Position numbers and translations under genes: made by a program. Below the pieces are notes generated by a model. It was not told where the DNA came from and did not search any database. It saw nothing but the letters and a program-made list of their open reading frames with translations. Below, in pieces: positions 1-52,625 of a stretch of DNA of 52,625 nucleotides. Source of the DNA: Bacteroidales bacterium (GTDB lineage Bacteria; Bacteroidota; Bacteroidia; Bacteroidales; JAAYUG01); the NCBI GenBank assembly GCA_012517825.1, contig JAAYUG010000136.1:1-52625 (forward strand), written 5' to 3'. How positions within the stretch are numbered: the stretch's first letter is position 1; each line of letters starts with the position of its first letter.

Positions 1-506
1 GTAATTACCCCCACTATTCCCAGGGGATGATACTGTTCGTACATGCGGTGATTCTTCCTTTCAGAATGGGTGGTCATTCCATACAGCATACGGGATAATC
101 CGGTGGCATAATCACAAATGTCAATCATTTCCTGAACCTCCCCCAGACCTTCCTGAAGAATTTTGCCCATTTCATATGAAACAAGCCTGCCGAGAACCTC
201 TTTCTTTTCTCTCAAGGCGAGCCCTATCTGCCGAACAATTTCTCCCCTCTGAGGAGCAGGTACATTTCGCCATTGCCTGAATGCTTCATGCGCCTTGCTC
301 ACCACCATGTCATAATCTTCCCTGCTGGCCTGTTTAACGGAGGCTATCACTGCCCCGTCATTGGGAGAAACGGATGGGAGGATTTCTCCGTGGGCTTCTG
401 CGAACCTTGTTCCCAGACTGACCCCGTGGTTGATGGCTTCAATACCCAGTTCCCTGAGAATTGAGGGTATGCCGTAAGCGGAAGAATTACTCATAGGTGT
501 GTCCAT
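1..506 (-). CDS. ALDH7-type aldehyde dehydrogenase, N-terminal part (cut by window edge)
   Basis: The reverse strand reads 168 codons from an ATG at 506 and runs off the left edge, so only the N-terminal third is visible. The protein has the opening of the antiquitin/ALDH7 family: a FRQWRNVPAPQRGEIVRQIG stretch near residues 76-95, then EMGKILQEGLGEVQEMIDIC and a SERKNHRMYEQYHPLG segment leading to the NAD-binding fold. Family members oxidise aminoadipate semialdehyde (piperideine-6-carboxylate) in lysine breakdown. The catalytic Cys and Glu lie outside the window, so activity cannot be judged. A second in-frame ATG at 494 is an alternative start. It diverges from pruA across an AT-rich 236-bp gap, which suggests shared control of amino-acid catabolism (inference). 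Confidence 0.88.
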   Translation of the reverse strand, partial: MDTPMSNSSAYGIPSILRELGIEAINHGVSLGTRFAEAHGEILPSVSPNDGAVIASVKQASREDYDMVVSKAHEAFRQWRNVPAPQRGEIVRQIGLALREKKEVLGRLVSYEMGKILQEGLGEVQEMIDICDYATGLSRMLYGMTTHSERKNHRMYEQYHPLGIVGVI

Positions 507-577
507 TTAAATTAGGAAGGTTTACAGTCAGTATCCTCAACAACAAAACCTGAACAAGATATACCCCTAAGTTGAAA

Positions 578-665
578 TGTAAAACTGTATTTTACAACAT
601 ATTTCAGAGCATAATAATTAAATAGTTGAAAAACAAATTATTGTAAATACATATGTGTTGTAAAA
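578..665. promoter_or_regulatory. Cluster of TGTAAA boxes between two divergent aldehyde dehydrogenase genes
   Basis: A perfect dyad TGTAAAACTGTATTTTACA (7-bp arms, 5-bp spacer) spans 578-596. Further half-sites TGTAAA and TGTAAAA lie at 642-647 and 659-665. The gap separates two divergently read dehydrogenase genes, so a dimeric repressor or activator site is plausible. I do not recognise the regulator. No perfect TAnnTTTG box was found for pruA; GAATTTTG at 713-720 is a one-mismatch candidate. Confidence 0.4.
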
Positions 666-742
666 TATATTTCAGGAGAAGAAAAATCATTCTTTCTTAG
701 CGGGAGTATATAGAATTTTGGTGAAGAATAAATTTACACGAT

Positions 743-2377
743 ATGGCACTTGGATTTTTTAAAGTTCCGCAACCGGTCAATGAACCGGTATATGAATACA
801 AACCGGGTTCGGTTGAACGTTCCCTGCTGAAGAAGGCCATTGCCTCCATGCGGTCGGAAGAGATTGAAATACCCATGATAATAGGAGGGGAGGAGGTAAA
901 AACAGGAAATCTGGTAAGGATTCATCCCCCGCATGATATTGGGCATACGCTGGGGTATTATCATAAAGGAGACAGTCGTCATGTTCAGATGGCGATTGAT
1001 GCGGCACTTAAGGCCAAACCTGCCTGGGAGAGGATGCCCTGGGAGAGCCGTGCGGCAATATTTCTTAAGGCGGCTGAACTTCTGGCGGGTCCGTATCGGG
1101 CAAAAATCAATGCAGCCACCATGCTGGGCCAGTCAAAAAATGCCTTTCAGGCCGAGATTGATGGAGCCTGCGAGCTGATTGATTTCTGGCGCTTTAATGT
1201 GTACTACATGGCGCAGATTTATGGCAACCAGCCGGCTTCATCAAAAGGATTCTGGAACAGAATGGAACACAGGCCTCTGGAAGGTTTTGTGTTTGCTCTC
1301 ACACCGTTCAATTTTACAGCCATTGCGGGGAATTTGCCTACCGCTCCTGCCATGCTGGGCAATGTGGCCGTATGGAAACCTTCCAATACCCAGATTTACT
1401 CGGCCCGGGTGATCATGGAAGTGCTTAAGGAAGCCGGTTTACCCGACGGGGTTATCAACCTTGTGTATGTTTCAGGGCCTGAAGCAGGAAAGGTCATCTT
1501 TTCCCACCCCGATTTTGCCGGGTTTCATTTTACCGGATCCACGGCAGTGTTCCAGAACATCTGGAAAACCATCGGGAACAATATCCATTTGTACAAATCC
1601 TACCCCCGTATTGTTGGAGAAACAGGAGGCAAGGATTTTGTGATGGTGCATGCTTCGGCTGCCGTTAAGCCTGTTATCACTGCACTTGCACGGGGTGCCT
1701 TTGAATACCAGGGGCAAAAATGCTCGGCGGCTTCCCGGGCTTACATTCCACAGTCCCTGTGGCCTGCCATAAAGGAAGGGTTGCTGGCCGACATGGCTAC
1801 CTTCAGAATGGGCGGTACCGAGGATTTCAGGAATTTTATCAATGCGGTAATCGATGAAGCGGCATTCGATTCCATCGTGTCGTATATTGAGAAAGCACGA
1901 AAGGATGCCGGAGTGGCAAAAATACTTGCCGGAGGAGGGTATGACAAGTCAAAGGGCTATTTCATTGAACCAACAGTAATAGAGGTAAATGATCCTTCCT
2001 ATGTGACCATGAGGGAGGAAATTTTCGGGCCGGTGCTGTCTGTATATGTTTATCCTGATGAAAAGTACGATGAAATCCTGATGCTGTGTGACAAGACCTC
2101 GGTGTACGGGCTTACCGGATCCATTTTTGCAACCGACAGGACTGCAATTGACAAAGCTGTGGATATGCTGAGGCATGCTGCCGGGAATTTCTATATCAAC
2201 GACAAACCAACCGGAGCGGTTGTTGGTCAGCAGCCCTTTGGCGGAGCCAGAGGTTCCGGTACAAACGACAAGTCAGGGTCCATCATGAACATGATGCGGT
2301 GGGTTTCACCCCGTTCCATGAAGGAAACGTTCCTTCCTCCTGCCGACTACCGTTATCCGTTTATGGAGGAAGAATAA
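743..2377 (+). CDS. pruA: L-glutamate gamma-semialdehyde (1-pyrroline-5-carboxylate) dehydrogenase
   Basis: A 544-residue ALDH4-family enzyme that oxidises glutamate semialdehyde to glutamate with NAD+, the second step of proline degradation. The length matches the stand-alone ALDH4A1-like form rather than the fused PutA. The general-base motif GETGGKDF places Glu293 and the nucleophile motif YQGQKCSAASR places Cys327; the substrate-loop motif GAVVGQQPFGGARGSGTNDK is near residues 492-511. The start is the ATG at 743, closely followed by family-like N-terminal sequence. No proline dehydrogenase is in the window. It converges on the plug-protein gene with a 15-bp gap. Confidence 0.95.
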   Translation: MALGFFKVPQPVNEPVYEYKPGSVERSLLKKAIASMRSEEIEIPMIIGGEEVKTGNLVRIHPPHDIGHTLGYYHKGDSRHVQMAIDAALKAKPAWERMPWESRAAIFLKAAELLAGPYRAKINAATMLGQSKNAFQAEIDGACELIDFWRFNVYYMAQIYGNQPASSKGFWNRMEHRPLEGFVFALTPFNFTAIAGNLPTAPAMLGNVAVWKPSNTQIYSARVIMEVLKEAGLPDGVINLVYVSGPEAGKVIFSHPDFAGFHFTGSTAVFQNIWKTIGNNIHLYKSYPRIVGETGGKDFVMVHASAAVKPVITALARGAFEYQGQKCSAASRAYIPQSLWPAIKEGLLADMATFRMGGTEDFRNFINAVIDEAAFDSIVSYIEKARKDAGVAKILAGGGYDKSKGYFIEPTVIEVNDPSYVTMREEIFGPVLSVYVYPDEKYDEILMLCDKTSVYGLTGSIFATDRTAIDKAVDMLRHAAGNFYINDKPTGAVVGQQPFGGARGSGTNDKSGSIMNMMRWVSPRSMKETFLPPADYRYPFMEEE

Positions 2378-2392
2378 GCGATATTGCCGTGC

Positions 2393-3661
2393 TCACCTCA
2401 GAAGGGTATTATACACTTTCAGTCCGAGAAGGCGGTCGTAATTCCGCGTTTCATCAGTATAGTACAGCAGAAAGAGGTATTCATTCCCCGTTTCCGAATG
2501 ACTTCCGTTCAGTGTATAGGAGGGAGCTCTTTTTTTAGGCTTGAGGATATATTCGTAATTATAGTATCCCTGCTTGAGCAGAAGGCTGATTTCGTACCTG
2601 CGGGAACGGAAATTATACTGCATCCGGTACCTGTCGGCCAGATTCCTGTTGGTAAGTGCTCCGTAAAGGTAAACATCTTCATCAACGAACGGCTGACCGG
2701 CATTCAGCGAAAAGTGTATATACATATAATCCGCTTCATTCCGATCCTCTGTCGTTTCATTGTTTTCCACCAGAAAGTTTCCGTTGATATCTTCCGTAAA
2801 AAAATACGGGCTGTATGAATCAACCTTGTCGTCGTAAAGGTAAATGTGATAATACGGGGCTTTGAACTCCATTTCTTTAATGCGGGGTGACTGATAACGA
2901 CGGCTTTTGGTGTCGAAGTTCATGTATTCGTTACCTCCCTCAAAAACACACTCTCCCGGAAGGCAAGAGGCAAAAGATTTTTTGCCGGAAGATCGTGCTT
3001 CAGGGAGTTCTTTCTCAAACTGCCAGCGAAGATTTTGAAGGACAAACAGGTAAAAATGATCAGGATTGACGTTCTTTTGTGCCGGAGCCTCCCAGCTGAT
3101 TCCGAAACTCTGGCCTCCGGCTGATGGTTCGTCGGCCGGTTTGTAAAATACTTCGGGAACTGAAGAATTCTCGGATACAAAAAACCGTTTGGTCAGGACA
3201 GTCTGTTCGGGATGATCAGTAAAATATATGCGCAATACATAATTCCCCGACAGAAGAATCTGCATGTTTTCTGCCGGGAAAATAAGCCTGAAATTGCGGT
3301 ACGAAACCGTTGTGTTGGATGAGGTCTTTATGTCGTAAATCCGGGTATCGGGAAATCCTTCCATGTATTCCTGCTGTGAAAGTGCTTCTTCCTCCCAGAA
3401 CCGGTTGCAGTAAATCAGTTGCCATGAGAAATCGCGCTGAAGGGGAGAAAGATCATCAAACATCAGTTCAAGGTGTTCGTCAGAAGAAAGATAGATGAAA
3501 GGAATACTGAGCGGAAAACCCTCCCTGTGGAAAGAAACTGAAAAAATCTGATCATCGGCAATGGTGTCTTTTATGCAGCTTTTCCGGCTTTGGGCTCCGG
3601 CAGAGAAAACGGAAAGCCAGGCGGCAAAAAAAACTATCCGGTGAACCTGTTTACAACGCAT
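2393..3661 (-). CDS. Type IX secretion system plug protein (DUF5103)
   Basis: A 422-residue protein starting at the ATG at 3661, the start that gives a clean signal peptide (MRCKQVHRIVFFAAWLSVFSAGAQS). Upstream in-frame ATGs at 3676 and 3688 are less likely. It shows the DUF5103 pattern in order: a FDDL segment near 70, a W..Y.NRFW segment near 85, SSNTTVSYRNF near 115, LSGNYVLRIYF near 138, then Asn/Tyr-rich beta strands, LLLKQGYYNYEY near 365 and a final NYDRLLG. Family knowledge: such proteins close the periplasmic side of the SprA/Sov outer-membrane translocon when PorV is absent. The other T9SS genes here are 40 kb away. No promoter box was found upstream. Confidence 0.88.
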   Translation of the reverse strand: MRCKQVHRIVFFAAWLSVFSAGAQSRKSCIKDTIADDQIFSVSFHREGFPLSIPFIYLSSDEHLELMFDDLSPLQRDFSWQLIYCNRFWEEEALSQQEYMEGFPDTRIYDIKTSSNTTVSYRNFRLIFPAENMQILLSGNYVLRIYFTDHPEQTVLTKRFFVSENSSVPEVFYKPADEPSAGGQSFGISWEAPAQKNVNPDHFYLFVLQNLRWQFEKELPEARSSGKKSFASCLPGECVFEGGNEYMNFDTKSRRYQSPRIKEMEFKAPYYHIYLYDDKVDSYSPYFFTEDINGNFLVENNETTEDRNEADYMYIHFSLNAGQPFVDEDVYLYGALTNRNLADRYRMQYNFRSRRYEISLLLKQGYYNYEYILKPKKRAPSYTLNGSHSETGNEYLFLLYYTDETRNYDRLLGLKVYNTLLR

Positions 3662-3735
3662 TTGCTTATAATCCATCCAATTGTACAATTTTTTTTCGGG
3701 TTACATATAAATATATAAATATAGAGAATAGTTGA

Positions 3736-3743
3736 TATATTTG
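3736..3743 (+). promoter_or_regulatory. Bacteroidota -7 box for the nqr operon
   Basis: TATATTTG is a perfect TAnnTTTG match, 66 bp before the nqrA ATG at 3810. No TTG at the -33 spacing is evident, so the assignment rests on the -7 box and its position alone. Confidence 0.5.
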
Positions 3744-3809
3744 CCGTGTTGTTATAATAAAAACAGAGATTGTAAATTTGAGTATTTTCTGAAAAATAAA
3801 CGTAGTTAC

Positions 3810-5162
3810 ATGTCAGATGTTGTAAAATTACGTAAGGGGTTGAACATCAGATTGAAAGGAAAGCCGGAGCAACGGTTTTTCCCTTCTGATCCGGCCTCAT
3901 TGTATGCTGTAAAACCTCCTGATTTTTACGGTCTTGTTCCCAAACTGGTTGTGCAGCCGGGAGACTCTGTCAAAGCAGGGACGCCCCTGTTTTTTGATAA
4001 GAGCAATCCGGATATTGTTTTTGTTTCGCCGGTTAGTGGCAAGGTCAATGCGGTGCGTCGCGGTGAACGAAGGGCAATCCTTGAAGTGGTTGTGGAAGCA
4101 GACGGGAATCAGGAATATGTATCCTTTCCGACGGGAGATCCTCTGGCAATGGACAGGGAGCAGATCATAAACCAGCTTCTGAAGGCCGGCTGCTGGCCAT
4201 TCATCCGTCAGAGGCCTTATGGAATTATTGCCAATCCGGCTGATACTCCAAAGTCAGTTTTTGTTTCGGGTTTTGATACGGCTCCTCTGGCTCCGGATTA
4301 TACCTTTGTGTTGAAGGAGTTTCAGCAGGAATTCCAGACCGGGCTGAATGCCTTGAGCAAACTCTCCCGCGGCGGGGTTTATCTGAATGTTCCCGACCCT
4401 CTTCCGGAAGATTCGGTTTACAGCAAGATTGCCAATGTGCGGATAACCCGTTTCAGGGGGCCCCATCCGGCGGGGAATGTGGGAATACAGATTCACCATC
4501 TTGATCCCATCAACAAAGGCGATATAGTTTGGTATGTCAATCCCCAGGATGTGGTAATCCTTGGCCGTTTGTTTCTTACCGGACGTTTTGATGCCACCAG
4601 AACGGTAGCTGTTACCGGCTCGGAAATACAGAAACCGGGATACTACCGCACCATACTGGGTGCAAGCATAAAGCCTCTGGTGGAAAAGAATGTGCAGGAA
4701 GGGGAGAAGCGGTATATTTCAGGGAATGTTCTTACCGGCAGTCGCATTGGTCAGGAAGGCTATATCGGATTTTATGATTCCCAGATAACGGTGATTCCCG
4801 AAGGAAAGCATTTTGAGTTTCTCGGATGGGCTCTTCCCGGTTGGAACAAATTCAGCATGTCGCGTTCTTTCTTTTCCTGGCTGCAGCCGGGGCGGGAATA
4901 CCGGATCGATACCAATCTGAATGGCGGCCGGAGAGCCTATGTAATGACCGGGCAATATGAAAAGGTTCTTCCCATGGACATTTATCCGGTGCATCTGGTG
5001 AAGGCCATCATCATAGAAGATATTGATCTGATGGAGAAACTTGGCATTTATGAAGTGTCGGAGGAAGATTTTGCCCTCTGCGAATTTGTATGCACTTCAA
5101 AGACCGAGGTTCAGCAGATTATCCGGAAAGGACTTGACCTGATCAGAAAAGAAATGAGTTAA
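3810..5162 (+). CDS. nqrA: Na+-translocating NADH:quinone reductase subunit A
   Basis: A 450-residue peripheral cytoplasmic subunit of the six-subunit Na+-NQR respiratory pump. The start at 3810 (MSDVVKLRKGLNIRLKG) matches the family N-terminus; reading from 3732 would add 26 unrelated residues and would begin at the promoter. Visible features are the biotinyl-lipoyl-like sandwich region VSPVSGKVNAVRRGERRAIL near 70-90 and a C-terminal segment ending IIRKGLDLIRKE. It is the first gene of nqrABCDEF-apbE, with a 29-bp gap to nqrB. Length is normal for the family and no lesions are visible. Confidence 0.97.
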   Translation: MSDVVKLRKGLNIRLKGKPEQRFFPSDPASLYAVKPPDFYGLVPKLVVQPGDSVKAGTPLFFDKSNPDIVFVSPVSGKVNAVRRGERRAILEVVVEADGNQEYVSFPTGDPLAMDREQIINQLLKAGCWPFIRQRPYGIIANPADTPKSVFVSGFDTAPLAPDYTFVLKEFQQEFQTGLNALSKLSRGGVYLNVPDPLPEDSVYSKIANVRITRFRGPHPAGNVGIQIHHLDPINKGDIVWYVNPQDVVILGRLFLTGRFDATRTVAVTGSEIQKPGYYRTILGASIKPLVEKNVQEGEKRYISGNVLTGSRIGQEGYIGFYDSQITVIPEGKHFEFLGWALPGWNKFSMSRSFFSWLQPGREYRIDTNLNGGRRAYVMTGQYEKVLPMDIYPVHLVKAIIIEDIDLMEKLGIYEVSEEDFALCEFVCTSKTEVQQIIRKGLDLIRKEMS

Positions 5163-5191
5163 ATAAAAAGACAGTAAAACAAATACGAGTA

Positions 5192-6361
5192 ATGAACGCT
5201 CTGAGAAGATATCTCGACAAGATCAAACCTCAGTTTCAGAAGGGGGGGCGATTTGAGAAACTTGAAAGCACATTTGACGCTTTTGAAACCTTTCTCTTTG
5301 TTCCTGACAAGGTAACCACACAGGGAAGCCACATTCGTGATGCCATCGACATGAAGCGCACCATGACGGTGGTTATCATAGCGCTTCTGCCGGCTTTGCT
5401 GTTTGGCATGTGGAACATTGGCTATCAGTACCATCTTTCAATAGGTGTGCAGGCCGGCCTCTGGCAGAACTTCTGGTTTGGATTTCTGAAGATGTTGCCG
5501 CTTATTGTTGTTTCCTATGTTGTAGGACTGGGAATTGAATTTGCTTTTGCTCAGGCGCGCGGCCATGAAGTAAACGAAGGATACCTGGTAACCGGGCTTC
5601 TGATACCCCTGATCATTCCCGTAAATACTCCTTTATGGACACTTGCCCTGGCAGTTGTTTTTGCTGTGATCATCGGGAAGGAAGTTTTCGGAGGAACCGG
5701 AATGAACATCCTTAATCCTGCGCTGACAGCCCGTGCCTTTCTGTTTTTTGCCTATCCGGGCGAAATGACAGGGGACAAGGTCTGGGTGTACGGTCTGAAA
5801 AATAATCCGAATGTTGCCGACGGATTTTCCGGAGCCACCATTCTCGGAAATTTCGCCACCGGAACAACAGGACATAATCCTTCGGTGCACGATCTTTTCT
5901 TTGGCTTTATTCCGGGAAGCATTGGCGAAACGTCCAAGCTGGCTATCCTGATTGGTGCATTTATTTTGATTTACACCGGAATTGGAAGCTGGAAAATCAT
6001 GCTTTCTATGGTACTCGGAGGCCTGCTGATGGGTCTTACGCTGAATGCATTTGCTGTAAATGATTACATGCGTTTTCCGGCATGGGAGCACCTTATTGCC
6101 GGGTCATTCCTTTTTGGAACGGTATTCATGGCAACAGATCCTGTAACAGCTTCACAGACCGAAACCGGCAAATGGATTTATGGTTTTCTGTGCGGGGTTC
6201 TTGCCATTCTCATCAGGGTTCTTAATCCGGCTTATCCTGAAGGAGTTATGCTGGCCATCCTGCTGATGAATGTTTTTGCTCCCCTCATTGACCATTATAT
6301 TGTTGAGGCAAATATTAACCGTCGTATGAAACGGTTAAAGAAAGTAGCACAGACCGTTTAA
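5192..6361 (+). CDS. nqrB: Na+-NQR subunit B, covalent-FMN membrane subunit
   Basis: A 389-residue polytopic membrane protein of the NqrB/RnfD family. It carries covalently bound FMN and binds quinone and, in the Vibrio enzyme, riboflavin. The flavinylation motif SGATIL is present, with the acceptor threonine at residue 216. The hydrophilic N-terminus (about 55 residues) is followed by roughly ten membrane segments, and the family motifs GKEVFGGTGMNILNPALTAR and FMATDPVTA are intact. The threonine is the substrate of the ApbE-type lipoprotein encoded at the end of the same operon. Confidence 0.97.
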   Translation: MNALRRYLDKIKPQFQKGGRFEKLESTFDAFETFLFVPDKVTTQGSHIRDAIDMKRTMTVVIIALLPALLFGMWNIGYQYHLSIGVQAGLWQNFWFGFLKMLPLIVVSYVVGLGIEFAFAQARGHEVNEGYLVTGLLIPLIIPVNTPLWTLALAVVFAVIIGKEVFGGTGMNILNPALTARAFLFFAYPGEMTGDKVWVYGLKNNPNVADGFSGATILGNFATGTTGHNPSVHDLFFGFIPGSIGETSKLAILIGAFILIYTGIGSWKIMLSMVLGGLLMGLTLNAFAVNDYMRFPAWEHLIAGSFLFGTVFMATDPVTASQTETGKWIYGFLCGVLAILIRVLNPAYPEGVMLAILLMNVFAPLIDHYIVEANINRRMKRLKKVAQTV

Positions 6362-6383
6362 CTGATTTAACTAACTTCCGGTT

Positions 6384-7109
6384 ATGGACGTTCAGAAAAA
6401 TTCCTATACGTTTATTTATTCCACCATTATCGTGGTGATCGTAGCAACGCTTCTGACGATTGCTGCCGTTTCGCTGCAACCCGTGCAGGAAAAGAATGTG
6501 GAGATCGAAAAGAAACAGAATATTCTGGCTTCACTGCATGTACCTTCAACTCCAAAGAATGCCGAAGAACTTTATTCACGGTATATTACGGGAACAAAAG
6601 TTGTTAATGAAGCAGGTGAAATTGTGAGCGGAGTGGATGCCTTTACGCTGAACATGCGGGAAGACCTCAAACTGCCGCGAAATCAGCGGCATCTGGCAAT
6701 ATATGAAGCCCGCAAGGGGGATAGTGCCTTTATCGTAATACCTCTTTACGGAAAAGGATTGTGGGGCCCCATCTGGGGTTACATTTCCTTTCTGCGTGAC
6801 ACTTCGGCAGGAAACGAGAAACCCGAATTCAACACCGTGTACGGAGCGGTTTTTGACCATAAAGGCGAAACCCCCGGCCTGGGCGCTGAAATCAATCAGC
6901 CATGGTTCCAGAAACCTTTCCGTGGAAAGAAGATATTCAATGATCAGGGACAGTTTGTCTCCATTGAAGTTGTCAAGGGAGGAGGAACACAGAATGAACC
7001 TAACAAGGTGGATGCCATTTCAGGCGGGACCATTACCAGCAAAGGTCTGCAGGCTATGCTTGATACCTGCCTCTCTGTTTATCAGAACTATTTTAAACAA
7101 CCTAAATAA
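6384..7109 (+). CDS. nqrC: Na+-NQR subunit C, covalent-FMN periplasmic subunit
   Basis: A 241-residue protein with one N-terminal membrane segment (residues 10-30) and a periplasmic FMN-binding domain. The flavinylation motif SGGTITSKG is near the C-terminus, with the acceptor at Thr216. GLWGPIWGYI and TPGLGAEI are the usual FMN-domain landmarks. Gaps of 22 bp to nqrB and 9 bp to nqrD indicate a single transcript. The protein is slightly shorter than the Vibrio form, within the normal range. Confidence 0.96.
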   Translation: MDVQKNSYTFIYSTIIVVIVATLLTIAAVSLQPVQEKNVEIEKKQNILASLHVPSTPKNAEELYSRYITGTKVVNEAGEIVSGVDAFTLNMREDLKLPRNQRHLAIYEARKGDSAFIVIPLYGKGLWGPIWGYISFLRDTSAGNEKPEFNTVYGAVFDHKGETPGLGAEINQPWFQKPFRGKKIFNDQGQFVSIEVVKGGGTQNEPNKVDAISGGTITSKGLQAMLDTCLSVYQNYFKQPK

Positions 7110-7118
7110 TTTACAGGT

Positions 7119-7739
7119 ATGGCTTCGAGGTATTTGAAGTTACTTACAAAACCACTGAATGATGAAAATCCCATTACAGTGCAGGTTCTGGGGATTTGTT
7201 CGGCTCTGGCCGTCACAGTCCAGCTGAAACCCGCCATCGTAATGGCTTTGTCGGTTACCATTGTTACGGGGTTTTCGAATCTGATCATTGCTTCCATAAG
7301 GAATACAATTCCTCCAAGAATCCGTATTATCATTCAGCTTGTGGTCATTGCCACCCTGGTTATTCTTGTTGATCAGGTTCTGAAGGCATATATGTATGAT
7401 GTAAGCAAGAAGCTGTCGGTATTTGTGGGGTTGATTATTACCAACTGCATTCTGATGGGCCGTCTGGAGGCATTTGCCATGGCGAATAAACCGTGGGACT
7501 CCTTTATTGACGGTATAGGAAATGGAATCGGATACGGGATGATTCTCGTTCTGCTGGGATTCTTCCGGGAGTTGTTCGGTTCAGGTACACTCTTTGGCTA
7601 CCGGGTCATTCCTGAATCCCTGTATGCTGCAGGCTATATCAATAACGGGCTGATGATCCTGCCTCCCATGGCATTGATTACGGTTGGTGTTATTATCTGG
7701 ATTCAGAGAAGCATCAACAAAAAGCTGATTGAAAAATAA
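7119..7739 (+). CDS. nqrD: Na+-NQR subunit D
   Basis: A 206-residue, six-span membrane subunit of the NqrD/RnfE family. It pairs with NqrE around an intramembrane Fe-S cluster. The conserved TNCILMGRLEAFA segment, near residues 108-120, supplies the cluster cysteine. GIGYGMILVLLGFFRELFGSG and the closing LPPMALI region are typical. It starts 9 bp after nqrC. Confidence 0.96.
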   Translation: MASRYLKLLTKPLNDENPITVQVLGICSALAVTVQLKPAIVMALSVTIVTGFSNLIIASIRNTIPPRIRIIIQLVVIATLVILVDQVLKAYMYDVSKKLSVFVGLIITNCILMGRLEAFAMANKPWDSFIDGIGNGIGYGMILVLLGFFRELFGSGTLFGYRVIPESLYAAGYINNGLMILPPMALITVGVIIWIQRSINKKLIEK

Positions 7740-7767
7740 GAAAAACCAACAGTGAAAAGCATTATTC

Positions 7768-8385
7768 ATGGAAAATCTTTTTGACCTGTTTGTCCGGAAC
7801 GTCTTCCTCGAGAACATGATTTTTGCCTACTTTCTCGGGATGTGTTCCTATCTGGCGGTATCAAAGACCGTAAAAACAGCCACAGGGCTTGGTATTGCTG
7901 TTCTGTTCGTTCTGGCAATTACCGTGCCTGTTAACTATCTGATTGATAATTATCTCCTGAAGAAAGGGGCATTGCAGTGGTTGGGAGAATCTTTTGCCAG
8001 TGTTGACCTGAGTTATCTGAGCTTTCTCCTGTTCATTGCAGTAATTGCCGCAATGGTTCAGCTGATTGAAATGGTGGTTGAGAAATTTTTTCCTGCCTTA
8101 TACAATGCGCTTGGGATTTTCCTTCCTTTGATTGCAGTTAACTGCGCCATTCTGGGAGGTTCACTTTTTATGCAGGAGCGTGAATACGGATCTCTTGTCG
8201 AAGCATCGGTATATGGTCTGGGGGCGGGAACGGGATGGGCCCTGGCTATTATGGTACTGGCCGCTATCCGGGAAAAAACACGCTACTCGCAGATACCGGC
8301 TCCGTTGAAAGGACTGGGGATTGCTTTTATCATGACCGGTTTGCTGGCAATTGCCTTTATGGGTTTAATGGGGATCAAACTTTAA
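7768..8385 (+). CDS. nqrE: Na+-NQR subunit E
   Basis: A 205-residue, six-span subunit, the NqrE/RnfA partner of NqrD. Two Cys-containing helices are visible: [12 protein letters not shown] near 23-34 and [14 protein letters not shown] near 125-140. These correspond to the intramembrane cluster ligands known from the Vibrio structure. It follows nqrD by 28 bp and precedes nqrF by 21 bp. Confidence 0.96.
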
Positions 8386-8406
8386 CTGAACGATAAATCA
8401 TTTCCT

Positions 8407-9654
8407 ATGGGTTTAACGCAACTTATTGTACTTAGCCTGATTGTTTTTCTGAGTATCATTCTGCTTCTTGTAAGTATTTTGTTATATGCCAAATCAAAGC
8501 TTACAGCTACAGGTCCTGTAAAAATCCGCATAAATGGTGAAAAAGAACTGGTAGTGAATGCAGGAAACAGTTTGCTGGCAACTCTTTCTCAGCAGAAGCT
8601 GTTCCTTCCTTCTGCCTGCGGAGGAGGTGGTACATGCGGTTTGTGCAAATGCCAGGTGCTCGAAGGCGGAGGTTCAATTTTGCCTACCGAAGTTGGTTTC
8701 TTTACCCGAAAGCAGATTAATGAGCACTGGCGGCTGGGTTGCCAGGTAAAGGTACGAAGCGATATGGAGATTGTTGTTCCGGAGGAAGTTCTCGGTATCA
8801 AAAAGTGGGAATGCGAAGTCGTATCCAACAGGAATGTGGCTACCTTCATCAAAGAGTTTGTGGTAAAACTTCCTGAAGGTGAGCAGTTGAAGTTTAAACC
8901 GGGAGGATACATCCAGATTGATGTGCCCAGGATTGAAGTAGATTTTGCCAAAGACATCTACGTGGAGGAAGAATACCGCGACGAATGGGACAAGTACGAT
9001 ATGTGGTCGCTGAAGATGAAGAATACCGAGGAGACATTCAGAGCCTACTCTATGGCCAACCATCCTGCCGAAGGAAATATCATTAAACTGAACGTTCGTA
9101 TTGCAACTCCTCCCTGGGACCGTGCCAGGGGAACCTTTATGAAGGTGAACCCCGGTGTATGTTCCAGCTACATTTTCTCAAGAAAACCGGGTGATAAGGT
9201 CATGATTTCAGGCCCGTACGGTGAGTTCTTCATCAAAAACACCAACCGTGAAATGATCTACATAGGGGGAGGCGCCGGAATGGCACCCCTTCGCTCCCAT
9301 ATTTTCCATCTGTTCCATACAGAAAAAACAAACCGCAAGGTTTCCTACTGGTACGGAGCACGGTCCAAACGGGAAGTCTTTTACGAAGAAGAATTCCGTG
9401 AAATTGAAAAAACCTTCCCGAATTTCACCTTCAACCTTGCTCTTTCGGAACCTAAGCCGGAAGATAACTGGACAGGCTATACCGGATTCATCCACCAGGT
9501 TCTCTTCAATGAATATCTGAGCAAACATCCCGAGCCGGAGGAAGTTGAATACTACCTTTGCGGCCCTCCCATGATGATTGATGCGGTGCTGAAAATGCTC
9601 TATGATCTGGGTGTTCCTGACGAAATGATTGCCTTTGATGATTTCGGAGGATAA
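8407..9654 (+). CDS. nqrF: Na+-NQR subunit F, NADH-oxidising flavin/iron-sulfur subunit
   Basis: A 415-residue electron-entry subunit. A single N-terminal helix (residues 5-27) anchors a ferredoxin domain with [2Fe-2S] ligands Cys71, Cys77, Cys80 and Cys112. The reductase domain follows: the FAD motif RAYSMANHP near 214, the NADH-binding [12 protein letters not shown] near 287 and [11 protein letters not shown] near 385. The protein ends in FDDFGG, as is usual for the family. Electrons pass from FAD and the cluster to the NqrDE cluster and the two FMNs. It stops 4 bp before apbE. Confidence 0.97.
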
Positions 9655-9658
9655 AACC

Positions 9659-10666
9659 ATGAGAGGTACCTGCCGAAACCGATGGCTTTTCATCATTTCA
9701 CTGCTCGTTATGCTGACGGGTTGCCGACGGGGCAGGGAATACCGTTTTCTGGAAGGCTATACCCAGGGAACCACCTACCATATTACCTATTATGATCCTC
9801 AGGGAAGAAACCTTGTAAGCCAGGTCGATTCCATTCTGGAAGGATTTGAACAGAGCCTTTCCATATATCGTCCCCAGTCATTGATCAGCAGAATCAACAA
9901 CAATGATTCTTCTGCTGTGGCTGATTACCTGTTTACAGAGGTATTCAACAAGGCCTCAGAGGTTTCGGAAGCAACAGGTGGCGCTTTTGATATAACAGTC
10001 GGTCCACTGGTCAATGCCTGGGGGTTCGGGAAGGATACTCTTCCCCGCATAGACAGCTCGCGGATTGACAGCCTGTTAAAGTTTGTAGGTTATAAAAAAG
10101 TACGGTTGATCAATGGGAGGATTGTAAAAGAAGACCCTCGGATTTTTATTGACGTTAATGCCATAGCCCAGGGATATACCTGTGATATTGTTGCCCGCTA
10201 TTTTGAGCAACTTGGCATAAAAAATTATATGGTTGAAATCGGGGGAGAGGTACGTGCCCGCGGGAAAAATCCTAACGGACGGACATGGAGAATAGGGATC
10301 GACAAGCCGCTGACAGGCAACTATGTTCCGGGGTACGAACTGCAGGCTATTGTTCCCCTGCGGAATGCAGCACTTGCTACCTCGGGCAATTACCGGAAAT
10401 TTCATGTAATTAACGGGGTTCGCTTTGCCCATACCATTGACCCCCATACCGGATATCCGGTGATGAGCAATTTGCTGAGTGCCTCCATAATTGCTGCTGA
10501 CGGAATTACTGCAGATGCTTATGCCACCGCCTGTATGGTAATGGGGCTTGACCGGAGCAAGCAGTTTCTTGAGAAGAGGAAGGACCTGCTGGGGTATCTG
10601 ATTTACAGCGATTCGGCCGGAAATTTCAGGATCTGGCACAGCGCCCGTTTTCCGTTGGAAGAATAA
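9659..10666 (+). CDS. apbE: FAD:protein FMN transferase, lipoprotein
   Basis: A 335-residue ApbE/Ftp enzyme that moves FMN from FAD to Thr in S-G-x-T sites, here most obviously those of NqrB and NqrC. The start at 9659 gives a lipoprotein signal with lipobox LTGC (Cys22); an upstream in-frame ATG at 9629 lies inside nqrF. Motifs in order: GTTYHITYY near 37, GGAFDITVGPLVNAWGFG near 108, DVNAIAQGYTCD near 162, EIGGEVRARGKNPNGR near 195, THxxxP-like AHTIDPHTGYPV near 260 and the Mg-binding ADAYATACMVMG near 290. The 4-bp spacing after nqrF ties it to the complex. Confidence 0.96.
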   Translation: MRGTCRNRWLFIISLLVMLTGCRRGREYRFLEGYTQGTTYHITYYDPQGRNLVSQVDSILEGFEQSLSIYRPQSLISRINNNDSSAVADYLFTEVFNKASEVSEATGGAFDITVGPLVNAWGFGKDTLPRIDSSRIDSLLKFVGYKKVRLINGRIVKEDPRIFIDVNAIAQGYTCDIVARYFEQLGIKNYMVEIGGEVRARGKNPNGRTWRIGIDKPLTGNYVPGYELQAIVPLRNAALATSGNYRKFHVINGVRFAHTIDPHTGYPVMSNLLSASIIAADGITADAYATACMVMGLDRSKQFLEKRKDLLGYLIYSDSAGNFRIWHSARFPLEE

Positions 10667-10692
10667 GGTTCACCTTTTAATGTAAATGTTCT

Positions 10693-11667
10693 ATGAAATA
10701 CCGTTTTTTTGGCAAATCAGGAATTCAGGTTTCCGAAATTGGTTTCGGGGGCTGGGCTATTGGCGGCAGCTGGGGACCTCAGCAGGATGCCGACTCACTG
10801 GCTGCTTTGCACCACGCTATCGACCTTGGAGTGAATTTTATTGATACTGCGGCAGGTTACGGGAACGGCCGGAGCGAAAAAATTATCGGACAGGTTATCA
10901 GGGAAAGAAAAGAGCGGATTTATGTATCCACAAAAACTCCGCCTCTACCCGGTGACTGGCCTCCTTCACCTTATGATAAGGCAGAGGAAAGGTATCCTGA
11001 AAAGTACCTGAGGGAGAATGTCGAAGAACGGTTGAAGAATCTCGGAGTCGAAACCTTGGACATTCTTTTGCTGCATACATGGACCAGGGCATGGAACCGC
11101 GATCCCAAACCGCTTCGCGTGCTTCATAAAATGAAGGAAGAAGGATTGATCAGAATGGTGGGTATTTCCACTCCGGAACATGACCAGAATTCGCTTGTTG
11201 GACTTATGCAGGAAGGATGGCTGGATGCTGTACAGGTAATTTACAATATTTTCGAACAGGAACCGGCCGCTGAATTTCTTCCTGTGGCCGAATCAAAAGG
11301 TGTTGGCGTGATCGTCAGGGTGCCTTTTGATGAAGGAGTGCTGGGGGGAAAGTATACTGAAAAGACCCGGTTCAGTGAAGATGATTTCCGGAGCAGGTAT
11401 TTTGCCGGAGACCGGCTTCAGAGAGCCATTGAACGCGCCCGGCGCATTGAACATGACATTCAGGGAACCGGCTGGACCTTGCCGCGGATCGCCCTCAAAT
11501 TTTCCCTTTCCCATCCGGCTGTCAGCACGGTAATACCCGGAATACGAAACGTATGGCAGGCTGAAGAGAATACCAGAGTATCCGATATGCCCGACATTGA
11601 TCCATCGCTGATGGAGAGACTCCGGAAGCACCGATGGAACAGGGCTTTCTGGTATGAAGGCAAATGA
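10693..11667 (+). CDS. Aldo/keto reductase
   Basis: A 324-residue NADPH-type aldo/keto reductase with a TIM-barrel pattern. Asp and Tyr of the catalytic tetrad lie in DTAAGYGNGRSEKIIG (near residues 51-66), the Lys in VSTKTPP (near 80), and the His in LLLHTW (near 124). The C-terminal cofactor segment STVIPGIRNVWQAEEN is present. The substrate cannot be told from sequence. It lies 26 bp downstream of apbE, so it may be co-transcribed with the nqr genes (inference), and it is followed by the oppositely read THX gene. Confidence 0.9.
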   Translation: MKYRFFGKSGIQVSEIGFGGWAIGGSWGPQQDADSLAALHHAIDLGVNFIDTAAGYGNGRSEKIIGQVIRERKERIYVSTKTPPLPGDWPPSPYDKAEERYPEKYLRENVEERLKNLGVETLDILLLHTWTRAWNRDPKPLRVLHKMKEEGLIRMVGISTPEHDQNSLVGLMQEGWLDAVQVIYNIFEQEPAAEFLPVAESKGVGVIVRVPFDEGVLGGKYTEKTRFSEDDFRSRYFAGDRLQRAIERARRIEHDIQGTGWTLPRIALKFSLSHPAVSTVIPGIRNVWQAEENTRVSDMPDIDPSLMERLRKHRWNRAFWYEGK

Positions 11668-11698
11668 AAAAATGCTAAAAACCCTTGAACAAAAGGGA

Positions 11699-11821
11699 TT
11701 ACTTCTGTTCCTTCAGTTTGGCTGCTTTCTTGCGGGCTACATTCCTTTTCGAGAGCCTTCTAACACCTGAGGTGCCTTTTACAATCTTCCCGCGACGTGA
11801 GCGTTTATCTCCTTTTCCCAT
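11699..11821 (-). CDS. 30S ribosomal protein THX
   Basis: A 40-codon gene read from the ATG at 11821 to TAA at 11699. The protein starts MGKGDKRSRRGKIVKGTSGV and is about one third Lys/Arg. The MGKGD(K/R)xxRRGKI opening and later GVRR segment are the signature of the small THX protein that sits in the head of the 30S subunit in Thermus and is widespread in Bacteroidota. A perfect promoter (-33 TTG, 19-bp spacer, TATTTTTG) lies 30 bp upstream, which supports a real gene despite its size. Confidence 0.9.
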   Translation of the reverse strand: MGKGDKRSRRGKIVKGTSGVRRLSKRNVARKKAAKLKEQK

Positions 11822-11850
11822 ATTCTTTTTATTTACTGTTTATTGAGGCG

Positions 11851-11880
11851 CAAAAATAATAAAACTTCCATTGAACTCAA
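11851..11880 (-). promoter_or_regulatory. Promoter of the THX gene
   Basis: On the minus strand a TTG (11878-11880) is followed after exactly 19 bp by TATTTTTG (11851-11858), a full match to the Bacteroidota -33/-7 consensus. The predicted transcript start falls about 25 bp before the ATG. Confidence 0.7.
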
Positions 11881-12011
11881 GCCCAATAAAACAGAAATTC
11901 TTTCCGGAAGACAAAAATATCGTTCCGGTGATGAAACCTTATTGCGCATCAAAACAGCGCAAGGTGGGCCAAAAACTACTCTGATGCAACCAGCGATAGT
12001 TTTTGCTTTCC

Positions 12012-12230
12012 TTACATTGTTCTGCAGCACATAGGCCCACCACTGCATGTGTCAGTATCCAACGGTATGTGATGTTCGCTCTTTTTGGTATCGGAATATT
12101 TTCCGGTACTGCAGCAGCTGCTTTCAACCGTCACTTCTTTTCGGAAAAACAGACGCACCGAAAGGAGCAGCAAAGCCAGCGCTAAAATAAGGAGAGCAGT
12201 AATCAGCAGAGTTATAACAGGTGTATTCAT
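12012..12230 (-). CDS. Small Cys-rich single-span membrane protein
   Basis: A 72-residue protein. Residues 3-28 form one strongly hydrophobic helix (ITLLITALLILALALLLLSV), followed by RLFFRKE and a hydrophilic tail with five cysteines, in SSCCS, DTCSG and PMCC. I do not recognise the family. Single-span proteins with Cys-rich tails of this size act in metal handling or Fe-S assembly in some systems (for example NqrM), but the NqrM pattern itself is absent. It lies 1.3 kb from apbE on the opposite strand. TATATTTA at 12267-12274 is a near match to a -7 box. Confidence 0.65.
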   Translation of the reverse strand: MNTPVITLLITALLILALALLLLSVRLFFRKEVTVESSCCSTGKYSDTKKSEHHIPLDTDTCSGGPMCCRTM

Positions 12231-12320
12231 GGTTTTTAAATTAAGATAAAAAGATATAAAAGTATGTAAATATAGGACAAATTTTTAAAATTTTAAAAAA
12301 ATACAGGGATTAATCTACTC

Positions 12321-12347
12321 ATGGCATTAAAAAAATTTTAGTGCCAT
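12321..12347. repeat. Inverted repeat between two small membrane-protein genes
   Basis: ATGGCAT-TAAAA, a 3-base loop, then TTTTA-GTGCCAT: twelve pairs including one U-G wobble. It lies downstream of the 12418-12645 gene and upstream of the 12012-12230 gene on the minus strand. It could end the first transcript or lie in the leader of the second. No U-run follows it. Confidence 0.45.
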
Positions 12348-12367
12348 ACGATTAAGAAGAATCAAGC

Positions 12368-12396
12368 TTTTTAATTCGCTGGCGCTGAATTAAAAA
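12368..12396. terminator. Perfect 10-bp inverted repeat downstream of small membrane-protein gene
   Basis: TTTTTAATTC and GAATTAAAAA flank a 9-base loop. It starts 22 bp after the stop of the minus-strand gene at 12418. The stem is almost all A/T, so it is a weak intrinsic terminator candidate at best. Confidence 0.45.
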
Positions 12397-12417
12397 ACTA
12401 ATTTTTCTCTGTAAGGA

Positions 12418-12645
12418 TTAAAAATTGAGTGTCTGATTCAGGCCACATCCTGCACATCCGGAAGTGCCTTTATGGCAGGAAATTTCTTCCTGTCTTGCAC
12501 AGATAATGCCTTGTTTGCGAAGGTGGGGATTGGACTCAACATGCGAGTGCCGGTAGAAATGCAGGCGGTTCATCAGAAAGGAAAGCCCGAGCCCTGCAAT
12601 CGCCAGCAGAACAATAATCAGGGCAGGAATGAGCAGTTTTATCAT
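12418..12645 (-). CDS. Small single-span membrane protein with Cys tail
   Basis: A 75-residue protein from the ATG at 12645, where MIKLLIPALIIVLLAIAGLG begins the membrane helix; a start 7 codons upstream is possible but less natural. After the helix comes a tail with NPHLRKQGIICARQEE and CHKGTSGCAGCG, holding four cysteines and several histidines. The layout resembles the neighbour at 12012 although the sequences differ. I do not recognise the family. Its position near nqr-apbE and its metal-binding look make a maturation or metal-delivery role possible (inference only). Confidence 0.7.
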   Translation of the reverse strand: MIKLLIPALIIVLLAIAGLGLSFLMNRLHFYRHSHVESNPHLRKQGIICARQEEISCHKGTSGCAGCGLNQTLNF

Positions 12646-12663
12646 ACTTAAAAAAATATGTGG

Positions 12664-12671
12664 CAAAAGTA
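12664..12671 (-). promoter_or_regulatory. -7 box for small membrane protein gene
   Basis: The minus strand reads TACTTTTG, a perfect TAnnTTTG, ending 18 bp before the ATG at 12645. No TTG at the right distance is visible. Confidence 0.5.
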
Positions 12672-12796
12672 ATGCTTTTTTCCAGTTAGTTTGATTCAGA
12701 AACGGAACAAAACCAGACGGAGATTGTTTGCATCAGATACGATGTGAAGGAATTGAAAAAAGGTTGTATTTTTATTTGGTCAATGTGTTAAACAAG

Positions 12797-15214
12797 GTGA
12801 CAGATTACAACAAAATCAGCTTTCCTGAATTCAGAAAAAGGGTACTGGACGATTATTACACTGCCTGTTTAAGCCGGCAGATGAGCATTCTTGGACGGAA
12901 GGAAGTTTTGTCAGGGAAGGCGAAATTCGGAATATTCGGCGACGGGAAGGAGATTGCACAGATCGCCATGGCGCATCAGTTCAGGGAAGGTGACTGGCGT
13001 TCAGGCTATTATCGTGATCAGACCTTTATGCTTGCTGCCGGAATGACGACACCGGAAGCCTTTTTTGCCCAGTTGTACGGCGACACGGACATTGATCACA
13101 ATCCCGACAATGGCGGGCGTTCGATGGTTTGTCATTATGCCACCCGGTATGTCAATCCCGACGGAAGCTGGAAAGATCTCACCACCATAAAAATCACGGC
13201 GGCTGATCTTTCTCCGACCTCCGGCCAGTTGCCACGCTTGCTCGGTCTTGCATATGCTTCTAAGTTGTTCCGTCAGAATGTTCAGCTGCATCAGTATACC
13301 CATCTTTCACGGAAAGGGAATGAAGTTGCTTTCGGTACCATTGGTGATGCTGCTACCAGCGAAGGTCATTTTTTTGAAATGATGAATGCAGCTGGGGTTT
13401 TGCAGGTGCCGCTTGCCATAGCGGTATGGGATGACGGCTACGGCATCTCTGTTCCCGTTGGTTTGCAAACCACCAAAGGCAGTATATCGGATCTGCTGAA
13501 AGGTTTTGAGGCCGATGACAGTCATCCCGGAATTGCCATTTATAAGGGGAAGGGATGGGATTATCCCGGTTTATGCCGGTTGTTCGAGGAAGGAATAAGG
13601 TTGTGCAGGGATCATCATGTGCCTGTATTATTTCACATTCAGGAAATGACGCAGCCTCTGGGGCATTCTACCTCCGGTTCACATGAACGGTACAAGCCGC
13701 CGGAACGCTTGAAATTTGAAGCGGAGTTTGACCCGATCCGCAGGATGCGGCAGTGGATTCTTGCTACGCGCATTGCCAGCCAGCAGGAACTTGACCGGAT
13801 AGAAACGGAAGCTGAAGTGCGTGCGCGAAAAGCCAGGGATGCGGCATGGGAAGCTTATCAGAGGCCAATACTCGAAGAAAGGGAAAGCCTGCTGCAGATT
13901 ATTGAAAGGAAGAGCTGTGTCTGCCGCCGCGAGCATATTGATAAGATTTCGCTTATTGCAGGTGAACTGCGCAAGTTGGAAATTCCTCTCTTCCGCGACA
14001 GCTTTAGTTCTGCACGAAGGATTCTGCGCTATATATGTCCGGATTGCCCTACCCGGAGTGAGTTGCAGGAGAAACTGCAGGAATGGATCTCACAAATGTC
14101 GAGGAAAATGGCCGGGCGGTACCAGAGTCATTTGTATAACGAAACCCGTCGGTCTGCCCTATTTGTTGAACCGGTTGCCCCTGTGTATGATGAACCTCCT
14201 GTTTATATTCCCGGGAGGGAAATACTCAGGGAAAATTTCGATGCTCTGTTTGCTGCCAATCCCCTGCTGGTTACCTTTGGCGAAGACACGGGCTCTCTGG
14301 GAGACGTGAACCAGTGCCTGGAAGGCCTGCAGGCAAAATATGGCCCCCTGCGCATTACCGATACCGGAATCCGGGAGACTACCATCATAGGTCAGGGTAT
14401 AGGAATGGCCATGCGCGGATTGCGACCCATAGCCGAAATACAGTATTTCGACTACATTTTATATTGCCTGCAGACCCTGAGTGACGATCTGGCAAGTCTG
14501 CGGTGGCGCACAGCCGGTGGCCAGTCAGCACCTCTGATTATCCGTACCCGGGGGCACAGGCTGGAGGGGATCTGGCATTCCGGTTCCCCCATGAGCATGA
14601 TCATCAACAGTATCCGGGGGATTTATGTTTGTGTACCCCGCAATCTGACGCAGGCGGCCGGCTTTTATAACACCCTGCTTGAAGCTGATGATCCGGCCCT
14701 GATAGTGGAACCATTGAACGCCTATCGCCTGAAAGAACCCAGACCTGCCAATCCCGGCAAATACCGGATTCCTCTGGGAGTGCCTGAAATACTGCGCGAA
14801 GGCAGGGATGCCACACTGGTGACCTACGGTGCCTGTGTGCGGATTGCCATGGATGCCGCCAAACAACTGTCGGAAAAGGGAATTGAAATTGAAGTTATTG
14901 ATGTGCAAACACTTATTCCTTTTGACCTTCCCGGCCTTGTACTGAAATCCCTGCAAAAAACAAACCGGGTTGTATTTCTGGATGAAGACGTACCGGGCGG
15001 AGCAACCGCCTATATGGCTGACCGCATTCTTTGTGCAAGCGGAGGTTTTGAATGGCTGGATTATGAACCTGTTATGATTACAGCAAGGGAACATCGCCCT
15101 GCCTATTCATCGGACGGGGATTATTTTTCAAACCCCAATGCTGAAGACGTTTTCGACGCCATTTACCGGATGATGCATAATCTTTATCCGCAGCGTTTCC
15201 CACAGTTATCCTGA
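12797..15214 (+). CDS. 2-oxoacid dehydrogenase E1, fused alpha and beta subunits
   Basis: About 805 residues in which an E1-alpha module (residues 1 to about 370) and an E1-beta module (from about 470) are fused. This is the thiamine-diphosphate decarboxylase of a branched-chain or related 2-oxoacid dehydrogenase. The alpha half has GYYRDQTFMLAAGM, a GDAATSEGHFF cofactor motif near 182 and WDDGYGIS. The beta half has TFGEDTGSLGDV, GMAMRGLRPIAEIQYFDYI and HRLEGIWHSGSP. The linker holds two Cys pairs (CVC, CPDC). There is no in-frame ATG until about 28 codons into the alpha fold; GTG at 12797, giving VTDYNKISFPEF, fits best, with GTG at 12785 possible. The matching E2 is at 27196-28542; no E3 is in the window. 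Confidence 0.9.
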   Translation: MTDYNKISFPEFRKRVLDDYYTACLSRQMSILGRKEVLSGKAKFGIFGDGKEIAQIAMAHQFREGDWRSGYYRDQTFMLAAGMTTPEAFFAQLYGDTDIDHNPDNGGRSMVCHYATRYVNPDGSWKDLTTIKITAADLSPTSGQLPRLLGLAYASKLFRQNVQLHQYTHLSRKGNEVAFGTIGDAATSEGHFFEMMNAAGVLQVPLAIAVWDDGYGISVPVGLQTTKGSISDLLKGFEADDSHPGIAIYKGKGWDYPGLCRLFEEGIRLCRDHHVPVLFHIQEMTQPLGHSTSGSHERYKPPERLKFEAEFDPIRRMRQWILATRIASQQELDRIETEAEVRARKARDAAWEAYQRPILEERESLLQIIERKSCVCRREHIDKISLIAGELRKLEIPLFRDSFSSARRILRYICPDCPTRSELQEKLQEWISQMSRKMAGRYQSHLYNETRRSALFVEPVAPVYDEPPVYIPGREILRENFDALFAANPLLVTFGEDTGSLGDVNQCLEGLQAKYGPLRITDTGIRETTIIGQGIGMAMRGLRPIAEIQYFDYILYCLQTLSDDLASLRWRTAGGQSAPLIIRTRGHRLEGIWHSGSPMSMIINSIRGIYVCVPRNLTQAAGFYNTLLEADDPALIVEPLNAYRLKEPRPANPGKYRIPLGVPEILREGRDATLVTYGACVRIAMDAAKQLSEKGIEIEVIDVQTLIPFDLPGLVLKSLQKTNRVVFLDEDVPGGATAYMADRILCASGGFEWLDYEPVMITAREHRPAYSSDGDYFSNPNAEDVFDAIYRMMHNLYPQRFPQLS

Positions 15215-15260
15215 TACGATTTTTGATCAGTTTAACGTTAATTTTAAGGTACGATTTTTG
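15215..15260 (+). repeat. Direct repeat TACGATTTTTG upstream of yqgE
   Basis: The 11-mer TACGATTTTTG occurs at 15215-15225 and again at 15250-15260, with 35 bp between starts, directly after the E1 stop codon and before yqgE. Each copy ends in a GATTTTTG that is one mismatch from the -7 consensus. It could be a promoter plus a binding site, or chance. Confidence 0.3.
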
Positions 15261-15286
15261 CGGAATGTTTTTCAGGGGAAAGCATT

Positions 15287-15883
15287 ATGGCAAAGAACCT
15301 TAACATAGATTTTTTCCGGATCGAGGGAAGCACCCTTCAGCCGCAAAAAGGCAGAATCCTCATTGCCGAGCCTTTTCTGAACGACAATTATTTCAAACGT
15401 TCAGTGGTTCTGCTGACGGAACATGGAAAGGAAGGCACAGTAGGATTCGTGCTCAACAAACCTATTGATGTGGCGGTTCCGGATATCATTGAGGGTTTCC
15501 CTTCCATCGATGCCAGTGTTTCCATCGGAGGACCTGTTCAGACCAACACCGTTCATTATATTCACACACTGGGAGATCTGATTCCCAACAGCATTCCTGT
15601 TCTGGAAGGGATTTACTGGGGAGGAGATTTTGATGTTCTGAAGGAACTTGTTATAACGGGAGCCTGTACAGGAAGCCAGATCCGCTTTTTTGTCGGATAT
15701 TCCGGCTGGAGACCAAAGCAACTGGAGGGCGAACTGGAGCAAAATGCCTGGGTGGTGGCTGATATCAGGCCCGAACTGATTATGAAATATACCTCCGAAA
15801 GCGTGTGGAAAAAAACTCTTGAAAAACTCGGCGAAAAATACAGAATCTGGATTAACACCCCTGAAAATCCCGGATTAAATTAG
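15287..15883 (+). CDS. yqgE: YqgE/AlgH family protein
   Basis: A 198-residue protein of the UPF0301/AlgH family: QKGRILIAEPFLNDNYFKRS near 18-37, VGFVLNKPI near 50, a SIGGPVQTNTVHYIHT segment near 83 and RFFVGYSGW near 130. The biochemical function of this widespread family is unsettled, with regulatory roles reported in pseudomonads. The ATG at 15287 fits the family start, allowing for a short N-terminal extension typical of Bacteroidota. It converges on gmhB with a 14-bp gap. Confidence 0.9.
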   Translation: MAKNLNIDFFRIEGSTLQPQKGRILIAEPFLNDNYFKRSVVLLTEHGKEGTVGFVLNKPIDVAVPDIIEGFPSIDASVSIGGPVQTNTVHYIHTLGDLIPNSIPVLEGIYWGGDFDVLKELVITGACTGSQIRFFVGYSGWRPKQLEGELEQNAWVVADIRPELIMKYTSESVWKKTLEKLGEKYRIWINTPENPGLN

Positions 15884-15897
15884 CCTGAGTTAAATTG

Positions 15898-16395
15898 TCA
15901 GGTAAAAATCGGCAGATACTTCATGAGGTTTTCATTGGGTTCGGTTTTTACCGGCTTTATTCCTGCCTTAATGGCAGCTTGGATGTCACTTTCGCGGTCT
16001 CCGATAAAAAAAGATGTATCCGGGTTGATATGAAAACGGGCAAGGGCTTTTTCAATCAGGAGGCTCTCCGGTTTGCGGCACAGACATTTCCCATAGTCGG
16101 GATGATGAGGGCAATAGTAAATTTCCGTTATATGGACCCCGTATGATTCCAGCTGGTGAAGCATTTTCCGGTGGATCTCCTCCAGGGTTTGGTGGGTATA
16201 CAATCCTTTGGCAATTCCCCCCTGATTGGTAATGATGATCAGCAAATAGCCTGCGTCCTGAAGTCTTCTCAGGAATTCCCCTATGCCCTCATTGAGTATA
16301 AACTGGTCGGGGTGTGTGACATAATATAAATCCTTGTCGGAATTAATAACCCCGTCACGGTCAAGAAAGACAGCCCTGGTGGATCCGGCATGCAT
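15898..16395 (-). CDS. gmhB: HAD phosphatase, D-glycero-heptose 1,7-bisphosphate 7-phosphatase type
   Basis: A 165-residue HAD-IIIA hydrolase. The nucleophile motif FLDRDGVIN gives Asp12 and Asp14; motif II is TNQGG near 56; the Zn loop CPHHPDYGKCLC has Cys95, His97, Cys104 and Cys106; GDRESD at 132-137 is the acidic motif. The Zn loop and size fit GmhB, which removes the 7-phosphate in ADP-heptose synthesis for lipopolysaccharide; a histidinol-phosphatase role is the main alternative. Its ATG overlaps the rhomboid stop as TAATG, so the two are translationally coupled. Confidence 0.85.
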   Translation of the reverse strand: MHAGSTRAVFLDRDGVINSDKDLYYVTHPDQFILNEGIGEFLRRLQDAGYLLIIITNQGGIAKGLYTHQTLEEIHRKMLHQLESYGVHITEIYYCPHHPDYGKCLCRKPESLLIEKALARFHINPDTSFFIGDRESDIQAAIKAGIKPVKTEPNENLMKYLPIFT

Positions 16396-17018
16396 TAGTT
16401 GAGTCCTTTTCGTATCTGATCCGCAAAGTGAAAGATCAGTCCCGGATCCATAAACAGAGGAAAAACGAGGCCATACAGGGCGCCGATAAAATGGGCGTCA
16501 TGATTGATGTTATCGTTGCTGCGCATGCTCATATACTGGGAATAAATCAGGTAGATGATTCCGAAAAGAATACCCGGCATGGGAATGATTGCGTAGAAAT
16601 AGATTTTCTGAATCGGGAAAAAGAAAATGGTAAGGAACACAACGGTTGAAACAGCTCCGGATGCTCCTACGGAGGCGTAAGGAATGTTGTCTTTTTCCTT
16701 TATGAGGGTAAAGATGGAGGAGATTGCAATGGAGCTTATGTACATCAGGATGTAAACGAGTTTCGGGTGGGAAATGATGCCCTGGTCAAAGAGCTCGTCA
16801 AATACCGATTCGGCAACGATTCCGAAAGAATACAGCACAATCATGTTGACGATCAGATGAAGCCAGTCGGCGTGAATAAAACCATGGGTAAAAAGCCGGT
16901 ACCATTGGCGCCTGTATACTACCATAAAAGGGCTCAGCTGCAGCTTGTTGAAGAGTCTGGGATTTTGAAAAACGTAAACTGATACTGCGGAAGTGATGAT
17001 AATCAGGAGAATAGTCAT
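16395..17018 (-). CDS. Rhomboid family intramembrane serine protease
   Basis: A 207-residue six-span membrane protein. It has the rhomboid signature HLIVNM (His54, Asn58, oxyanion side), the nucleophile in GASGAVS (Ser120) and the second catalytic residue in HDAHFIGALYG (His176). It would cleave membrane-protein substrates within the inner membrane; the target is unknown. It sits between holA and gmhB on the minus strand: the ATG follows holA's stop by 10 bp and its own stop overlaps the gmhB start. Confidence 0.9.
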   Translation of the reverse strand: MTILLIIITSAVSVYVFQNPRLFNKLQLSPFMVVYRRQWYRLFTHGFIHADWLHLIVNMIVLYSFGIVAESVFDELFDQGIISHPKLVYILMYISSIAISSIFTLIKEKDNIPYASVGASGAVSTVVFLTIFFFPIQKIYFYAIIPMPGILFGIIYLIYSQYMSMRSNDNINHDAHFIGALYGLVFPLFMDPGLIFHFADQIRKGLN

Positions 17019-17028
17019 AGTATGCTGG

Positions 17029-18045
17029 CTAATGGAGAATTTTAAAAAGAAGTTCTTTCATGAGATCGGCAGGTTCGGCTGATACATTTCCCATGCCTTT
17101 GGATTTAAGGTCATATTCGCGCAGGAGGGCAATGATGTTGCGTGCTTTGGACGGTGAATAATTGCGGGCTGCCTGGCGGTATTCTTCAACAAAGAAAGGG
17201 TTAACACGCAGGGCAGCTGCAACGGAATTTTTATCTGATTTATCGGGTATTGAATGAAAAAGGAGGACTTTGGAAAACAGATTGTACATCGAAGGGATAG
17301 CCGCAACCAGAAGTTTGTTGTCGGCCAGATACTTTCCTATCCGGTATGCTTTTACAACCTGCTTATAAGCAAGGGCTTTATTGAGTTCGAATGCATTGAA
17401 ATCCTTGCTTATGCCAATGTACTTTTCAATGAGGGAAGCAGTAATGGTACGTTTATTTTCGGGTAAAATAATCAGCAGTTTTTCAAGCTCATTGACGATT
17501 TTAGACAGATCGTCACCAACAAATTCGGTCAGCAGAACGGCGGCCTCGGGATCAATGGATGCTTTGCGGGAATTCAGGTACTGTCCGATCCATTTCGGAA
17601 TCTTATCTTCATAGAGTTTCGGAAAATCGGCAACGTATCCTTTCTCGTTGAGTATCTTGTAGAGCGATGTTCTTTTGTCGAGGGATTTGTACTTATAGTT
17701 AATAACCAGAATCGTACTGAGGAGAGGGGCTTTAAGATAAAGGGAAAGTTCATCGATGCTTTTAAGTGCCTGGGCTTCTTTTACGATGACCAGAAGGTAA
17801 TTTGACATCATCGGATACCTGCGGGCTGTATTGATGACTGTTGCAATATCTGTATCCCGGCCATAAAAAACAAAAAGATTAAATGCTTTCTGGGCTTCAT
17901 CAAGCACCGTGTTCTGCAGGTAATCGGTAATCTGATCGATAAACCATGGCTCTTCTCCCTGAAGAAAATAGACAGGCCTGTAGATCTTATTGCGGAGTTC
18001 TTCTATGATCTCCTCATACGTAAGGCCTGTTTTTTTGATTGCCAT
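17029..18045 (-). CDS. holA: DNA polymerase III subunit delta
   Basis: A 338-residue clamp-loader delta subunit, which opens the beta sliding clamp during replication. The N-terminal YEEIIEELRNKIYRPVYFLQGEEPWFIDQI pattern, the LLVIVKEAQ segment near 85, FVGDDLSKIVNELEKL near 185 and the C-terminal helical collar are all recognisable. Family length is about 330-345. It is the first gene of a holA-rhomboid-gmhB operon with a perfect -7 box upstream, and diverges from the HsdR-N-like gene. Confidence 0.93.
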   Translation of the reverse strand: MAIKKTGLTYEEIIEELRNKIYRPVYFLQGEEPWFIDQITDYLQNTVLDEAQKAFNLFVFYGRDTDIATVINTARRYPMMSNYLLVIVKEAQALKSIDELSLYLKAPLLSTILVINYKYKSLDKRTSLYKILNEKGYVADFPKLYEDKIPKWIGQYLNSRKASIDPEAAVLLTEFVGDDLSKIVNELEKLLIILPENKRTITASLIEKYIGISKDFNAFELNKALAYKQVVKAYRIGKYLADNKLLVAAIPSMYNLFSKVLLFHSIPDKSDKNSVAAALRVNPFFVEEYRQAARNYSPSKARNIIALLREYDLKSKGMGNVSAEPADLMKELLFKILH

Positions 18046-18074
18046 ATTCTCTTCCTGAACATTTCAGCAGAATG

Positions 18075-18082
18075 CAAAAGTA
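18075..18082 (-). promoter_or_regulatory. -7 box for holA operon
   Basis: The minus strand reads TACTTTTG, a perfect TAnnTTTG, 29 bp before the holA ATG. The -33 TTG is not evident. Confidence 0.5.
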
Positions 18083-18116
18083 AGGAATATTGTGTATGTT
18101 TTTTACTTTTACGCTG

Positions 18117-18584
18117 ATGGATATGAAAAGCTTTTCAGCCTTCGAATTCAGGTTCCGCCAGAAAGACGGGAAAAAGTGGATTTTTGACCGTTTCCGCAGG
18201 AAATATGTTGTACTGACCCCGGAGGAATGGGTGCGGCAGAATTTTCTTACCTGGCTTACTACAGAAAAGGCGTACCCGGTTTCATTGCTCCGGGTTGAAT
18301 CGAATCTGATGCTCGGGAAATCGATGTGGCGTTTTGATGCGGTATTTTTCCGAAAAGACGGAAGGCCGGCTGTTATAATTGAATGCAAGGCACCGGATGT
18401 ACTCATAGGTCCGGAAAGCTTTGAACAGATTGCCCGATATAATCAGTTGCTGAAAGCAGATTATTTAATGGTGACAAACGGAGAAAGGCATTATTGCTGC
18501 AAAATGGATTACCATACCCGTTCGTGGGTTTTTCTTCAGGATATTCCTGACTGGAAAACCATCAGTGAATCTGCTTCTGATTGA
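18117..18584 (+). CDS. HsdR N-terminal-like (PD-(D/E)XK type) protein
   Basis: A 155-residue protein from the ATG at 18117, where MDMKSFSAFEFRFRQKDGKK begins; an ATG at 18123 is nearly as good. It matches the stand-alone 'type I restriction enzyme R protein N-terminal' family: IFDRFRRKYVVLTPEEWVRQ near residues 20-39, then RFDAVFFRKDGRPAVIIECKAP, whose Asp, Glu and Lys form a PD-(D/E)XK-like nuclease core, and a conserved QIARYNQLL near 107. There is no helicase domain and no modification or specificity gene nearby, so it is not a restriction system. Placement divergent to holA suggests a link to DNA replication or repair (inference). Confidence 0.82.
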   Translation: MDMKSFSAFEFRFRQKDGKKWIFDRFRRKYVVLTPEEWVRQNFLTWLTTEKAYPVSLLRVESNLMLGKSMWRFDAVFFRKDGRPAVIIECKAPDVLIGPESFEQIARYNQLLKADYLMVTNGERHYCCKMDYHTRSWVFLQDIPDWKTISESASD

Positions 18585-19131
18585 TCAATTGCAGGAAATA
18601 TTCGTCTTCCCAACCGTCAGCATTGCGGTTCCATTCTTTTCGTATGCCAATAACAGAAAAGCCGGCTTTGGTAAACAGCTTCAGGCTGATCTGGTTCGAA
18701 AGGGCAATATTGCAATAAACCTGATGAAGGCAAAGAATATCAAAAGCATAGGCAATAAGAACCCTGAGGGCGTTTTCGGCATAGCCTTTTCTTCTTTCTG
18801 AGGTGTCACCTATCAGGATGCCTATGCCGGCGCGAAGGTGAAAAGGGTCAAAATCATACAGTTCAATGGTTCCAACGGGCTTATGCTCTTTTATTGTCTC
18901 GATGATGAGCCTGAGCTGGCGGACTTCGAAAAGGTCTCTGGATGCGGTATCGATAAACTGCTGAAGCATGTACCTGGAAACCGGGGCAATCGTGTTCGAA
19001 ACTTTCCAGGTTGAGGGATTGTTCTCCCAGGCGTACAACAATTCAAGATCCGAAGGCTCAGGTGCACGCAAACGAACAATTTCATTAGCCAGCTGATCAG
19101 ACCAGAGAAGCGGTTTGGTTGTCACAGCCAT
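18562..19131 (-). CDS. GNAT family N-acetyltransferase (RimJ-like)
   Basis: A 189-residue GNAT protein with the RimJ/RimL/SpeG layout: LRAPEPSDLELLYAWENNPSTW near 21-42, IGTLIEL-type strands near 85-105, the acetyl-CoA loop ERRKGYAENALRVLIAYAF near 112-130 and a closing NQISLKLFTKAGFSVIG. The substrate could be a protein N-terminus, polyamine or sugar. Its start shares a base with the stop of the TPR/PD40 gene upstream (TAATG), so it is co-translated with it. Its 3' end overlaps the convergent HsdR-N-like gene by 23 bp. Confidence 0.88.
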   Translation of the reverse strand: MAVTTKPLLWSDQLANEIVRLRAPEPSDLELLYAWENNPSTWKVSNTIAPVSRYMLQQFIDTASRDLFEVRQLRLIIETIKEHKPVGTIELYDFDPFHLRAGIGILIGDTSERRKGYAENALRVLIAYAFDILCLHQVYCNIALSNQISLKLFTKAGFSVIGIRKEWNRNADGWEDEYFLQLINQKQIH

Positions 19132-20459
19132 TATTGGTTCTGGAGATCTTTTAACTGGTCACCGCTCAGAATGGTAACCCGGAAAATATCCATCATATCC
19201 GAATCGTCTTTTTTTCTGGTAATATATCCGGATGTTCCGTTTCCGACAGGGAAATAGAATTTATTATCGCCTGTAGTATTGATCGGGAAGCCAATATTAA
19301 CTGCCGGTGACCACTTATTATTGTCGAGTTTGGAGTAGAAGATGTCAAATCCTCCCATATTCTGGTGCCCCTGAGAAGCAAAGAAGAGTACACGTCCGGT
19401 GGAAGAGAGAAAAGGGGCGATTTCATCTGATTTGGTGTTGATATTGGGGCCGAGGTTTTCCGCCTTGCCCCAGTCTCCGTTTATTTTTTCCGAGCGCCAG
19501 ATATCAAAGCCGCCAAGTCCGCCCCGTCGGTTGCTGGAAAAATAGAGATATTTTCCATCGGGAGACAGGCAGGCATAGACTTCTGATTTGGAGGAATTAA
19601 TATTACTGTTAAGAGGTTGCATGATCGACCATTTGCCATTTTCCCAGCGGCTTACATAAATATGGCTGCTGCTTTTGATTTTCTTCACCAGGTAAAGCTC
19701 TGTGCCATCGGCTGAGATGCAGGTGGGATAGGATTCACCGTCAGAGCCAACCTGTGGTGTAATGTTTTCCGGTTCAGTCCACTGCCCGTCAACTTTTCGT
19801 GACATAAAAATGGCATTATAAAATTTCAGGCTGGTCATATAAATGATGACCGATTCATCGGGTGTAAGAACCGGGTCGTAATTATTGGAAGGTGTATTAA
19901 TGGGCTCTCCGAGGTTATGGAGGTCAATTTCTATGGGTTTGTCCTGAATCACCTTAGCCCTTTTGCAGGCCTCAATTTCGGCATTCACTACGCCTACATT
20001 ATAATTTCCTTCAAAATATCGTGAAGAGGTAAATTTATCGAGCATTTCCAGGGCCTTATCAAGCTGGTTGTTGATCCGGTATGCCTGTGCAAGGTAAAAG
20101 TAGGTATGAAACGGTGCTTTTGATTCTTCAAAAGTGCTTTTCTTGTATTGAATGGAGGCTTTTTCAATGGCCTGTTCAAAATATGGTATGGCTTTGTATT
20201 CTTCTCCGGGCATATTCAGGTAGCACATACCGATATGGTAATTGATATTTCCGTTTTTCGGATTATAGTCATGCAGTTTCAGAAAATAGTAAACAGCTTC
20301 TTTGTAGTCTTCTGATTCAAAGAAAAACATTCCGTTACTGAAAAGCTCCTTTCTTTCGGCGAGAGTCTGGCTTTTGAGCGGGAGTAGTGAGGCAAAAATA
20401 AGAATCAGGAGAATTAGCGATCCCTTTGAAAGGGATAATGCCGGTAATCTTTTCTTCAT
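19131..20459 (-). CDS. TPR/PD40 envelope protein, short form
   Basis: A 442-residue secreted protein from the ATG at 20459, which gives a signal peptide ending near LLPLKSQ. Residues 35-170 are TPR-like (LFSNGMFFFESEDYKEAVYYF, then AIPYFEQAIEKAS). Residues 180-430 hold a PD40 beta-propeller with repeated (D/S)G..LYF(S/A)S blades such as SPDGKYLYFSSNRRGGLGGFD. It ends after the propeller with no further domain. It is the smallest of three adjacent paralogues; the family includes the periplasmic PorE-type scaffolds of type IX secretion, but its own role is unproven. It has a perfect promoter and is coupled to the acetyltransferase gene. Confidence 0.85.
   Translation of the reverse strand: MKKRLPALSLSKGSLILLILIFASLLPLKSQTLAERKELFSNGMFFFESEDYKEAVYYFLKLHDYNPKNGNINYHIGMCYLNMPGEEYKAIPYFEQAIEKASIQYKKSTFEESKAPFHTYFYLAQAYRINNQLDKALEMLDKFTSSRYFEGNYNVGVVNAEIEACKRAKVIQDKPIEIDLHNLGEPINTPSNNYDPVLTPDESVIIYMTSLKFYNAIFMSRKVDGQWTEPENITPQVGSDGESYPTCISADGTELYLVKKIKSSSHIYVSRWENGKWSIMQPLNSNINSSKSEVYACLSPDGKYLYFSSNRRGGLGGFDIWRSEKINGDWGKAENLGPNINTKSDEIAPFLSSTGRVLFFASQGHQNMGGFDIFYSKLDNNKWSPAVNIGFPINTTGDNKFYFPVGNGTSGYITRKKDDSDMMDIFRVTILSGDQLKDLQNQ
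20420..20436. repeat. Perfect palindrome in signal-peptide coding region
   Basis: ATCCCTTTGAAAGGGAT (8-bp arms around one base) lies in frame inside the signal peptide of the TPR/PD40 gene. It encodes part of LSLSKGS between the basic N-terminus and the hydrophobic core. Confidence 0.4.
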
Positions 20460-20489
20460 GGCTCCTGAGTTGTAAATTTCAGTATTGAC

Positions 20490-20519
20490 CAAAATTAACA
20501 AATTGCTGTGAAATTACAA
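20490..20519 (-). promoter_or_regulatory. Promoter of short TPR/PD40 gene
   Basis: On the minus strand TTG (20517-20519), 19 bp, then TAATTTTG (20490-20497): a full -33/-7 match, 30 bp before the ATG at 20459. This separates the gene from the OmpA paralogue upstream as its own transcription unit. Confidence 0.7.
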
Positions 20520-20588
20520 GACAAAAAACGAAAGATCCCGGAACTGGGTTTAATGGCCAGAAAAGAGGTCTGTAAAATCAGCAACTGC

Positions 20589-22409
20589 TCACTTTTTTAG
20601 TGAAGCTGGTATCTGCAATGGTTCGATGATGAGCATGCCATTATCACCGGCAATAATTCTGAAATCAGCCCTTCGGTTATATTTTCTGCCTTCAGGATTA
20701 TCTGACCCGTCGGGATTATTATTGATAGCCACCGGCTGGCGCTCGCCCATAGAGGAAGTGGTGATTCTGGACGGGGCTATATGCCGGTTGGTCAGATACA
20801 GCTTAACCATTTCAGCTCTCTTTTTTCCGAGGTTCATATTGTATTCATCCGATCCTATGGCATCGGTGTGGCCAATAATTTCTATCCTCAGGTCGCTGTT
20901 TTGCTGCATGGCTTTTACAAGCAGGTCGAGCACGTTTCGGGTGTCTCCGGTAATCAATGCCTGGTTAAATCCGAATAAAACGGCATGAACAATAATTTTT
21001 TCCGGCAGAGCAGGAGGTATCACAACGGGGGGTTTTTCCGGCTTTCTGGCGGTATCAGGCAGAGGAACAACGGCTTTTTCTGCTTCGGCAGGTACAACCG
21101 GCGCGATTTTTTCTTCTTTTGTTTCCGGCACAAATTCAATCCGGTAAATATCATCGTCACCCAGTCCTCCTTCTTCGTAAAGGGCCATATAACCTGCTTT
21201 GCCATCCTGTACCGGATAGAAGAAAAGATCATCGTCGGTGGTATTCAGAGGATAGCCAAGGTTCTGCGGAGTATCCCATGTTCCGTCATCTTTCAGCCGG
21301 GAACAAAAGATATCGAACCCGCCCATGGTAGTATGGCCCTGCGAGCTGAAGAAAAGTTTCTTACCGTCAGGAGTGATAAAAGGACAATCTTCGTTGAGGG
21401 AAGTGTTAATTACCGCTCCGAGATTAACCGGTGGCCCCCAGTCACCGTTGGGGAGTTTGTCAGACCGGAAAATATCCATTCCGCCCAGCCCTCCGCTCCG
21501 GTTACTGGCAAAGTACATATGATTGCCATCGGCTGTAACACTGGCATGCGATTCCCAGAACTTGGAATTGATGCTTTTACCTACAGGCCGGGAACGGTTC
21601 CATTTGTCTTTCTCAAAACTGCTTGTATATACATCACTGTTGAACTGGTCTTCTTTTGTCAGGTAAAGTTGTGTCCCGTCAGGCGTAAGGTAGCAGGGAA
21701 ACTGATCTCCGTCAGACTGAAGCTGTTCGGTGATGTTTTCAGGTGCCGACCATTTTCCGTTTATTTTCCGGCTCATGTAAATGGCATCATAAAATTTCAG
21801 CCGGTTCACATAAATCAGAACCGATTCATCCTGTGAGACAACGGGTTTGTAATTGGCTTCTGCAGAATTTACAGGTTTTCCAAGATTGACTTTCGATATA
21901 GTTACGGGATGTTTTTGCATCTCTGCCGCATTTTTGCAAGCGTTGATCTGCTGAAGCGCAAATTGCGTCATTTCATTCGACTCGTTCTTCATGAGCTCCA
22001 AATACTTTTCGTACGCTTTTATCGCATTGTCAAGCTGGTTGTCAATGCGATACGCATTTCCGAGGAAGAGGAACACGTCGTACGGGGCCCTGGTCTCTTT
22101 TATGTTGCCTTCTTTGTAAACAGGTGTAAGATTTTGCGATGCTTTCTGAAGGTAAGGAATAGCTTCCTTTTTCTGGCCGGGAATGTTCAGGTAGCAGATA
22201 CCAATTCTGTAGTTGATGCTTGCGTTATCGGCGAACCCTCTTTTATATACTTTCATGTACTCGGGGAGTGCATCAGCGTAATATTCCTGCATGAAAAAGT
22301 ACTCAGCATCATTAAAAACTTCCTTAAGGGCTTCGCCGGCAGCTTGCGGGTAAGCTTCAAACGTAACAAACAAAAGGAAGAAAAAGATACCGGAAATTTG
22401 TTTCCTCAT
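20589..22409 (-). CDS. TPR/PD40/OmpA peptidoglycan-binding envelope protein
   Basis: A 606-residue protein with a signal peptide (MRKQISGIFFFLLFVTFEAYPQA), TPR-like helices (30-165), a PD40 propeller (about 185-425), a Pro-rich linker (about 435-470) and a C-terminal OmpA domain (about 475-600). The OmpA part has FGFNQALIT, the GHTDAIGSDEYNMNLGKKRA motif, whose Asp and Arg contact diaminopimelate in peptidoglycan, and RKYNRRADFRI. The domain order is that of PorE of Porphyromonas, a peptidoglycan-anchored T9SS component, except that no carboxypeptidase-regulatory-like domain lies between propeller and OmpA. It is a plausible PorE-type protein, but other PD40-OmpA families exist. Confidence 0.87.
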   Translation of the reverse strand: MRKQISGIFFFLLFVTFEAYPQAAGEALKEVFNDAEYFFMQEYYADALPEYMKVYKRGFADNASINYRIGICYLNIPGQKKEAIPYLQKASQNLTPVYKEGNIKETRAPYDVFLFLGNAYRIDNQLDNAIKAYEKYLELMKNESNEMTQFALQQINACKNAAEMQKHPVTISKVNLGKPVNSAEANYKPVVSQDESVLIYVNRLKFYDAIYMSRKINGKWSAPENITEQLQSDGDQFPCYLTPDGTQLYLTKEDQFNSDVYTSSFEKDKWNRSRPVGKSINSKFWESHASVTADGNHMYFASNRSGGLGGMDIFRSDKLPNGDWGPPVNLGAVINTSLNEDCPFITPDGKKLFFSSQGHTTMGGFDIFCSRLKDDGTWDTPQNLGYPLNTTDDDLFFYPVQDGKAGYMALYEEGGLGDDDIYRIEFVPETKEEKIAPVVPAEAEKAVVPLPDTARKPEKPPVVIPPALPEKIIVHAVLFGFNQALITGDTRNVLDLLVKAMQQNSDLRIEIIGHTDAIGSDEYNMNLGKKRAEMVKLYLTNRHIAPSRITTSSMGERQPVAINNNPDGSDNPEGRKYNRRADFRIIAGDNGMLIIEPLQIPASLKK

Positions 22410-22507
22410 GAGACATTGAATTTGAATCGATTAAAGAAACTATCACTTCCGGAAGGTTCAAAACCACTAACCACCTGAATACTATACAGTTCTTCCGGCA
22501 GGGTAAG

Positions 22508-22515
22508 CAAATTTA
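22508..22515 (-). promoter_or_regulatory. -7 box upstream of TPR/PD40/OmpA gene
   Basis: The minus strand reads TAAATTTG, a perfect TAnnTTTG, about 98 bp before the ATG at 22409. No TTG is visible at the -33 distance. The leader that follows contains a CTTCCGGAAG palindrome. Confidence 0.45.
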
Positions 22516-22530
22516 AAAATAAAATTTAAC

Positions 22531-25500
22531 TTATCCGATAGGGGTTGAATTTTCCGTCTTCTTTTTTCTTTTCTTTTTTTCTGCAATTAAGAGCAGGATG
22601 ATAAGAACAATGAGGAGCAGTGCTCCCAAAGCCGGAACTACAGGGAATGGCTTATGCTGCATACGTTCCGTTGCGGAAATGCGGGCAAGAAGATCCTGCA
22701 GCATATCATTGATAATTCGAACCAGCAGGTGCACAACGTCTTCCCGGCTGTATCCGTTGGCAGGGGCGTTCGTGTAAAGCCATTCGATCAGTTCATAAAC
22801 ATTTTTGAAGGGGTGGCCTGACCGGATCAGATGGTCAATTGTATTTTTGAGAGCACCTTCGGCATAGACAGACAGTTTTTCCTTGAACCAGGCAAGTTCT
22901 GTTTCATCATGGAATGCGAAGACGAATTGATTAATTTCTTCCGTTGTCAGCCCCAGTGCTTGTTTATTGCCAAGAATGCTGAGCAACAGTTCCTGGATGC
23001 TTTCAGTTTTTTCTTCCTTGAGTTCGAGAGGTTTTCCACTGGTTTGCTTTACAAAAAGCCTGAAGTTTTCCGCGATGTTTTCAGCCAGCATTCGCTCGTG
23101 AATCCGTCCGATCAGGATTCCAATATCCCTGTTTTCAAATTGCTGTCCGGTTGATACCTTAAACAATGATTCCAGAAGATCGGTTCTTGAATCAAAGGCT
23201 AATTTTTTTCTTCCGTTAGCTGATAAATAACCTTTCAGCGAGGGATCGGCCAGATCCTGCATTTCAGTGAACAGGTCGCCGGCTTCCTGGGAAGCAACAG
23301 CCTTCAGGAACAGATTAAAAACTTCGCCGGTGGTACTTTTCCCCCAGCGTTTGCTTTCAATTATATTTCCGGGGAAAGAAGGTGCAAGAAACAGTTTTTT
23401 GGTTTGCGCTGATTGCAAAAGGGTTTTAATGGAGCCAGTGCTCAGGGAGAGCATTTTGTCATATACGGCTGCCGGTTCCAGCTTGTCCGATAGAGCCATG
23501 GCGATGGCCTTTCTGACAGCATCGGATTTTTCGGCCGGGAGGGCTTCCGTAATGTAATTGAAATAATCGCTGCGGGCGAATTTCTTAATTATTTCATAAT
23601 CGTTTTCCCTGATAAAATCAGCCAGGGTATCATCGGCCTGGAATACCATTTCATTCCAGGCACGTTCCAGCATCAGCCGGTCATCAGTTTTTTTCAGGGC
23701 CTGCAGCAATTCATCTTCACTATATCCTCCTGAAGGAGCCTGTTTGAACAGATGGTCAACCAGTGCCGGTACAGAAGCCAACCCGAGCTTATACGGATCG
23801 GTTTTTTCGAGCTGATACCGGAGATTTCCGTTTGTCAGAGGAATCATTTTCCTGAGGTACATTTCCACCTGACGGGAAGCAAGGTAATTGGCCGCCGTCT
23901 GATTGACCGTGGCGGGATTCAATCTTACAGGACTTTTCTTTGAGCCAATGAACCGCATGAGTTCCTCAAGAGAGGAAATACCGTGTTTCTGCAAATCGAC
24001 CGAAAGAAGTTTTCCGGCGGTATCGGCGGGAAACATCATAGCCATCCGGTAAAGATGGTCTTCCGGATCGCCTTCAAATGCTGCAGCGGTAAGCATTCTC
24101 AGGAATTCTGATTCCGAATAACCGTTCAAAGGAGCCAGGCGCAATAGCGTGTCGGCGTACCCCTGGTTTGTATGGATTCCTGACTTGACCGGATCGAGTT
24201 TACTGATGGTGGTATGCAGGCTGTTGGTGGAATAGTGGAGAAGGACTTCACGGAATGCTGCCACATTGTTTTGCTCGCTCGTGGCCGCTCCTGTAAACAT
24301 TTCCAGCAGATCGCCGGTAGTGTATTTTCCTTCGCCGGTATGATCGAGGAGATACCTGACCAGTTGTTCCGGAGAATAGAGTTTCTTTTCAAGGGAAGGC
24401 ACGTTTGTGATGAATCTGCGGAGATTGCCTCCCGCATAGGGGATCAGAATCTCCAGCCATTCGTTCATCGGGTAGGTAGAAGCAGCCCTTACAAGAATCA
24501 TCTGCAGATCTGACTCCGGAATTCCGCTTGCTTTTGCCTGTTCAAAAAGGTAATCAGTGATGGAAGGAATGGTTTTCAGGGACGAGGGAATCTGCAGGTT
24601 GTGCAGAAAGGCATAGCTGTTTCCTGATGCGAAGGCAGAAAGCTTTTCAATAAACTGCTGCCCCGGCACCACGTCGGAAGCAGCCACCATGGCAAGTGAA
24701 TGGAGGACATCCTGCTTGGTAAATCCTTTTTCGGCAGCATGTTCGATGAGGTAATTTATCAGCTGGGTTCCTTCCGATATACCGAGTTGTGCAGGATCCA
24801 TCTTTTGCAGTTCCTGTCTGAGAGCACCGGTTGAATTGGCCTGCATGCGCCTGATGAGTTCGTCAAGAGGAATGTGGGCCGACAGATAGGCCAGGCTGAT
24901 GAGAAATTCTTCCTGCGAAAAACCAAGAGAATCAGCATGCATGAACAAATATCCGGCCAGTTCTCTGGCGGATGGATTCCCCATTTTCTCGGGCCGTATG
25001 TTTTGAAGGGCTTTGCGGATGTTTTCAGTTCCTGACTGGTTCAATTGATCCAGTAAGTTTTTTCCTCCGGGAGTGAACAATTGTTTATGAACATCCTTCT
25101 GCTGAACTGGTATCTGAAGGTCGATGAATACCGTATCGGAGGCTTTCTGCATGCCGGCGCCTGTGGCCGTGAGCACTACCACATTCAGGCCCGGTTCGGG
25201 ATAATAGACGTAGGTAAAACGTTTCTTTTCAATGGGTATCAGATCGGATCGGACAGGTTGGTTGTCGACAAATGCATTGACTTCAAGTGTATTGGCATTT
25301 TCTGTTGTAATGGTAATGCGGACCGGCCCGGGCTGTTTCAGCGAGAATGAATTCTGGCGCACGGAAAGCTTTGGCGGTTCCGATGTGATTCTGGTTTCCG
25401 GAGCGATTGTTTTTTCTTCCGGCGGAAGTTTCAGCTGGGAAGACAATACGATATCTCCTTCTTTATAGTCTTTTGGCACAAGAAGACGCTGGATATGAGG

Positions 25501-27000
25501 AAGATAACCCGGCAATTTAACCAGGAGATCGTATTCACCTGCAGGAACTGTAATACTGTATTCACCGGCAGGGTTTGCGGTGGTTTTGTAAACAGTATCC
25601 CTTGTCAGGATCTGAAGAGCGTAAACGTTGGCTGTTTTAGTGCCTGCTTCCACCTTTCCGGGAAGAGCAACAATGCCCCTGATGGTGAATTTGCGGGGAT
25701 GAACTCCTGAGTAAATTTCAAATCGGAAAATATCAGCGCGCCCAAGTGTGTTATTTTCCAGGTATCTTGATATGTAGGCAAATGTTCCGTTTTTGACAGG
25801 AACAAAAAACTGGTCATTGTCGGTTGTATTGATCGGATATCCTGCATTTACGGGTACTGCCCATGAACCGTCATCCAGCAGGGTGGTGTAGTTTATGTCA
25901 TATCCTCCCATGTTCAGGTGACCGTAACTGCTGAAATACAATGTTTTGCCATCTTCGGTGATAAAAGGGGTGTCCTCATTGTATTTGGTATTGACTACCG
26001 GGCCGAGATTCACTGCAGGGCCCCAGTCTCCGTTGGGGGTACGGACCGATTTGTAAATGTCGAGGCCGCCAAATCCTCCTTTTCGGTTACTGGTAAAATA
26101 CAGGGTGGTTCCGTCGGCTGAAATGCAGGCATGGGATTCCCAGTACTTGGTGTTGATGTTGGAGTTCAGAGCCCGCACTTTGGTCCATTTCCCGTTTACC
26201 AGTTTGCTGGTGAAGATGGTGCCAAGATAATTGTCGTTGCTGTAGAAAAATGCTTCCGTGCCATCGGCTGAAAGGGAGCAGGGGTACATATCTCCGTCCA
26301 CACCGAGGTCGAACATAATATTCTCTGGCTCAGTCCATTGACCATTTACTTTTTTCGAGTAAAAAACCGCATCGTAGAACTGGAGTTTCCTGATAAAAAG
26401 CATGGAGGTTTCGTCGTGAGTTACCACCGGATTTGTTTCAGCGAAGCGGCTGTTAATGGGTTCGCCCAGGTTGACAAAGTCCAGATCAATAGGTTTTTTC
26501 ATGAGTTTAATGGCGTTCCGGCATGCTTCTATCTGTTCATCAACAAGGGTAGCATCATATATTTTGGGATCAAGGATTTTTCTGAAATGGGAGTAAGCCT
26601 CTATGGCCTCATCAATCCGGTTATTGACGAGATAGGCTTTGCCAAGGTAAAACCAGGCATCCAGGGGAGCCCGGGTTTCCTTAAAGCTGTTTTCCTTATA
26701 ATCTTTGGATACATTTTTTGTGGCCTGCTCAAGGTATCCGATGCTTTCTTCCTTCTGATACGGGTCATTCAGCAGGCAAACACCGATACGGTATTTCAGG
26801 TTGTCATTTTCGGGAAACAATTTTAAAAGCCGCATATAAATGGGCAGAGCTTCCTGGTATTCTTCAAAAAGAAAGTAGGATTCTGCTTCGAGGAAAGATT
26901 CCCTGGGATCAGGTTTCCGCGTTCTCTGGTCGGCTTTTTGCCCCTGAATATTCCCTGAAATCAGGAATAAAAGCAGGGATGCTACAGTCAAATATTTCAT
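22531..27000 (-). CDS. Giant TPR/PD40 protein with about twelve novel helical repeats and C-terminal membrane anchor
   Basis: 1489 residues. In order: signal peptide (1-20), TPR-like helices (32-165), PD40 propeller (about 175-430, blades such as SADGTTLYFTSNRKGGFGGLD), a carboxypeptidase-regulatory-like beta domain (about 437-515, with NPAGEYSITVPAGEYDLLVK), a further beta domain (about 545-630), an alpha-helical region from about 655 to 1442, then one membrane helix (about 1453-1472) followed by AEKKKRKKK. The helical region divides into about twelve degenerate units of 65-69 residues; the best-kept share G-x-L-x-x-x-L, a (D)P-x-x-x-G step and Y-L-(F/I)-x-x-A-x-x-x-G-(Y/F). I do not recognise these repeats. 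A cleaved N-terminus plus a stop-transfer helix predicts a periplasmic body held in the inner membrane by its C-terminus. It is the first of three paralogues, with no promoter box seen in the 195-bp upstream gap. Confidence 0.85.
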   Translation of the reverse strand: MKYLTVASLLLFLISGNIQGQKADQRTRKPDPRESFLEAESYFLFEEYQEALPIYMRLLKLFPENDNLKYRIGVCLLNDPYQKEESIGYLEQATKNVSKDYKENSFKETRAPLDAWFYLGKAYLVNNRIDEAIEAYSHFRKILDPKIYDATLVDEQIEACRNAIKLMKKPIDLDFVNLGEPINSRFAETNPVVTHDETSMLFIRKLQFYDAVFYSKKVNGQWTEPENIMFDLGVDGDMYPCSLSADGTEAFFYSNDNYLGTIFTSKLVNGKWTKVRALNSNINTKYWESHACISADGTTLYFTSNRKGGFGGLDIYKSVRTPNGDWGPAVNLGPVVNTKYNEDTPFITEDGKTLYFSSYGHLNMGGYDINYTTLLDDGSWAVPVNAGYPINTTDNDQFFVPVKNGTFAYISRYLENNTLGRADIFRFEIYSGVHPRKFTIRGIVALPGKVEAGTKTANVYALQILTRDTVYKTTANPAGEYSITVPAGEYDLLVKLPGYLPHIQRLLVPKDYKEGDIVLSSQLKLPPEEKTIAPETRITSEPPKLSVRQNSFSLKQPGPVRITITTENANTLEVNAFVDNQPVRSDLIPIEKKRFTYVYYPEPGLNVVVLTATGAGMQKASDTVFIDLQIPVQQKDVHKQLFTPGGKNLLDQLNQSGTENIRKALQNIRPEKMGNPSARELAGYLFMHADSLGFSQEEFLISLAYLSAHIPLDELIRRMQANSTGALRQELQKMDPAQLGISEGTQLINYLIEHAAEKGFTKQDVLHSLAMVAASDVVPGQQFIEKLSAFASGNSYAFLHNLQIPSSLKTIPSITDYLFEQAKASGIPESDLQMILVRAASTYPMNEWLEILIPYAGGNLRRFITNVPSLEKKLYSPEQLVRYLLDHTGEGKYTTGDLLEMFTGAATSEQNNVAAFREVLLHYSTNSLHTTISKLDPVKSGIHTNQGYADTLLRLAPLNGYSESEFLRMLTAAAFEGDPEDHLYRMAMMFPADTAGKLLSVDLQKHGISSLEELMRFIGSKKSPVRLNPATVNQTAANYLASRQVEMYLRKMIPLTNGNLRYQLEKTDPYKLGLASVPALVDHLFKQAPSGGYSEDELLQALKKTDDRLMLERAWNEMVFQADDTLADFIRENDYEIIKKFARSDYFNYITEALPAEKSDAVRKAIAMALSDKLEPAAVYDKMLSLSTGSIKTLLQSAQTKKLFLAPSFPGNIIESKRWGKSTTGEVFNLFLKAVASQEAGDLFTEMQDLADPSLKGYLSANGRKKLAFDSRTDLLESLFKVSTGQQFENRDIGILIGRIHERMLAENIAENFRLFVKQTSGKPLELKEEKTESIQELLLSILGNKQALGLTTEEINQFVFAFHDETELAWFKEKLSVYAEGALKNTIDHLIRSGHPFKNVYELIEWLYTNAPANGYSREDVVHLLVRIINDMLQDLLARISATERMQHKPFPVVPALGALLLIVLIILLLIAEKKKRKKKTENSTPIG
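22675..25038 (-). repeat. Coding region of about twelve degenerate 65-69-residue helical repeats
   Basis: Residues 655-1442 of the giant TPR/PD40 protein. Unit boundaries are set by a recurring small-residue/Gly-Asn/Ser step followed by Leu, for example TGALRQELQKMDPAQLG, GNLRYQLEKTDPYKLG, NSLHTTISKLDPVKSG and GALKNTIDHL. Mid-unit phrases also recur: LINYLIEHAAEKGF, LVDHLFKQAPSGGY and LIEWLYTNAPANGY. The DNA repeats are diverged, so these are old protein repeats and not a recent tandem duplication. Confidence 0.75.
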
Positions 27001-27195
27001 ATCTTAACTGAAGGTGAATTCTCCGGTTAAAATTAATTTAATTCGTTTATTTGCCAATGATTTCAGGTATTATTTTGACATAATAAGCGAAATAAAAGAC
27101 CAATAGAGAATTGGAGAAAACCAGGGCCAATACCGCCATATTTTTTGTCCGGCACAGCTTAAACAGGTATATGATTTGCAACACCTGTAATCACA

Positions 27196-28542
27196 TCATA
27201 TGGGTCGGTCGGGTGAAGCTTCTTCGAGCATTCGTGCAACTTCCCGGAGAAATTTTCCTCCCAGGGCTCCGTCAATAACACGGTGGTCGTAGGAAAGAGA
27301 AAACACACAAAGGCTTCGTATTCCTATGGACTCTTTTCCTTCCCACAGAACAACGGCCGGTTTTCTCCGGATTGCACCTATGGCAAGAATGGCCGATTCA
27401 GGCTGGTTGATGATGGGAGTACCTGTGAGGCTTTCGGCCATTCCGAGGTTGGTGATGGTGAAAGTGCCTCCGCTGGTTTCAGATGGGAGAAGCGCCCCCT
27501 GTCTTGCTCTTGCAACAAGGTCATTCAACCTAATGGCAATGCCGGAAAGGTTCAGCAGATTGGCTTTATGGAGTACCGGCACAATCAGGTTTCCGTCAGC
27601 CAAAGCAGTGGCAACCCCAATATTGATGTTCTTTTTTCTGAGGATTGTTTCTCCTTCTACCGAAACATTGATGCCGGGGAAATGGGCAAGGGTCTGAGCG
27701 ACAGCTTCAATAAACAATGCGGTGAAGGTAAGAGGAACACCATATTTTGCTTCAAAGTCTTTTTTGCGGGATTCTCTCCAGTTGACCAGGGTGGTGAGGT
27801 CGGCTTCGTAAAATGAAGTCACATGCGGGGCGGTAAATTTTGACTTCACCATATTCCGGGCAATGATTTTGCGAACCCGGTCCATTGGAATTACTTCCGT
27901 ATCTTCATCGCCGGGTATAGCCGCGGAAGGTTTTTCCTGATCAGCAGATATAGGGGCCTGGCCGGGGGGCATTTCTGCCGATAAATTCTCATGGCCCAGT
28001 TGCCGTGCTTTCAGGAAAGCATACAGGTCTTCCCGCGTTATTCTGCCTTCATGTCCTGTTCCTTTTATGGAGGCAAGTGATTCCATTCCGATGCCAAGCT
28101 CCTGAACGACCTTCCGTAAAAAAGGGGAAAGAAAGAAGCCCGGACCGTGATCTTTTGCAGGAGGGTACGGTTCAGAAGGGATCTTTTCTGTCGGAGTGTT
28201 TTGCGGTCGGGGGGAGAGTATTTCTGTTTCTTTTTCCGGCATCTGTTCGGAGGGAGGAGTGATTTCCCGGTCGGGAGCAGATATGTCTTCCAGAGTTCCT
28301 TCCGGTTGAAACAGGGCAATGGTTTCGCCCACCTTTGCAATATCCCCTTCTTTCTTAACAATTTTGCGGATTTTCCCTTTATGAGGTGCAAAGATTTCAC
28401 TGTCAACCTTATCAGTAGCTATTTCTACCAGCGGGGTGTCCTGTTCGACCGTGCTTCCCTCACCTACCAGCCAGCGTATAATGGAAGCCTCAATGATGCC
28501 TTCTCCCATAGAGGGGATTCTTATTTCGGTAAGAGTTGCCAT
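27196..28542 (-). CDS. Dihydrolipoamide acyltransferase (E2) of a 2-oxoacid dehydrogenase
   Basis: 448 residues with three domains. The lipoyl domain (1-78) has the lipoylation motif EIATDKVDSEI at Lys45; a Pro/Glu-rich linker follows; the E1/E3-binding domain (about 140-178) reads LSPFLRKVVQELGIG ... GHEGRITREDL; the catalytic domain (about 215-445) ends with SYDHRVIDGALGGKFL, giving active-site His420 and Asp424. It is probably the partner of the fused E1 at 12797-15214. Whether the complex acts on branched-chain 2-oxoacids or pyruvate cannot be decided here; the fused E1 type favours the former. The gap to the upstream glycosyltransferase gene is 9 bp. Confidence 0.93.
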   Translation of the reverse strand: MATLTEIRIPSMGEGIIEASIIRWLVGEGSTVEQDTPLVEIATDKVDSEIFAPHKGKIRKIVKKEGDIAKVGETIALFQPEGTLEDISAPDREITPPSEQMPEKETEILSPRPQNTPTEKIPSEPYPPAKDHGPGFFLSPFLRKVVQELGIGMESLASIKGTGHEGRITREDLYAFLKARQLGHENLSAEMPPGQAPISADQEKPSAAIPGDEDTEVIPMDRVRKIIARNMVKSKFTAPHVTSFYEADLTTLVNWRESRKKDFEAKYGVPLTFTALFIEAVAQTLAHFPGINVSVEGETILRKKNINIGVATALADGNLIVPVLHKANLLNLSGIAIRLNDLVARARQGALLPSETSGGTFTITNLGMAESLTGTPIINQPESAILAIGAIRRKPAVVLWEGKESIGIRSLCVFSLSYDHRVIDGALGGKFLREVARMLEEASPDRPI

Positions 28543-28551
28543 ATTGGATGG

Positions 28552-30525
28552 TTATCGGCCAAGTTTTCTGAATGCTTTTGCAATTATATAAAGGTCACGG
28601 GTAATCCGGTAATCGCGGGCGTAATTTATGTTCAGCGTATCGGCAAGTTCGGCGGAAAGTTTTCCGCTTTCGTACAGATCAGCAGGGGAGAGGATTCCGG
28701 GGCGCAGGGGGGGCAGTTGGTAGGCTGAATCAGGGATTCCGGAAAAATACCCCACCCAGGTATTTTTACCTGCCAAAACACGGAATATATTTCTGAGCAG
28801 GCGGAATGGCCGTGGGATGATCCAGGCGATGAAAGGAAAAACAAGCAGAAGGAGGAAAGCTATGCCGGAATCCATCAGTCTCTTGATTCGCCGAACCGAA
28901 GGACGAGCTATCAGGTTATAGCGCAGGGTGTAGATTGCTCCCGGGGAATCAATGCTGCTGCTGCCGATAACAGATACGCCTTCTTCCGGAGCAATTTTGA
29001 ATTCTGTTCGTGTTTCGCTCAGGCGGAGCATGTTTTCAATTACTTTACCTGAAGGGATATCCCGGGCACAGAAAATTATTTCGTCAACGGCATGCACTCT
29101 GATAATTTCGGGAAGCTGTTCAGGTGTTCCGAGGTAATCTGTTTTTGCATTATCGGTTCGTTTTTCAGAGACATATCCCGCCAGTTCAAAGGGCAGACCT
29201 GTTTCGTTGAGGAGGGAAGTAACCCGCTGAACTTCATCATATGACCCGGCAACAACAATTCTTTTCTTTTTCGGGAAGCTGAGGGCATTTTCTTTCCAGC
29301 CGGCCAACCGCATGATGATCCTTTCGAGAGGAAGGGCAATCAGTGTCCATAGGGTTCCCAGCAGGATAAGCGCCCTGGAAAACCGGAGTGAAGCGGGAAG
29401 AAGGGCATACACCACCAGAATGAAAAGGCTTCCTGCCAGTATTCCCCGGATAATTCTCCAGAGCCTGACCGGCGGTTCATAGCCTCCGGAATAGAACACT
29501 GTAACCAGCCATACAAAAACATAGGCCGGAACGACAAACTGCATGTATTCAGGGGGATAATAGTTCTTCTGCCCGAATTTGAATTCTTCCCAGAAAGGCC
29601 TGATCAGCATGTAGCCAAGATATATTACTGCAGCATCGGCTACCGGCAGGCTGATGCGGAAAAGAATCCGCTGCAGTGCCGAAAATCCTGCCCTGATCCA
29701 GATTGCCATGTGGATCAGCAGGGAGAAAAACCGGAAACTGCCTGAAGAAAAGTGCTTCCGGGCGAAAATCATCATGGCATTGTAAAAAGTATACACATAA
29801 TTCAGGCTTCCCTTTTTGGTGCTTTCTCCCTTGTAATGAATGATAGTTGTTTCAGGAAAATAATAATTTTCATAGCCCGCCTGTTTTATCCTCCAGGAAA
29901 GATCAATGTCTTCGCCATACATAAAGAATTCCTCATCGAGCAGTCCGGTTTTTTCCAGAGCCTCTTTACGGATAAACATAAAAGCACCGGGCAGAATGTC
30001 AATGGAATGAATCTGATCCGAAGGCAGGTGGCCGAGGTAGTATCGCCCAAAAATACGTGAACGGGGAAATAAAGAGGTCAGACCTGTGATTTTCCAGAAA
30101 GAAACCATAGGAGTGGGGAATCCTCTTTTTGATTCCGGCAGAAAATTTCCTTTTCCATCGATCATTTTGACACCCATTGCTCCGGCATCCGGATGGGATT
30201 CCATGAACCGGAAACATTTTTCAAGTGTGTCTTCTTCGATAACCGTATCGGGATTGAGCAAAAGAATGTATTTGCCTGAGGCAATTCTGATGCCCTGATT
30301 GTTGGCCCTGGAAAAGCCGACGTTTTGCTGATTTTCAATCAACCTGACCATGGGGAATTTCTCCCTTACCATGTGGCATGATCCGTCAACCGAGGCATTG
30401 TCAACAACAATTATCTCTGTTGAGAGGGAATGTGATGCCTTTAATACCGAATTAAGGCATTGCTCAAGAAAATGCCGAACGTTGTAATTGACAATGATAA
30501 CAGAAATATCGGTCACCGCCTGCAT
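28552..30525 (-). CDS. Family 2 glycosyltransferase fused to a degraded sugar-phosphate transferase-like region
   Basis: 657 residues. Residues 5-290 are a GT2 rhamnosyltransferase-like domain: DISVIIVNYNVRHFLEQCL, the metal-binding LLNPDTVIEED near 92 and MYGEDIDLSWRIKQAGY near 203. From about 290 the protein has membrane segments, a nucleotide-binding-like stretch (RIVVAGSYDEVQRV near 425) and a C-terminal part resembling WcaJ/WbaP phosphoglycosyl transferases (RRIKRLMDSGIAFLLLLVFPFIAW near 553). The catalytic KFRSM-type segment expected in those enzymes is not visible and that region is short. It probably works in surface polysaccharide assembly, with the C-terminal half as scaffold. The gap to lysA upstream is 86 bp. 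Confidence 0.82.
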   Translation of the reverse strand: MQAVTDISVIIVNYNVRHFLEQCLNSVLKASHSLSTEIIVVDNASVDGSCHMVREKFPMVRLIENQQNVGFSRANNQGIRIASGKYILLLNPDTVIEEDTLEKCFRFMESHPDAGAMGVKMIDGKGNFLPESKRGFPTPMVSFWKITGLTSLFPRSRIFGRYYLGHLPSDQIHSIDILPGAFMFIRKEALEKTGLLDEEFFMYGEDIDLSWRIKQAGYENYYFPETTIIHYKGESTKKGSLNYVYTFYNAMMIFARKHFSSGSFRFFSLLIHMAIWIRAGFSALQRILFRISLPVADAAVIYLGYMLIRPFWEEFKFGQKNYYPPEYMQFVVPAYVFVWLVTVFYSGGYEPPVRLWRIIRGILAGSLFILVVYALLPASLRFSRALILLGTLWTLIALPLERIIMRLAGWKENALSFPKKKRIVVAGSYDEVQRVTSLLNETGLPFELAGYVSEKRTDNAKTDYLGTPEQLPEIIRVHAVDEIIFCARDIPSGKVIENMLRLSETRTEFKIAPEEGVSVIGSSSIDSPGAIYTLRYNLIARPSVRRIKRLMDSGIAFLLLLVFPFIAWIIPRPFRLLRNIFRVLAGKNTWVGYFSGIPDSAYQLPPLRPGILSPADLYESGKLSAELADTLNINYARDYRITRDLYIIAKAFRKLGR

Positions 30526-30611
30526 CGTGGTTTAGCCAGGTGAAGGTACGAAAAAAAAAGTTGCCGTCCTTTTCTCCTGCGCTTCACATTCTGATGGCCA
30601 ATGGCTCGGGT

Positions 30612-31892
30612 TTATCCTGTTTTCTCCTCTTTCTTCAGGACGTTTTCTTTCGGGTCGAAAGCATAAAGAATTTGATTTCTGAGCAGGTCGTCGAGGGTTT
30701 CCCTCCGGGTGATGAGATAATCTTTTCCCCGATACAGCATTACTTCGGCCGGTCTGAGCCTGCTGTTGTAATTCGACGACATGCTGTAGCAATATGCTCC
30801 TGCATTGAGGAAGCAGAGAAAATCCCCCTCATGAATTTCCGGAATACGCCGGTTCCAAGCAAAGGTGTCGGTTTCGCATATATAACCTACCACAGTGTAG
30901 AGGCGTGGCTTTTTTTGCGGGCGCGATATATTGAGGATGTGATGATAAGCATCGTAAAACATGGGGCGAATCAGGTGGTTGAATCCGGAATCAACACCGG
31001 CAAAAACGGTGGAAGTTGTTTGCTTGATGACGTTCACCTTGACAAAAAAGAAGCCTGCTTCGCTGACGAGAAATTTTCCGGGTTCAAAAATCAGTTCGAG
31101 TTTGCGGCCGTATTCCTTGCTGAATTGCCGGAAACGCTTTGATAGTACCTGGCCGAACGACTGAATGTCAGTGAAATAATCATCGGGTTTATAGGGAACC
31201 TTAAAACCACTTCCGAAGTCGATATATTCCAGATCAGGAAACTGGCGGGCTGTTTCAAGCAGGATTTCGGCTCCTCTCATAAACACATCCGGATCAAGGA
31301 TGTCTGAGCCGGTGTGCATGTGAATGCCATGAATCCGGATGTTATAGGCGTCTGCAATCCGGTGCACATGGGCAATCTGATGAACGGATATCCCAAATTT
31401 TGAATCAATATGGCCGGTAGATATTTTATCATGTCCGCCTGCCATAATGTGAGGGTTGATTCTGATTCCGACAGGAACGCCGGAGCCGTAGGCATCACCG
31501 AACTGTTCCAGAATGGACAGGTTGTCGATATTCACCCGTACTCCTTTTTCAACCGCTGATTTGATTTCGTCAAACGAAACACCGTTGGGTGTAAACATGA
31601 TATCCTGGGGGGCAAACCCGGCCATAATTCCCAGTTCAACCTCCTGAAGGGATACCGCATCAAGGCCGGCTCCGAGCTGGTTAAAAAACCGCAATACATT
31701 CAGGTTGCTCAGCGCTTTGCAGGCATAATGAATGCGCAGAGGGCAGGTCTTGAATGCTTCAGCCAGTGCATTGTACTGGCGCTGCATGATGGAGGTGTCA
31801 TAGACAAAAAGGGGGGTTCCGTATTTTTTGCACAATTCTGCGGCAGGAATCCCGTCAATTTCGTATCGGTTATTCACCAGTTCGAGTGCCAT
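30612..31892 (-). CDS. lysA: Diaminopimelate decarboxylase
   Basis: A 426-residue PLP enzyme of the alanine racemase/ornithine decarboxylase fold-III group. It converts meso-diaminopimelate to lysine. The PLP lysine is Lys59 in HYACKALSN, the glycine-rich phosphate site is FGSGFKVPY near 225, the substrate-binding CETDTF motif is near 340, and the second-subunit tyrosine lies in GAYCYSMSSNYNSR near 375. Length is normal. A perfect -7 box lies 39 bp upstream. Confidence 0.95.
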   Translation of the reverse strand: MALELVNNRYEIDGIPAAELCKKYGTPLFVYDTSIMQRQYNALAEAFKTCPLRIHYACKALSNLNVLRFFNQLGAGLDAVSLQEVELGIMAGFAPQDIMFTPNGVSFDEIKSAVEKGVRVNIDNLSILEQFGDAYGSGVPVGIRINPHIMAGGHDKISTGHIDSKFGISVHQIAHVHRIADAYNIRIHGIHMHTGSDILDPDVFMRGAEILLETARQFPDLEYIDFGSGFKVPYKPDDYFTDIQSFGQVLSKRFRQFSKEYGRKLELIFEPGKFLVSEAGFFFVKVNVIKQTTSTVFAGVDSGFNHLIRPMFYDAYHHILNISRPQKKPRLYTVVGYICETDTFAWNRRIPEIHEGDFLCFLNAGAYCYSMSSNYNSRLRPAEVMLYRGKDYLITRRETLDDLLRNQILYAFDPKENVLKKEEKTG

Positions 31893-31930
31893 CGGCTAAT
31901 TTTTTGTTAAGGTTCATAAATCAACAGGGG

Positions 31931-31938
31931 CAAAGATA
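31931..31938 (-). promoter_or_regulatory. -7 box for lysA
   Basis: The minus strand reads TATCTTTG, a perfect TAnnTTTG, 39 bp before the lysA ATG at 31892. A short hairpin (ATCCC, 6-base loop, GGGAT) lies just upstream at 31960-31975. Confidence 0.5.
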
Positions 31939-32008
31939 GATAAATATGTTATACAGCATATCCCGCTGCAGGGATTAACCAGAAGGAATGTGAAAAGAGA
32001 GGAGAATG

Positions 32009-32632
32009 TTACTGGTTTCCTGCCTGAAAGGGCGTCCGGTTGATAATAGAGCGGGCCAGGGTGACTTCATCCGTATATTCAAGATCTCCTCCTGCCGGAA
32101 TTCCTCGGGCTAGGGTGGTCATGGTTACATGGAATTCCTGAAAACGACGGTACAGATAAAATCCGGTTGTATCGCCTTCCACAGTCGCCGGAAGCGCCAG
32201 GATGATTTCTTTTATTTTCCCCTGCTGAAGCTTGTTTTCAAGAGAGCTCAGCTGCATGTCGGAAGGTCCAATCCCTTCCATGGGAGAGATAATACAGCCC
32301 AATACGTGATAGATTCCATGGTATTGCCGGGTGTTTTCTATGGCCAGCACATCCCGTACATTTTCAACCAGGCAGACTGTGGAATGATCCCGGCCGGGAT
32401 CAGAGCAGATCGGGCATATTTCTTCTTCAGAAATGTTGTTACAGGATGCGCAGTAATGAATTTTTTCGCCCAGGTCAATCAGCGTCTGGCCAAGATTTTT
32501 CAGTTCTTCTTTAGGTTGTTTCAGCAAATGCAGTACAAGCCTGAGGGCAGTTTTGGTCCCGATTCCGGGAAGTTTTGAAAATTCCCTGACTGCCTGCTCG
32601 AAAATGCCGGAAGGATACTGGTATTGTGCCAT
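32009..32632 (-). CDS. recR: Recombination protein RecR
   Basis: A 207-residue DNA-repair protein acting with RecF and RecO to load RecA on gaps. It has the helix-hairpin-helix LPGIGTKTALRLVLHLL (21-37), a four-Cys zinc finger (Cys61, Cys64, Cys73, Cys76) and a Toprim domain (from 84; VCLVENVRDVLAIE, later ALPATVEGDTT). The C-terminal LARGIPAGGDLEYTDEVTL is highly conserved. It has its own -7 box upstream. Confidence 0.96.
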   Translation of the reverse strand: MAQYQYPSGIFEQAVREFSKLPGIGTKTALRLVLHLLKQPKEELKNLGQTLIDLGEKIHYCASCNNISEEEICPICSDPGRDHSTVCLVENVRDVLAIENTRQYHGIYHVLGCIISPMEGIGPSDMQLSSLENKLQQGKIKEIILALPATVEGDTTGFYLYRRFQEFHVTMTTLARGIPAGGDLEYTDEVTLARSIINRTPFQAGNQ

Positions 32633-32654
32633 GAATTGAGTTGAATAAGTGCAG

Positions 32655-32662
32655 CAAAGATA
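32655..32662 (-). promoter_or_regulatory. -7 box for recR
   Basis: The minus strand reads TATCTTTG, a perfect TAnnTTTG, 22 bp before the recR ATG. A TTG sits upstream at 32678-32680, but the spacer is only 15 bp. Confidence 0.5.
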
Positions 32663-32708
32663 CTACAAGCCTCCATTCAATCTGCTATTTTCTTCCGGTT
32701 TAGAGAAT

Positions 32709-32730
32709 AAGGATATTTTTATTATCCTTG
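32709..32730 (+). promoter_or_regulatory. Inverted repeat overlapping a near-consensus -7 box of the symporter gene
   Basis: AAGGATA and TATCCTT flank 7 bases (32709-32729). The right arm is part of TATCCTTG (32723-32730), one mismatch from TAnnTTTG, 19 bp before the symporter ATG. A dyad over the -7 box could be a repressor site. Confidence 0.35.
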
Positions 32731-32749
32731 CACGGCATAGCATTTTAAT

Positions 32750-34201
32750 ATGTCACCTGCCGAAGTATTTGCAGTCCTTCTTTTTTATTTTGCCCTTCTT
32801 TTGCTGGTTGCATGGGTCACTTCCAGAAAGGCAAGCAATTTTGGTTTTTTTCTGGGAAACCGTAAGTCACCCTGGTATGTAGTAGCAATAGGAATGATCG
32901 GGAGTTCGATTTCGGGAGTTACCTTTGTTTCTGTTCCCGGCTGGGTTGCCTCCACACAGTTTTCGTACCTGCAGATGGTACTGGGGTATTTGCTGGGGTA
33001 TGCCATTATAGCTGGTTTTCTGTTGCCGCTTTATTACCGCCTCAATCTGACTTCCATCTACGGATATCTTGAGCAGCGTTTTGGAAAAAAAAGTTACAAA
33101 ACCGGAGCTGTATTTTTTCTGATTTCCCGCACGATTGGTTCAGCTTTTCGTCTTTATCTGATGGCCAGTGTCCTGCAGGTTACCATTTTCAGCAGGCTTC
33201 AGGTACCCTTCTGGATTACAGTGGTAATAACGCTGGCCCTGATTCTGCTGTATACTTTCAGGGGAGGAATCAAAACGATTATCTGGACAGATATGCTGCA
33301 GGCTTTGCTGTTTACAGGAGCAGTGGTTGTATGTATTATCGCCGTGGCCAGGGAAATGCATCTGGATTTTTCCGGTATTGTCACATCAATTGCAGATAGC
33401 AAATATTCCCGTATTTTCTTTTTCGATGAATGGACCGGGAAGCATTTTATTCAGCAGTTTCTCAGTGGTGCATTTATAGCAATTGCCATGACGGGGCTTG
33501 ATCAGGATATGATGCAGAAAAATCTGAGCTGCCGGAATCTGAAAGAGGCCCAGAAAAATATGTACTGGTACAGTTTTGCCCTGGTTCCGGTCAATCTTCT
33601 TTTTCTTTCGCTGGGTGCGCTTCTGTATATTTATGCCGACTGGAAGAATATTCCCCGTCCGGCCCTCTCGGATGATTTCTTTCCTATGATGGTCAGTCAG
33701 GGTTATCTTCCTCATTTTGCTTCTATTATGTTTATGCTGGGGATAATAGCAGCGGCTTATTCCAGTGCTGATTCCGCCCTGACTGCATTGACTACTTCAT
33801 TTACGGTTGACATTCTGAACGCCGGAGGAAAAACCGAACAGGAACTGAAACGCATACGGCAGAGAGTGCACATTTTTATTACCTTGGTATTGCTTGTCAT
33901 AATTCTGCTTTTCAGGGCAATAAACAACCAGAGTGTTATCAGTGCTATCTTTACAGTGGCGGGTTATACTTACGGCCCACTTCTGGGATTTTATGCTTTC
34001 GGATTGTTGACACGGTGGAAGATCCGCGACGCCTATGCGCCCTGGGTGGCTATCGCATCACCGGTGCTTTGCCTCCTGCTTGAACGCCTTCTTTCGGTTT
34101 GGCTTACATCTTACCGGCTCGGGTATGAACTTCTCATCCTGAACGGCCTGCTGACATTTGCTGGCCTGTACCTTTTGCGCATCAGAAACCAGAAGGAATG
34201 A
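32750..34201 (+). CDS. Sodium:solute symporter (SSS family)
   Basis: A 483-residue membrane protein with about 13 helices in the LeuT-like SSS fold. The first broken helix reads IGMIGSSISGVTFVSVPGW near 47-65, and the Na2-site helix AAAYSSADSALTALTTSFT near 335-353 holds the small-residue and Ser/Thr ligands. GTP-like SIYGYLEQRFG near 101 is also typical. It uses the Na+ gradient, which NQR can supply, to import a solute. Sugar, amino-acid and nucleoside/sialic-acid type substrates are all possible. It diverges from recR. Confidence 0.9.
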   Translation: MSPAEVFAVLLFYFALLLLVAWVTSRKASNFGFFLGNRKSPWYVVAIGMIGSSISGVTFVSVPGWVASTQFSYLQMVLGYLLGYAIIAGFLLPLYYRLNLTSIYGYLEQRFGKKSYKTGAVFFLISRTIGSAFRLYLMASVLQVTIFSRLQVPFWITVVITLALILLYTFRGGIKTIIWTDMLQALLFTGAVVVCIIAVAREMHLDFSGIVTSIADSKYSRIFFFDEWTGKHFIQQFLSGAFIAIAMTGLDQDMMQKNLSCRNLKEAQKNMYWYSFALVPVNLLFLSLGALLYIYADWKNIPRPALSDDFFPMMVSQGYLPHFASIMFMLGIIAAAYSSADSALTALTTSFTVDILNAGGKTEQELKRIRQRVHIFITLVLLVIILLFRAINNQSVISAIFTVAGYTYGPLLGFYAFGLLTRWKIRDAYAPWVAIASPVLCLLLERLLSVWLTSYRLGYELLILNGLLTFAGLYLLRIRNQKE

Positions 34202-34289
34202 ACCGAAGTACCATGAATTAACAAATTCAACCAGGCTATAGCAAAATTATTTTTAGAGGAATTGGGATAAAAATACAGAAACCATGATA

Positions 34290-34326
34290 CACCAATTGGT
34301 CGAGTCTGCATACCAACCAGTTGGTG
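34290..34326. repeat. Paired dyads in a convergent intergenic region
   Basis: Two palindromes, ACCAATTGGT (34291-34300) and ACCAACCAGTTGGT (34313-34326), also pair with each other as CACCAATTGG (34290-34299) and CCAGTTGGTG (34317-34326). As RNA this could be a long stem between the converging symporter and acyl-CoA ligase genes; as DNA it resembles a double operator. Confidence 0.45.
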
Positions 34327-34388
34327 CACTCATCTTTTCCCATCAGGCTTCTTATTCCGCATGAGGATGAAGTTTTTCGGCTGTTCGG

Positions 34389-36188
34389 TCAGGCATCCAG
34401 AATATCATCCTTGTCGACACTGAAGATTTCGTCGATCAGGTTGCTGTATTTTTCCAGCAGGACCCTGCGCTTGAGTTTAAGGGTAGGGGATAGTTCCCCG
34501 GTCTGAGGAGACCATTCATCAGCCACCAGCCTGAAACGCTTGATTCGTTCATGTTCGCCAAGCTGCTTGTTATAGCGGGCAATTTCTTTCTGATATCTGG
34601 CAACCACCTGGGGATTGCTGATCAGGTCATTGTTGTCGTGGAAATTAACGTGATGGAGAAATGCCCAGTTGTGGAGGAACGAAAAATTCGGAGCGATGAG
34701 GGCACTGGCAAATTTCTGGTTTTCACCTATTACCATGACCTGTTCAATGAACATCGATTCCTTGAGCATGTTTTCGATAGACTGGGGTGCAATATATTTA
34801 CCGCTGGAGAGCTTGAAGATTTCTTTTTTCCTGTCGGTAATTTTCAGGTATTTTCCCTCTACCAGAATACCGATATCGCCCGTATGGAGCCAGCCTTCCT
34901 CGTCAATGGCTTCCTTTGTTTTTTCCGGATCTTTGTAATAGCCCATCATTACGCAGGGGCCTTTTGTGAGGATTTCACCATCTTCAGCGATCCGTACCTC
35001 AACATTTTCAAAAACTGGTCCGACGGTTCCAACACGGACTTCGCCCGTACGCATATTGTTGGCGGCAATTACCGGAGAGCTTTCGGTAAGTCCGTATCCT
35101 TCGACGGTTGGTATTCCTGCCGCTCCGAATATCCGTGAAAGCCTTGGCTGAAGTGCTGCACCACCAACGACAATAAGCCCGAGATTTCCTCCCAGTGATG
35201 CCTGCCATTTGCTGAATACCAGTTTCCGTGCCAGGGCAAGCTGAAGCCTGTAAAAAGGACTACCTTTCAGCACATAGTCATATTTAAGTCCCAGATTGAC
35301 CGCCCAGAAGAAAATTTGTTTTTTGATGTAGGGAAGGGATTTGCCTGTGCCAATAATTTTATCATAAACCTTTTCGATAAGCCGTGGCACCGAGATCATG
35401 AGTTCCGGCTTCACCTCACGCAGGTTATCGCCAATGGTTCCGAGATTTTCTGCATAGTAAATCCCAATCCCTTCCATCTGAACATGATAATTTATGGTGC
35501 GTTCAAAAACATGGCAGATGGGAAGGAAACTGAGCATTTTGTGCTGATTGTTGTACCAGTGAATATTGCGGGCTCCTTTGGCATTGGTAACAACATTCCG
35601 GTGCGACAGCATCACTCCTTTGGGGTTGCCTGTTGTGCCGCTCGTATATATAATGGTAAGAAGGTCATCAGGGGTGATGGATTTTTTTATTTCCTGAACC
35701 CTGGGCAGGTATTCTGCTTCAGACGACTCTCCGAGCCGGAGAATCTCATCGAAGTTTCGTGCTCCGGGCACATCATTGAATGTAAAGATGGTGGTCCCGG
35801 GAAGAAGGTTTTCGGCAATGGGCCGGATTTTATCATGCAGTGATTTATCAGAAACCACTATGATCTTTGGTTCGCAATGTTGCAGAATGTACTGGTATTC
35901 TTCCCTGCTGATGGTTGGATAAACCGGAACGTGCACCGCTCCGATCTGGCTCATTCCCATGTCAAGGAAATTCCATTCAGGGCGGTTATTGGAAACGCTC
36001 AGGATTCTGTCACCTTTCGAAATACCAAGTTGCAAAAGCCCACAGCTTACATAATTGGCATTTTTTACATATTCTTTGCTGCTAAAGGTTATCCACGATC
36101 CGTTTTTCTTTGCCGCCAGGGCATCCTGTTTTTCGGGAAACCTGACAAGGTAATTGTCAAGAATGTCAAAGGTGCGGGTAATTTCCAT
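34389..36188 (-). CDS. Long-chain-fatty-acid--CoA ligase (AMP-forming)
   Basis: 599 residues from the ATG at 36188 (MEITRTFDILDNYLVRFPEK); ten upstream codons from 36218 are hydrophobic and unlike the family. ANL-superfamily motifs are in order: the P-loop IIYTSGTTGNPKGVMLSHRN near 177-196, GYGLTESSPVI near 370, GWLHTGDIG near 440 and DRKKEIFKLSSGKYIAPQ near 460. The protein resembles the bacterial FadD15/FAA1-like group that activates fatty acids for lipid synthesis or breakdown. It lies 47 bp downstream of alaS on the same strand, so they may be co-transcribed. Confidence 0.92.
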   Translation of the reverse strand: MEITRTFDILDNYLVRFPEKQDALAAKKNGSWITFSSKEYVKNANYVSCGLLQLGISKGDRILSVSNNRPEWNFLDMGMSQIGAVHVPVYPTISREEYQYILQHCEPKIIVVSDKSLHDKIRPIAENLLPGTTIFTFNDVPGARNFDEILRLGESSEAEYLPRVQEIKKSITPDDLLTIIYTSGTTGNPKGVMLSHRNVVTNAKGARNIHWYNNQHKMLSFLPICHVFERTINYHVQMEGIGIYYAENLGTIGDNLREVKPELMISVPRLIEKVYDKIIGTGKSLPYIKKQIFFWAVNLGLKYDYVLKGSPFYRLQLALARKLVFSKWQASLGGNLGLIVVGGAALQPRLSRIFGAAGIPTVEGYGLTESSPVIAANNMRTGEVRVGTVGPVFENVEVRIAEDGEILTKGPCVMMGYYKDPEKTKEAIDEEGWLHTGDIGILVEGKYLKITDRKKEIFKLSSGKYIAPQSIENMLKESMFIEQVMVIGENQKFASALIAPNFSFLHNWAFLHHVNFHDNNDLISNPQVVARYQKEIARYNKQLGEHERIKRFRLVADEWSPQTGELSPTLKLKRRVLLEKYSNLIDEIFSVDKDDILDA

Positions 36189-36235
36189 GGAAACAGATTT
36201 TGGGATAAAAATAAACAATTACTGAAATCCGGATG

Positions 36236-38866
36236 CTAATTTGCAAGTTTTGTTTCCACAATGGCTTTCATGCGCTGAAAGGCATTGGGTAATCCGCCGG
36301 GGTTGCTGCCTCCTGCGGTGGCGAAAAATGGCTGACCGCCTCCGCCTCCGTTTATTTCTGAAGCCAGTTCTTTAATCAGAACGGCAGCATTCAGGTTCAG
36401 TTTTTTTACCAGGTCGTTTGAAATCATGAGGGCCAGATGTGCCTTGCCGTCCAGTTCGGTTCCCAGAAGCATGATGGTTTTCTCCGAGGCATGGGCCAGG
36501 GGAAAAGCAATATCTTTCAGCAGAGCCGGAGTATCGGCCTGAATTTTTTCAGCTACCATGCTGATTTCGCCAATCCTTGCGGCTGAGGCCAGCAATTCTT
36601 TCTGAAGCCTGGCGGCCCGCTCAGCCTGGAAGCTTTCGGCTATTTTACGCAACCGGGAATTTTCATCCAGGATCTGTTCAAGGATGGTAACCGGATTTTT
36701 GGGGTTGTTCAGTTTTGAAAGCAGGGTGTCGAGCAGGTCCATTCGTTCATAGATAAAATCCTCGGCAGCTTTTCCGGTTACGGCTTCAATGCGTCGGATA
36801 CCGGCAGCGATGGATGTTTCGGTGGTTATCTTGAACAGTCCGATGGAAGCAGTTGAGTCAACATGAGTTCCTCCGCATAATTCAACCGATTCGCCGAAGC
36901 GGATTACACGTACTGATGATCCGTACTTTTCTCCGAACAGCGCCATAGCTCCCATTTCCCGGGCCTTGTCCATGGTAGTGGAACGGATTTCATTCCGGGC
37001 AACGTTCCGGCGGATCATTTCGTTGACCATTTGTTCCGTTTTCCGGATCTCTTCGGGGGTCATCTTTTTGAAATGGCTGAAGTCGAAACGCAGTCTTTCC
37101 GGTTCGACAAGCGAGCCTTTTTGTTCTACATGCTTTCCAAGCACCTGCCGGAGGGCATAATGAAGAAGATGGGTGGCAGAGTGATTGCAGGCTGTCATTT
37201 TTCTTTTTTCTTCGTCCACTCTGGCATGAAAGACTGATTCGGGATGCGCCGGCAGACGGTCGGCCTGATGAATAATCAGATTGTTCTCGTGGAAGGTGTT
37301 CAGAATTCTGATTTGCTCCGAGCCGGAGATGAGGGTTCCGCTGTCGCCCACCTGTCCGCCGCTTTCTGCATAAAAGGGGGTTTTGTTCAGCACCAGGTGC
37401 ACCTGTTCTTTATTCTTAGCCTTCACCACCCTGTACCTTGTTATCAGTACCTCCTCTTCCAGACTGTCATATCCGGTAAATACCCCTTCTTCGGTATTGC
37501 CATGCACAATATTCCAGTCGCCTGTTTCCACAACAGTGGCATTTCGTGACCGTTTTTTCTGTTCTTCCATGGCCAGTTCAAAGCCGGTGCGATCAACGGT
37601 AAATCCCTGTTCCCGGGCAATCAGTTCGGTAAGGTCGAGAGGAAATCCGTAGGTGTCGTAAAGTTCAAAGGCACTGTTGCCAGGGATTACCTTGCTTTCC
37701 TTTTGGAAATCCATTATTTGCTGCAGCAGGCGTATCCCGGTTGAAAGGGTGCGGAGAAAGGAATTTTCTTCTTCTTCCACGACTTTCATTACCAGTGCCT
37801 GTTGTTTTTTGATTTCGGGAAAGGTGTCGCCCATAACCGCCACCAGGGAGGGCACCAGTTTGTAAATGAAAGGTTCTTCCTGTTTCAGGAAAGTGTATCC
37901 ATAACGCACGGCACGGCGCAGAATGCGTCGCAAAACATATCCCGCTTTGGTGTTGGAAGGAAGCTGGCCATCGGCAATACAAAATGAAATAGCCCTCAGG
38001 TGGTCGGCAATCACCCGCATAGCTACATCGGTCTTTTCCTCTTTTCCATAAAGAAAACCGGTAAGGCGTTCGGTTTCCGAAATGATCGGCCTGAACAGGT
38101 CGGTATCGTAGTTGGAATCTTTTTTCTGAACAACACGGCACAATCGTTCAAATCCCATTCCGGTATCCACATGCTTCATGGGCAACGGCTCAAGAGAGCC
38201 ATTGGCTTTTCTGTTGAACTGAATAAAAACCAGGTTCCAGATTTCAATAACCCTGGGATCTCCGGTATTCACCAGAAGATGGCCGGGGGTTTCCTTTCGT
38301 TCCTTTTCGTTTCGCAGATCAATATGAATTTCGGAACATGGCCCGCAAGGCCCTGTATCTCCCATTTCCCAGAAATTGTCCTTACGGTTCCCCCTGATAA
38401 TTTTTCCGGCAGGAAGATGTTTGAGCCAGCAGGTGTATGCCTCTTCATCGAAAGGGATTCCTTCATCGTCGCTTCCTTCAAAAACAGTCGCATACAGGTT
38501 TTCCGGGTCAAGCTTCAGGGTTTCGGTAAGAAATTCCCAGGCCCAGTCGATGGCCTCCGCCTTGAAATAGTCCCCAAACGACCAGTTCCCAAGCATCTCA
38601 AACATTGTGTGGTGGTAGGTGTCATATCCTACTTCTTCCAGGTCGTTATGTTTGCCCGATACGCGCAAACACTTCTGCGTATTTGCAACGCGGGGATGCG
38701 GTGCAGGCTGGTTACCAAGGAATATGTCCTTGAACTGATTCATGCCGGCATTGGTAAACATCAGGGTAGGATCATTCTTGAGTACTATGGGAGCAGAGGA
38801 AACAATTGTATGTCCCTTATCCTCAAAAAATTTCAAAAACTTCTGCCGAATCTCCGAAGCGTTCAT
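36236..38866 (-). CDS. alaS: Alanine--tRNA ligase
   Basis: An 876-residue class II synthetase (ATG at 38866; a second ATG one codon upstream is equivalent). The catalytic domain (1 to about 440) starts IRQKFLKFFEDKGH with VSSAPIVLKNDPTLMFTNAGMN. The editing domain has HSATHLLH near 562 and the metal Cys/His motif CGGTHVDSTASIG. The DHHA1/C-Ala region ends with the glycine-rich GGGGGQPFFATAGG. All domains are present. It diverges from the M23 peptidase gene across a promoter-rich gap. Confidence 0.97.
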   Translation of the reverse strand: MNASEIRQKFLKFFEDKGHTIVSSAPIVLKNDPTLMFTNAGMNQFKDIFLGNQPAPHPRVANTQKCLRVSGKHNDLEEVGYDTYHHTMFEMLGNWSFGDYFKAEAIDWAWEFLTETLKLDPENLYATVFEGSDDEGIPFDEEAYTCWLKHLPAGKIIRGNRKDNFWEMGDTGPCGPCSEIHIDLRNEKERKETPGHLLVNTGDPRVIEIWNLVFIQFNRKANGSLEPLPMKHVDTGMGFERLCRVVQKKDSNYDTDLFRPIISETERLTGFLYGKEEKTDVAMRVIADHLRAISFCIADGQLPSNTKAGYVLRRILRRAVRYGYTFLKQEEPFIYKLVPSLVAVMGDTFPEIKKQQALVMKVVEEEENSFLRTLSTGIRLLQQIMDFQKESKVIPGNSAFELYDTYGFPLDLTELIAREQGFTVDRTGFELAMEEQKKRSRNATVVETGDWNIVHGNTEEGVFTGYDSLEEEVLITRYRVVKAKNKEQVHLVLNKTPFYAESGGQVGDSGTLISGSEQIRILNTFHENNLIIHQADRLPAHPESVFHARVDEEKRKMTACNHSATHLLHYALRQVLGKHVEQKGSLVEPERLRFDFSHFKKMTPEEIRKTEQMVNEMIRRNVARNEIRSTTMDKAREMGAMALFGEKYGSSVRVIRFGESVELCGGTHVDSTASIGLFKITTETSIAAGIRRIEAVTGKAAEDFIYERMDLLDTLLSKLNNPKNPVTILEQILDENSRLRKIAESFQAERAARLQKELLASAARIGEISMVAEKIQADTPALLKDIAFPLAHASEKTIMLLGTELDGKAHLALMISNDLVKKLNLNAAVLIKELASEINGGGGGQPFFATAGGSNPGGLPNAFQRMKAIVETKLAN

Positions 38867-38923
38867 CACCTTTCAACTAATTGATAATTAAATTATTTTA
38901 AAAAAATCTCATTTTAACAGAGC

Positions 38924-38953
38924 TTGTAAAATTAAATTTTTTCTATAGATTTG
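38924..38953 (+). promoter_or_regulatory. Promoter of the M23 peptidase gene (distal)
   Basis: TTG (38924-38926), 19 bp, TAGATTTG (38946-38953): a full Bacteroidota -33/-7 match, about 60 bp before the ATG at 39015. Confidence 0.7.
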
Positions 38954-38975
38954 CGTTCAATATCAATAATATATA

Positions 38976-38983
38976 TAATTTTG
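38976..38983 (+). promoter_or_regulatory. Second -7 box for the M23 peptidase gene (proximal)
   Basis: TAATTTTG is a second perfect TAnnTTTG, 31 bp before the ATG. The TTG at 38951-38953, inside the first -7 box, is 22 bp away. Tandem promoters are possible. Confidence 0.45.
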
Positions 38984-39014
38984 GTTTATAATACACTTTC
39001 CCAATCGATTAGAT

Positions 39015-39986
39015 ATGGCACGAATCAAATACCGTTTTAATCCCGAATCGCTCAGCTACGACCGTATATCTTTTACAATCAAAACACGCATTATCCAGTT
39101 TTTTACCTATTTTATGGCAAGTGTTGCCATAGCAATCATTTATTATGTTCTGTTCTCAAGTTTCTTCAATTCTCCGAAGGAAAGGAAGCTTCTGCGTGAA
39201 AATGAACAGCTGAAAGTCAGGCTCGAGCTGTTCAACAAGAAACTGGATAATTTAAATGCAGTGCTGGAAGATTTACAGCAACGGGATGACAATATTTACC
39301 GGACGATTTTTGAAGCAAAGCCCATACCTAGGTCGGTCAGGGAAGCAGGAATCGGAGGTACTGACCGGTATGCTGACATGGAGGGGTATAGTTTTTCCGA
39401 TCTGTTGATTGCTACGGCCAAGAAACTTGATAAGATCACCAAAAAGGTTTATATCCAGTCGAAGTCGTACGATGAAATTATCAAACTTGCTATGCGCAAG
39501 GAAGAAATGTTAAAGGCTTTGCCTGCCATCCAGCCCATATCCAACAAAGATCTTACACGAACCGCTTCAGGTTGGGGGTGGCGCATTCATCCGGTTTACA
39601 AAATAAAAAAGTTCCACTATGGTATGGATTTTACGGCACCGGTGGGTACGGAAATTTATGCAACCGGTGATGGGGTAGTGAAAGAACTCGAAGCATCGTA
39701 TCGCGGATATGGCTGGAAAATTGTCATTGACCATGGATTTGGATATGAGACCTGGTATGCGCACTGCAGCGGATTTAATGTGAAGGTAGGTCAGCATGTA
39801 AAACGGGGCGATGTAATCGGATATGTCGGAAATACCGGACTTTCAACAGCTCCCCATTTGCACTATGAAGTGCACATTAACGGGGAGCCGGTAAATCCGA
39901 TCAATTACTATTTCAATGATCTCAGTGCCGAAGAATATGACAAGCTGATTGAGATTTCCACCAATTCCAATCGGACATTCGACTGA
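39015..39986 (+). CDS. M23 family metallopeptidase (membrane-anchored, coiled coil)
   Basis: 323 residues. A membrane helix at about 30-50 follows a short cytoplasmic N-terminus; a coiled coil (57-95, ERKLLRENEQLKVRLELFNK) leads to a LytM/M23 domain (185-300). Zinc and catalytic residues are visible: His201 and Asp205 in HYGMD, His250 in WYAHC, and His281 and His283 in HLHYEV. All are intact, so it should be an active peptidoglycan endopeptidase, unlike the degenerate EnvC/NlpD activators. The MerR gene follows after 135 bp. Confidence 0.92.
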   Translation: MARIKYRFNPESLSYDRISFTIKTRIIQFFTYFMASVAIAIIYYVLFSSFFNSPKERKLLRENEQLKVRLELFNKKLDNLNAVLEDLQQRDDNIYRTIFEAKPIPRSVREAGIGGTDRYADMEGYSFSDLLIATAKKLDKITKKVYIQSKSYDEIIKLAMRKEEMLKALPAIQPISNKDLTRTASGWGWRIHPVYKIKKFHYGMDFTAPVGTEIYATGDGVVKELEASYRGYGWKIVIDHGFGYETWYAHCSGFNVKVGQHVKRGDVIGYVGNTGLSTAPHLHYEVHINGEPVNPINYYFNDLSAEEYDKLIEISTNSNRTFD

Positions 39987-40121
39987 GATTTTCTGCCGGA
40001 CACCTTGTTTCTCTGGTAAAAGGAAGGGATATGTTTTTCAGGCAGAAGAAGAGAAAAACTGCAGGGAAACGAGGTTTTTTTCTAACTTAGGTGGCTGAAT
40101 TGCTCTAATACTGATTTACCA

Positions 40122-40457
40122 ATGCCCTATAAGGAAGCCAGGATCGAAAAGGTTTATTATTCCATCGGTGAGGTGGCCGAAATGTTTCATGTCAAACCTT
40201 CCTTAATCCGATACTGGGAAAAAGAATTTGACATTCTTAAGCCGCACAAGAATAAAAAGGGTACCCGTTTTTTTACCCGGGAAGATATCCGGAACTTTCA
40301 TCTGATTTATCATCTGGTAAAAGAACGGGGAATGACTATCAAGGGGGCCAAGCAGAAGCTTAAGGAGAACCGTGAGGAGACGGAAAGCACCTTCGAGGTT
40401 GTGCGGATTTTGCAGAAAGTGAAGGATATGCTGCTTGAAATTAAAGATTCCATTTGA
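40122..40457 (+). CDS. MerR family transcriptional regulator
   Basis: A 111-residue protein with a MerR winged-helix domain (11-80): YYSIGEVAEMFHVKPSLIRYWEKEF, the wing KNKKGTRFFTREDI, then a short dimerisation helix (EVVRILQKVKDMLLEIKDS). There is no effector domain and no Cys metal site, so it is a minimal MerR protein. The target is unknown; the flanking M23 peptidase and NIF3 genes are the nearest candidates. TAACTTAG at 40083-40090 is a one-mismatch -7 box. Confidence 0.9.
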   Translation: MPYKEARIEKVYYSIGEVAEMFHVKPSLIRYWEKEFDILKPHKNKKGTRFFTREDIRNFHLIYHLVKERGMTIKGAKQKLKENREETESTFEVVRILQKVKDMLLEIKDSI

Positions 40458-40499
40458 CTTTCAAGGGAAGGTTCTTTTGCATAGTTCAAGGTAACAAAC

Positions 40500-41594
40500 A
40501 TGAAAGTTAAAGAAGTACTTGCCTGTCTGGAAGAGAAATTTCCCCTGGCTTATCAGGAAAGTTATGATAATGCCGGTTTAATAACAGGTGACAGGGAGGC
40601 AGATGCAACCGGAGTACTGATATGCCTCGATGTATCAGAAGCCGTTGTTGATGAAGCTCTTGCTCTCGGAGCCAATGTCATTGTTTCGCATCATCCGCTG
40701 ATTTTTCAAGGAATAAAAAAGCTGAACCAGGGTGCTTATCCTGACAGGATACTGATTCAGGCTGTCAGGAATCATCTGAATCTGTATGCATGCCATACCA
40801 ATGCCGATAATATCAAGTACGGGGTCAATGAACGACTGGCTGAAAAACTGGGATTAGACGGGACAGAAATCCTGAGTCCTTTATCCGGCCGGTTATACAA
40901 GCTCGTAACCTTTGTTCCTCATCAGTATGCTGGGCGTGTAAGGCAGGCTATGTTTGAAGCCGGGGCGGGGCATATTGGTGCTTACGATCATTGCAGTTAC
41001 AATGTCGAAGGGTATGGAACATTCAGAGGGTCCGACACAGCAAATCCTTTTGTGGGAGAGAAGGGCATTGACCATACGGAACCCGAAACGCGTGTAGAGG
41101 TGATTTTCCCTGATTACCTGCAGGACAAAATCCTCCGTCATCTGCTGGAGGCACATCCCTATGAAGAAGTGGCATATGACATAATTCCACTGGCCAATCC
41201 CTCACCCGTAGCCGGTGCCGGCCTGACGGGGCATCTTCCGGAACCCATGGATACTGATGCATTTCTGACCATGGTAAAAAAGGCACTTTCCGTTCAATCG
41301 GTGCGCTATTCTGCTCCCGCAAAAAATCAGGTTTATAAAATAGCGGTCTGCGGCGGAAGTGGTTCCTTTCTGATTCCGGCCTGTCTGTCAGCAGGAGTCG
41401 ATGCCTTTGTTACGGCCGATATTAAATACCATCAGTTTATTGAGGCCGCAGGTAAACTCCTGCTGGTCGATGCCGGACATTACGAAACCGAAGTCGGTGC
41501 GAAAGAAATTTTTTATGAACTTCTTATAAAAAAATTACCTAACTTTGCAGTTCATTTTTCGAAAAGGGATTTCAATCCGGTAAATTATCTGTAA
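40500..41594 (+). CDS. NIF3/YbgI-like dinuclear metal centre protein
   Basis: 364 residues, the long form of the NIF3 family. The N-terminal half has DNAGLITGD near 22-30, VSHHPLIFQG near 62 with the metal histidines, and YACHTNADNI near 96-105. A middle CutA/PII-like insert (about 125-235) includes PYEEVAYDI. The C-terminal half has VAVCGGSGSF and DAFVTADIKYHQF, with DAGHYETE supplying further ligands. The family forms hexameric toroids with a two-metal site; some are annotated as GTP cyclohydrolase I type 2, but the biological role is uncertain. The zinc-ribbon gene starts 4 bp after its stop. Confidence 0.92.
   Translation: MKVKEVLACLEEKFPLAYQESYDNAGLITGDREADATGVLICLDVSEAVVDEALALGANVIVSHHPLIFQGIKKLNQGAYPDRILIQAVRNHLNLYACHTNADNIKYGVNERLAEKLGLDGTEILSPLSGRLYKLVTFVPHQYAGRVRQAMFEAGAGHIGAYDHCSYNVEGYGTFRGSDTANPFVGEKGIDHTEPETRVEVIFPDYLQDKILRHLLEAHPYEEVAYDIIPLANPSPVAGAGLTGHLPEPMDTDAFLTMVKKALSVQSVRYSAPAKNQVYKIAVCGGSGSFLIPACLSAGVDAFVTADIKYHQFIEAAGKLLLVDAGHYETEVGAKEIFYELLIKKLPNFAVHFSKRDFNPVNYL
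41540..41547 (+). promoter_or_regulatory. Possible internal -7 box for the zinc-ribbon gene
   Basis: TAACTTTG, a perfect TAnnTTTG, lies within the last codons of the NIF3 gene, 51 bp before the next ATG. There is no -33 TTG at the expected distance. Confidence 0.3.
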
Positions 41595-41597
41595 CCT

Positions 41598-42380
41598 ATG
41601 GCAACAGAGAAGACAAAGACGACTGAAGTAGCTGACATCTCCATTGAAGAGAAATTGCGTGCACTTTTTGAACTTCAGAAAGTTGATTCTGAAATAGATA
41701 AAATACGGATCCTGCGGGGAGAACTTCCTCTTGAAGTTCAGGACCTCGAGGATGAAATTGCAGGTCTTGAAACGAGGGTAAAAAATCTGGAAGGGGAAGT
41801 CAAAAGTCTTGAAACAGCCATCAGTAATAAAAAGACCGAGATTGCCCAGGCAAAGGACCTGATCAAGAAGTATCAGGAACAGCAGAACAACGTCAGGAAC
41901 AACCGGGAATATGATTCTCTTTCCAAGGAAATAGAATACCAGACACTGGAAATTGAACTCTGCGAAAAGAGGATAAAGGAATTTACAGCTCAGATAGCCC
42001 TGAAAAAGGACGCGATTGATCAGGCCACTGCTCTTCTGAATGAACGGAAGAGCGATCTCGATCAGAAGAAAAAAGAACTGGAAGAGATTGTAGCCGAAAC
42101 GCAGAAGGAAGAAGAACAGCTTTTGCAGAGGTCAAGGGAGATTGAGGCGATTATTGAGCCGCGTCTTCTGACAGCTTATAAAAAAATCCGGGGTAATGCC
42201 CGTAACGGTCTGGCCGTAGTTACCGTAGAACGGGATGCCTGCGGCGGGTGTTTCAATAAAATTCCACCCCAGAGGCAGCTGGACATCAGGTCGCGCAAAA
42301 AGATTATTGTTTGCGAATACTGCGGACGCATTCTGGTGGACGACGAAATTGCCCAGAAAACATCATCTGACAAAGCCTGA
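41598..42380 (+). CDS. Coiled-coil protein with C4-type zinc ribbon
   Basis: 260 residues. Residues 15-190 form a long coiled-coil hairpin (FELQKVDSEIDKIRILRGEL onward), and residues 205-250 form a zinc ribbon with CGGCFNKIPPQ and CEYCGRIL. This is the CT398/zf-RING_7 family, with the conserved NNREYDSLSKEIEYQ loop near 100-115. In Chlamydia CT398 was reported to contact sigma-54 and type III export parts; the role in Bacteroidota is unknown. It sits 4 bp after the NIF3 gene, an arrangement that suggests a shared function, and converges with murF. Confidence 0.9.
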   Translation: MATEKTKTTEVADISIEEKLRALFELQKVDSEIDKIRILRGELPLEVQDLEDEIAGLETRVKNLEGEVKSLETAISNKKTEIAQAKDLIKKYQEQQNNVRNNREYDSLSKEIEYQTLEIELCEKRIKEFTAQIALKKDAIDQATALLNERKSDLDQKKKELEEIVAETQKEEEQLLQRSREIEAIIEPRLLTAYKKIRGNARNGLAVVTVERDACGGCFNKIPPQRQLDIRSRKKIIVCEYCGRILVDDEIAQKTSSDKA

Positions 42381-42397
42381 GATTCCTCCTGAATTTT

Positions 42398-43699
42398 TCA
42401 AAGATACGGAAGAACCTTTTCGAGCGCTATTCCGCGTGAACCTTTGATCAGTATCTGACATCCCTTAAGAGGATTCCTTTTAAGTTCCTCTATGAGTTCA
42501 TCGGTTGAGGTAAAAGCCATTGTTCTTCCTTCTTTGGAGGCATTGAGGAATTCGGGACCCACCGTAATGATTTTTTCAGCAGGAAGCGATTCAGTGAGCC
42601 GGAGGATGCGTGAATGTTCTTCGCCGGCATAGGATCCCAGTTCAAGCATATCGCCCAGAATTACCACCTTGCGGGGGTGCGGCAGAGAAGCAAAATGGAG
42701 CAGGGCAGCTTCCATGCTCGATGGGTTGGCATTGTACATATCGAGTATCAGTTCATTGTACCGGGTTTTCTGGAACTGGCTCCGGTTGTTCCGGGGCATG
42801 TACTGTTCAATTGCTGAACAAATGTCTTTTTCAGGTATTCCAAAGTGCATTCCGGTGCAAATTGCCGCCATGGCATTGGCAAGGTTATACTGTCCGACCA
42901 GATTGGTTTTTATCGTATGTCCTTCCGAACCGCCGGAAGGATACCAGGTAAAAGATAAAAAAGGTTCTTCCGGAATCAGTTGTCCCCGGCAATCACATCC
43001 GGGCTGACTGCCGTAGGTAATTTTTTTCAGGTTCAGTGGAAGCGCCTGTTCCACCAGAAGCGGGTTGTCAGCGTTAAGGAAAATGGTTCCTCCTGTTTCC
43101 TCCAGAAAACGGTAAAGTTCGGTTTTGGCCCTGATAACTCCTTCAAAGGATCCGAATCCTTCGAGGTGGGCCTTACCGATAGTGGTAATGAGGCCATAGC
43201 CGGGCAGGGCAAGGCGGCATAAAAAGTCGATTTCACCCGGGTGATTGGCGCCCATTTCAATAACGGCAATTTCTGTTTCGGAACTGATACGGAGAAGGGT
43301 CAGGGGAACTCCGATATGGTTATTGAGATTGCCTTCGGTAAAAACCACCTTTTTTTTACGCGAAAGTACTGCAGCGATAAGCTCTTTTGTAGTAGTTTTT
43401 CCGTTGCTTCCGGTGATTCCGATTACAGGAACGGGGAACTGCCGGCGGTGGTAGAAGGCAAGTTGCTGAAGTGTTTCCAGCGCATCGGGCACCAGCAGGC
43501 ATTTTTCTGAAACAACGTGCTCTTTTTTGTCCACGATGGCTAATGTGCATCCTTTGCTGAGGGCATCGGCTGCATAGGCTCCTCCTTCGGAGATGTTTCC
43601 CCTGAGGCCGAAGAAAAGGGAGCCCGTATGGGCTTTTCTGCTGTCAATGACAACAGAAGGATTGTGAAGAAAAATTTGATGGAGTTCCCTTATTTCCAT
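42398..43699 (-). CDS. murF: UDP-N-acetylmuramoyl-tripeptide--D-alanyl-D-alanine ligase
   Basis: A 433-residue Mur ligase that adds D-Ala-D-Ala to the UDP-MurNAc-tripeptide, the last cytoplasmic step of the peptidoglycan precursor. The ATP loop GITGSNGKTTTKELI is near 94-108, AVIEMGANHPGEI near 145, and LNADNPLL near 203. The C-terminal domain has ILDMYNANPSSMEAAL near 318 and VVILGDMLELG near 344. It lies downstream of gldJ, as in other Bacteroidota, but a hairpin terminator separates the two. Confidence 0.95.
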   Translation of the reverse strand: MEIRELHQIFLHNPSVVIDSRKAHTGSLFFGLRGNISEGGAYAADALSKGCTLAIVDKKEHVVSEKCLLVPDALETLQQLAFYHRRQFPVPVIGITGSNGKTTTKELIAAVLSRKKKVVFTEGNLNNHIGVPLTLLRISSETEIAVIEMGANHPGEIDFLCRLALPGYGLITTIGKAHLEGFGSFEGVIRAKTELYRFLEETGGTIFLNADNPLLVEQALPLNLKKITYGSQPGCDCRGQLIPEEPFLSFTWYPSGGSEGHTIKTNLVGQYNLANAMAAICTGMHFGIPEKDICSAIEQYMPRNNRSQFQKTRYNELILDMYNANPSSMEAALLHFASLPHPRKVVILGDMLELGSYAGEEHSRILRLTESLPAEKIITVGPEFLNASKEGRTMAFTSTDELIEELKRNPLKGCQILIKGSRGIALEKVLPYL

Positions 43700-43723
43700 A
43701 TCGTTTTGTTTGCCAGGAAGGAA

Positions 43724-43763
43724 ATAAAACAGGGCTGCTGAAAACGTATTTCTGCAGCAGCCC
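43724..43763 (-). terminator. Rho-independent terminator after gldJ
   Basis: On the minus strand GGGCTGCTG (43763-43755), a 14-base loop, CAGCAGCCC (43740-43732), then TGTTTTAT. A 9-bp GC-rich stem with a U-rich tail starts about 30 bp after the gldJ stop. Confidence 0.75.
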
Positions 43764-43794
43764 CGTAGATTTTATTCAGCAAACGGAATCGTAT

Positions 43795-45285
43795 TTATTT
43801 GCCGGCAGGAGGTCCGACGCGTGTCATAGCACAGCGGAATCCGAGGTCGTCGCGCGAAGCTTTTTCGTGCAGGTACCGGCGGGTACCGGGGCTGAGCCAG
43901 TAGGCACGGTCTCTCCAGCTACCGCCTTTGTAAACACGTACTTCGTCATTGATAAGCGATGCGTAATCCTGTTCTTTCTGTGCATACATGCGCTGTGAAC
44001 CAGGGCCTTTATCGGCATCTTCATTGGTGTATTCAATACTTGATGTAAAGTCGCCGTCCTGGTAATTCCTGTAATCTGAGTGGTCGTAATTCCAGCGCTG
44101 GGCAGTTTTTTCAGCGGGTACGGGATGGTATCTCAGGCGGCCGAGGCTGTCTTTCTGGGCAACTTTTCCTTCTTCATCCCTTTCCAGTTCCATGAACACG
44201 TTTCCACGGAAGGGGTTGAATTCGTCAAAATCTTCAAAAGAGAGCGGACGATAGACATCGGCTACCCATTCATTCACGTTTCCGGCCATGTTGTAAAGGC
44301 CATAGTCATTGGGCCAGTAAGATTTTACAGGAGCCGGTATTTCGGCATTATCGTTAAGATTTCCGGCAGTACCCATCATGTCGCCACGGCCACGGACAAA
44401 GTTAGCCCGCATCTCGCCTCTGTATTTTTTAACATCGTTCCGCACGTTGTGTCCGTTCCATGGATAAATACGGCGTTCATAAATTCTTTCGTCATAGGAG
44501 TTGCCAATGAGGGCAAAGGCTGCGAATTCCCATTCGGCTTCGGTCGGGAGGCGGTATTTCGGCAGGAGAATTCCGTCTTCCAGACGCACTTTTCTTTCTT
44601 CTTTGTTCGGATCAAGGGAAGGCAGGTTTTGTTTTACCAGGCCTTCGTACTGGCCGGCAAGGTATGCATCGGTATTGAAGTTTTCCGCTCCCTGCTGGTT
44701 GGGATCCCACTGAAGAATTCCTTTGTCGATCAGAATTTTTTCATTCACCCTGTCAGTTCTCCAGGCACAGTAATCATTGGCCTGCAGCCAGTTGACACCT
44801 ACTACCGGATACTCATTGTAAGCGGGATGCCTGAAATAGTATTGCACGTAAGGTTCATTGTAAGCCAGCGGCCTTCTCCATACGAGCGTATCGGGCAGGG
44901 CATTTTTATAAACATCGGGGTACTGGGCAAAAACCCTGCTGATCCAGTAAAGGTATTCACGGTAGTCTACATTTCGCACTTCGGTTTCGTCCATATAGAA
45001 CGAACTGACAGTAACCCGGCGGGGAACATTGTTCCAGTCGAACATGACATCCTGTTCAACCCGGCCCATGGTAAATGAACCACCTTCAATGAACACCAGG
45101 CCAGGACCTGTTGTCTGTTCATATTTGGTCACAACTTCAAAACCACCGTTTTCACGATCATTATATGCCCATCCTGTTTTTGTTGATTCCTTGCCGGATT
45201 GTGTGATGTCTCCGCCGCTTTTACAGGAGGACAAAACAAGAGTTCCAGCTACTAAAACAGCTAAAAAAACTGCCTTGATTTTCAT
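43795..45285 (-). CDS. gldJ: Gliding motility / type IX secretion lipoprotein GldJ
   Basis: 496 residues from the ATG at 45285, which gives a lipoprotein signal ending LSSC (Cys21); upstream in-frame codons overlap the promoter. The body is a formylglycine-generating-enzyme-like (sulfatase-modifying factor) fold: GPGLVFIEGGSFTMGRVEQD near 60-79, SFYMDETEV, YPVVGVNWLQANDYCAWRTDRVNE near 160-183, RLPTEAEWEFAA, MAGNVNEWVADVYRP and a final GGSWRDRAYW...RDDLGFRCA. The GRVEQDVMFDWNN segment and long insertions are typical of GldJ rather than GldK. GldJ is needed for gliding and stabilises other Gld proteins in Flavobacterium. Position next to porU/porV and murF fits. Confidence 0.93.
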   Translation of the reverse strand: MKIKAVFLAVLVAGTLVLSSCKSGGDITQSGKESTKTGWAYNDRENGGFEVVTKYEQTTGPGLVFIEGGSFTMGRVEQDVMFDWNNVPRRVTVSSFYMDETEVRNVDYREYLYWISRVFAQYPDVYKNALPDTLVWRRPLAYNEPYVQYYFRHPAYNEYPVVGVNWLQANDYCAWRTDRVNEKILIDKGILQWDPNQQGAENFNTDAYLAGQYEGLVKQNLPSLDPNKEERKVRLEDGILLPKYRLPTEAEWEFAAFALIGNSYDERIYERRIYPWNGHNVRNDVKKYRGEMRANFVRGRGDMMGTAGNLNDNAEIPAPVKSYWPNDYGLYNMAGNVNEWVADVYRPLSFEDFDEFNPFRGNVFMELERDEEGKVAQKDSLGRLRYHPVPAEKTAQRWNYDHSDYRNYQDGDFTSSIEYTNEDADKGPGSQRMYAQKEQDYASLINDEVRVYKGGSWRDRAYWLSPGTRRYLHEKASRDDLGFRCAMTRVGPPAGK

Positions 45286-45309
45286 AGGAGTTTTGATTTG
45301 ATTCAGATT

Positions 45310-45341
45310 CAAATATACACAAAAATTTTTTTGATGTACAA
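45310..45341 (-). promoter_or_regulatory. Promoter of gldJ
   Basis: On the minus strand TTG (45339-45341), 21 bp, TATATTTG (45310-45317). The perfect -7 box ends 24 bp before the gldJ ATG and lies in the gap after the PorP-like gene, so gldJ can be transcribed on its own. Confidence 0.65.
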
Positions 45342-45347
45342 ACATAA

Positions 45348-46355
45348 CTAAATTTTGGGACATTTTATTGCATGAATGGTTTTTCTTTTCTTTATCTGGT
45401 CAACTTTTAATGAACAGGTAACTTCCCAGGAACCTTTCCGGGGAAGCCGGGAAGCTGACAAAGCGTCGGCATCGTACGAAACAGCCACCTGGAGGCGTCC
45501 CGCATTCATTCCGGCAAGGGCAACCACGGTAATCCAGCTGAGGTTGGTATTGCTTCGGGCCCAGATACCGGCATAAAGCGGTTTAACTGAAAAATAGCTT
45601 CCTGTCTGAATCAGTGTCAGATTGCCCTGATGCCAGAATGTGAGGTTGGGCGAAATGCTGAGAGGCTGCAAGCTCAGAAGGCTCCGCGAAATTTCGAAGT
45701 TATAACCGGCATGGGCCGTAACACGCAACGGAATCCGGTATCCGCCTGACAGCAAAGGCCGGGTCAGATGGTGGGCCGATGCCCCAAAATACATGGACCG
45801 GTAAACTGCTGCAAAGCCTGTTGCGAAATCGGGAACTGTTTTACCGGGAGGCAGGCCGGTCTCATTTCCCGGAAGGGTTGTCAGAGTGGCCGGGTCAATC
45901 TGATCGGGGAACAGAAGCTCCGAAGTATTAAATCCGCTTTGAATTCCTCCGGCCTGTATGGCAAAACTGGCCGATAGGGCTGAGGAGATCACGGCCTCAT
46001 AACTGTAAATGCATTCAGCCCGCGTAATAGAAAAAAGTCCGGAATAGTTTTCCCGAACCACCGCAAATCCTGCTGCTCCATGTATCCGTTCGACCGGCAG
46101 GCTGGCTGAAACGCCATAGTACCGGAAAGGGTTATTCAGTTGAAGCCATTGGCTCCGGTGAAAAACAGAAACCGATCCGTATCCGCGGGCTCCTGCAAAG
46201 GCGGGGTTCAGATTCAGCAACTGCTCATACGGCTGCGAATAAACAGCATCCTGAGCGGAAACCGATATATTGATCACCTGCATGACGAACAATATAAACC
46301 ACCACCGGCGTAAAACAATTCCTGTAATTTTCACTAAGTTTACACCCGACAACAT
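45348..46355 (-). CDS. PorP/SprF family type IX secretion membrane protein
   Basis: 335 residues with an uncleaved-looking long N-terminus, then a signal core ending NISVSAQ and an outer-membrane beta-barrel. Family marks: DAVYSQPYEQLLNLNPAFAG near 37-56, GSVSVFHRSQWLQLNNPF near 60-77, GFAVVRENYSG near 96, and the C-terminal IKCPKI, the Cys-Pro ending typical of SprF/PorP. Family members connect outer-membrane T9SS steps with particular secreted proteins. The true start may be a downstream ATG (for example the one opening MQVINISVSAQ). It diverges from porU. Confidence 0.87.
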   Translation of the reverse strand: MLSGVNLVKITGIVLRRWWFILFVMQVINISVSAQDAVYSQPYEQLLNLNPAFAGARGYGSVSVFHRSQWLQLNNPFRYYGVSASLPVERIHGAAGFAVVRENYSGLFSITRAECIYSYEAVISSALSASFAIQAGGIQSGFNTSELLFPDQIDPATLTTLPGNETGLPPGKTVPDFATGFAAVYRSMYFGASAHHLTRPLLSGGYRIPLRVTAHAGYNFEISRSLLSLQPLSISPNLTFWHQGNLTLIQTGSYFSVKPLYAGIWARSNTNLSWITVVALAGMNAGRLQVAVSYDADALSASRLPRKGSWEVTCSLKVDQIKKRKTIHAIKCPKI

Positions 46356-46423
46356 TGGCTTGTTGCAATAAATATACGAAGATAACGTTTAATGGTTACA
46401 TTTTCTTGCCTGTTCATTCTCCG

Positions 46424-49400
46424 ATGAAGATATTTTTTCAGCATAAAAAACGGAAGGTTCTGTTGGTTCTGTTCTCCTGCTTAATACTGGTACCGGACAT
46501 ATACTCCCAGCAGGTGTATTTCCGCAGGCTGCAATGGCATGAGCCGCATCAGGTGATGATTGACAGCATCCGCAAAAAGATTCCTTCCTTCGATGGGGCC
46601 GTATATCCCGACAGCCTGTTCACACTTCCTTATTTTCAGGAACTGTTTCCGGGCAGGGCAGGGATGCGGGTCAGCATTCTGCCCGGGGCAGTGTACGAGC
46701 CTGTTCCCGAAGAAGAAAGGCAGGATCTTGGTCTTCTTCCGGATACATTGTCATTTACTGTTTTTCTGTCCACTGAAAGAAAGAAGACAGTTACTGTACT
46801 TCGGGTTCTCCCGTTCAGAAAAAATCCTGACTCAGGAATCCCTGAAAGGCTGGTTTCTTTCAGGATCTACATTACTCCATCTGAACAAATGGCAGAGACA
46901 GCCCGGAAAAGTGCCGGAATCCGGAGCACTGCATCATTAATGGCAAGCGGTAAATGGTACCGGATTAAGGTTGCGGAAAACGGTATCTATAAACTGACCT
47001 ATGCCCGTTTACAGGAACTTGGATTTGCCGATCCTTCCAGAGTCAGGTTATTCGGATACGGTAGCGGGATGCTTCCGGTGGTTCCGGGGCAGAGGACGCT
47101 TGATGATATGGCGGAAGTTCCCGTTTTTTTTAACAAAGGCTCTGACGGTGTTTTCGGACCCGGGGATTACCTGTTGTTCTATGCAGAGGGCCCGGTAAAG
47201 AGGTATTATAATGAGTCGCAGTCCATGTTTCGTCACACGGTTCATGGCTTCAGTAATTTTGCCTGGTATTTCATTTCCGATGTTCAGGGGCTGAGGAAAG
47301 AAATAGAAGAATATGATCCCGGTCAGGCCGGTGCGGTAAAAAGCATTACCACCTTTCCTGAACATCAGTGGCATGAGAACGAGTTGGTCAATCTGATCCG
47401 TTCAGGCTCCCAGTGGTTTGGAGAGGCATTTGATGTGAACGTATCGCGAAGTTTCAGTTTTGCCATACCTGATATAAATCCGGCCGTTCCGGTAAAGGTT
47501 TTTGTGACGGCTGCCGGACGTTACAGCAGTACTACTTCACTTTCGGTTCAGGTTAACAATGCTTTCCTTGGCAGCATCAGCTTTTCCCCTGTTAGTTTGT
47601 CGAGTTCAACCGGGAATTATGCATCGTATGGACAAGCGTCGTATACAGTTTCTGTGGCGGGATCCCCTGTTACAGTCACCCTGCAGTACAACCGGCCTGA
47701 CCTTGCGGCAGTTGCGTGGCTTGACTATATTGATATCACCGCAGAAAGGATGCTTCGTATGACCGGTAATTATTTTGCCTTCCGGTCGGTTCCTCAGACC
47801 TCCTCCGGTGAACTGGCTGAATATGTTCTGGAAAATGCCACCGAAGATCTTCAGGTATGGGAAGTTACGGATATTCATCGGATACGGAAGATGAAGACTG
47901 CTTTGGCAGGATCGGTTTTGCGGTTCAGATACCCTGCCGACTCGGTAAGGGAGTTTATTGCATTCCGGCCTTCGGCAGATTTTTCCGCACCTGTTACCCA
48001 GGGGGAAGATGTGGGGCCGGCACCCAATCAGAATATTCATGGGGCTGGTCCGGCCGATATGATCATTATTACCCATCCGGCCTTCATAACCCAGGCCGAA
48101 GAACTGGCCCGGATACGGCGGGAAAATGATGGCCTGCGGGTACATGTGTTTACGGCCCAGCAGGTTTATAACGAGTTTTCATCAGGCACACCCGATGTTT
48201 CTGCTATTCGTGATGCGGTAAAATTGTTTTATGACAAAGCATCCTCGGAGGACGATCTGCCGCGATACCTTCTGCTTTTTGGCGATGGCTCCTTTGATAA
48301 CCGGAATCAGAATCCGGCCAATCCGAACTATATTCTTACCTACCAGTCTCCCAATTCGATCACGCAAACTGCCTCGTATGTGAGCGATGATTTTTTTGGC
48401 ATGCTGGATGACGGGGAACTGCTGACCAGCGGCATGCTGGATGTCGGCGTGGGCCGGTTGCCCGTAAAATCGGCAAACGAAGCCGATGCCGTACTGGAGA
48501 AACTGAAAAATTACCGGAATATGGCCGTTCATGGCGACTGGAACAATCTGATTACCATGATAGGCGATGATGAGGACAACGGTACCCACATGTACCAGAG
48601 TGACCTGCTTGCCACTTATCTGGACGAGAATTATCCGGAGTTCAATATTGAAAAGATTTATCTGGACGCATACAGGCAGGTTTCTTCTTCCACCGGTACC
48701 ACCTATCCGGATGTGAACAAGGCGATTAATCTGCGGATGAAGAAGGGTGCACTGATTGTCAATTATGTGGGTCATGGCAATGAAAACGGCCTGGCACACG
48801 AACGGATTCTTCAGACTGCCGATATCAAAGGTTGGGAAAATACCGGAAAGTTACCGCTATTTGTCACTGCCACCTGTGAATTCAGCCGGTTTGATGATGT
48901 GAAGATCAGCGGAACCAATTACAGTGATGCTACTTCGGCCGGTGAGCAGGTTCTCCTGTGTCAGGGCGGGGGAGGGATTGCCCTGTTGAGTACCAGCAGG
49001 CTGGTTTATTCGGGTCCGAATTTTGTTCTGAACGAAAATTTCTATAAACAGATTTTCAGACGAAATGCGGATAATACGCCTCTCAGGCTGGGGGATGTCA
49101 TCAGGTTTACCAAAAACAGTTCCGGTTCAGGTACGAACAAATTGAATTTTGTTCTGCTGGGCGATCCTTCTCTTGTTCTGGCCTACCCGCAGTGGAAAAT
49201 TGTTGTTGATTCCCTGAACGGAATTCCTGTTCAGGACTTTGCCGATACGGTCAAGGCGCTTGGCAGCATGATGGTTTCGGGGCATATTGAAGATGCCGGG
49301 GGGAATTTTGCTCCGGATTTCAGGGGCAATCTGGTGGCAGCGCTGTTCGACAAGCCGGCCATAATTACCACACTCAACAATGACGGAGAAGGGAGTTTTC

Positions 49401-50263
49401 AATATTCCAGCTTCAATAGCATTTTGTTTAAAGGGCAGGCAAAAGTTGCGGAAGGGAAATTCCGGTTCAGGCTTTTTGTGCCCAAGGACATCAATTACCT
49501 GCCGGGAAAGGGGAAAATAAGCCTGTATGCAAAATCAGACGCTACGCAGGCCAACGGTGTTTTGCAGAACATTGTTATAGGCGGTATTTCTCCGCAGGCG
49601 GAAACCGATAATGAGGGCCCTTTCATTCGGTTGTATTTGAACGATACCCTTTTCAGGGACGGAGGAGTAACTTCCGAAAATCCGGTACTGATTGCCTTAC
49701 TGCAGGACGAGCACGGGATCAATACCACCGGTAGCGGAATAGGTCACGATATCACTGTGATTCTTGACAATGAAGAGCGGTTTGTACTGAATGATTTTTA
49801 TATAGCTGAGCCCGACGATTACCGGCAGGGACGCGTGGAATTCCCTCTTTCCGGTCTGGTGCCGGGCCTGCACACCCTTCAGTTCAAAGCCTGGGACACC
49901 TATAATAACTCGTCGGAGGCCTCTATTTCGTTTGAGGTATTCCAATCCGACGCTCCCATGATCAGCAGGCTGTACAATTATCCCAATCCTTTCAGTGATT
50001 ATACGGCATTGGTTCTGGAGCACAATCAGGCAGGGAAAAGCGCGGTGCTGCAGCTTCAGATCTATTCTCTGACGGGCGAAATGGTGTATTCGTGGAGCGA
50101 ACCGCTCAGTGCTTCGGGTTTTGTTACCATTCCCGTAATATGGTCTGGAGTGAGCCCTTCAGGGAGAAAACTTCCCGGAGGTGTTTATCTCTACAAGGTA
50201 ACGATTGTCAACAGCCAGGGAAGAACTGATAGCAAAAGTGGCAGAATGATGGTTATCCGCTGA
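46424..50263 (+). CDS. porU: Type IX secretion sortase PorU (C25 gingipain-like)
   Basis: 1279 residues from the ATG at 46424, which opens a signal peptide (MKIFFQHKKRKVLLVLFSCL...). Reading from 46355 would put non-secretory sequence in front. The C25 caspase-like peptidase domain (about 540-910) has the catalytic His784 in NYVGHGNENG and Cys818 in TATCEFSRFDD, with the conserved LLLFGDGSFDNRN and VGVGRLPVKSANEADAV ahead of them. The C-terminal 90 residues (NYPNPFSDYT ... GGVYLYKVT) form a T9SS sorting-type domain. PorU removes the C-terminal signal of secreted cargo and joins it to anionic lipopolysaccharide at the cell surface, in complex with PorV. Confidence 0.95.
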   Translation: MKIFFQHKKRKVLLVLFSCLILVPDIYSQQVYFRRLQWHEPHQVMIDSIRKKIPSFDGAVYPDSLFTLPYFQELFPGRAGMRVSILPGAVYEPVPEEERQDLGLLPDTLSFTVFLSTERKKTVTVLRVLPFRKNPDSGIPERLVSFRIYITPSEQMAETARKSAGIRSTASLMASGKWYRIKVAENGIYKLTYARLQELGFADPSRVRLFGYGSGMLPVVPGQRTLDDMAEVPVFFNKGSDGVFGPGDYLLFYAEGPVKRYYNESQSMFRHTVHGFSNFAWYFISDVQGLRKEIEEYDPGQAGAVKSITTFPEHQWHENELVNLIRSGSQWFGEAFDVNVSRSFSFAIPDINPAVPVKVFVTAAGRYSSTTSLSVQVNNAFLGSISFSPVSLSSSTGNYASYGQASYTVSVAGSPVTVTLQYNRPDLAAVAWLDYIDITAERMLRMTGNYFAFRSVPQTSSGELAEYVLENATEDLQVWEVTDIHRIRKMKTALAGSVLRFRYPADSVREFIAFRPSADFSAPVTQGEDVGPAPNQNIHGAGPADMIIITHPAFITQAEELARIRRENDGLRVHVFTAQQVYNEFSSGTPDVSAIRDAVKLFYDKASSEDDLPRYLLLFGDGSFDNRNQNPANPNYILTYQSPNSITQTASYVSDDFFGMLDDGELLTSGMLDVGVGRLPVKSANEADAVLEKLKNYRNMAVHGDWNNLITMIGDDEDNGTHMYQSDLLATYLDENYPEFNIEKIYLDAYRQVSSSTGTTYPDVNKAINLRMKKGALIVNYVGHGNENGLAHERILQTADIKGWENTGKLPLFVTATCEFSRFDDVKISGTNYSDATSAGEQVLLCQGGGGIALLSTSRLVYSGPNFVLNENFYKQIFRRNADNTPLRLGDVIRFTKNSSGSGTNKLNFVLLGDPSLVLAYPQWKIVVDSLNGIPVQDFADTVKALGSMMVSGHIEDAGGNFAPDFRGNLVAALFDKPAIITTLNNDGEGSFQYSSFNSILFKGQAKVAEGKFRFRLFVPKDINYLPGKGKISLYAKSDATQANGVLQNIVIGGISPQAETDNEGPFIRLYLNDTLFRDGGVTSENPVLIALLQDEHGINTTGSGIGHDITVILDNEERFVLNDFYIAEPDDYRQGRVEFPLSGLVPGLHTLQFKAWDTYNNSSEASISFEVFQSDAPMISRLYNYPNPFSDYTALVLEHNQAGKSAVLQLQIYSLTGEMVYSWSEPLSASGFVTIPVIWSGVSPSGRKLPGGVYLYKVTIVNSQGRTDSKSGRMMVIR

Positions 50264-50291
50264 TTTTTTTTACCGGTTGGGCAATAAATTT

Positions 50292-50299
50292 TATATTTG
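50292..50299 (+). promoter_or_regulatory. -7 box for porV
   Basis: TATATTTG, a perfect TAnnTTTG, lies in the porU-porV gap, 14 bp before the first porV ATG. The nearest upstream TTG (50277-50279) is only 12 bp away, so the -33 element is uncertain. Confidence 0.5.
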
Positions 50300-50312
50300 T
50301 CAGGTTTACTAA

Positions 50313-51548
50313 ATGGGAAAGAATAAAATTGTTAATATGGCACAAATAAAAACTGCAAAACTTGTCTTTCTGAGCATTGTGTTCATGACCGTACAGTTTG
50401 TTGTTCAGGCGCAAAGCACGATTCCCATCGGACAGCTGAACGGAAGCGAACCAAATACCATTGAAACAACCGTTCCTTTTCTGACCATAGCCCCTGATTC
50501 CCGGTCAGGTGCGATGGGAGATATTGGTGCGGCAACAACTCCCGACATCAATTCCCAGCACTGGAATCCGGCCAAATATGCTTTTATTAAAGAAAAAGGA
50601 GGAGTAGCTCTCTCTTATACACCATGGCTTCGCAATCTGGTGAACGACATCAACCTGGCCTACCTGATTGGATATTACCGTATTGATCGCCAGCAGGTTA
50701 TAAGTGGTTCACTGCGGTATTTTTCGCTGGGGCAGATTGATTTTACTGACAATAACGGGAATTTCATTAAGCCTTTCAATCCGAACGAATTTGCCATTGA
50801 TGCCGGATATGCCCGCCTCTTTTCCGATAAAATTTCAGGAGCAATTGCGTTTCGCTTCATACGGAGCGATCTGACAGGAAACATTTATGTGGAAGGTGTG
50901 GGCGGAGAAACAAAACCCGGTGTGGCCTTTGCTGCCGATGTTGCAACATACTACCATACCCCGGTAAAGTTAAAGGATAAGGATGGAGAACTGGCGTTTG
51001 GGGTTGATATTTCCAATATCGGTACCAAGATATCGTATACTGATAATCAGCAAAAGAGCTTTATTCCCATTGACCTGCGAATTGGCAGCCGGCTGACTAC
51101 TGAACTGGACGAATTCAATTCCCTGTCGTTTGCCCTCGATCTGAACAAGTTGCTTGTGCCGACAAGTCCCATCTACGATACGGCTACGGTAAACGGAAAA
51201 CCAAAGATTTTGTACGGCAAAGATCCCAATGTATCGGTACCCGTCGGTATGCTCCAGTCGTTTTATGATGCCCCCGGAGGATTCAAGGAAGAAATGCGCG
51301 AAATTATGTTTTCAGCCGGGGTTGAATACATTTACAGGAGCCAGTTTGCCGTGCGGGGAGGATATTTCCATGAGGACAAGACCAAAGGCAACCGCAAGTA
51401 TTTTACCGTTGGTTTTGGAATGAAGCTGAATGTATTTGGGCTCGACTTTGCCTATCTTGTGCCTGTTTCAGGACGTCAGAATCCGCTGGCCAATACGGTG
51501 AGGTTTACCCTTTCCTTCCTGTTTGAAAAGCAGAAGAAGAGCAAATAG
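50313..51548 (+). CDS. porV: Type IX secretion outer-membrane protein PorV (LptO)
   Basis: 411 residues; the ATG at 50337 (MAQIKTAKLVFLSIVFMTVQ) is an alternative start with a cleaner signal peptide. The FadL-like 14-strand barrel has the PorV signature PFLTIAPDSRSGAMGDIGAA near 62-81 and HWNPAKYAF near 90, then repeated GYYRI/SLRYFSLG strands and a final VRFTLSFLFEK. PorV shuttles cargo from the translocon to PorU and carries cargo in the attachment complex. It follows porU by 49 bp. Confidence 0.95.
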   Translation: MGKNKIVNMAQIKTAKLVFLSIVFMTVQFVVQAQSTIPIGQLNGSEPNTIETTVPFLTIAPDSRSGAMGDIGAATTPDINSQHWNPAKYAFIKEKGGVALSYTPWLRNLVNDINLAYLIGYYRIDRQQVISGSLRYFSLGQIDFTDNNGNFIKPFNPNEFAIDAGYARLFSDKISGAIAFRFIRSDLTGNIYVEGVGGETKPGVAFAADVATYYHTPVKLKDKDGELAFGVDISNIGTKISYTDNQQKSFIPIDLRIGSRLTTELDEFNSLSFALDLNKLLVPTSPIYDTATVNGKPKILYGKDPNVSVPVGMLQSFYDAPGGFKEEMREIMFSAGVEYIYRSQFAVRGGYFHEDKTKGNRKYFTVGFGMKLNVFGLDFAYLVPVSGRQNPLANTVRFTLSFLFEKQKKSK

Positions 51549-51568
51549 CTGATATATTTCCAAAAAAA

Positions 51569-51599
51569 CTGCCGGAAAGATGGCATTTGTTTCCGGCAG
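51569..51599. terminator. Perfect 10-bp hairpin between porV and ispF
   Basis: CTGCCGGAAA and TTTCCGGCAG flank an 11-base loop, 20 bp after the porV stop. The stem is GC-rich. The T-run (51562-51568, as A on the plus strand) lies on the upstream side, so the classic U-tail is present only in the minus direction. Confidence 0.5.
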
Positions 51600-51635
51600 A
51601 ACAGTTTATCAGGAAGCCACAATCAGTACAGATAC

Positions 51636-52109
51636 ATGCGGATAGGATTCGGATATGATATTCACAGGCTGAAGGAAGGAATTCCTTTGGTGCTTGGCGG
51701 TGTGAATGTTCCTTCCGACAGGGGATGTGTGGCACATTCCGACGGGGATGTTCTTCTTCATGCCCTTATGGATGCCATGCTCGGAGCGGCAGGATTGCGC
51801 GATATCGGGTGGCACTTTCCCGACAGCTCCGAAGAGTTCAGGGGTATTGACAGTAAAAAACTTCTTGTACGGGTGAGAGATCTTATTTCGGAACAGGGGT
51901 TCAGGGTTGGGAACATCGATACCACAGTACTGCTGGAAAAGCCCAGAATCAGGGATTTTATTCCCCAGATGCAGCAGGTACTGGCCTCTCTTTTGAATAT
52001 TTCTCCTTCGCAGATTGGAATCAAGGCCGGAACGAATGAGGGTGTGGGAGAAGTGGGTCAGGGCCTGGCTGTTGCCGCCTGGGCTGTGGTTCTTCTGGAA
52101 GAAAAGTAA
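51636..52109 (+). CDS. ispF: 2-C-methyl-D-erythritol 2,4-cyclodiphosphate synthase
   Basis: A 157-residue trimeric enzyme of the non-mevalonate isoprenoid pathway. Metal ligands Asp8, His10 and His42 (GYDIH, AHSDGDVLLH) are in the standard positions; DIGWHFPDS near 56-64 and the C-terminal IKAGTNEGVGEVGQGLA bind substrate and CDP. All are intact. The neighbouring isoprenoid genes are not in the window. The thioredoxin-like gene starts 10 bp downstream. Confidence 0.97.
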   Translation: MRIGFGYDIHRLKEGIPLVLGGVNVPSDRGCVAHSDGDVLLHALMDAMLGAAGLRDIGWHFPDSSEEFRGIDSKKLLVRVRDLISEQGFRVGNIDTTVLLEKPRIRDFIPQMQQVLASLLNISPSQIGIKAGTNEGVGEVGQGLAVAAWAVVLLEEK

Positions 52110-52119
52110 ACGGTACCGC

Positions 52120-52419
52120 ATGGCTGATATGGCGCAGGGAAATACTCAGGAGCTTCAGGTGCTGGTTTTTCAACGCAACGATTGTTCTGTTTGTCACGCT
52201 ATTGAACCAAAGCTGAAGGAACTTTTCAGCCGATATGCCTTGTTGCAGGTAAAATGGATTGATGTTGAAGAAATACCGGAGATGGCGGGCCGGTATCTGG
52301 TTTTCACTGTTCCGGCGGTACTGCTTCTCTATGAAGGAAAGGAACAGTTCCGTCTTGTACGAAATTTCGCCCTGTCGGAACTGGAACAAAAAATCAATAA
52401 GGTTTTGCAGTATTTCTGA
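52120..52419 (+). CDS. Thioredoxin-like protein
   Basis: 99 residues from the ATG at 52120; an earlier in-frame ATG at 52015 lies within ispF. The thioredoxin fold is recognisable: QVLVFQRNDCSVCHAIEPKL with active-site Cys22 and Cys25 (CSVC), then WIDVEEIPEMAGRYLVFTVPAVLLLY with the cis-proline (TVPA), and a closing helix. There is no signal peptide, so it acts in the cytoplasm. The CSVC centre differs from thioredoxin's CGPC, so the redox partner is unknown. Confidence 0.88.
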   Translation: MADMAQGNTQELQVLVFQRNDCSVCHAIEPKLKELFSRYALLQVKWIDVEEIPEMAGRYLVFTVPAVLLLYEGKEQFRLVRNFALSELEQKINKVLQYF

Positions 52420-52449
52420 CAGAATATCTTACCGTGTAAGAATATTCTG
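52420..52449. terminator. Stem-loop at convergent gene ends
   Basis: CAGAATATCTTAC, CGT loop, GTAAGAATATTCTG: a 13-bp stem with one bulged base, beginning right after the thioredoxin-like stop and covering the last codons of the minus-strand gene. It probably serves as a transcript end for both. Confidence 0.5.
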
Positions 52450-52625
52450 CACGGTATTGATTTCACTCTGATCATCGACAGTATAGGTAAGGGAGATCTG
52501 ATCGAATCGTCCGTTCACACTTCCGCTTCCTGAGATCGAAAAACCATCTACCGTCTGGACAGGAATGCTCAGGTAATACCCCTGAATCAGGATGCGTACC
52601 TTTCTGGATTGTCCGAGCTGATAGA
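52429..52625 (-). CDS. Unrecognised protein, C-terminal 65 residues (cut by window edge)
   Basis: The minus strand has an open frame from the right edge to a TAA at 52429. The visible part (YQLGQSRKVRILIQGYYLSI ... SISGSGSVNGRFDQ ... TVQNILTR) is beta-strand-rich with alternating hydrophobic residues and a Gly/Ser turn. It resembles the tail of small secreted or lipoprotein beta-barrels common in Bacteroidota, but I cannot name a family. It converges with the thioredoxin-like gene. Confidence 0.6.
   Translation of the reverse strand, partial: YQLGQSRKVRILIQGYYLSIPVQTVDGFSISGSGSVNGRFDQISLTYTVDDQSEINTVQNILTR

Follow-up and report, generated by a model that had tools for sequence, protein, structure and literature searches.

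Organization of the locus

Three adjacent minus-strand genes (19131-27000) of the window, the whole 52,625-nucleotide stretch that was analysed, encode proteins A, B and C (Table 1), and all three open reading frames are present where an earlier note on this DNA had placed them. The endings, listed there as nothing, an OmpA domain and a rod, follow this order in coordinates, whereas the order of transcription is A-B-C. In the open reading frame list, C spans 19131-20501 with a TTG start and 456 residues; the likely real start is an ATG at position 20459 that follows aggag. A rhomboid gene lies at 16395-17018 of the window, between holA and HAD genes, and is found at the same place in many relatives' loci. 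The Bacteroidota promoter pattern, used as commonly known, gives three matches in the window against 1.8 expected, none of them at the cluster, and scans for sigma-70 promoters and terminators return matches near chance level. The 'LSLSKG' stretch within the C signal peptide has no match to a known dispersed repeat, which rules out that origin.

Table 1. Coordinates of the cluster genes, their domains and the flanking genes in the window.
Feature	Position	Strand	Description
Protein A	22531..27000	-	1489 aa: signal peptide, TPR, PD40 propeller, CRD, Ig-like domain, helical-repeat rod, C-terminal TM helix, basic tail
A TPR region	26566..26889	-	residues about 38-145; TPR_2 30.1 bits, cut-off 27
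A PD40 beta-propeller	25711..26478	-	residues about 175-430; Pfam match
A CRD-like (carboxypeptidase regulatory-like) domain	25411..25692	-	residues about 437-530; CarboxypepD_reg 26.0 bits, below cut-off 32.3
A Ig-like domain	25108..25380	-	residues about 541-631; fold match to 1ug9
A helical-repeat rod	22675..25017	-	repeat HMM and all-helical model
A C-terminal transmembrane helix	22552..22632	-	residues 1457-1483; then Lys/Arg-rich tail
Protein B	20589..22409	-	606 aa: signal peptide, TPR-like, PD40 propeller, linker, OmpA domain
B OmpA peptidoglycan-binding domain (predicted)	20706..20978	-	residues 478-568
Protein C	19131..20459	-	442 aa from ATG (likely start): signal peptide, TPR, PD40 propeller, nothing further
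GNAT acetyltransferase	18562..19131	-	conserved gene bounding the cluster downstream; overlaps C at its end
Lipoyl-E2 acyltransferase	27196..28542	-	conserved upstream neighbour of the cluster
Family 2 glycosyltransferase	28552..30525	-	conserved upstream neighbour of the cluster

A platform shared by A, B and C

The common part of the three proteins consists of a signal peptide, TPRs and a TolB-like PD40 propeller and is 43-48% identical: pairwise BLASTP gives 48% over 399 residues for B and A, 43% over 426 for C and A, and 43% over 404 for C and B. This likeness is far beyond chance, because the pairwise E-values are at most 3e-117. The first junction reads NLGEPIN in C and A and NLGKPVN in B, and a second junction text reads KFYNAIFMSRKVDGQWTEPE in C, KFYDAIYMSRKINGKWSAPE in B and QFYDAVFYSKKVNGQWTEPE in A. 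Open reading frame positions, BLASTP and junction strings together confirm the three adjacent TPR/PD40 paralogues with near-identical junctions that had been noticed earlier. PD40 exceeds the Pfam cut-off in all three, and TPR_2 does so in C and A, with sub-threshold TPR matches only in B. In the model of an A orthologue, the solved folds closest to the propeller are TolB and TolB/Pal; sequence searches of the PDB found only TPR and OmpA relatives.

Different endings on the same platform

In B, the OmpA domain scores 73.3 bits (PF00691, cut-off 27.2). Its residues Asp516, Asn524 and Arg531 are invariant across seven aligned rows, with spacings of 8 and 7 residues that match Asp576, Asn584 and Arg591 of PorE, which bind the stem peptide according to the sections cited of PMC7192894. 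Phe481 and Tyr523 are likewise spaced as the peptidoglycan-contacting residues of PorE. By its PF00691 score and stem-peptide contacts, the domain is a predicted peptidoglycan binder.

In A, the propeller is followed by the CRD-like domain, whose fold matches a Teneurin segment (Z 10.2), and by the Ig-like domain (Z 10.6, 2.1 Å over 83 residues). CarboxypepD_reg was matched in A only among the three proteins, below the cut-off. The helical rod then occupies residues from about 644 to 1448, ahead of the hydrophobic helix and its Lys/Arg tail. Nine repeats of about 62 positions are scored by a repeat HMM, and more are likely between residues 1119 and 1323; no Pfam family passes its cut-off on the window rod, and the Foldseek/VIA rows for A covered the CRD and Ig domains and barely touched it. 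Across relatives, the number of repeats scored with the same HMM ranges from 0 to 11 per protein while the membrane anchor stays, and their presence across families rules out a peculiarity of this genus. A C-terminal helix with at least three K/R behind it occurs in 79 of the 80 best A-scoring paralogues, the exception being due to masking to X; none of the 186 other paralogues has such an end. The helix has no shared polar residue of the motor type: 28 polar residues are spread over 79 helices.

A fourth ending among the relatives' paralogues is SPOR, which exceeds the Pfam cut-off in four of eight suspected cases. At one locus, two paralogues share 83.9% identity over 527 aa (DNA: 88.8% over 1599 columns) and then switch abruptly from an OmpA to a SPOR-like end. 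At the level of sequence, this pair is direct evidence for one platform with exchangeable endings. SPOR-domain proteins (PF05036), with FtsN and DamX as examples, are resembled by extra members of the relatives' clusters; SPOR is in none of the three window proteins.

The earlier note had read the three proteins as one propeller platform placed at different envelope layers. The platform and its different anchors (none, wall, inner membrane) hold, but a gradation that includes the outer membrane does not: a simple pattern finds no lipobox, nor is another outer-membrane anchor present, in A, B or C, so the predicted places are the inner membrane, the wall and the free periplasm. The lipobox separates these proteins little from PorE here, because the eight PorE of this order also lack a lipobox-like motif by the same kind of pattern. 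The supposed split of CRD and OmpA between two proteins applies in this window but fails as a general rule; a relative's OmpA member carries a CRD-like segment (18.1 bits, below cut-off). The genome itself encodes a separate PorE.

Conservation and origin of the cluster

The order GT2/E2-A-B-C-GNAT is kept across many uncultured Bacteroidales. Among 80 loci, which are not independent because many come from close MAGs, 52 extend 9 kb or more beyond A on its downstream side; in 45 of these 52, A is accompanied by an OmpA member and a bare member, and in 48 the same GNAT gene closes the gene run. All 73 multi-paralogue loci have A as their 5'-most paralogue. A tree of the TPR-PD40 segment common to these proteins, from whose set three rows were removed beforehand, places 53 cluster paralogues in a single clade (100/99.9), away from PorE and CHU-like proteins; eight PorE rows form a clade of their own (100/100). 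Within the cluster clade, A, C and a core of B are separate old clades of 15 (99/90), 13 (100/100) and 11 rows (100/99), respectively. The sequences therefore indicate a single origin of the platform, and one each for A and C. Three unrelated insertions with no conserved neighbourhood, the contrary outcome that had been considered at the outset, do not describe the locus, because the neighbourhood is conserved, the origins are single, an OmpA-to-SPOR-like swap occurs and the helix is restricted to A.

The arrangement also varies. At three loci, A stands without adjacent partners; four GNAT-adjacent clusters contain OmpA/SPOR members and no TM member within the stretch read, and a further cluster likewise shows no TM-ended member within the stretch read. 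Where the locus is broken in one family, further cluster-type paralogues lie elsewhere in 4/4 genomes examined. Within the order, an A-specific CRD-Ig model matched 36 of 393 genomes, a lower bound, since a TM-ended cluster paralogue is present in 4/4 loci read from genomes that the model missed at the threshold used. Over the phylum, the model matched one of 345 genomes, the one that the window comes from, and a phylum-wide distribution is rejected; among the 20 non-matching phylum genomes listed, only two belong to this order.

Comparison with PorE, CHU_0125 and Tol-Pal-CpoB

PorE of P. gingivalis (PG1058, NF052230) shows the same order of TPR, PD40 propeller, CRD and OmpA, and its peptidoglycan-contact residues are shared by B. 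All four domains, however, lie in one protein in PorE, whereas A has TPR/PD40/CRD, B TPR/PD40/OmpA and C TPR/PD40; PorE also lacks a C-terminal helix, by which A is predicted to be anchored in the inner membrane. The scores against NF052230 are 160.3 (C), 220.3 (B) and 133.3 bits (A), against a curated cut-off of 600. The CHU_0125 family, a Pal-like outer-membrane integrity protein of Cytophaga hutchinsonii, resembles B in its plan of TPR, PD40 and OmpA; the scores against NF053607 are 148.1 (C), 250.2 (B) and 133.8 bits (A), with a curated cut-off of 620. Sub-cut-off scores and a separate clade rule out membership of A, B and C in either family. In the cited sections of PMC5891637, deletion of CHU_0125 leads to six-fold more vesicles and outer-membrane defects, and no inner membrane-anchored or bare partner is mentioned.

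In Tol-Pal-CpoB, the same kinds of domain are spread over linked proteins: TPR (CpoB), a TolB-like propeller, OmpA (Pal) and an inner membrane-anchored helical rod (TolA). The resemblance is one of function only. Every cluster member repeats TPR and propeller, the transmembrane helix is N-terminal in TolA but C-terminal in A, and TolQR and a lipidated Pal are not seen in the cluster. No TolQ/TolR/ExbB-like gene or TolQRA motor was named among the window genes searched, and the maps of relatives' loci were probed with window genes only. C scores 21.9 bits against the TolB model TIGR02800 (cut-off 343), and none of 21 genomes searched has a TolB over the cut-off, which agrees with the 2025 survey in which no tol-pal locus is identifiable in Bacteroidetes/Bacteroidota (PMC12204202, section 10). 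PorE is a proposed wall anchor, described as a compact CpoB-TolB-Pal (PMC12204202, section 10, and part of PMC7192894), and the survey proposes it as a compact tol-pal substitute and expects further such systems. In a literature search, with subscription papers mostly outside it, none of the listed titles and abstract openings describes an inner membrane-anchored PorE-like paralogue or this operon.

Alternative explanations

One alternative, possible though unlikely, is that the cluster is a T9SS accessory. Like PorE, it would attach the rings of the T9SS, PorP-like barrels or cargo at the surface to the wall, and A would provide a further tie to the inner membrane. In favour of this, the platform shares homology with PorE (133-220 bits against NF052230), a protein that in P. 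gingivalis binds PorP as well as peptidoglycan (PMC9143113, as far as cited). The window also holds GldJ, PorP, PorU and PorV genes at 43795-51548 and a T9SS plug gene at 2393-3688, with porU about 22 kb from A. PorU is found in 33 of 36 A-positive genomes searched, on the contig of A in 15 of them and within 40 kb in 12, but this linkage may be plain gene order. The cluster shares no operon with porP or cargo, and PorE is already supplied by a gene of its own. Co-occurrence with T9SS, put forward earlier as a check, proved uninformative and was dropped as evidence: SprA is present in 36/36 A-positive genomes but in 140/149 of the order sample regardless of A (Fisher p 0.21), and is thus near-universal in the order. 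SprA also occurs in 126 genomes with no strong A match, although the A model misses some TM-ended forms.

A second, decidedly unlikely alternative is that A, B and C are ordinary PorE-like family members with unrelated jobs, whose cluster is the trace of a tandem duplication long ago, preserved because gene order changes slowly. Inertia may indeed account for part of the synteny, because the flanking genes are housekeeping genes; the genome holds further PD40/TPR/OmpA proteins, and 2-13 PorE homologues per species are given in the cited part of PMC5053529. Against this, A and C are each of one origin and A keeps its position over many families, and the partners persist after the locus breaks (4/4 genomes of the family described above). 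Bare-type matches of at least 500 bits with an ORF below 540 aa occur in 11/14 A-positive and 1/135 A-negative genomes (Fisher), for a cut-off chosen after the data were seen and a model trained on A-positive families; minus those families, the counts are 3/6 and 1/135.

It is highly improbable that the helix and basic tail of A form a processing or sorting signal, for example one cut by the locus-encoded rhomboid protease, which would set A free in the periplasm or lead to its export: the tail form (TM and K/R) resembles sortase-type signals and the rhomboid gene recurs at its place, but 80 A tails show no common motif ahead of the helix by eye, and that gene, set between holA and HAD, may be a mere neighbour.

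A proposed inner membrane-wall tether

The preferred reading, to which about even credence is given, is that A, B and C belong to a single periplasmic scaffold, in which they differ by their anchoring and which tethers the inner membrane to the wall, working like Tol-Pal or PorE while being neither. In this scaffold, the platforms of TPR and TolB-like propeller would bind each other, a common partner, or both. The OmpA domain of B would tie the platform to peptidoglycan stem peptides, and the C-terminal helix of A to the inner membrane, at a distance set by the adjustable-length rod. C, the unanchored form, could bridge or cap A and B, and the SPOR-ended member of the relatives should add binding to peptide-stripped glycan strands, as at division sites. 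Jointly, A, B and C would tie the inner membrane to the wall, and possibly the outer membrane through a partner. The assembly of the three, the place of each, the septal role and any outer-membrane link are what we infer. Several observations speak against the scaffold: 0 to 11 rod repeats are odd for a bridge of fixed span, A lacks adjacent partners at some loci, some GNAT-adjacent clusters have no TM member within the stretch read, the TM helix carries no shared motor-type polar residue, and none of the window genes searched is TolQ/TolR/ExbB-like.

A bolder version, rather doubtful at present, sees in the cluster the counterpart of Tol-Pal that is otherwise missing from part of the Bacteroidales. 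It would be a trans-envelope tether complete in itself, whose exchanged endings deliver one TolB-like platform to the inner membrane (A), the wall everywhere (OmpA) and the septal wall (SPOR), and in which A would take the part of TolA on a rod evolving by repeat gain and loss.

The question addressed is how Bacteroidota join outer membrane, wall and inner membrane in the absence of a recognised Tol-Pal system. The cluster supplies the predicted inner membrane-anchored member missing from PorE, together with wall-binding members and, among relatives, ones that end in SPOR, all built on the shared platform, and the OmpA-to-SPOR swap is a clear case of one protein re-addressed by a changed ending. 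In conclusion, the arrangement is old and conserved, and may belong to a system, not yet described, that holds the envelope layers together.

Anatomy of the three paralogues

Genes for a lipoyl-E2 acyltransferase (upstream) and a GNAT (downstream) flank the cluster, all co-directional; about 120 bases separate A from B and about 130 separate B from C, and the GNAT start touches the stop of C. Each protein begins with a signal peptide, in which a simple pattern finds no lipobox cysteine, followed by TPR-like helices and a PD40 propeller; pairwise identity by BLASTP is 43-48% across about 400 residues. C has no domain beyond the propeller, and in B a proline-rich linker leads to an OmpA domain (73.3 bits). 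In A, the propeller is followed by a CRD-like domain (26.0 bits, under the Pfam cut-off of 32.3). Next in A comes a domain of Ig-like type (Z 10.6 against 1ug9), and the protein ends, in a model of residues 430-1489 (mean pLDDT 77.5), in an all-helical rod, a hydrophobic helix and Lys/Arg. The nearest solved structures to the model of a 977-residue A orthologue (L022, residues 8-977, pLDDT 79.7) are TolB and TolB/Pal (E 4.7e-9). The anatomy described in the earlier note, a common TPR/PD40 part with three endings, is borne out.

Features of the window, with positions and strand
Feature	Positions	Strand	Remarks
T9SS plug gene	2393-3688		Over NCBIfam cut-off
828-residue single ORF	12728-15214		Matches both alpha and beta subunit models of pyruvate dehydrogenase E1; looks like a fused E1
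Rhomboid protease gene	16395-17018		Between holA and HAD phosphatase gene
C	19131-20459	-	Third in transcription order; ATG start
B	20589-22409	-	Second in transcription order
A	22531-27000	-	First in transcription order
GldJ, PorP/SprF, PorU sortase, PorV	43795-51548		All over NCBIfam cut-offs

Conservation of the cluster

A scan with alignment A1 against 84,980 species genomes yields 219 relatives; the 80 top-ranked ones, all MAGs by their record titles, are kept. The loci are recovered via A, hence A is conditioned in all counts, which are non-independent and include many close relatives. In 52 loci the sequence extends 9 kb or more beyond A; among these, a paralogue lies directly downstream of A in 50, an OmpA-bearing paralogue is present in 47, a bare one in 48 and both in 45, and GNAT terminates the run in 48. 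A SPOR-like ending, as defined by a custom model rather than Pfam, occurs in 30 of the 52; SPOR is over the Pfam cut-off in four of eight suspected proteins (L042, L027, L091, L099) and under it in the others (L016, L049, L064, L103). Upstream sequence is long enough for the comparison in 72 loci, and 68 of them have GT2 or E2 at most two genes upstream of A.

In family f38, A is separated from the paralogues and adjoins GT2-E2, with further cluster-type paralogues elsewhere in all four f38 genomes examined. In genomes G039, G493 and G722, a bare C-type and a second paralogue adjoin GNAT-HSDR_N-holA; the second paralogue of G039 is SPOR by the custom model, G722 additionally holds an OmpA and an OmpA+SPOR member, and G659 has a B-like paralogue of 427 residues. 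Bare-type matches (at least 500 bits, a cut-off picked after the data, with a model trained on A-bearing families; ORF shorter than 540 aa) are found in 11 of 14 genomes with a strong A match versus 1 of 135 without (Fisher p 3e-13), and in 3/6 versus 1/135 once families f1, f8, f15 and f43 are removed (p 2e-4). The single genome with such a match among those without a strong A match, G065, has a TM-ended member as well.

Rod and predicted membrane anchor of A

Taking the best A-scoring paralogue per locus, a C-terminal helix (over 1.6, Kyte-Doolittle scale) is present in 79 of 80, followed in all 79 by at least three K/R; in the one remaining locus, L070, this part of the protein is masked to X. 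Helix and K/R tail together are seen in none of the 186 other paralogues. Since the signal peptide would be cleaved and the tail carries Lys/Arg, the positive-inside rule predicts a periplasmic N-terminus, a helix in the inner membrane and a cytoplasmic tail. The position of the rhomboid protease gene is kept in many A-bearing loci, and the C-terminal helix of A would be a conceivable substrate of this protease.

A repeat model, seeded with eleven hand-cut units and iterated, gives the consensus LK..L..LDL.kegI.t..dLi.YLl..A...gYt.eDV..LL and scores 9 repeats in window A, with a poorly scoring stretch from residue 1119 to 1323. Across 80 A-type rows (583-1494 aa; including the window and seven loci, L012-L018, some duplicating other loci), the count ranges from 0 to 11, with a mode of 4. 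Repeats also occur in six more A orthologues under the TM threshold of the count (949, 927, 949, 954, 952 and 1475 aa), and the model finds none in other paralogues. The L090 protein (4356-8783) has 11 scored repeats, which suggests expansion within its own lineage, because nine of them are closest to another repeat of the same protein rather than to those of orthologues (identity at most 54%). The window rod matches no Pfam family at its cut-off, a short segment of the L021 rod matches DUF5333 (29.0 bits, cut-off 27), and in fold searches of A models the matches are taken up by the beta domains, not the rod.

Phylogeny and exchange of endings

In the careful IQ-TREE analysis, based on 467 columns of the TPR-PD40 part in 67 rows (support as bootstrap/SH-aLRT), 53 cluster paralogues lie on one side of a branch (100/99.9), apart from 8 PorE and 6 CHU_0125-like rows. 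Clades are formed by 15 A-type rows (99/90), by 13 C-type rows (100/100) and by 11 rows of the B core (100/99); L064_none_12958, positioned among OmpA members, is not counted in the C group. Excluded were L064_OmpASPOR_16236 and L126_CHU as long branches and L039_SPOR_16281 as a near-copy. A quick first tree, in which all 70 rows were kept, is largely consistent with this; it counts A as changing twice, owing to the label 'other' on one orthologue. The endings have changed more than once, since the careful tree requires three changes for OmpA-ended and two for SPOR-ended members.

At locus L039 (JAUXED010000012.1), the OmpA-ended paralogue (12350-14362) and the SPOR-like-ended one (16281-18170; assigned by the custom model and by eye, not Pfam) share 83.9% identity over 527 residues and 88.8% DNA identity across 1599 columns, and the likeness stops abruptly at the start of the OmpA domain. 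Among 356 within-locus pairs with different endings, the runner-up has 49% identity and the median is 39.7%. The L039 pair reads as a recent exchange of C-terminal domains. Orthology, synteny and this swap support the main proposal of the earlier note, one propeller platform with different anchors.

Relation to the T9SS, PorE and Tol-Pal

The genome itself encodes a separate PorE (G000:C71), which scores 733.6 bits against a cut-off of 600, and a further, lower-scoring PorE relative (334.7 bits to the PorE model), grouped as CHU_0125-like. SprA is present in 36/36 genomes with A versus 140/149 of the order (p 0.21), and PorU in 33 of the 36. PorU shares the contig of A in 15 of these 33 and lies within 40 kb in 12 (families f1, f8, f39, f112); this linkage, counted in A-bearing genomes, exceeds what random placement predicts but may be ordinary gene order. 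Elsewhere in this genome (L127, G000:C64, 918-3342), a PorP/SprF-like ORF, recognized by eye, adjoins a PD40-PKD protein.

No TolB exceeds the cut-off in any of 21 genomes. According to section 10 of PMC12204202, Bacteroidetes have no identifiable tol-pal loci; the section presents PorE as a fusion of CpoB, TolB, carboxypeptidase and Pal parts and puts forward a tether between outer membrane and wall. Eight PorE proteins of this order (L112-L119) all lack a lipobox-like motif, in contrast to the PorE of P. gingivalis, a lipoprotein according to a passage of PMC7192894.

The graded envelope layers suggested in the earlier note are supported only in part: the sequences show one anchor for the inner membrane, one for the wall and one unanchored form, and none for the outer membrane. 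In conclusion, we infer the assembly of A, B and C and their place in the cell, where they would most likely constitute a scaffold that tethers the inner membrane to the wall and works like Tol-Pal and PorE.

Follow-up and report, generated by a model that had tools for sequence, protein, structure and literature searches.

The 52,625 nucleotides of Bacteroidales DNA analysed here (hereafter the window) encode a protein of 1489 residues. A sequence-only reading proposed that much of its C-terminal half consists of about twelve helical repeats of an undescribed kind, which might form a rod across a large part of the periplasm. This raises the questions of whether the repeats are real, whether they belong to a known family, and what such a protein might do in the cell envelope.

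A twelve-unit repeat array

When residues 651-1446 were compared with themselves, without any other sequence, the best offsets were 333, 133, 132, 66, 399, 324, 266 and 200. Seven of these eight are multiples of about 66.5 residues, the exception being 324. The top summed score was 2612; across 100 shuffles, no offset scored above 1118.

We also built a unit profile from 168 units belonging to other families, excluding the window's genus and family. It matched the window protein with 240 bits in twelve local matches, versus at most 4.6 bits for composition shuffles and at most 10.2 bits for unrelated neighbouring open reading frames. The relatives in this profile were found via the window protein, and its independence is therefore one of sequence and not of discovery; the self-comparison is unaffected by this.

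The array thus divides into twelve units (Table 1), with 61-68 residues between successive starts. Units 1-7 and 12 each gave an independent E-value of 2e-6 or lower with the other-family profile. Units 9, 10 and 11 were weak (0.04, 0.02 and 0.002), and units 3 and 6 were also weak in one other scan. Unit 8 had no profile match of its own and was placed by spacing. The window units are 20-40% identical to one another for most pairs. The family consensus of the unit, xxGxLxxxLxxLxLxxxxIxxxxxLxxYLxxxAxxxGYSxxDVxxxL, agrees with the motif of the sequence-only reading. The earlier estimate of about twelve repeats in residues 655-1442 is confirmed for residues 657-1442, with eight clear units, three weak ones and one placed by spacing, and the unit size then given as 65-69 residues holds.

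Table 1. Features of the repeat-bearing gene and its two downstream paralogues. Positions are those of the window; starts in parentheses are those of units 8 and 11.
Feature	Residues	Position	Strand	Evidence
Gene for PorE-like, repeat-bearing protein with predicted C-terminal anchor, 1489 aa		22531..27000	-	Open reading frame; same-plan orthologues in ~60 genomes
Signal peptide, without lipobox cysteine	1-20	26941..27000	-	Sequence MKYLTVASLLLFLISGNIQG-Q
TPR domain	~30-165	26506..26913	-	Pfam TPR_2 3.9e-07
PD40 beta-propeller	~170-430	25711..26493	-	Pfam PD40 6.4e-14
Carboxypeptidase-regulatory-like domain (CRD)	~440-525	25426..25683	-	Pfam CarboxypepD_reg 1.2e-05, under gathering score; strands in orthologue model
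Putative Ig-like beta domain	~540-640	25081..25383	-	Strands 541-618 in AlphaFold model of orthologue L088
Array of twelve ~66-residue helical units	657-1442	22675..25032	-	Unit-profile matches and self-comparison
Unit 1	657-722	24835..25032	-	E 1.7e-08
Unit 2	723-789	24634..24834	-	E 3.7e-15
Unit 3	790-855	24436..24633	-	E 1.7e-06
Unit 4	856-923	24232..24435	-	E 3.6e-12
Unit 5	924-989	24034..24231	-	E 2e-10; hhalign to unit profile containing unit 5, probability 99
Unit 6	990-1055	23836..24033	-	E 1.9e-06
Unit 7	1056-1121	23638..23835	-	E 2e-12
Unit 8	(1122)-1186	23443..23637	-	Spacing only; helical in model, pLDDT <50
Unit 9, weak	1187-1250	23251..23442	-	E 0.039, opening part only
Unit 10, weak	1251-1311	23068..23250	-	E 0.021
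Unit 11, weak	(1312)-1379	22864..23067	-	E 0.0021
Unit 12	1380-1442	22675..22863	-	E 2.8e-13
Predicted C-terminal transmembrane helix	~1454-1473	22582..22641	-	Mean hydropathy 3.29; helix in AlphaFold model
Basic, presumably cytoplasmic tail		22534..22581	-	Sequence EKKKRKKKTENSTPIG; basic tail in nearly all orthologues
Downstream paralogue, 606 aa: TPR, PD40 propeller, OmpA_C (peptidoglycan-binding type)		20589..22409	-	Pfam OmpA 2.1e-20, PD40 5e-19
Second downstream paralogue, 456 aa as listed: TPR, PD40 propeller, without OmpA_C		19131..20501	-	Pfam PD40 1.6e-18

Search for a known repeat family or fold

Neither Pfam nor NCBIfam scans of the whole protein gave a match above cut-off in the array. 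The same was true when 25 units were scanned individually with Pfam, where even at an E-value of 1 no TPR match appeared. Within residues 657-1442 no TPR match rose above the gathering score; the best TPR stretches were those of residues 30-141. A profile search of the PDB by sequence produced no significant match. Its best results, a designed protein (0.013) and BURRH (0.015), were regarded as chance or as a helix-cap motif. BURRH/TALE-like solenoids do share a recurring G-[YF]-[ST]-x-x-D-[VI] helix-start motif with the array, but the best single stretch of the match reached 2.3 bits, and their units have 33 residues as opposed to about 66 here. The likeness is likely to lie in the shared helix-cap motif only.

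The AlphaFold model of the array, which is poor in units 8-11, gave no Foldseek match in the PDB at an E-value of 0.001 (best 0.017, a designed protein). VIA-align of the same model reached Z-scores of at most 5.6, over 68 residues; the protein with this value, SLC9C1, was not taken as a meaningful relative. As the model is of limited quality, the fold search does not establish a new fold.

The statement that the pattern fits no described repeat family was borne out to the extent that Pfam, NCBIfam and the PDB contained no significant relative by sequence; the confident match to TPR, HEAT or another clan that was to be looked for did not appear over cut-off in the Pfam scans. A description of such a repeat was not found in the open-access papers searched either. 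These results support the view that the unit is new relative to Pfam, NCBIfam and PDB sequences. Regardless of function, the unit of about 66 residues represents a helical repeat family absent from the libraries searched, to which it could be added.

A PorE-like head and a predicted inner-membrane anchor

The signal peptide supports a periplasmic location of the window protein. Positions 15-30 contain no cysteine, so that a lipoprotein signal is not present. The C-terminal transmembrane helix and the basic tail predict an anchor in the inner membrane. The region of about residues 540-640 had no Pfam match, and we refer to it as Ig-like because of the strands in the orthologue model.

The NCBIfam model T9SS_PorE (NF052230) matched residues 38-520 with an E-value of 8.7e-39 and 133.3 bits, not reaching its cut-off of 600. 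PorE (PG1058) of Porphyromonas gingivalis is a periplasmic lipoprotein of the type IX secretion system (T9SS) and contains TPR, propeller, CRD and OmpA_C domains (PMC5053529). PorE attaches to PorP, a barrel in the outer membrane, and through its C-terminus to peptidoglycan; the authors suggested that PorP is held by one of the two N-terminal PorE domains and peptidoglycan by the C-terminus (PMC9143113). In the window protein, signal peptide, TPR, propeller and CRD follow one another as in PorE, with TPR_2 and PD40 above and CarboxypepD_reg below the Pfam cut-off. In contrast to PorE, it lacks the lipobox, and the Pfam scan found no OmpA domain in it, while its downstream neighbour has one (2.1e-20). 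Instead, it has the Ig-like domain, the helical array and the predicted C-terminal membrane anchor.

The genome of the window also contains a separate true PorE (733.6 bits, above cut-off), GldM and seven PorP-family barrels. In view of this separate PorE and of the missing OmpA_C and lipobox, we regard the window protein as a PorE paralogue and not as PorE itself. What appears to be new is the undescribed repeat, attached to a protein of a known kind, the PorE-type periplasmic proteins.

Two further comparisons concern the head. Its TPR and PD40 half resembles the CHU_0125 family of OmpA-like outer membrane integrity proteins (NF053607, E-value 7e-39), but OmpA_C is missing and the score of 133.8 bits is far from the cut-off of 620. 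The propeller of orthologue L088 resembles TolB (Foldseek E-values 5.9e-09 to 8e-09; VIA Z 16.1 over 215 residues to 6pnv, rmsd 3.3), a component of the Tol-Pal system, which is an envelope-spanning tether. However, five-blade glycoside hydrolase propellers scored equally well or higher (Z up to 17.9), and the likeness to TolB therefore reflects a common fold and not membership.

Distribution and unit number

Of 393 Bacteroidales genomes sampled, 30 encode the repeat, each in a single protein. In a class sample of 395 genomes, the repeat occurred in the window genome only, and a phylum sample of 395 genomes gave only one weak match, to a frame of 62 codons (5.9e-4). The named relatives that carry the repeat are metagenome-assembled genomes of uncultured bacteria, labelled Bacteroidales, Bacteroidetes or Bacteroidota. 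Since the unit is nearly absent beyond this order, it can serve as a marker for these uncultured families.

Sixty distinct orthologues follow a common plan of signal peptide, TPR, propeller, CRD, Ig-like domain, 1-12 units, C-terminal helix and basic tail. The hydrophobic helix was present in 58 of the 60, the other two running off the contig end, and the median number of K/R residues after it was six. An LPXTG-like or PEP motif was found in none of 57 tails, which also had no conserved column before the helix.

Array lengths divided by 66 cluster near 1.1, 2.1, 3.0, 4.2, 5.1, 6.1 and 12.1, corresponding to 1, 2, 3, 4, 5, 6 and 12 whole units. Most orthologues have 4-6 units, and several have one or two. 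On a tree of the head domains, unit number requires at least 15 changes, compared with at least 28 in 200 label shuffles, indicating that it is a lineage-stable trait. In the window's family, all three members have 12 units, including L042 from another genus, whose units are mostly about 20-40% identical to the corresponding units of the window's genus.

A second long array occurs in L092, which branches within a clade whose members mostly have four units. Its 799 residues comprise 11 units of 68-76 residues by alignment. Units 2 to 9 are most alike among themselves, and residues 716-1310 consist of a 75-residue form of the unit repeated in tandem, with identities between copies of up to 49%. 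Apparently the array grew when unit 2 of an ancestor with four units was copied again and again, adding seven copies. The presence of arrays of about 800 residues in the window's family and in L092 among four-unit relatives indicates that long arrays arose at least twice. The idea that both contain exactly 12 units, as judged by length, was rejected on the basis of the alignment; they are alike in total length alone (795-802 residues), and two examples do not justify a claim.

Structure predictions

AlphaFold models were obtained for L088 (five units, 1034 residues, 29 sequences; mean pLDDT 82, pTM 0.49) and for residues 640-1489 of the window protein (mean pLDDT 67.5, pTM 0.35). Both are confident at most locally, and domain placement and total length are unreliable. 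The L088 model has about four helices per unit, following the beta domains. In the window model, the array region is all helix, as the sequence-only reading had expected of the units; helices in units 1-7 and 12 are confident, mostly with pLDDT 60-95, and much of units 8-11 is below 50. Foldseek and VIA results for the whole L088 model were filled by propellers and did not probe the array.

A four-helix unit folded as two HEAT-like layers would add, by our estimate, about 2 nm. If so, the reach would be about 24 nm for twelve units and about 8 nm for four. An extended rod bridging the periplasm is plausible for the window protein, but the model, confident only locally, does not establish one of tens of nanometres. 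With 4-6 units, as in most orthologues, such arrays alone could not span the periplasm on the same estimate.

Genomic neighbourhood

At most loci, the repeat gene lies beside two tandem paralogues with PorE-type heads, one with and one without OmpA_C (19131-22409 in the window). A neighbouring PD40 paralogue is kept in most sampled families, with the loci of family f38 as the exception. The gene directly upstream (27196-28542) encodes a 2-oxoacid dehydrogenase E2 and the conserved gene beyond it (28552-30525) a glycosyltransferase; an initial assignment of the latter as dehydrogenase E1 was rejected. We saw no gene for a regulator in the conserved neighbourhood.

The window also contains a T9SS cluster (42398-51548) with GldJ (491.6 bits), a PorP/SprF-family barrel, the PorU sortase (1277 bits) and PorV (492.6 bits), adjoined by MurF. 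The four T9SS genes (43795-51548) are about 17-24 kb from the repeat gene, the PorP-family gene about 18 kb, and this closeness is suggestive only. None of the orthologues is adjoined by a PorP gene. Few genomes contain the repeat gene, whereas GldM, used as a T9SS marker, occurred in 89 of the 99 sampled from the order, indicating that the repeat gene is not a core part of the T9SS and that the T9SS does not predict it.

Elsewhere in the window's genome (G000:C64:27920-29774), a PorP-family barrel gene directly adjoins a PorE-like gene, an arrangement described for Flavobacterium johnsoniae (PMC9143113).

Possible role of the protein

Three features alter the picture of a simple periplasmic rod: the predicted inner-membrane anchor, the PorE-like head, and the range of 1-12 units among orthologues. 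Since the head resembles a part of outer-membrane secretion and the protein ends in what is predicted to be an inner-membrane anchor, the window protein probably ties the two membranes together. We give about even chances to the more specific proposal that this PorE paralogue is a tether between a partner at the outer membrane and the inner membrane, with the helical units as spacer. After export to the periplasm by the signal peptide, the TPR/propeller/CRD head would bind a partner on the outer-membrane side, as PorE does (PMC9143113), perhaps one of the seven PorP-family barrels. The OmpA_C end with which PorE grips peptidoglycan would be replaced by the Ig-like domain, a solenoid spacer of four-helix units and the membrane anchor, whose transmembrane helix would halt in the inner membrane, leaving the basic tail in the cytoplasm. 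Unit number, stable within lineages and 12 in the window protein, may set the reach. Together with the OmpA_C paralogue, presumably anchored to peptidoglycan, and the anchorless paralogue, one outer-membrane-side head would then have three fates.

Orthologues with one or two units are too short for the periplasm on their own, making a fixed ruler unlikely; a lineage-specific reach and a role in binding are both possible. Helical solenoids such as TPR or HEAT arrays commonly bind proteins, and the units could keep several proteins of the periplasm close to the inner membrane, their number following that of the partners. The strong divergence of the window units, each of which could bind something else, and the shortness of some arrays for a spacer are consistent with this. 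A conserved exposed patch was not identified, albeit without a systematic search, and the seven added copies of one unit type in L092 suggest a longer array more readily than additional partners. We consider such a platform possible, though distinctly less probable than the tether. Slightly more doubtful still is the strongest form of the tether proposal: a solenoid built for the purpose would physically join a T9SS-type complex in the outer membrane to the inner membrane, its copy number following from the envelope geometry of each lineage. About 800 residues would then have been reached twice independently, through 12 units of about 66 in the window's family and 11 of 68-76 in L092.

The predicted single-pass topology with its large periplasmic part would also suit an envelope sensor, whose head monitors the outer membrane or cell wall and whose transmembrane helix relays the signal to the cytoplasm. 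The short basic tail leaves no space for a signalling domain, and the conserved neighbours include no regulator; we consider this unlikely. It is more improbable that array length has no role and that unit number drifts neutrally, as the badly degenerate units 8-11 of the window might suggest: the open frame and the periodicity are retained across about 60 orthologues, and 12 units persist in the window's genus and in L042 despite the low identity of corresponding units. We give the least weight to a surface protein whose array is displayed outside the cell and whose C-terminal helix serves as a sorting signal that a sortase-like enzyme removes. A C-terminal helix with a basic tail is a feature of LPXTG and PEP-CTERM type signals, and long repeats elsewhere are often adhesins, but the 57 tails carry no such motif ahead of the helix, unit number is lineage-stable rather than hypervariable, and the TPR/PD40/CRD head points to a periplasmic protein.

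If the tether proposal is correct, the protein represents a third way of anchoring a PorE-type head, at the inner membrane rather than at peptidoglycan, and the orthologues offer a natural series of spacers with 1-12 units for testing how length affects the cell envelope.

Five orthologues (L095, L097, L100, L102 and L106) seem to have an extra Ig-like domain ahead of the units, judging by the sequence near residue 660. This suggests that the putative spacer may also be lengthened by beta domains.
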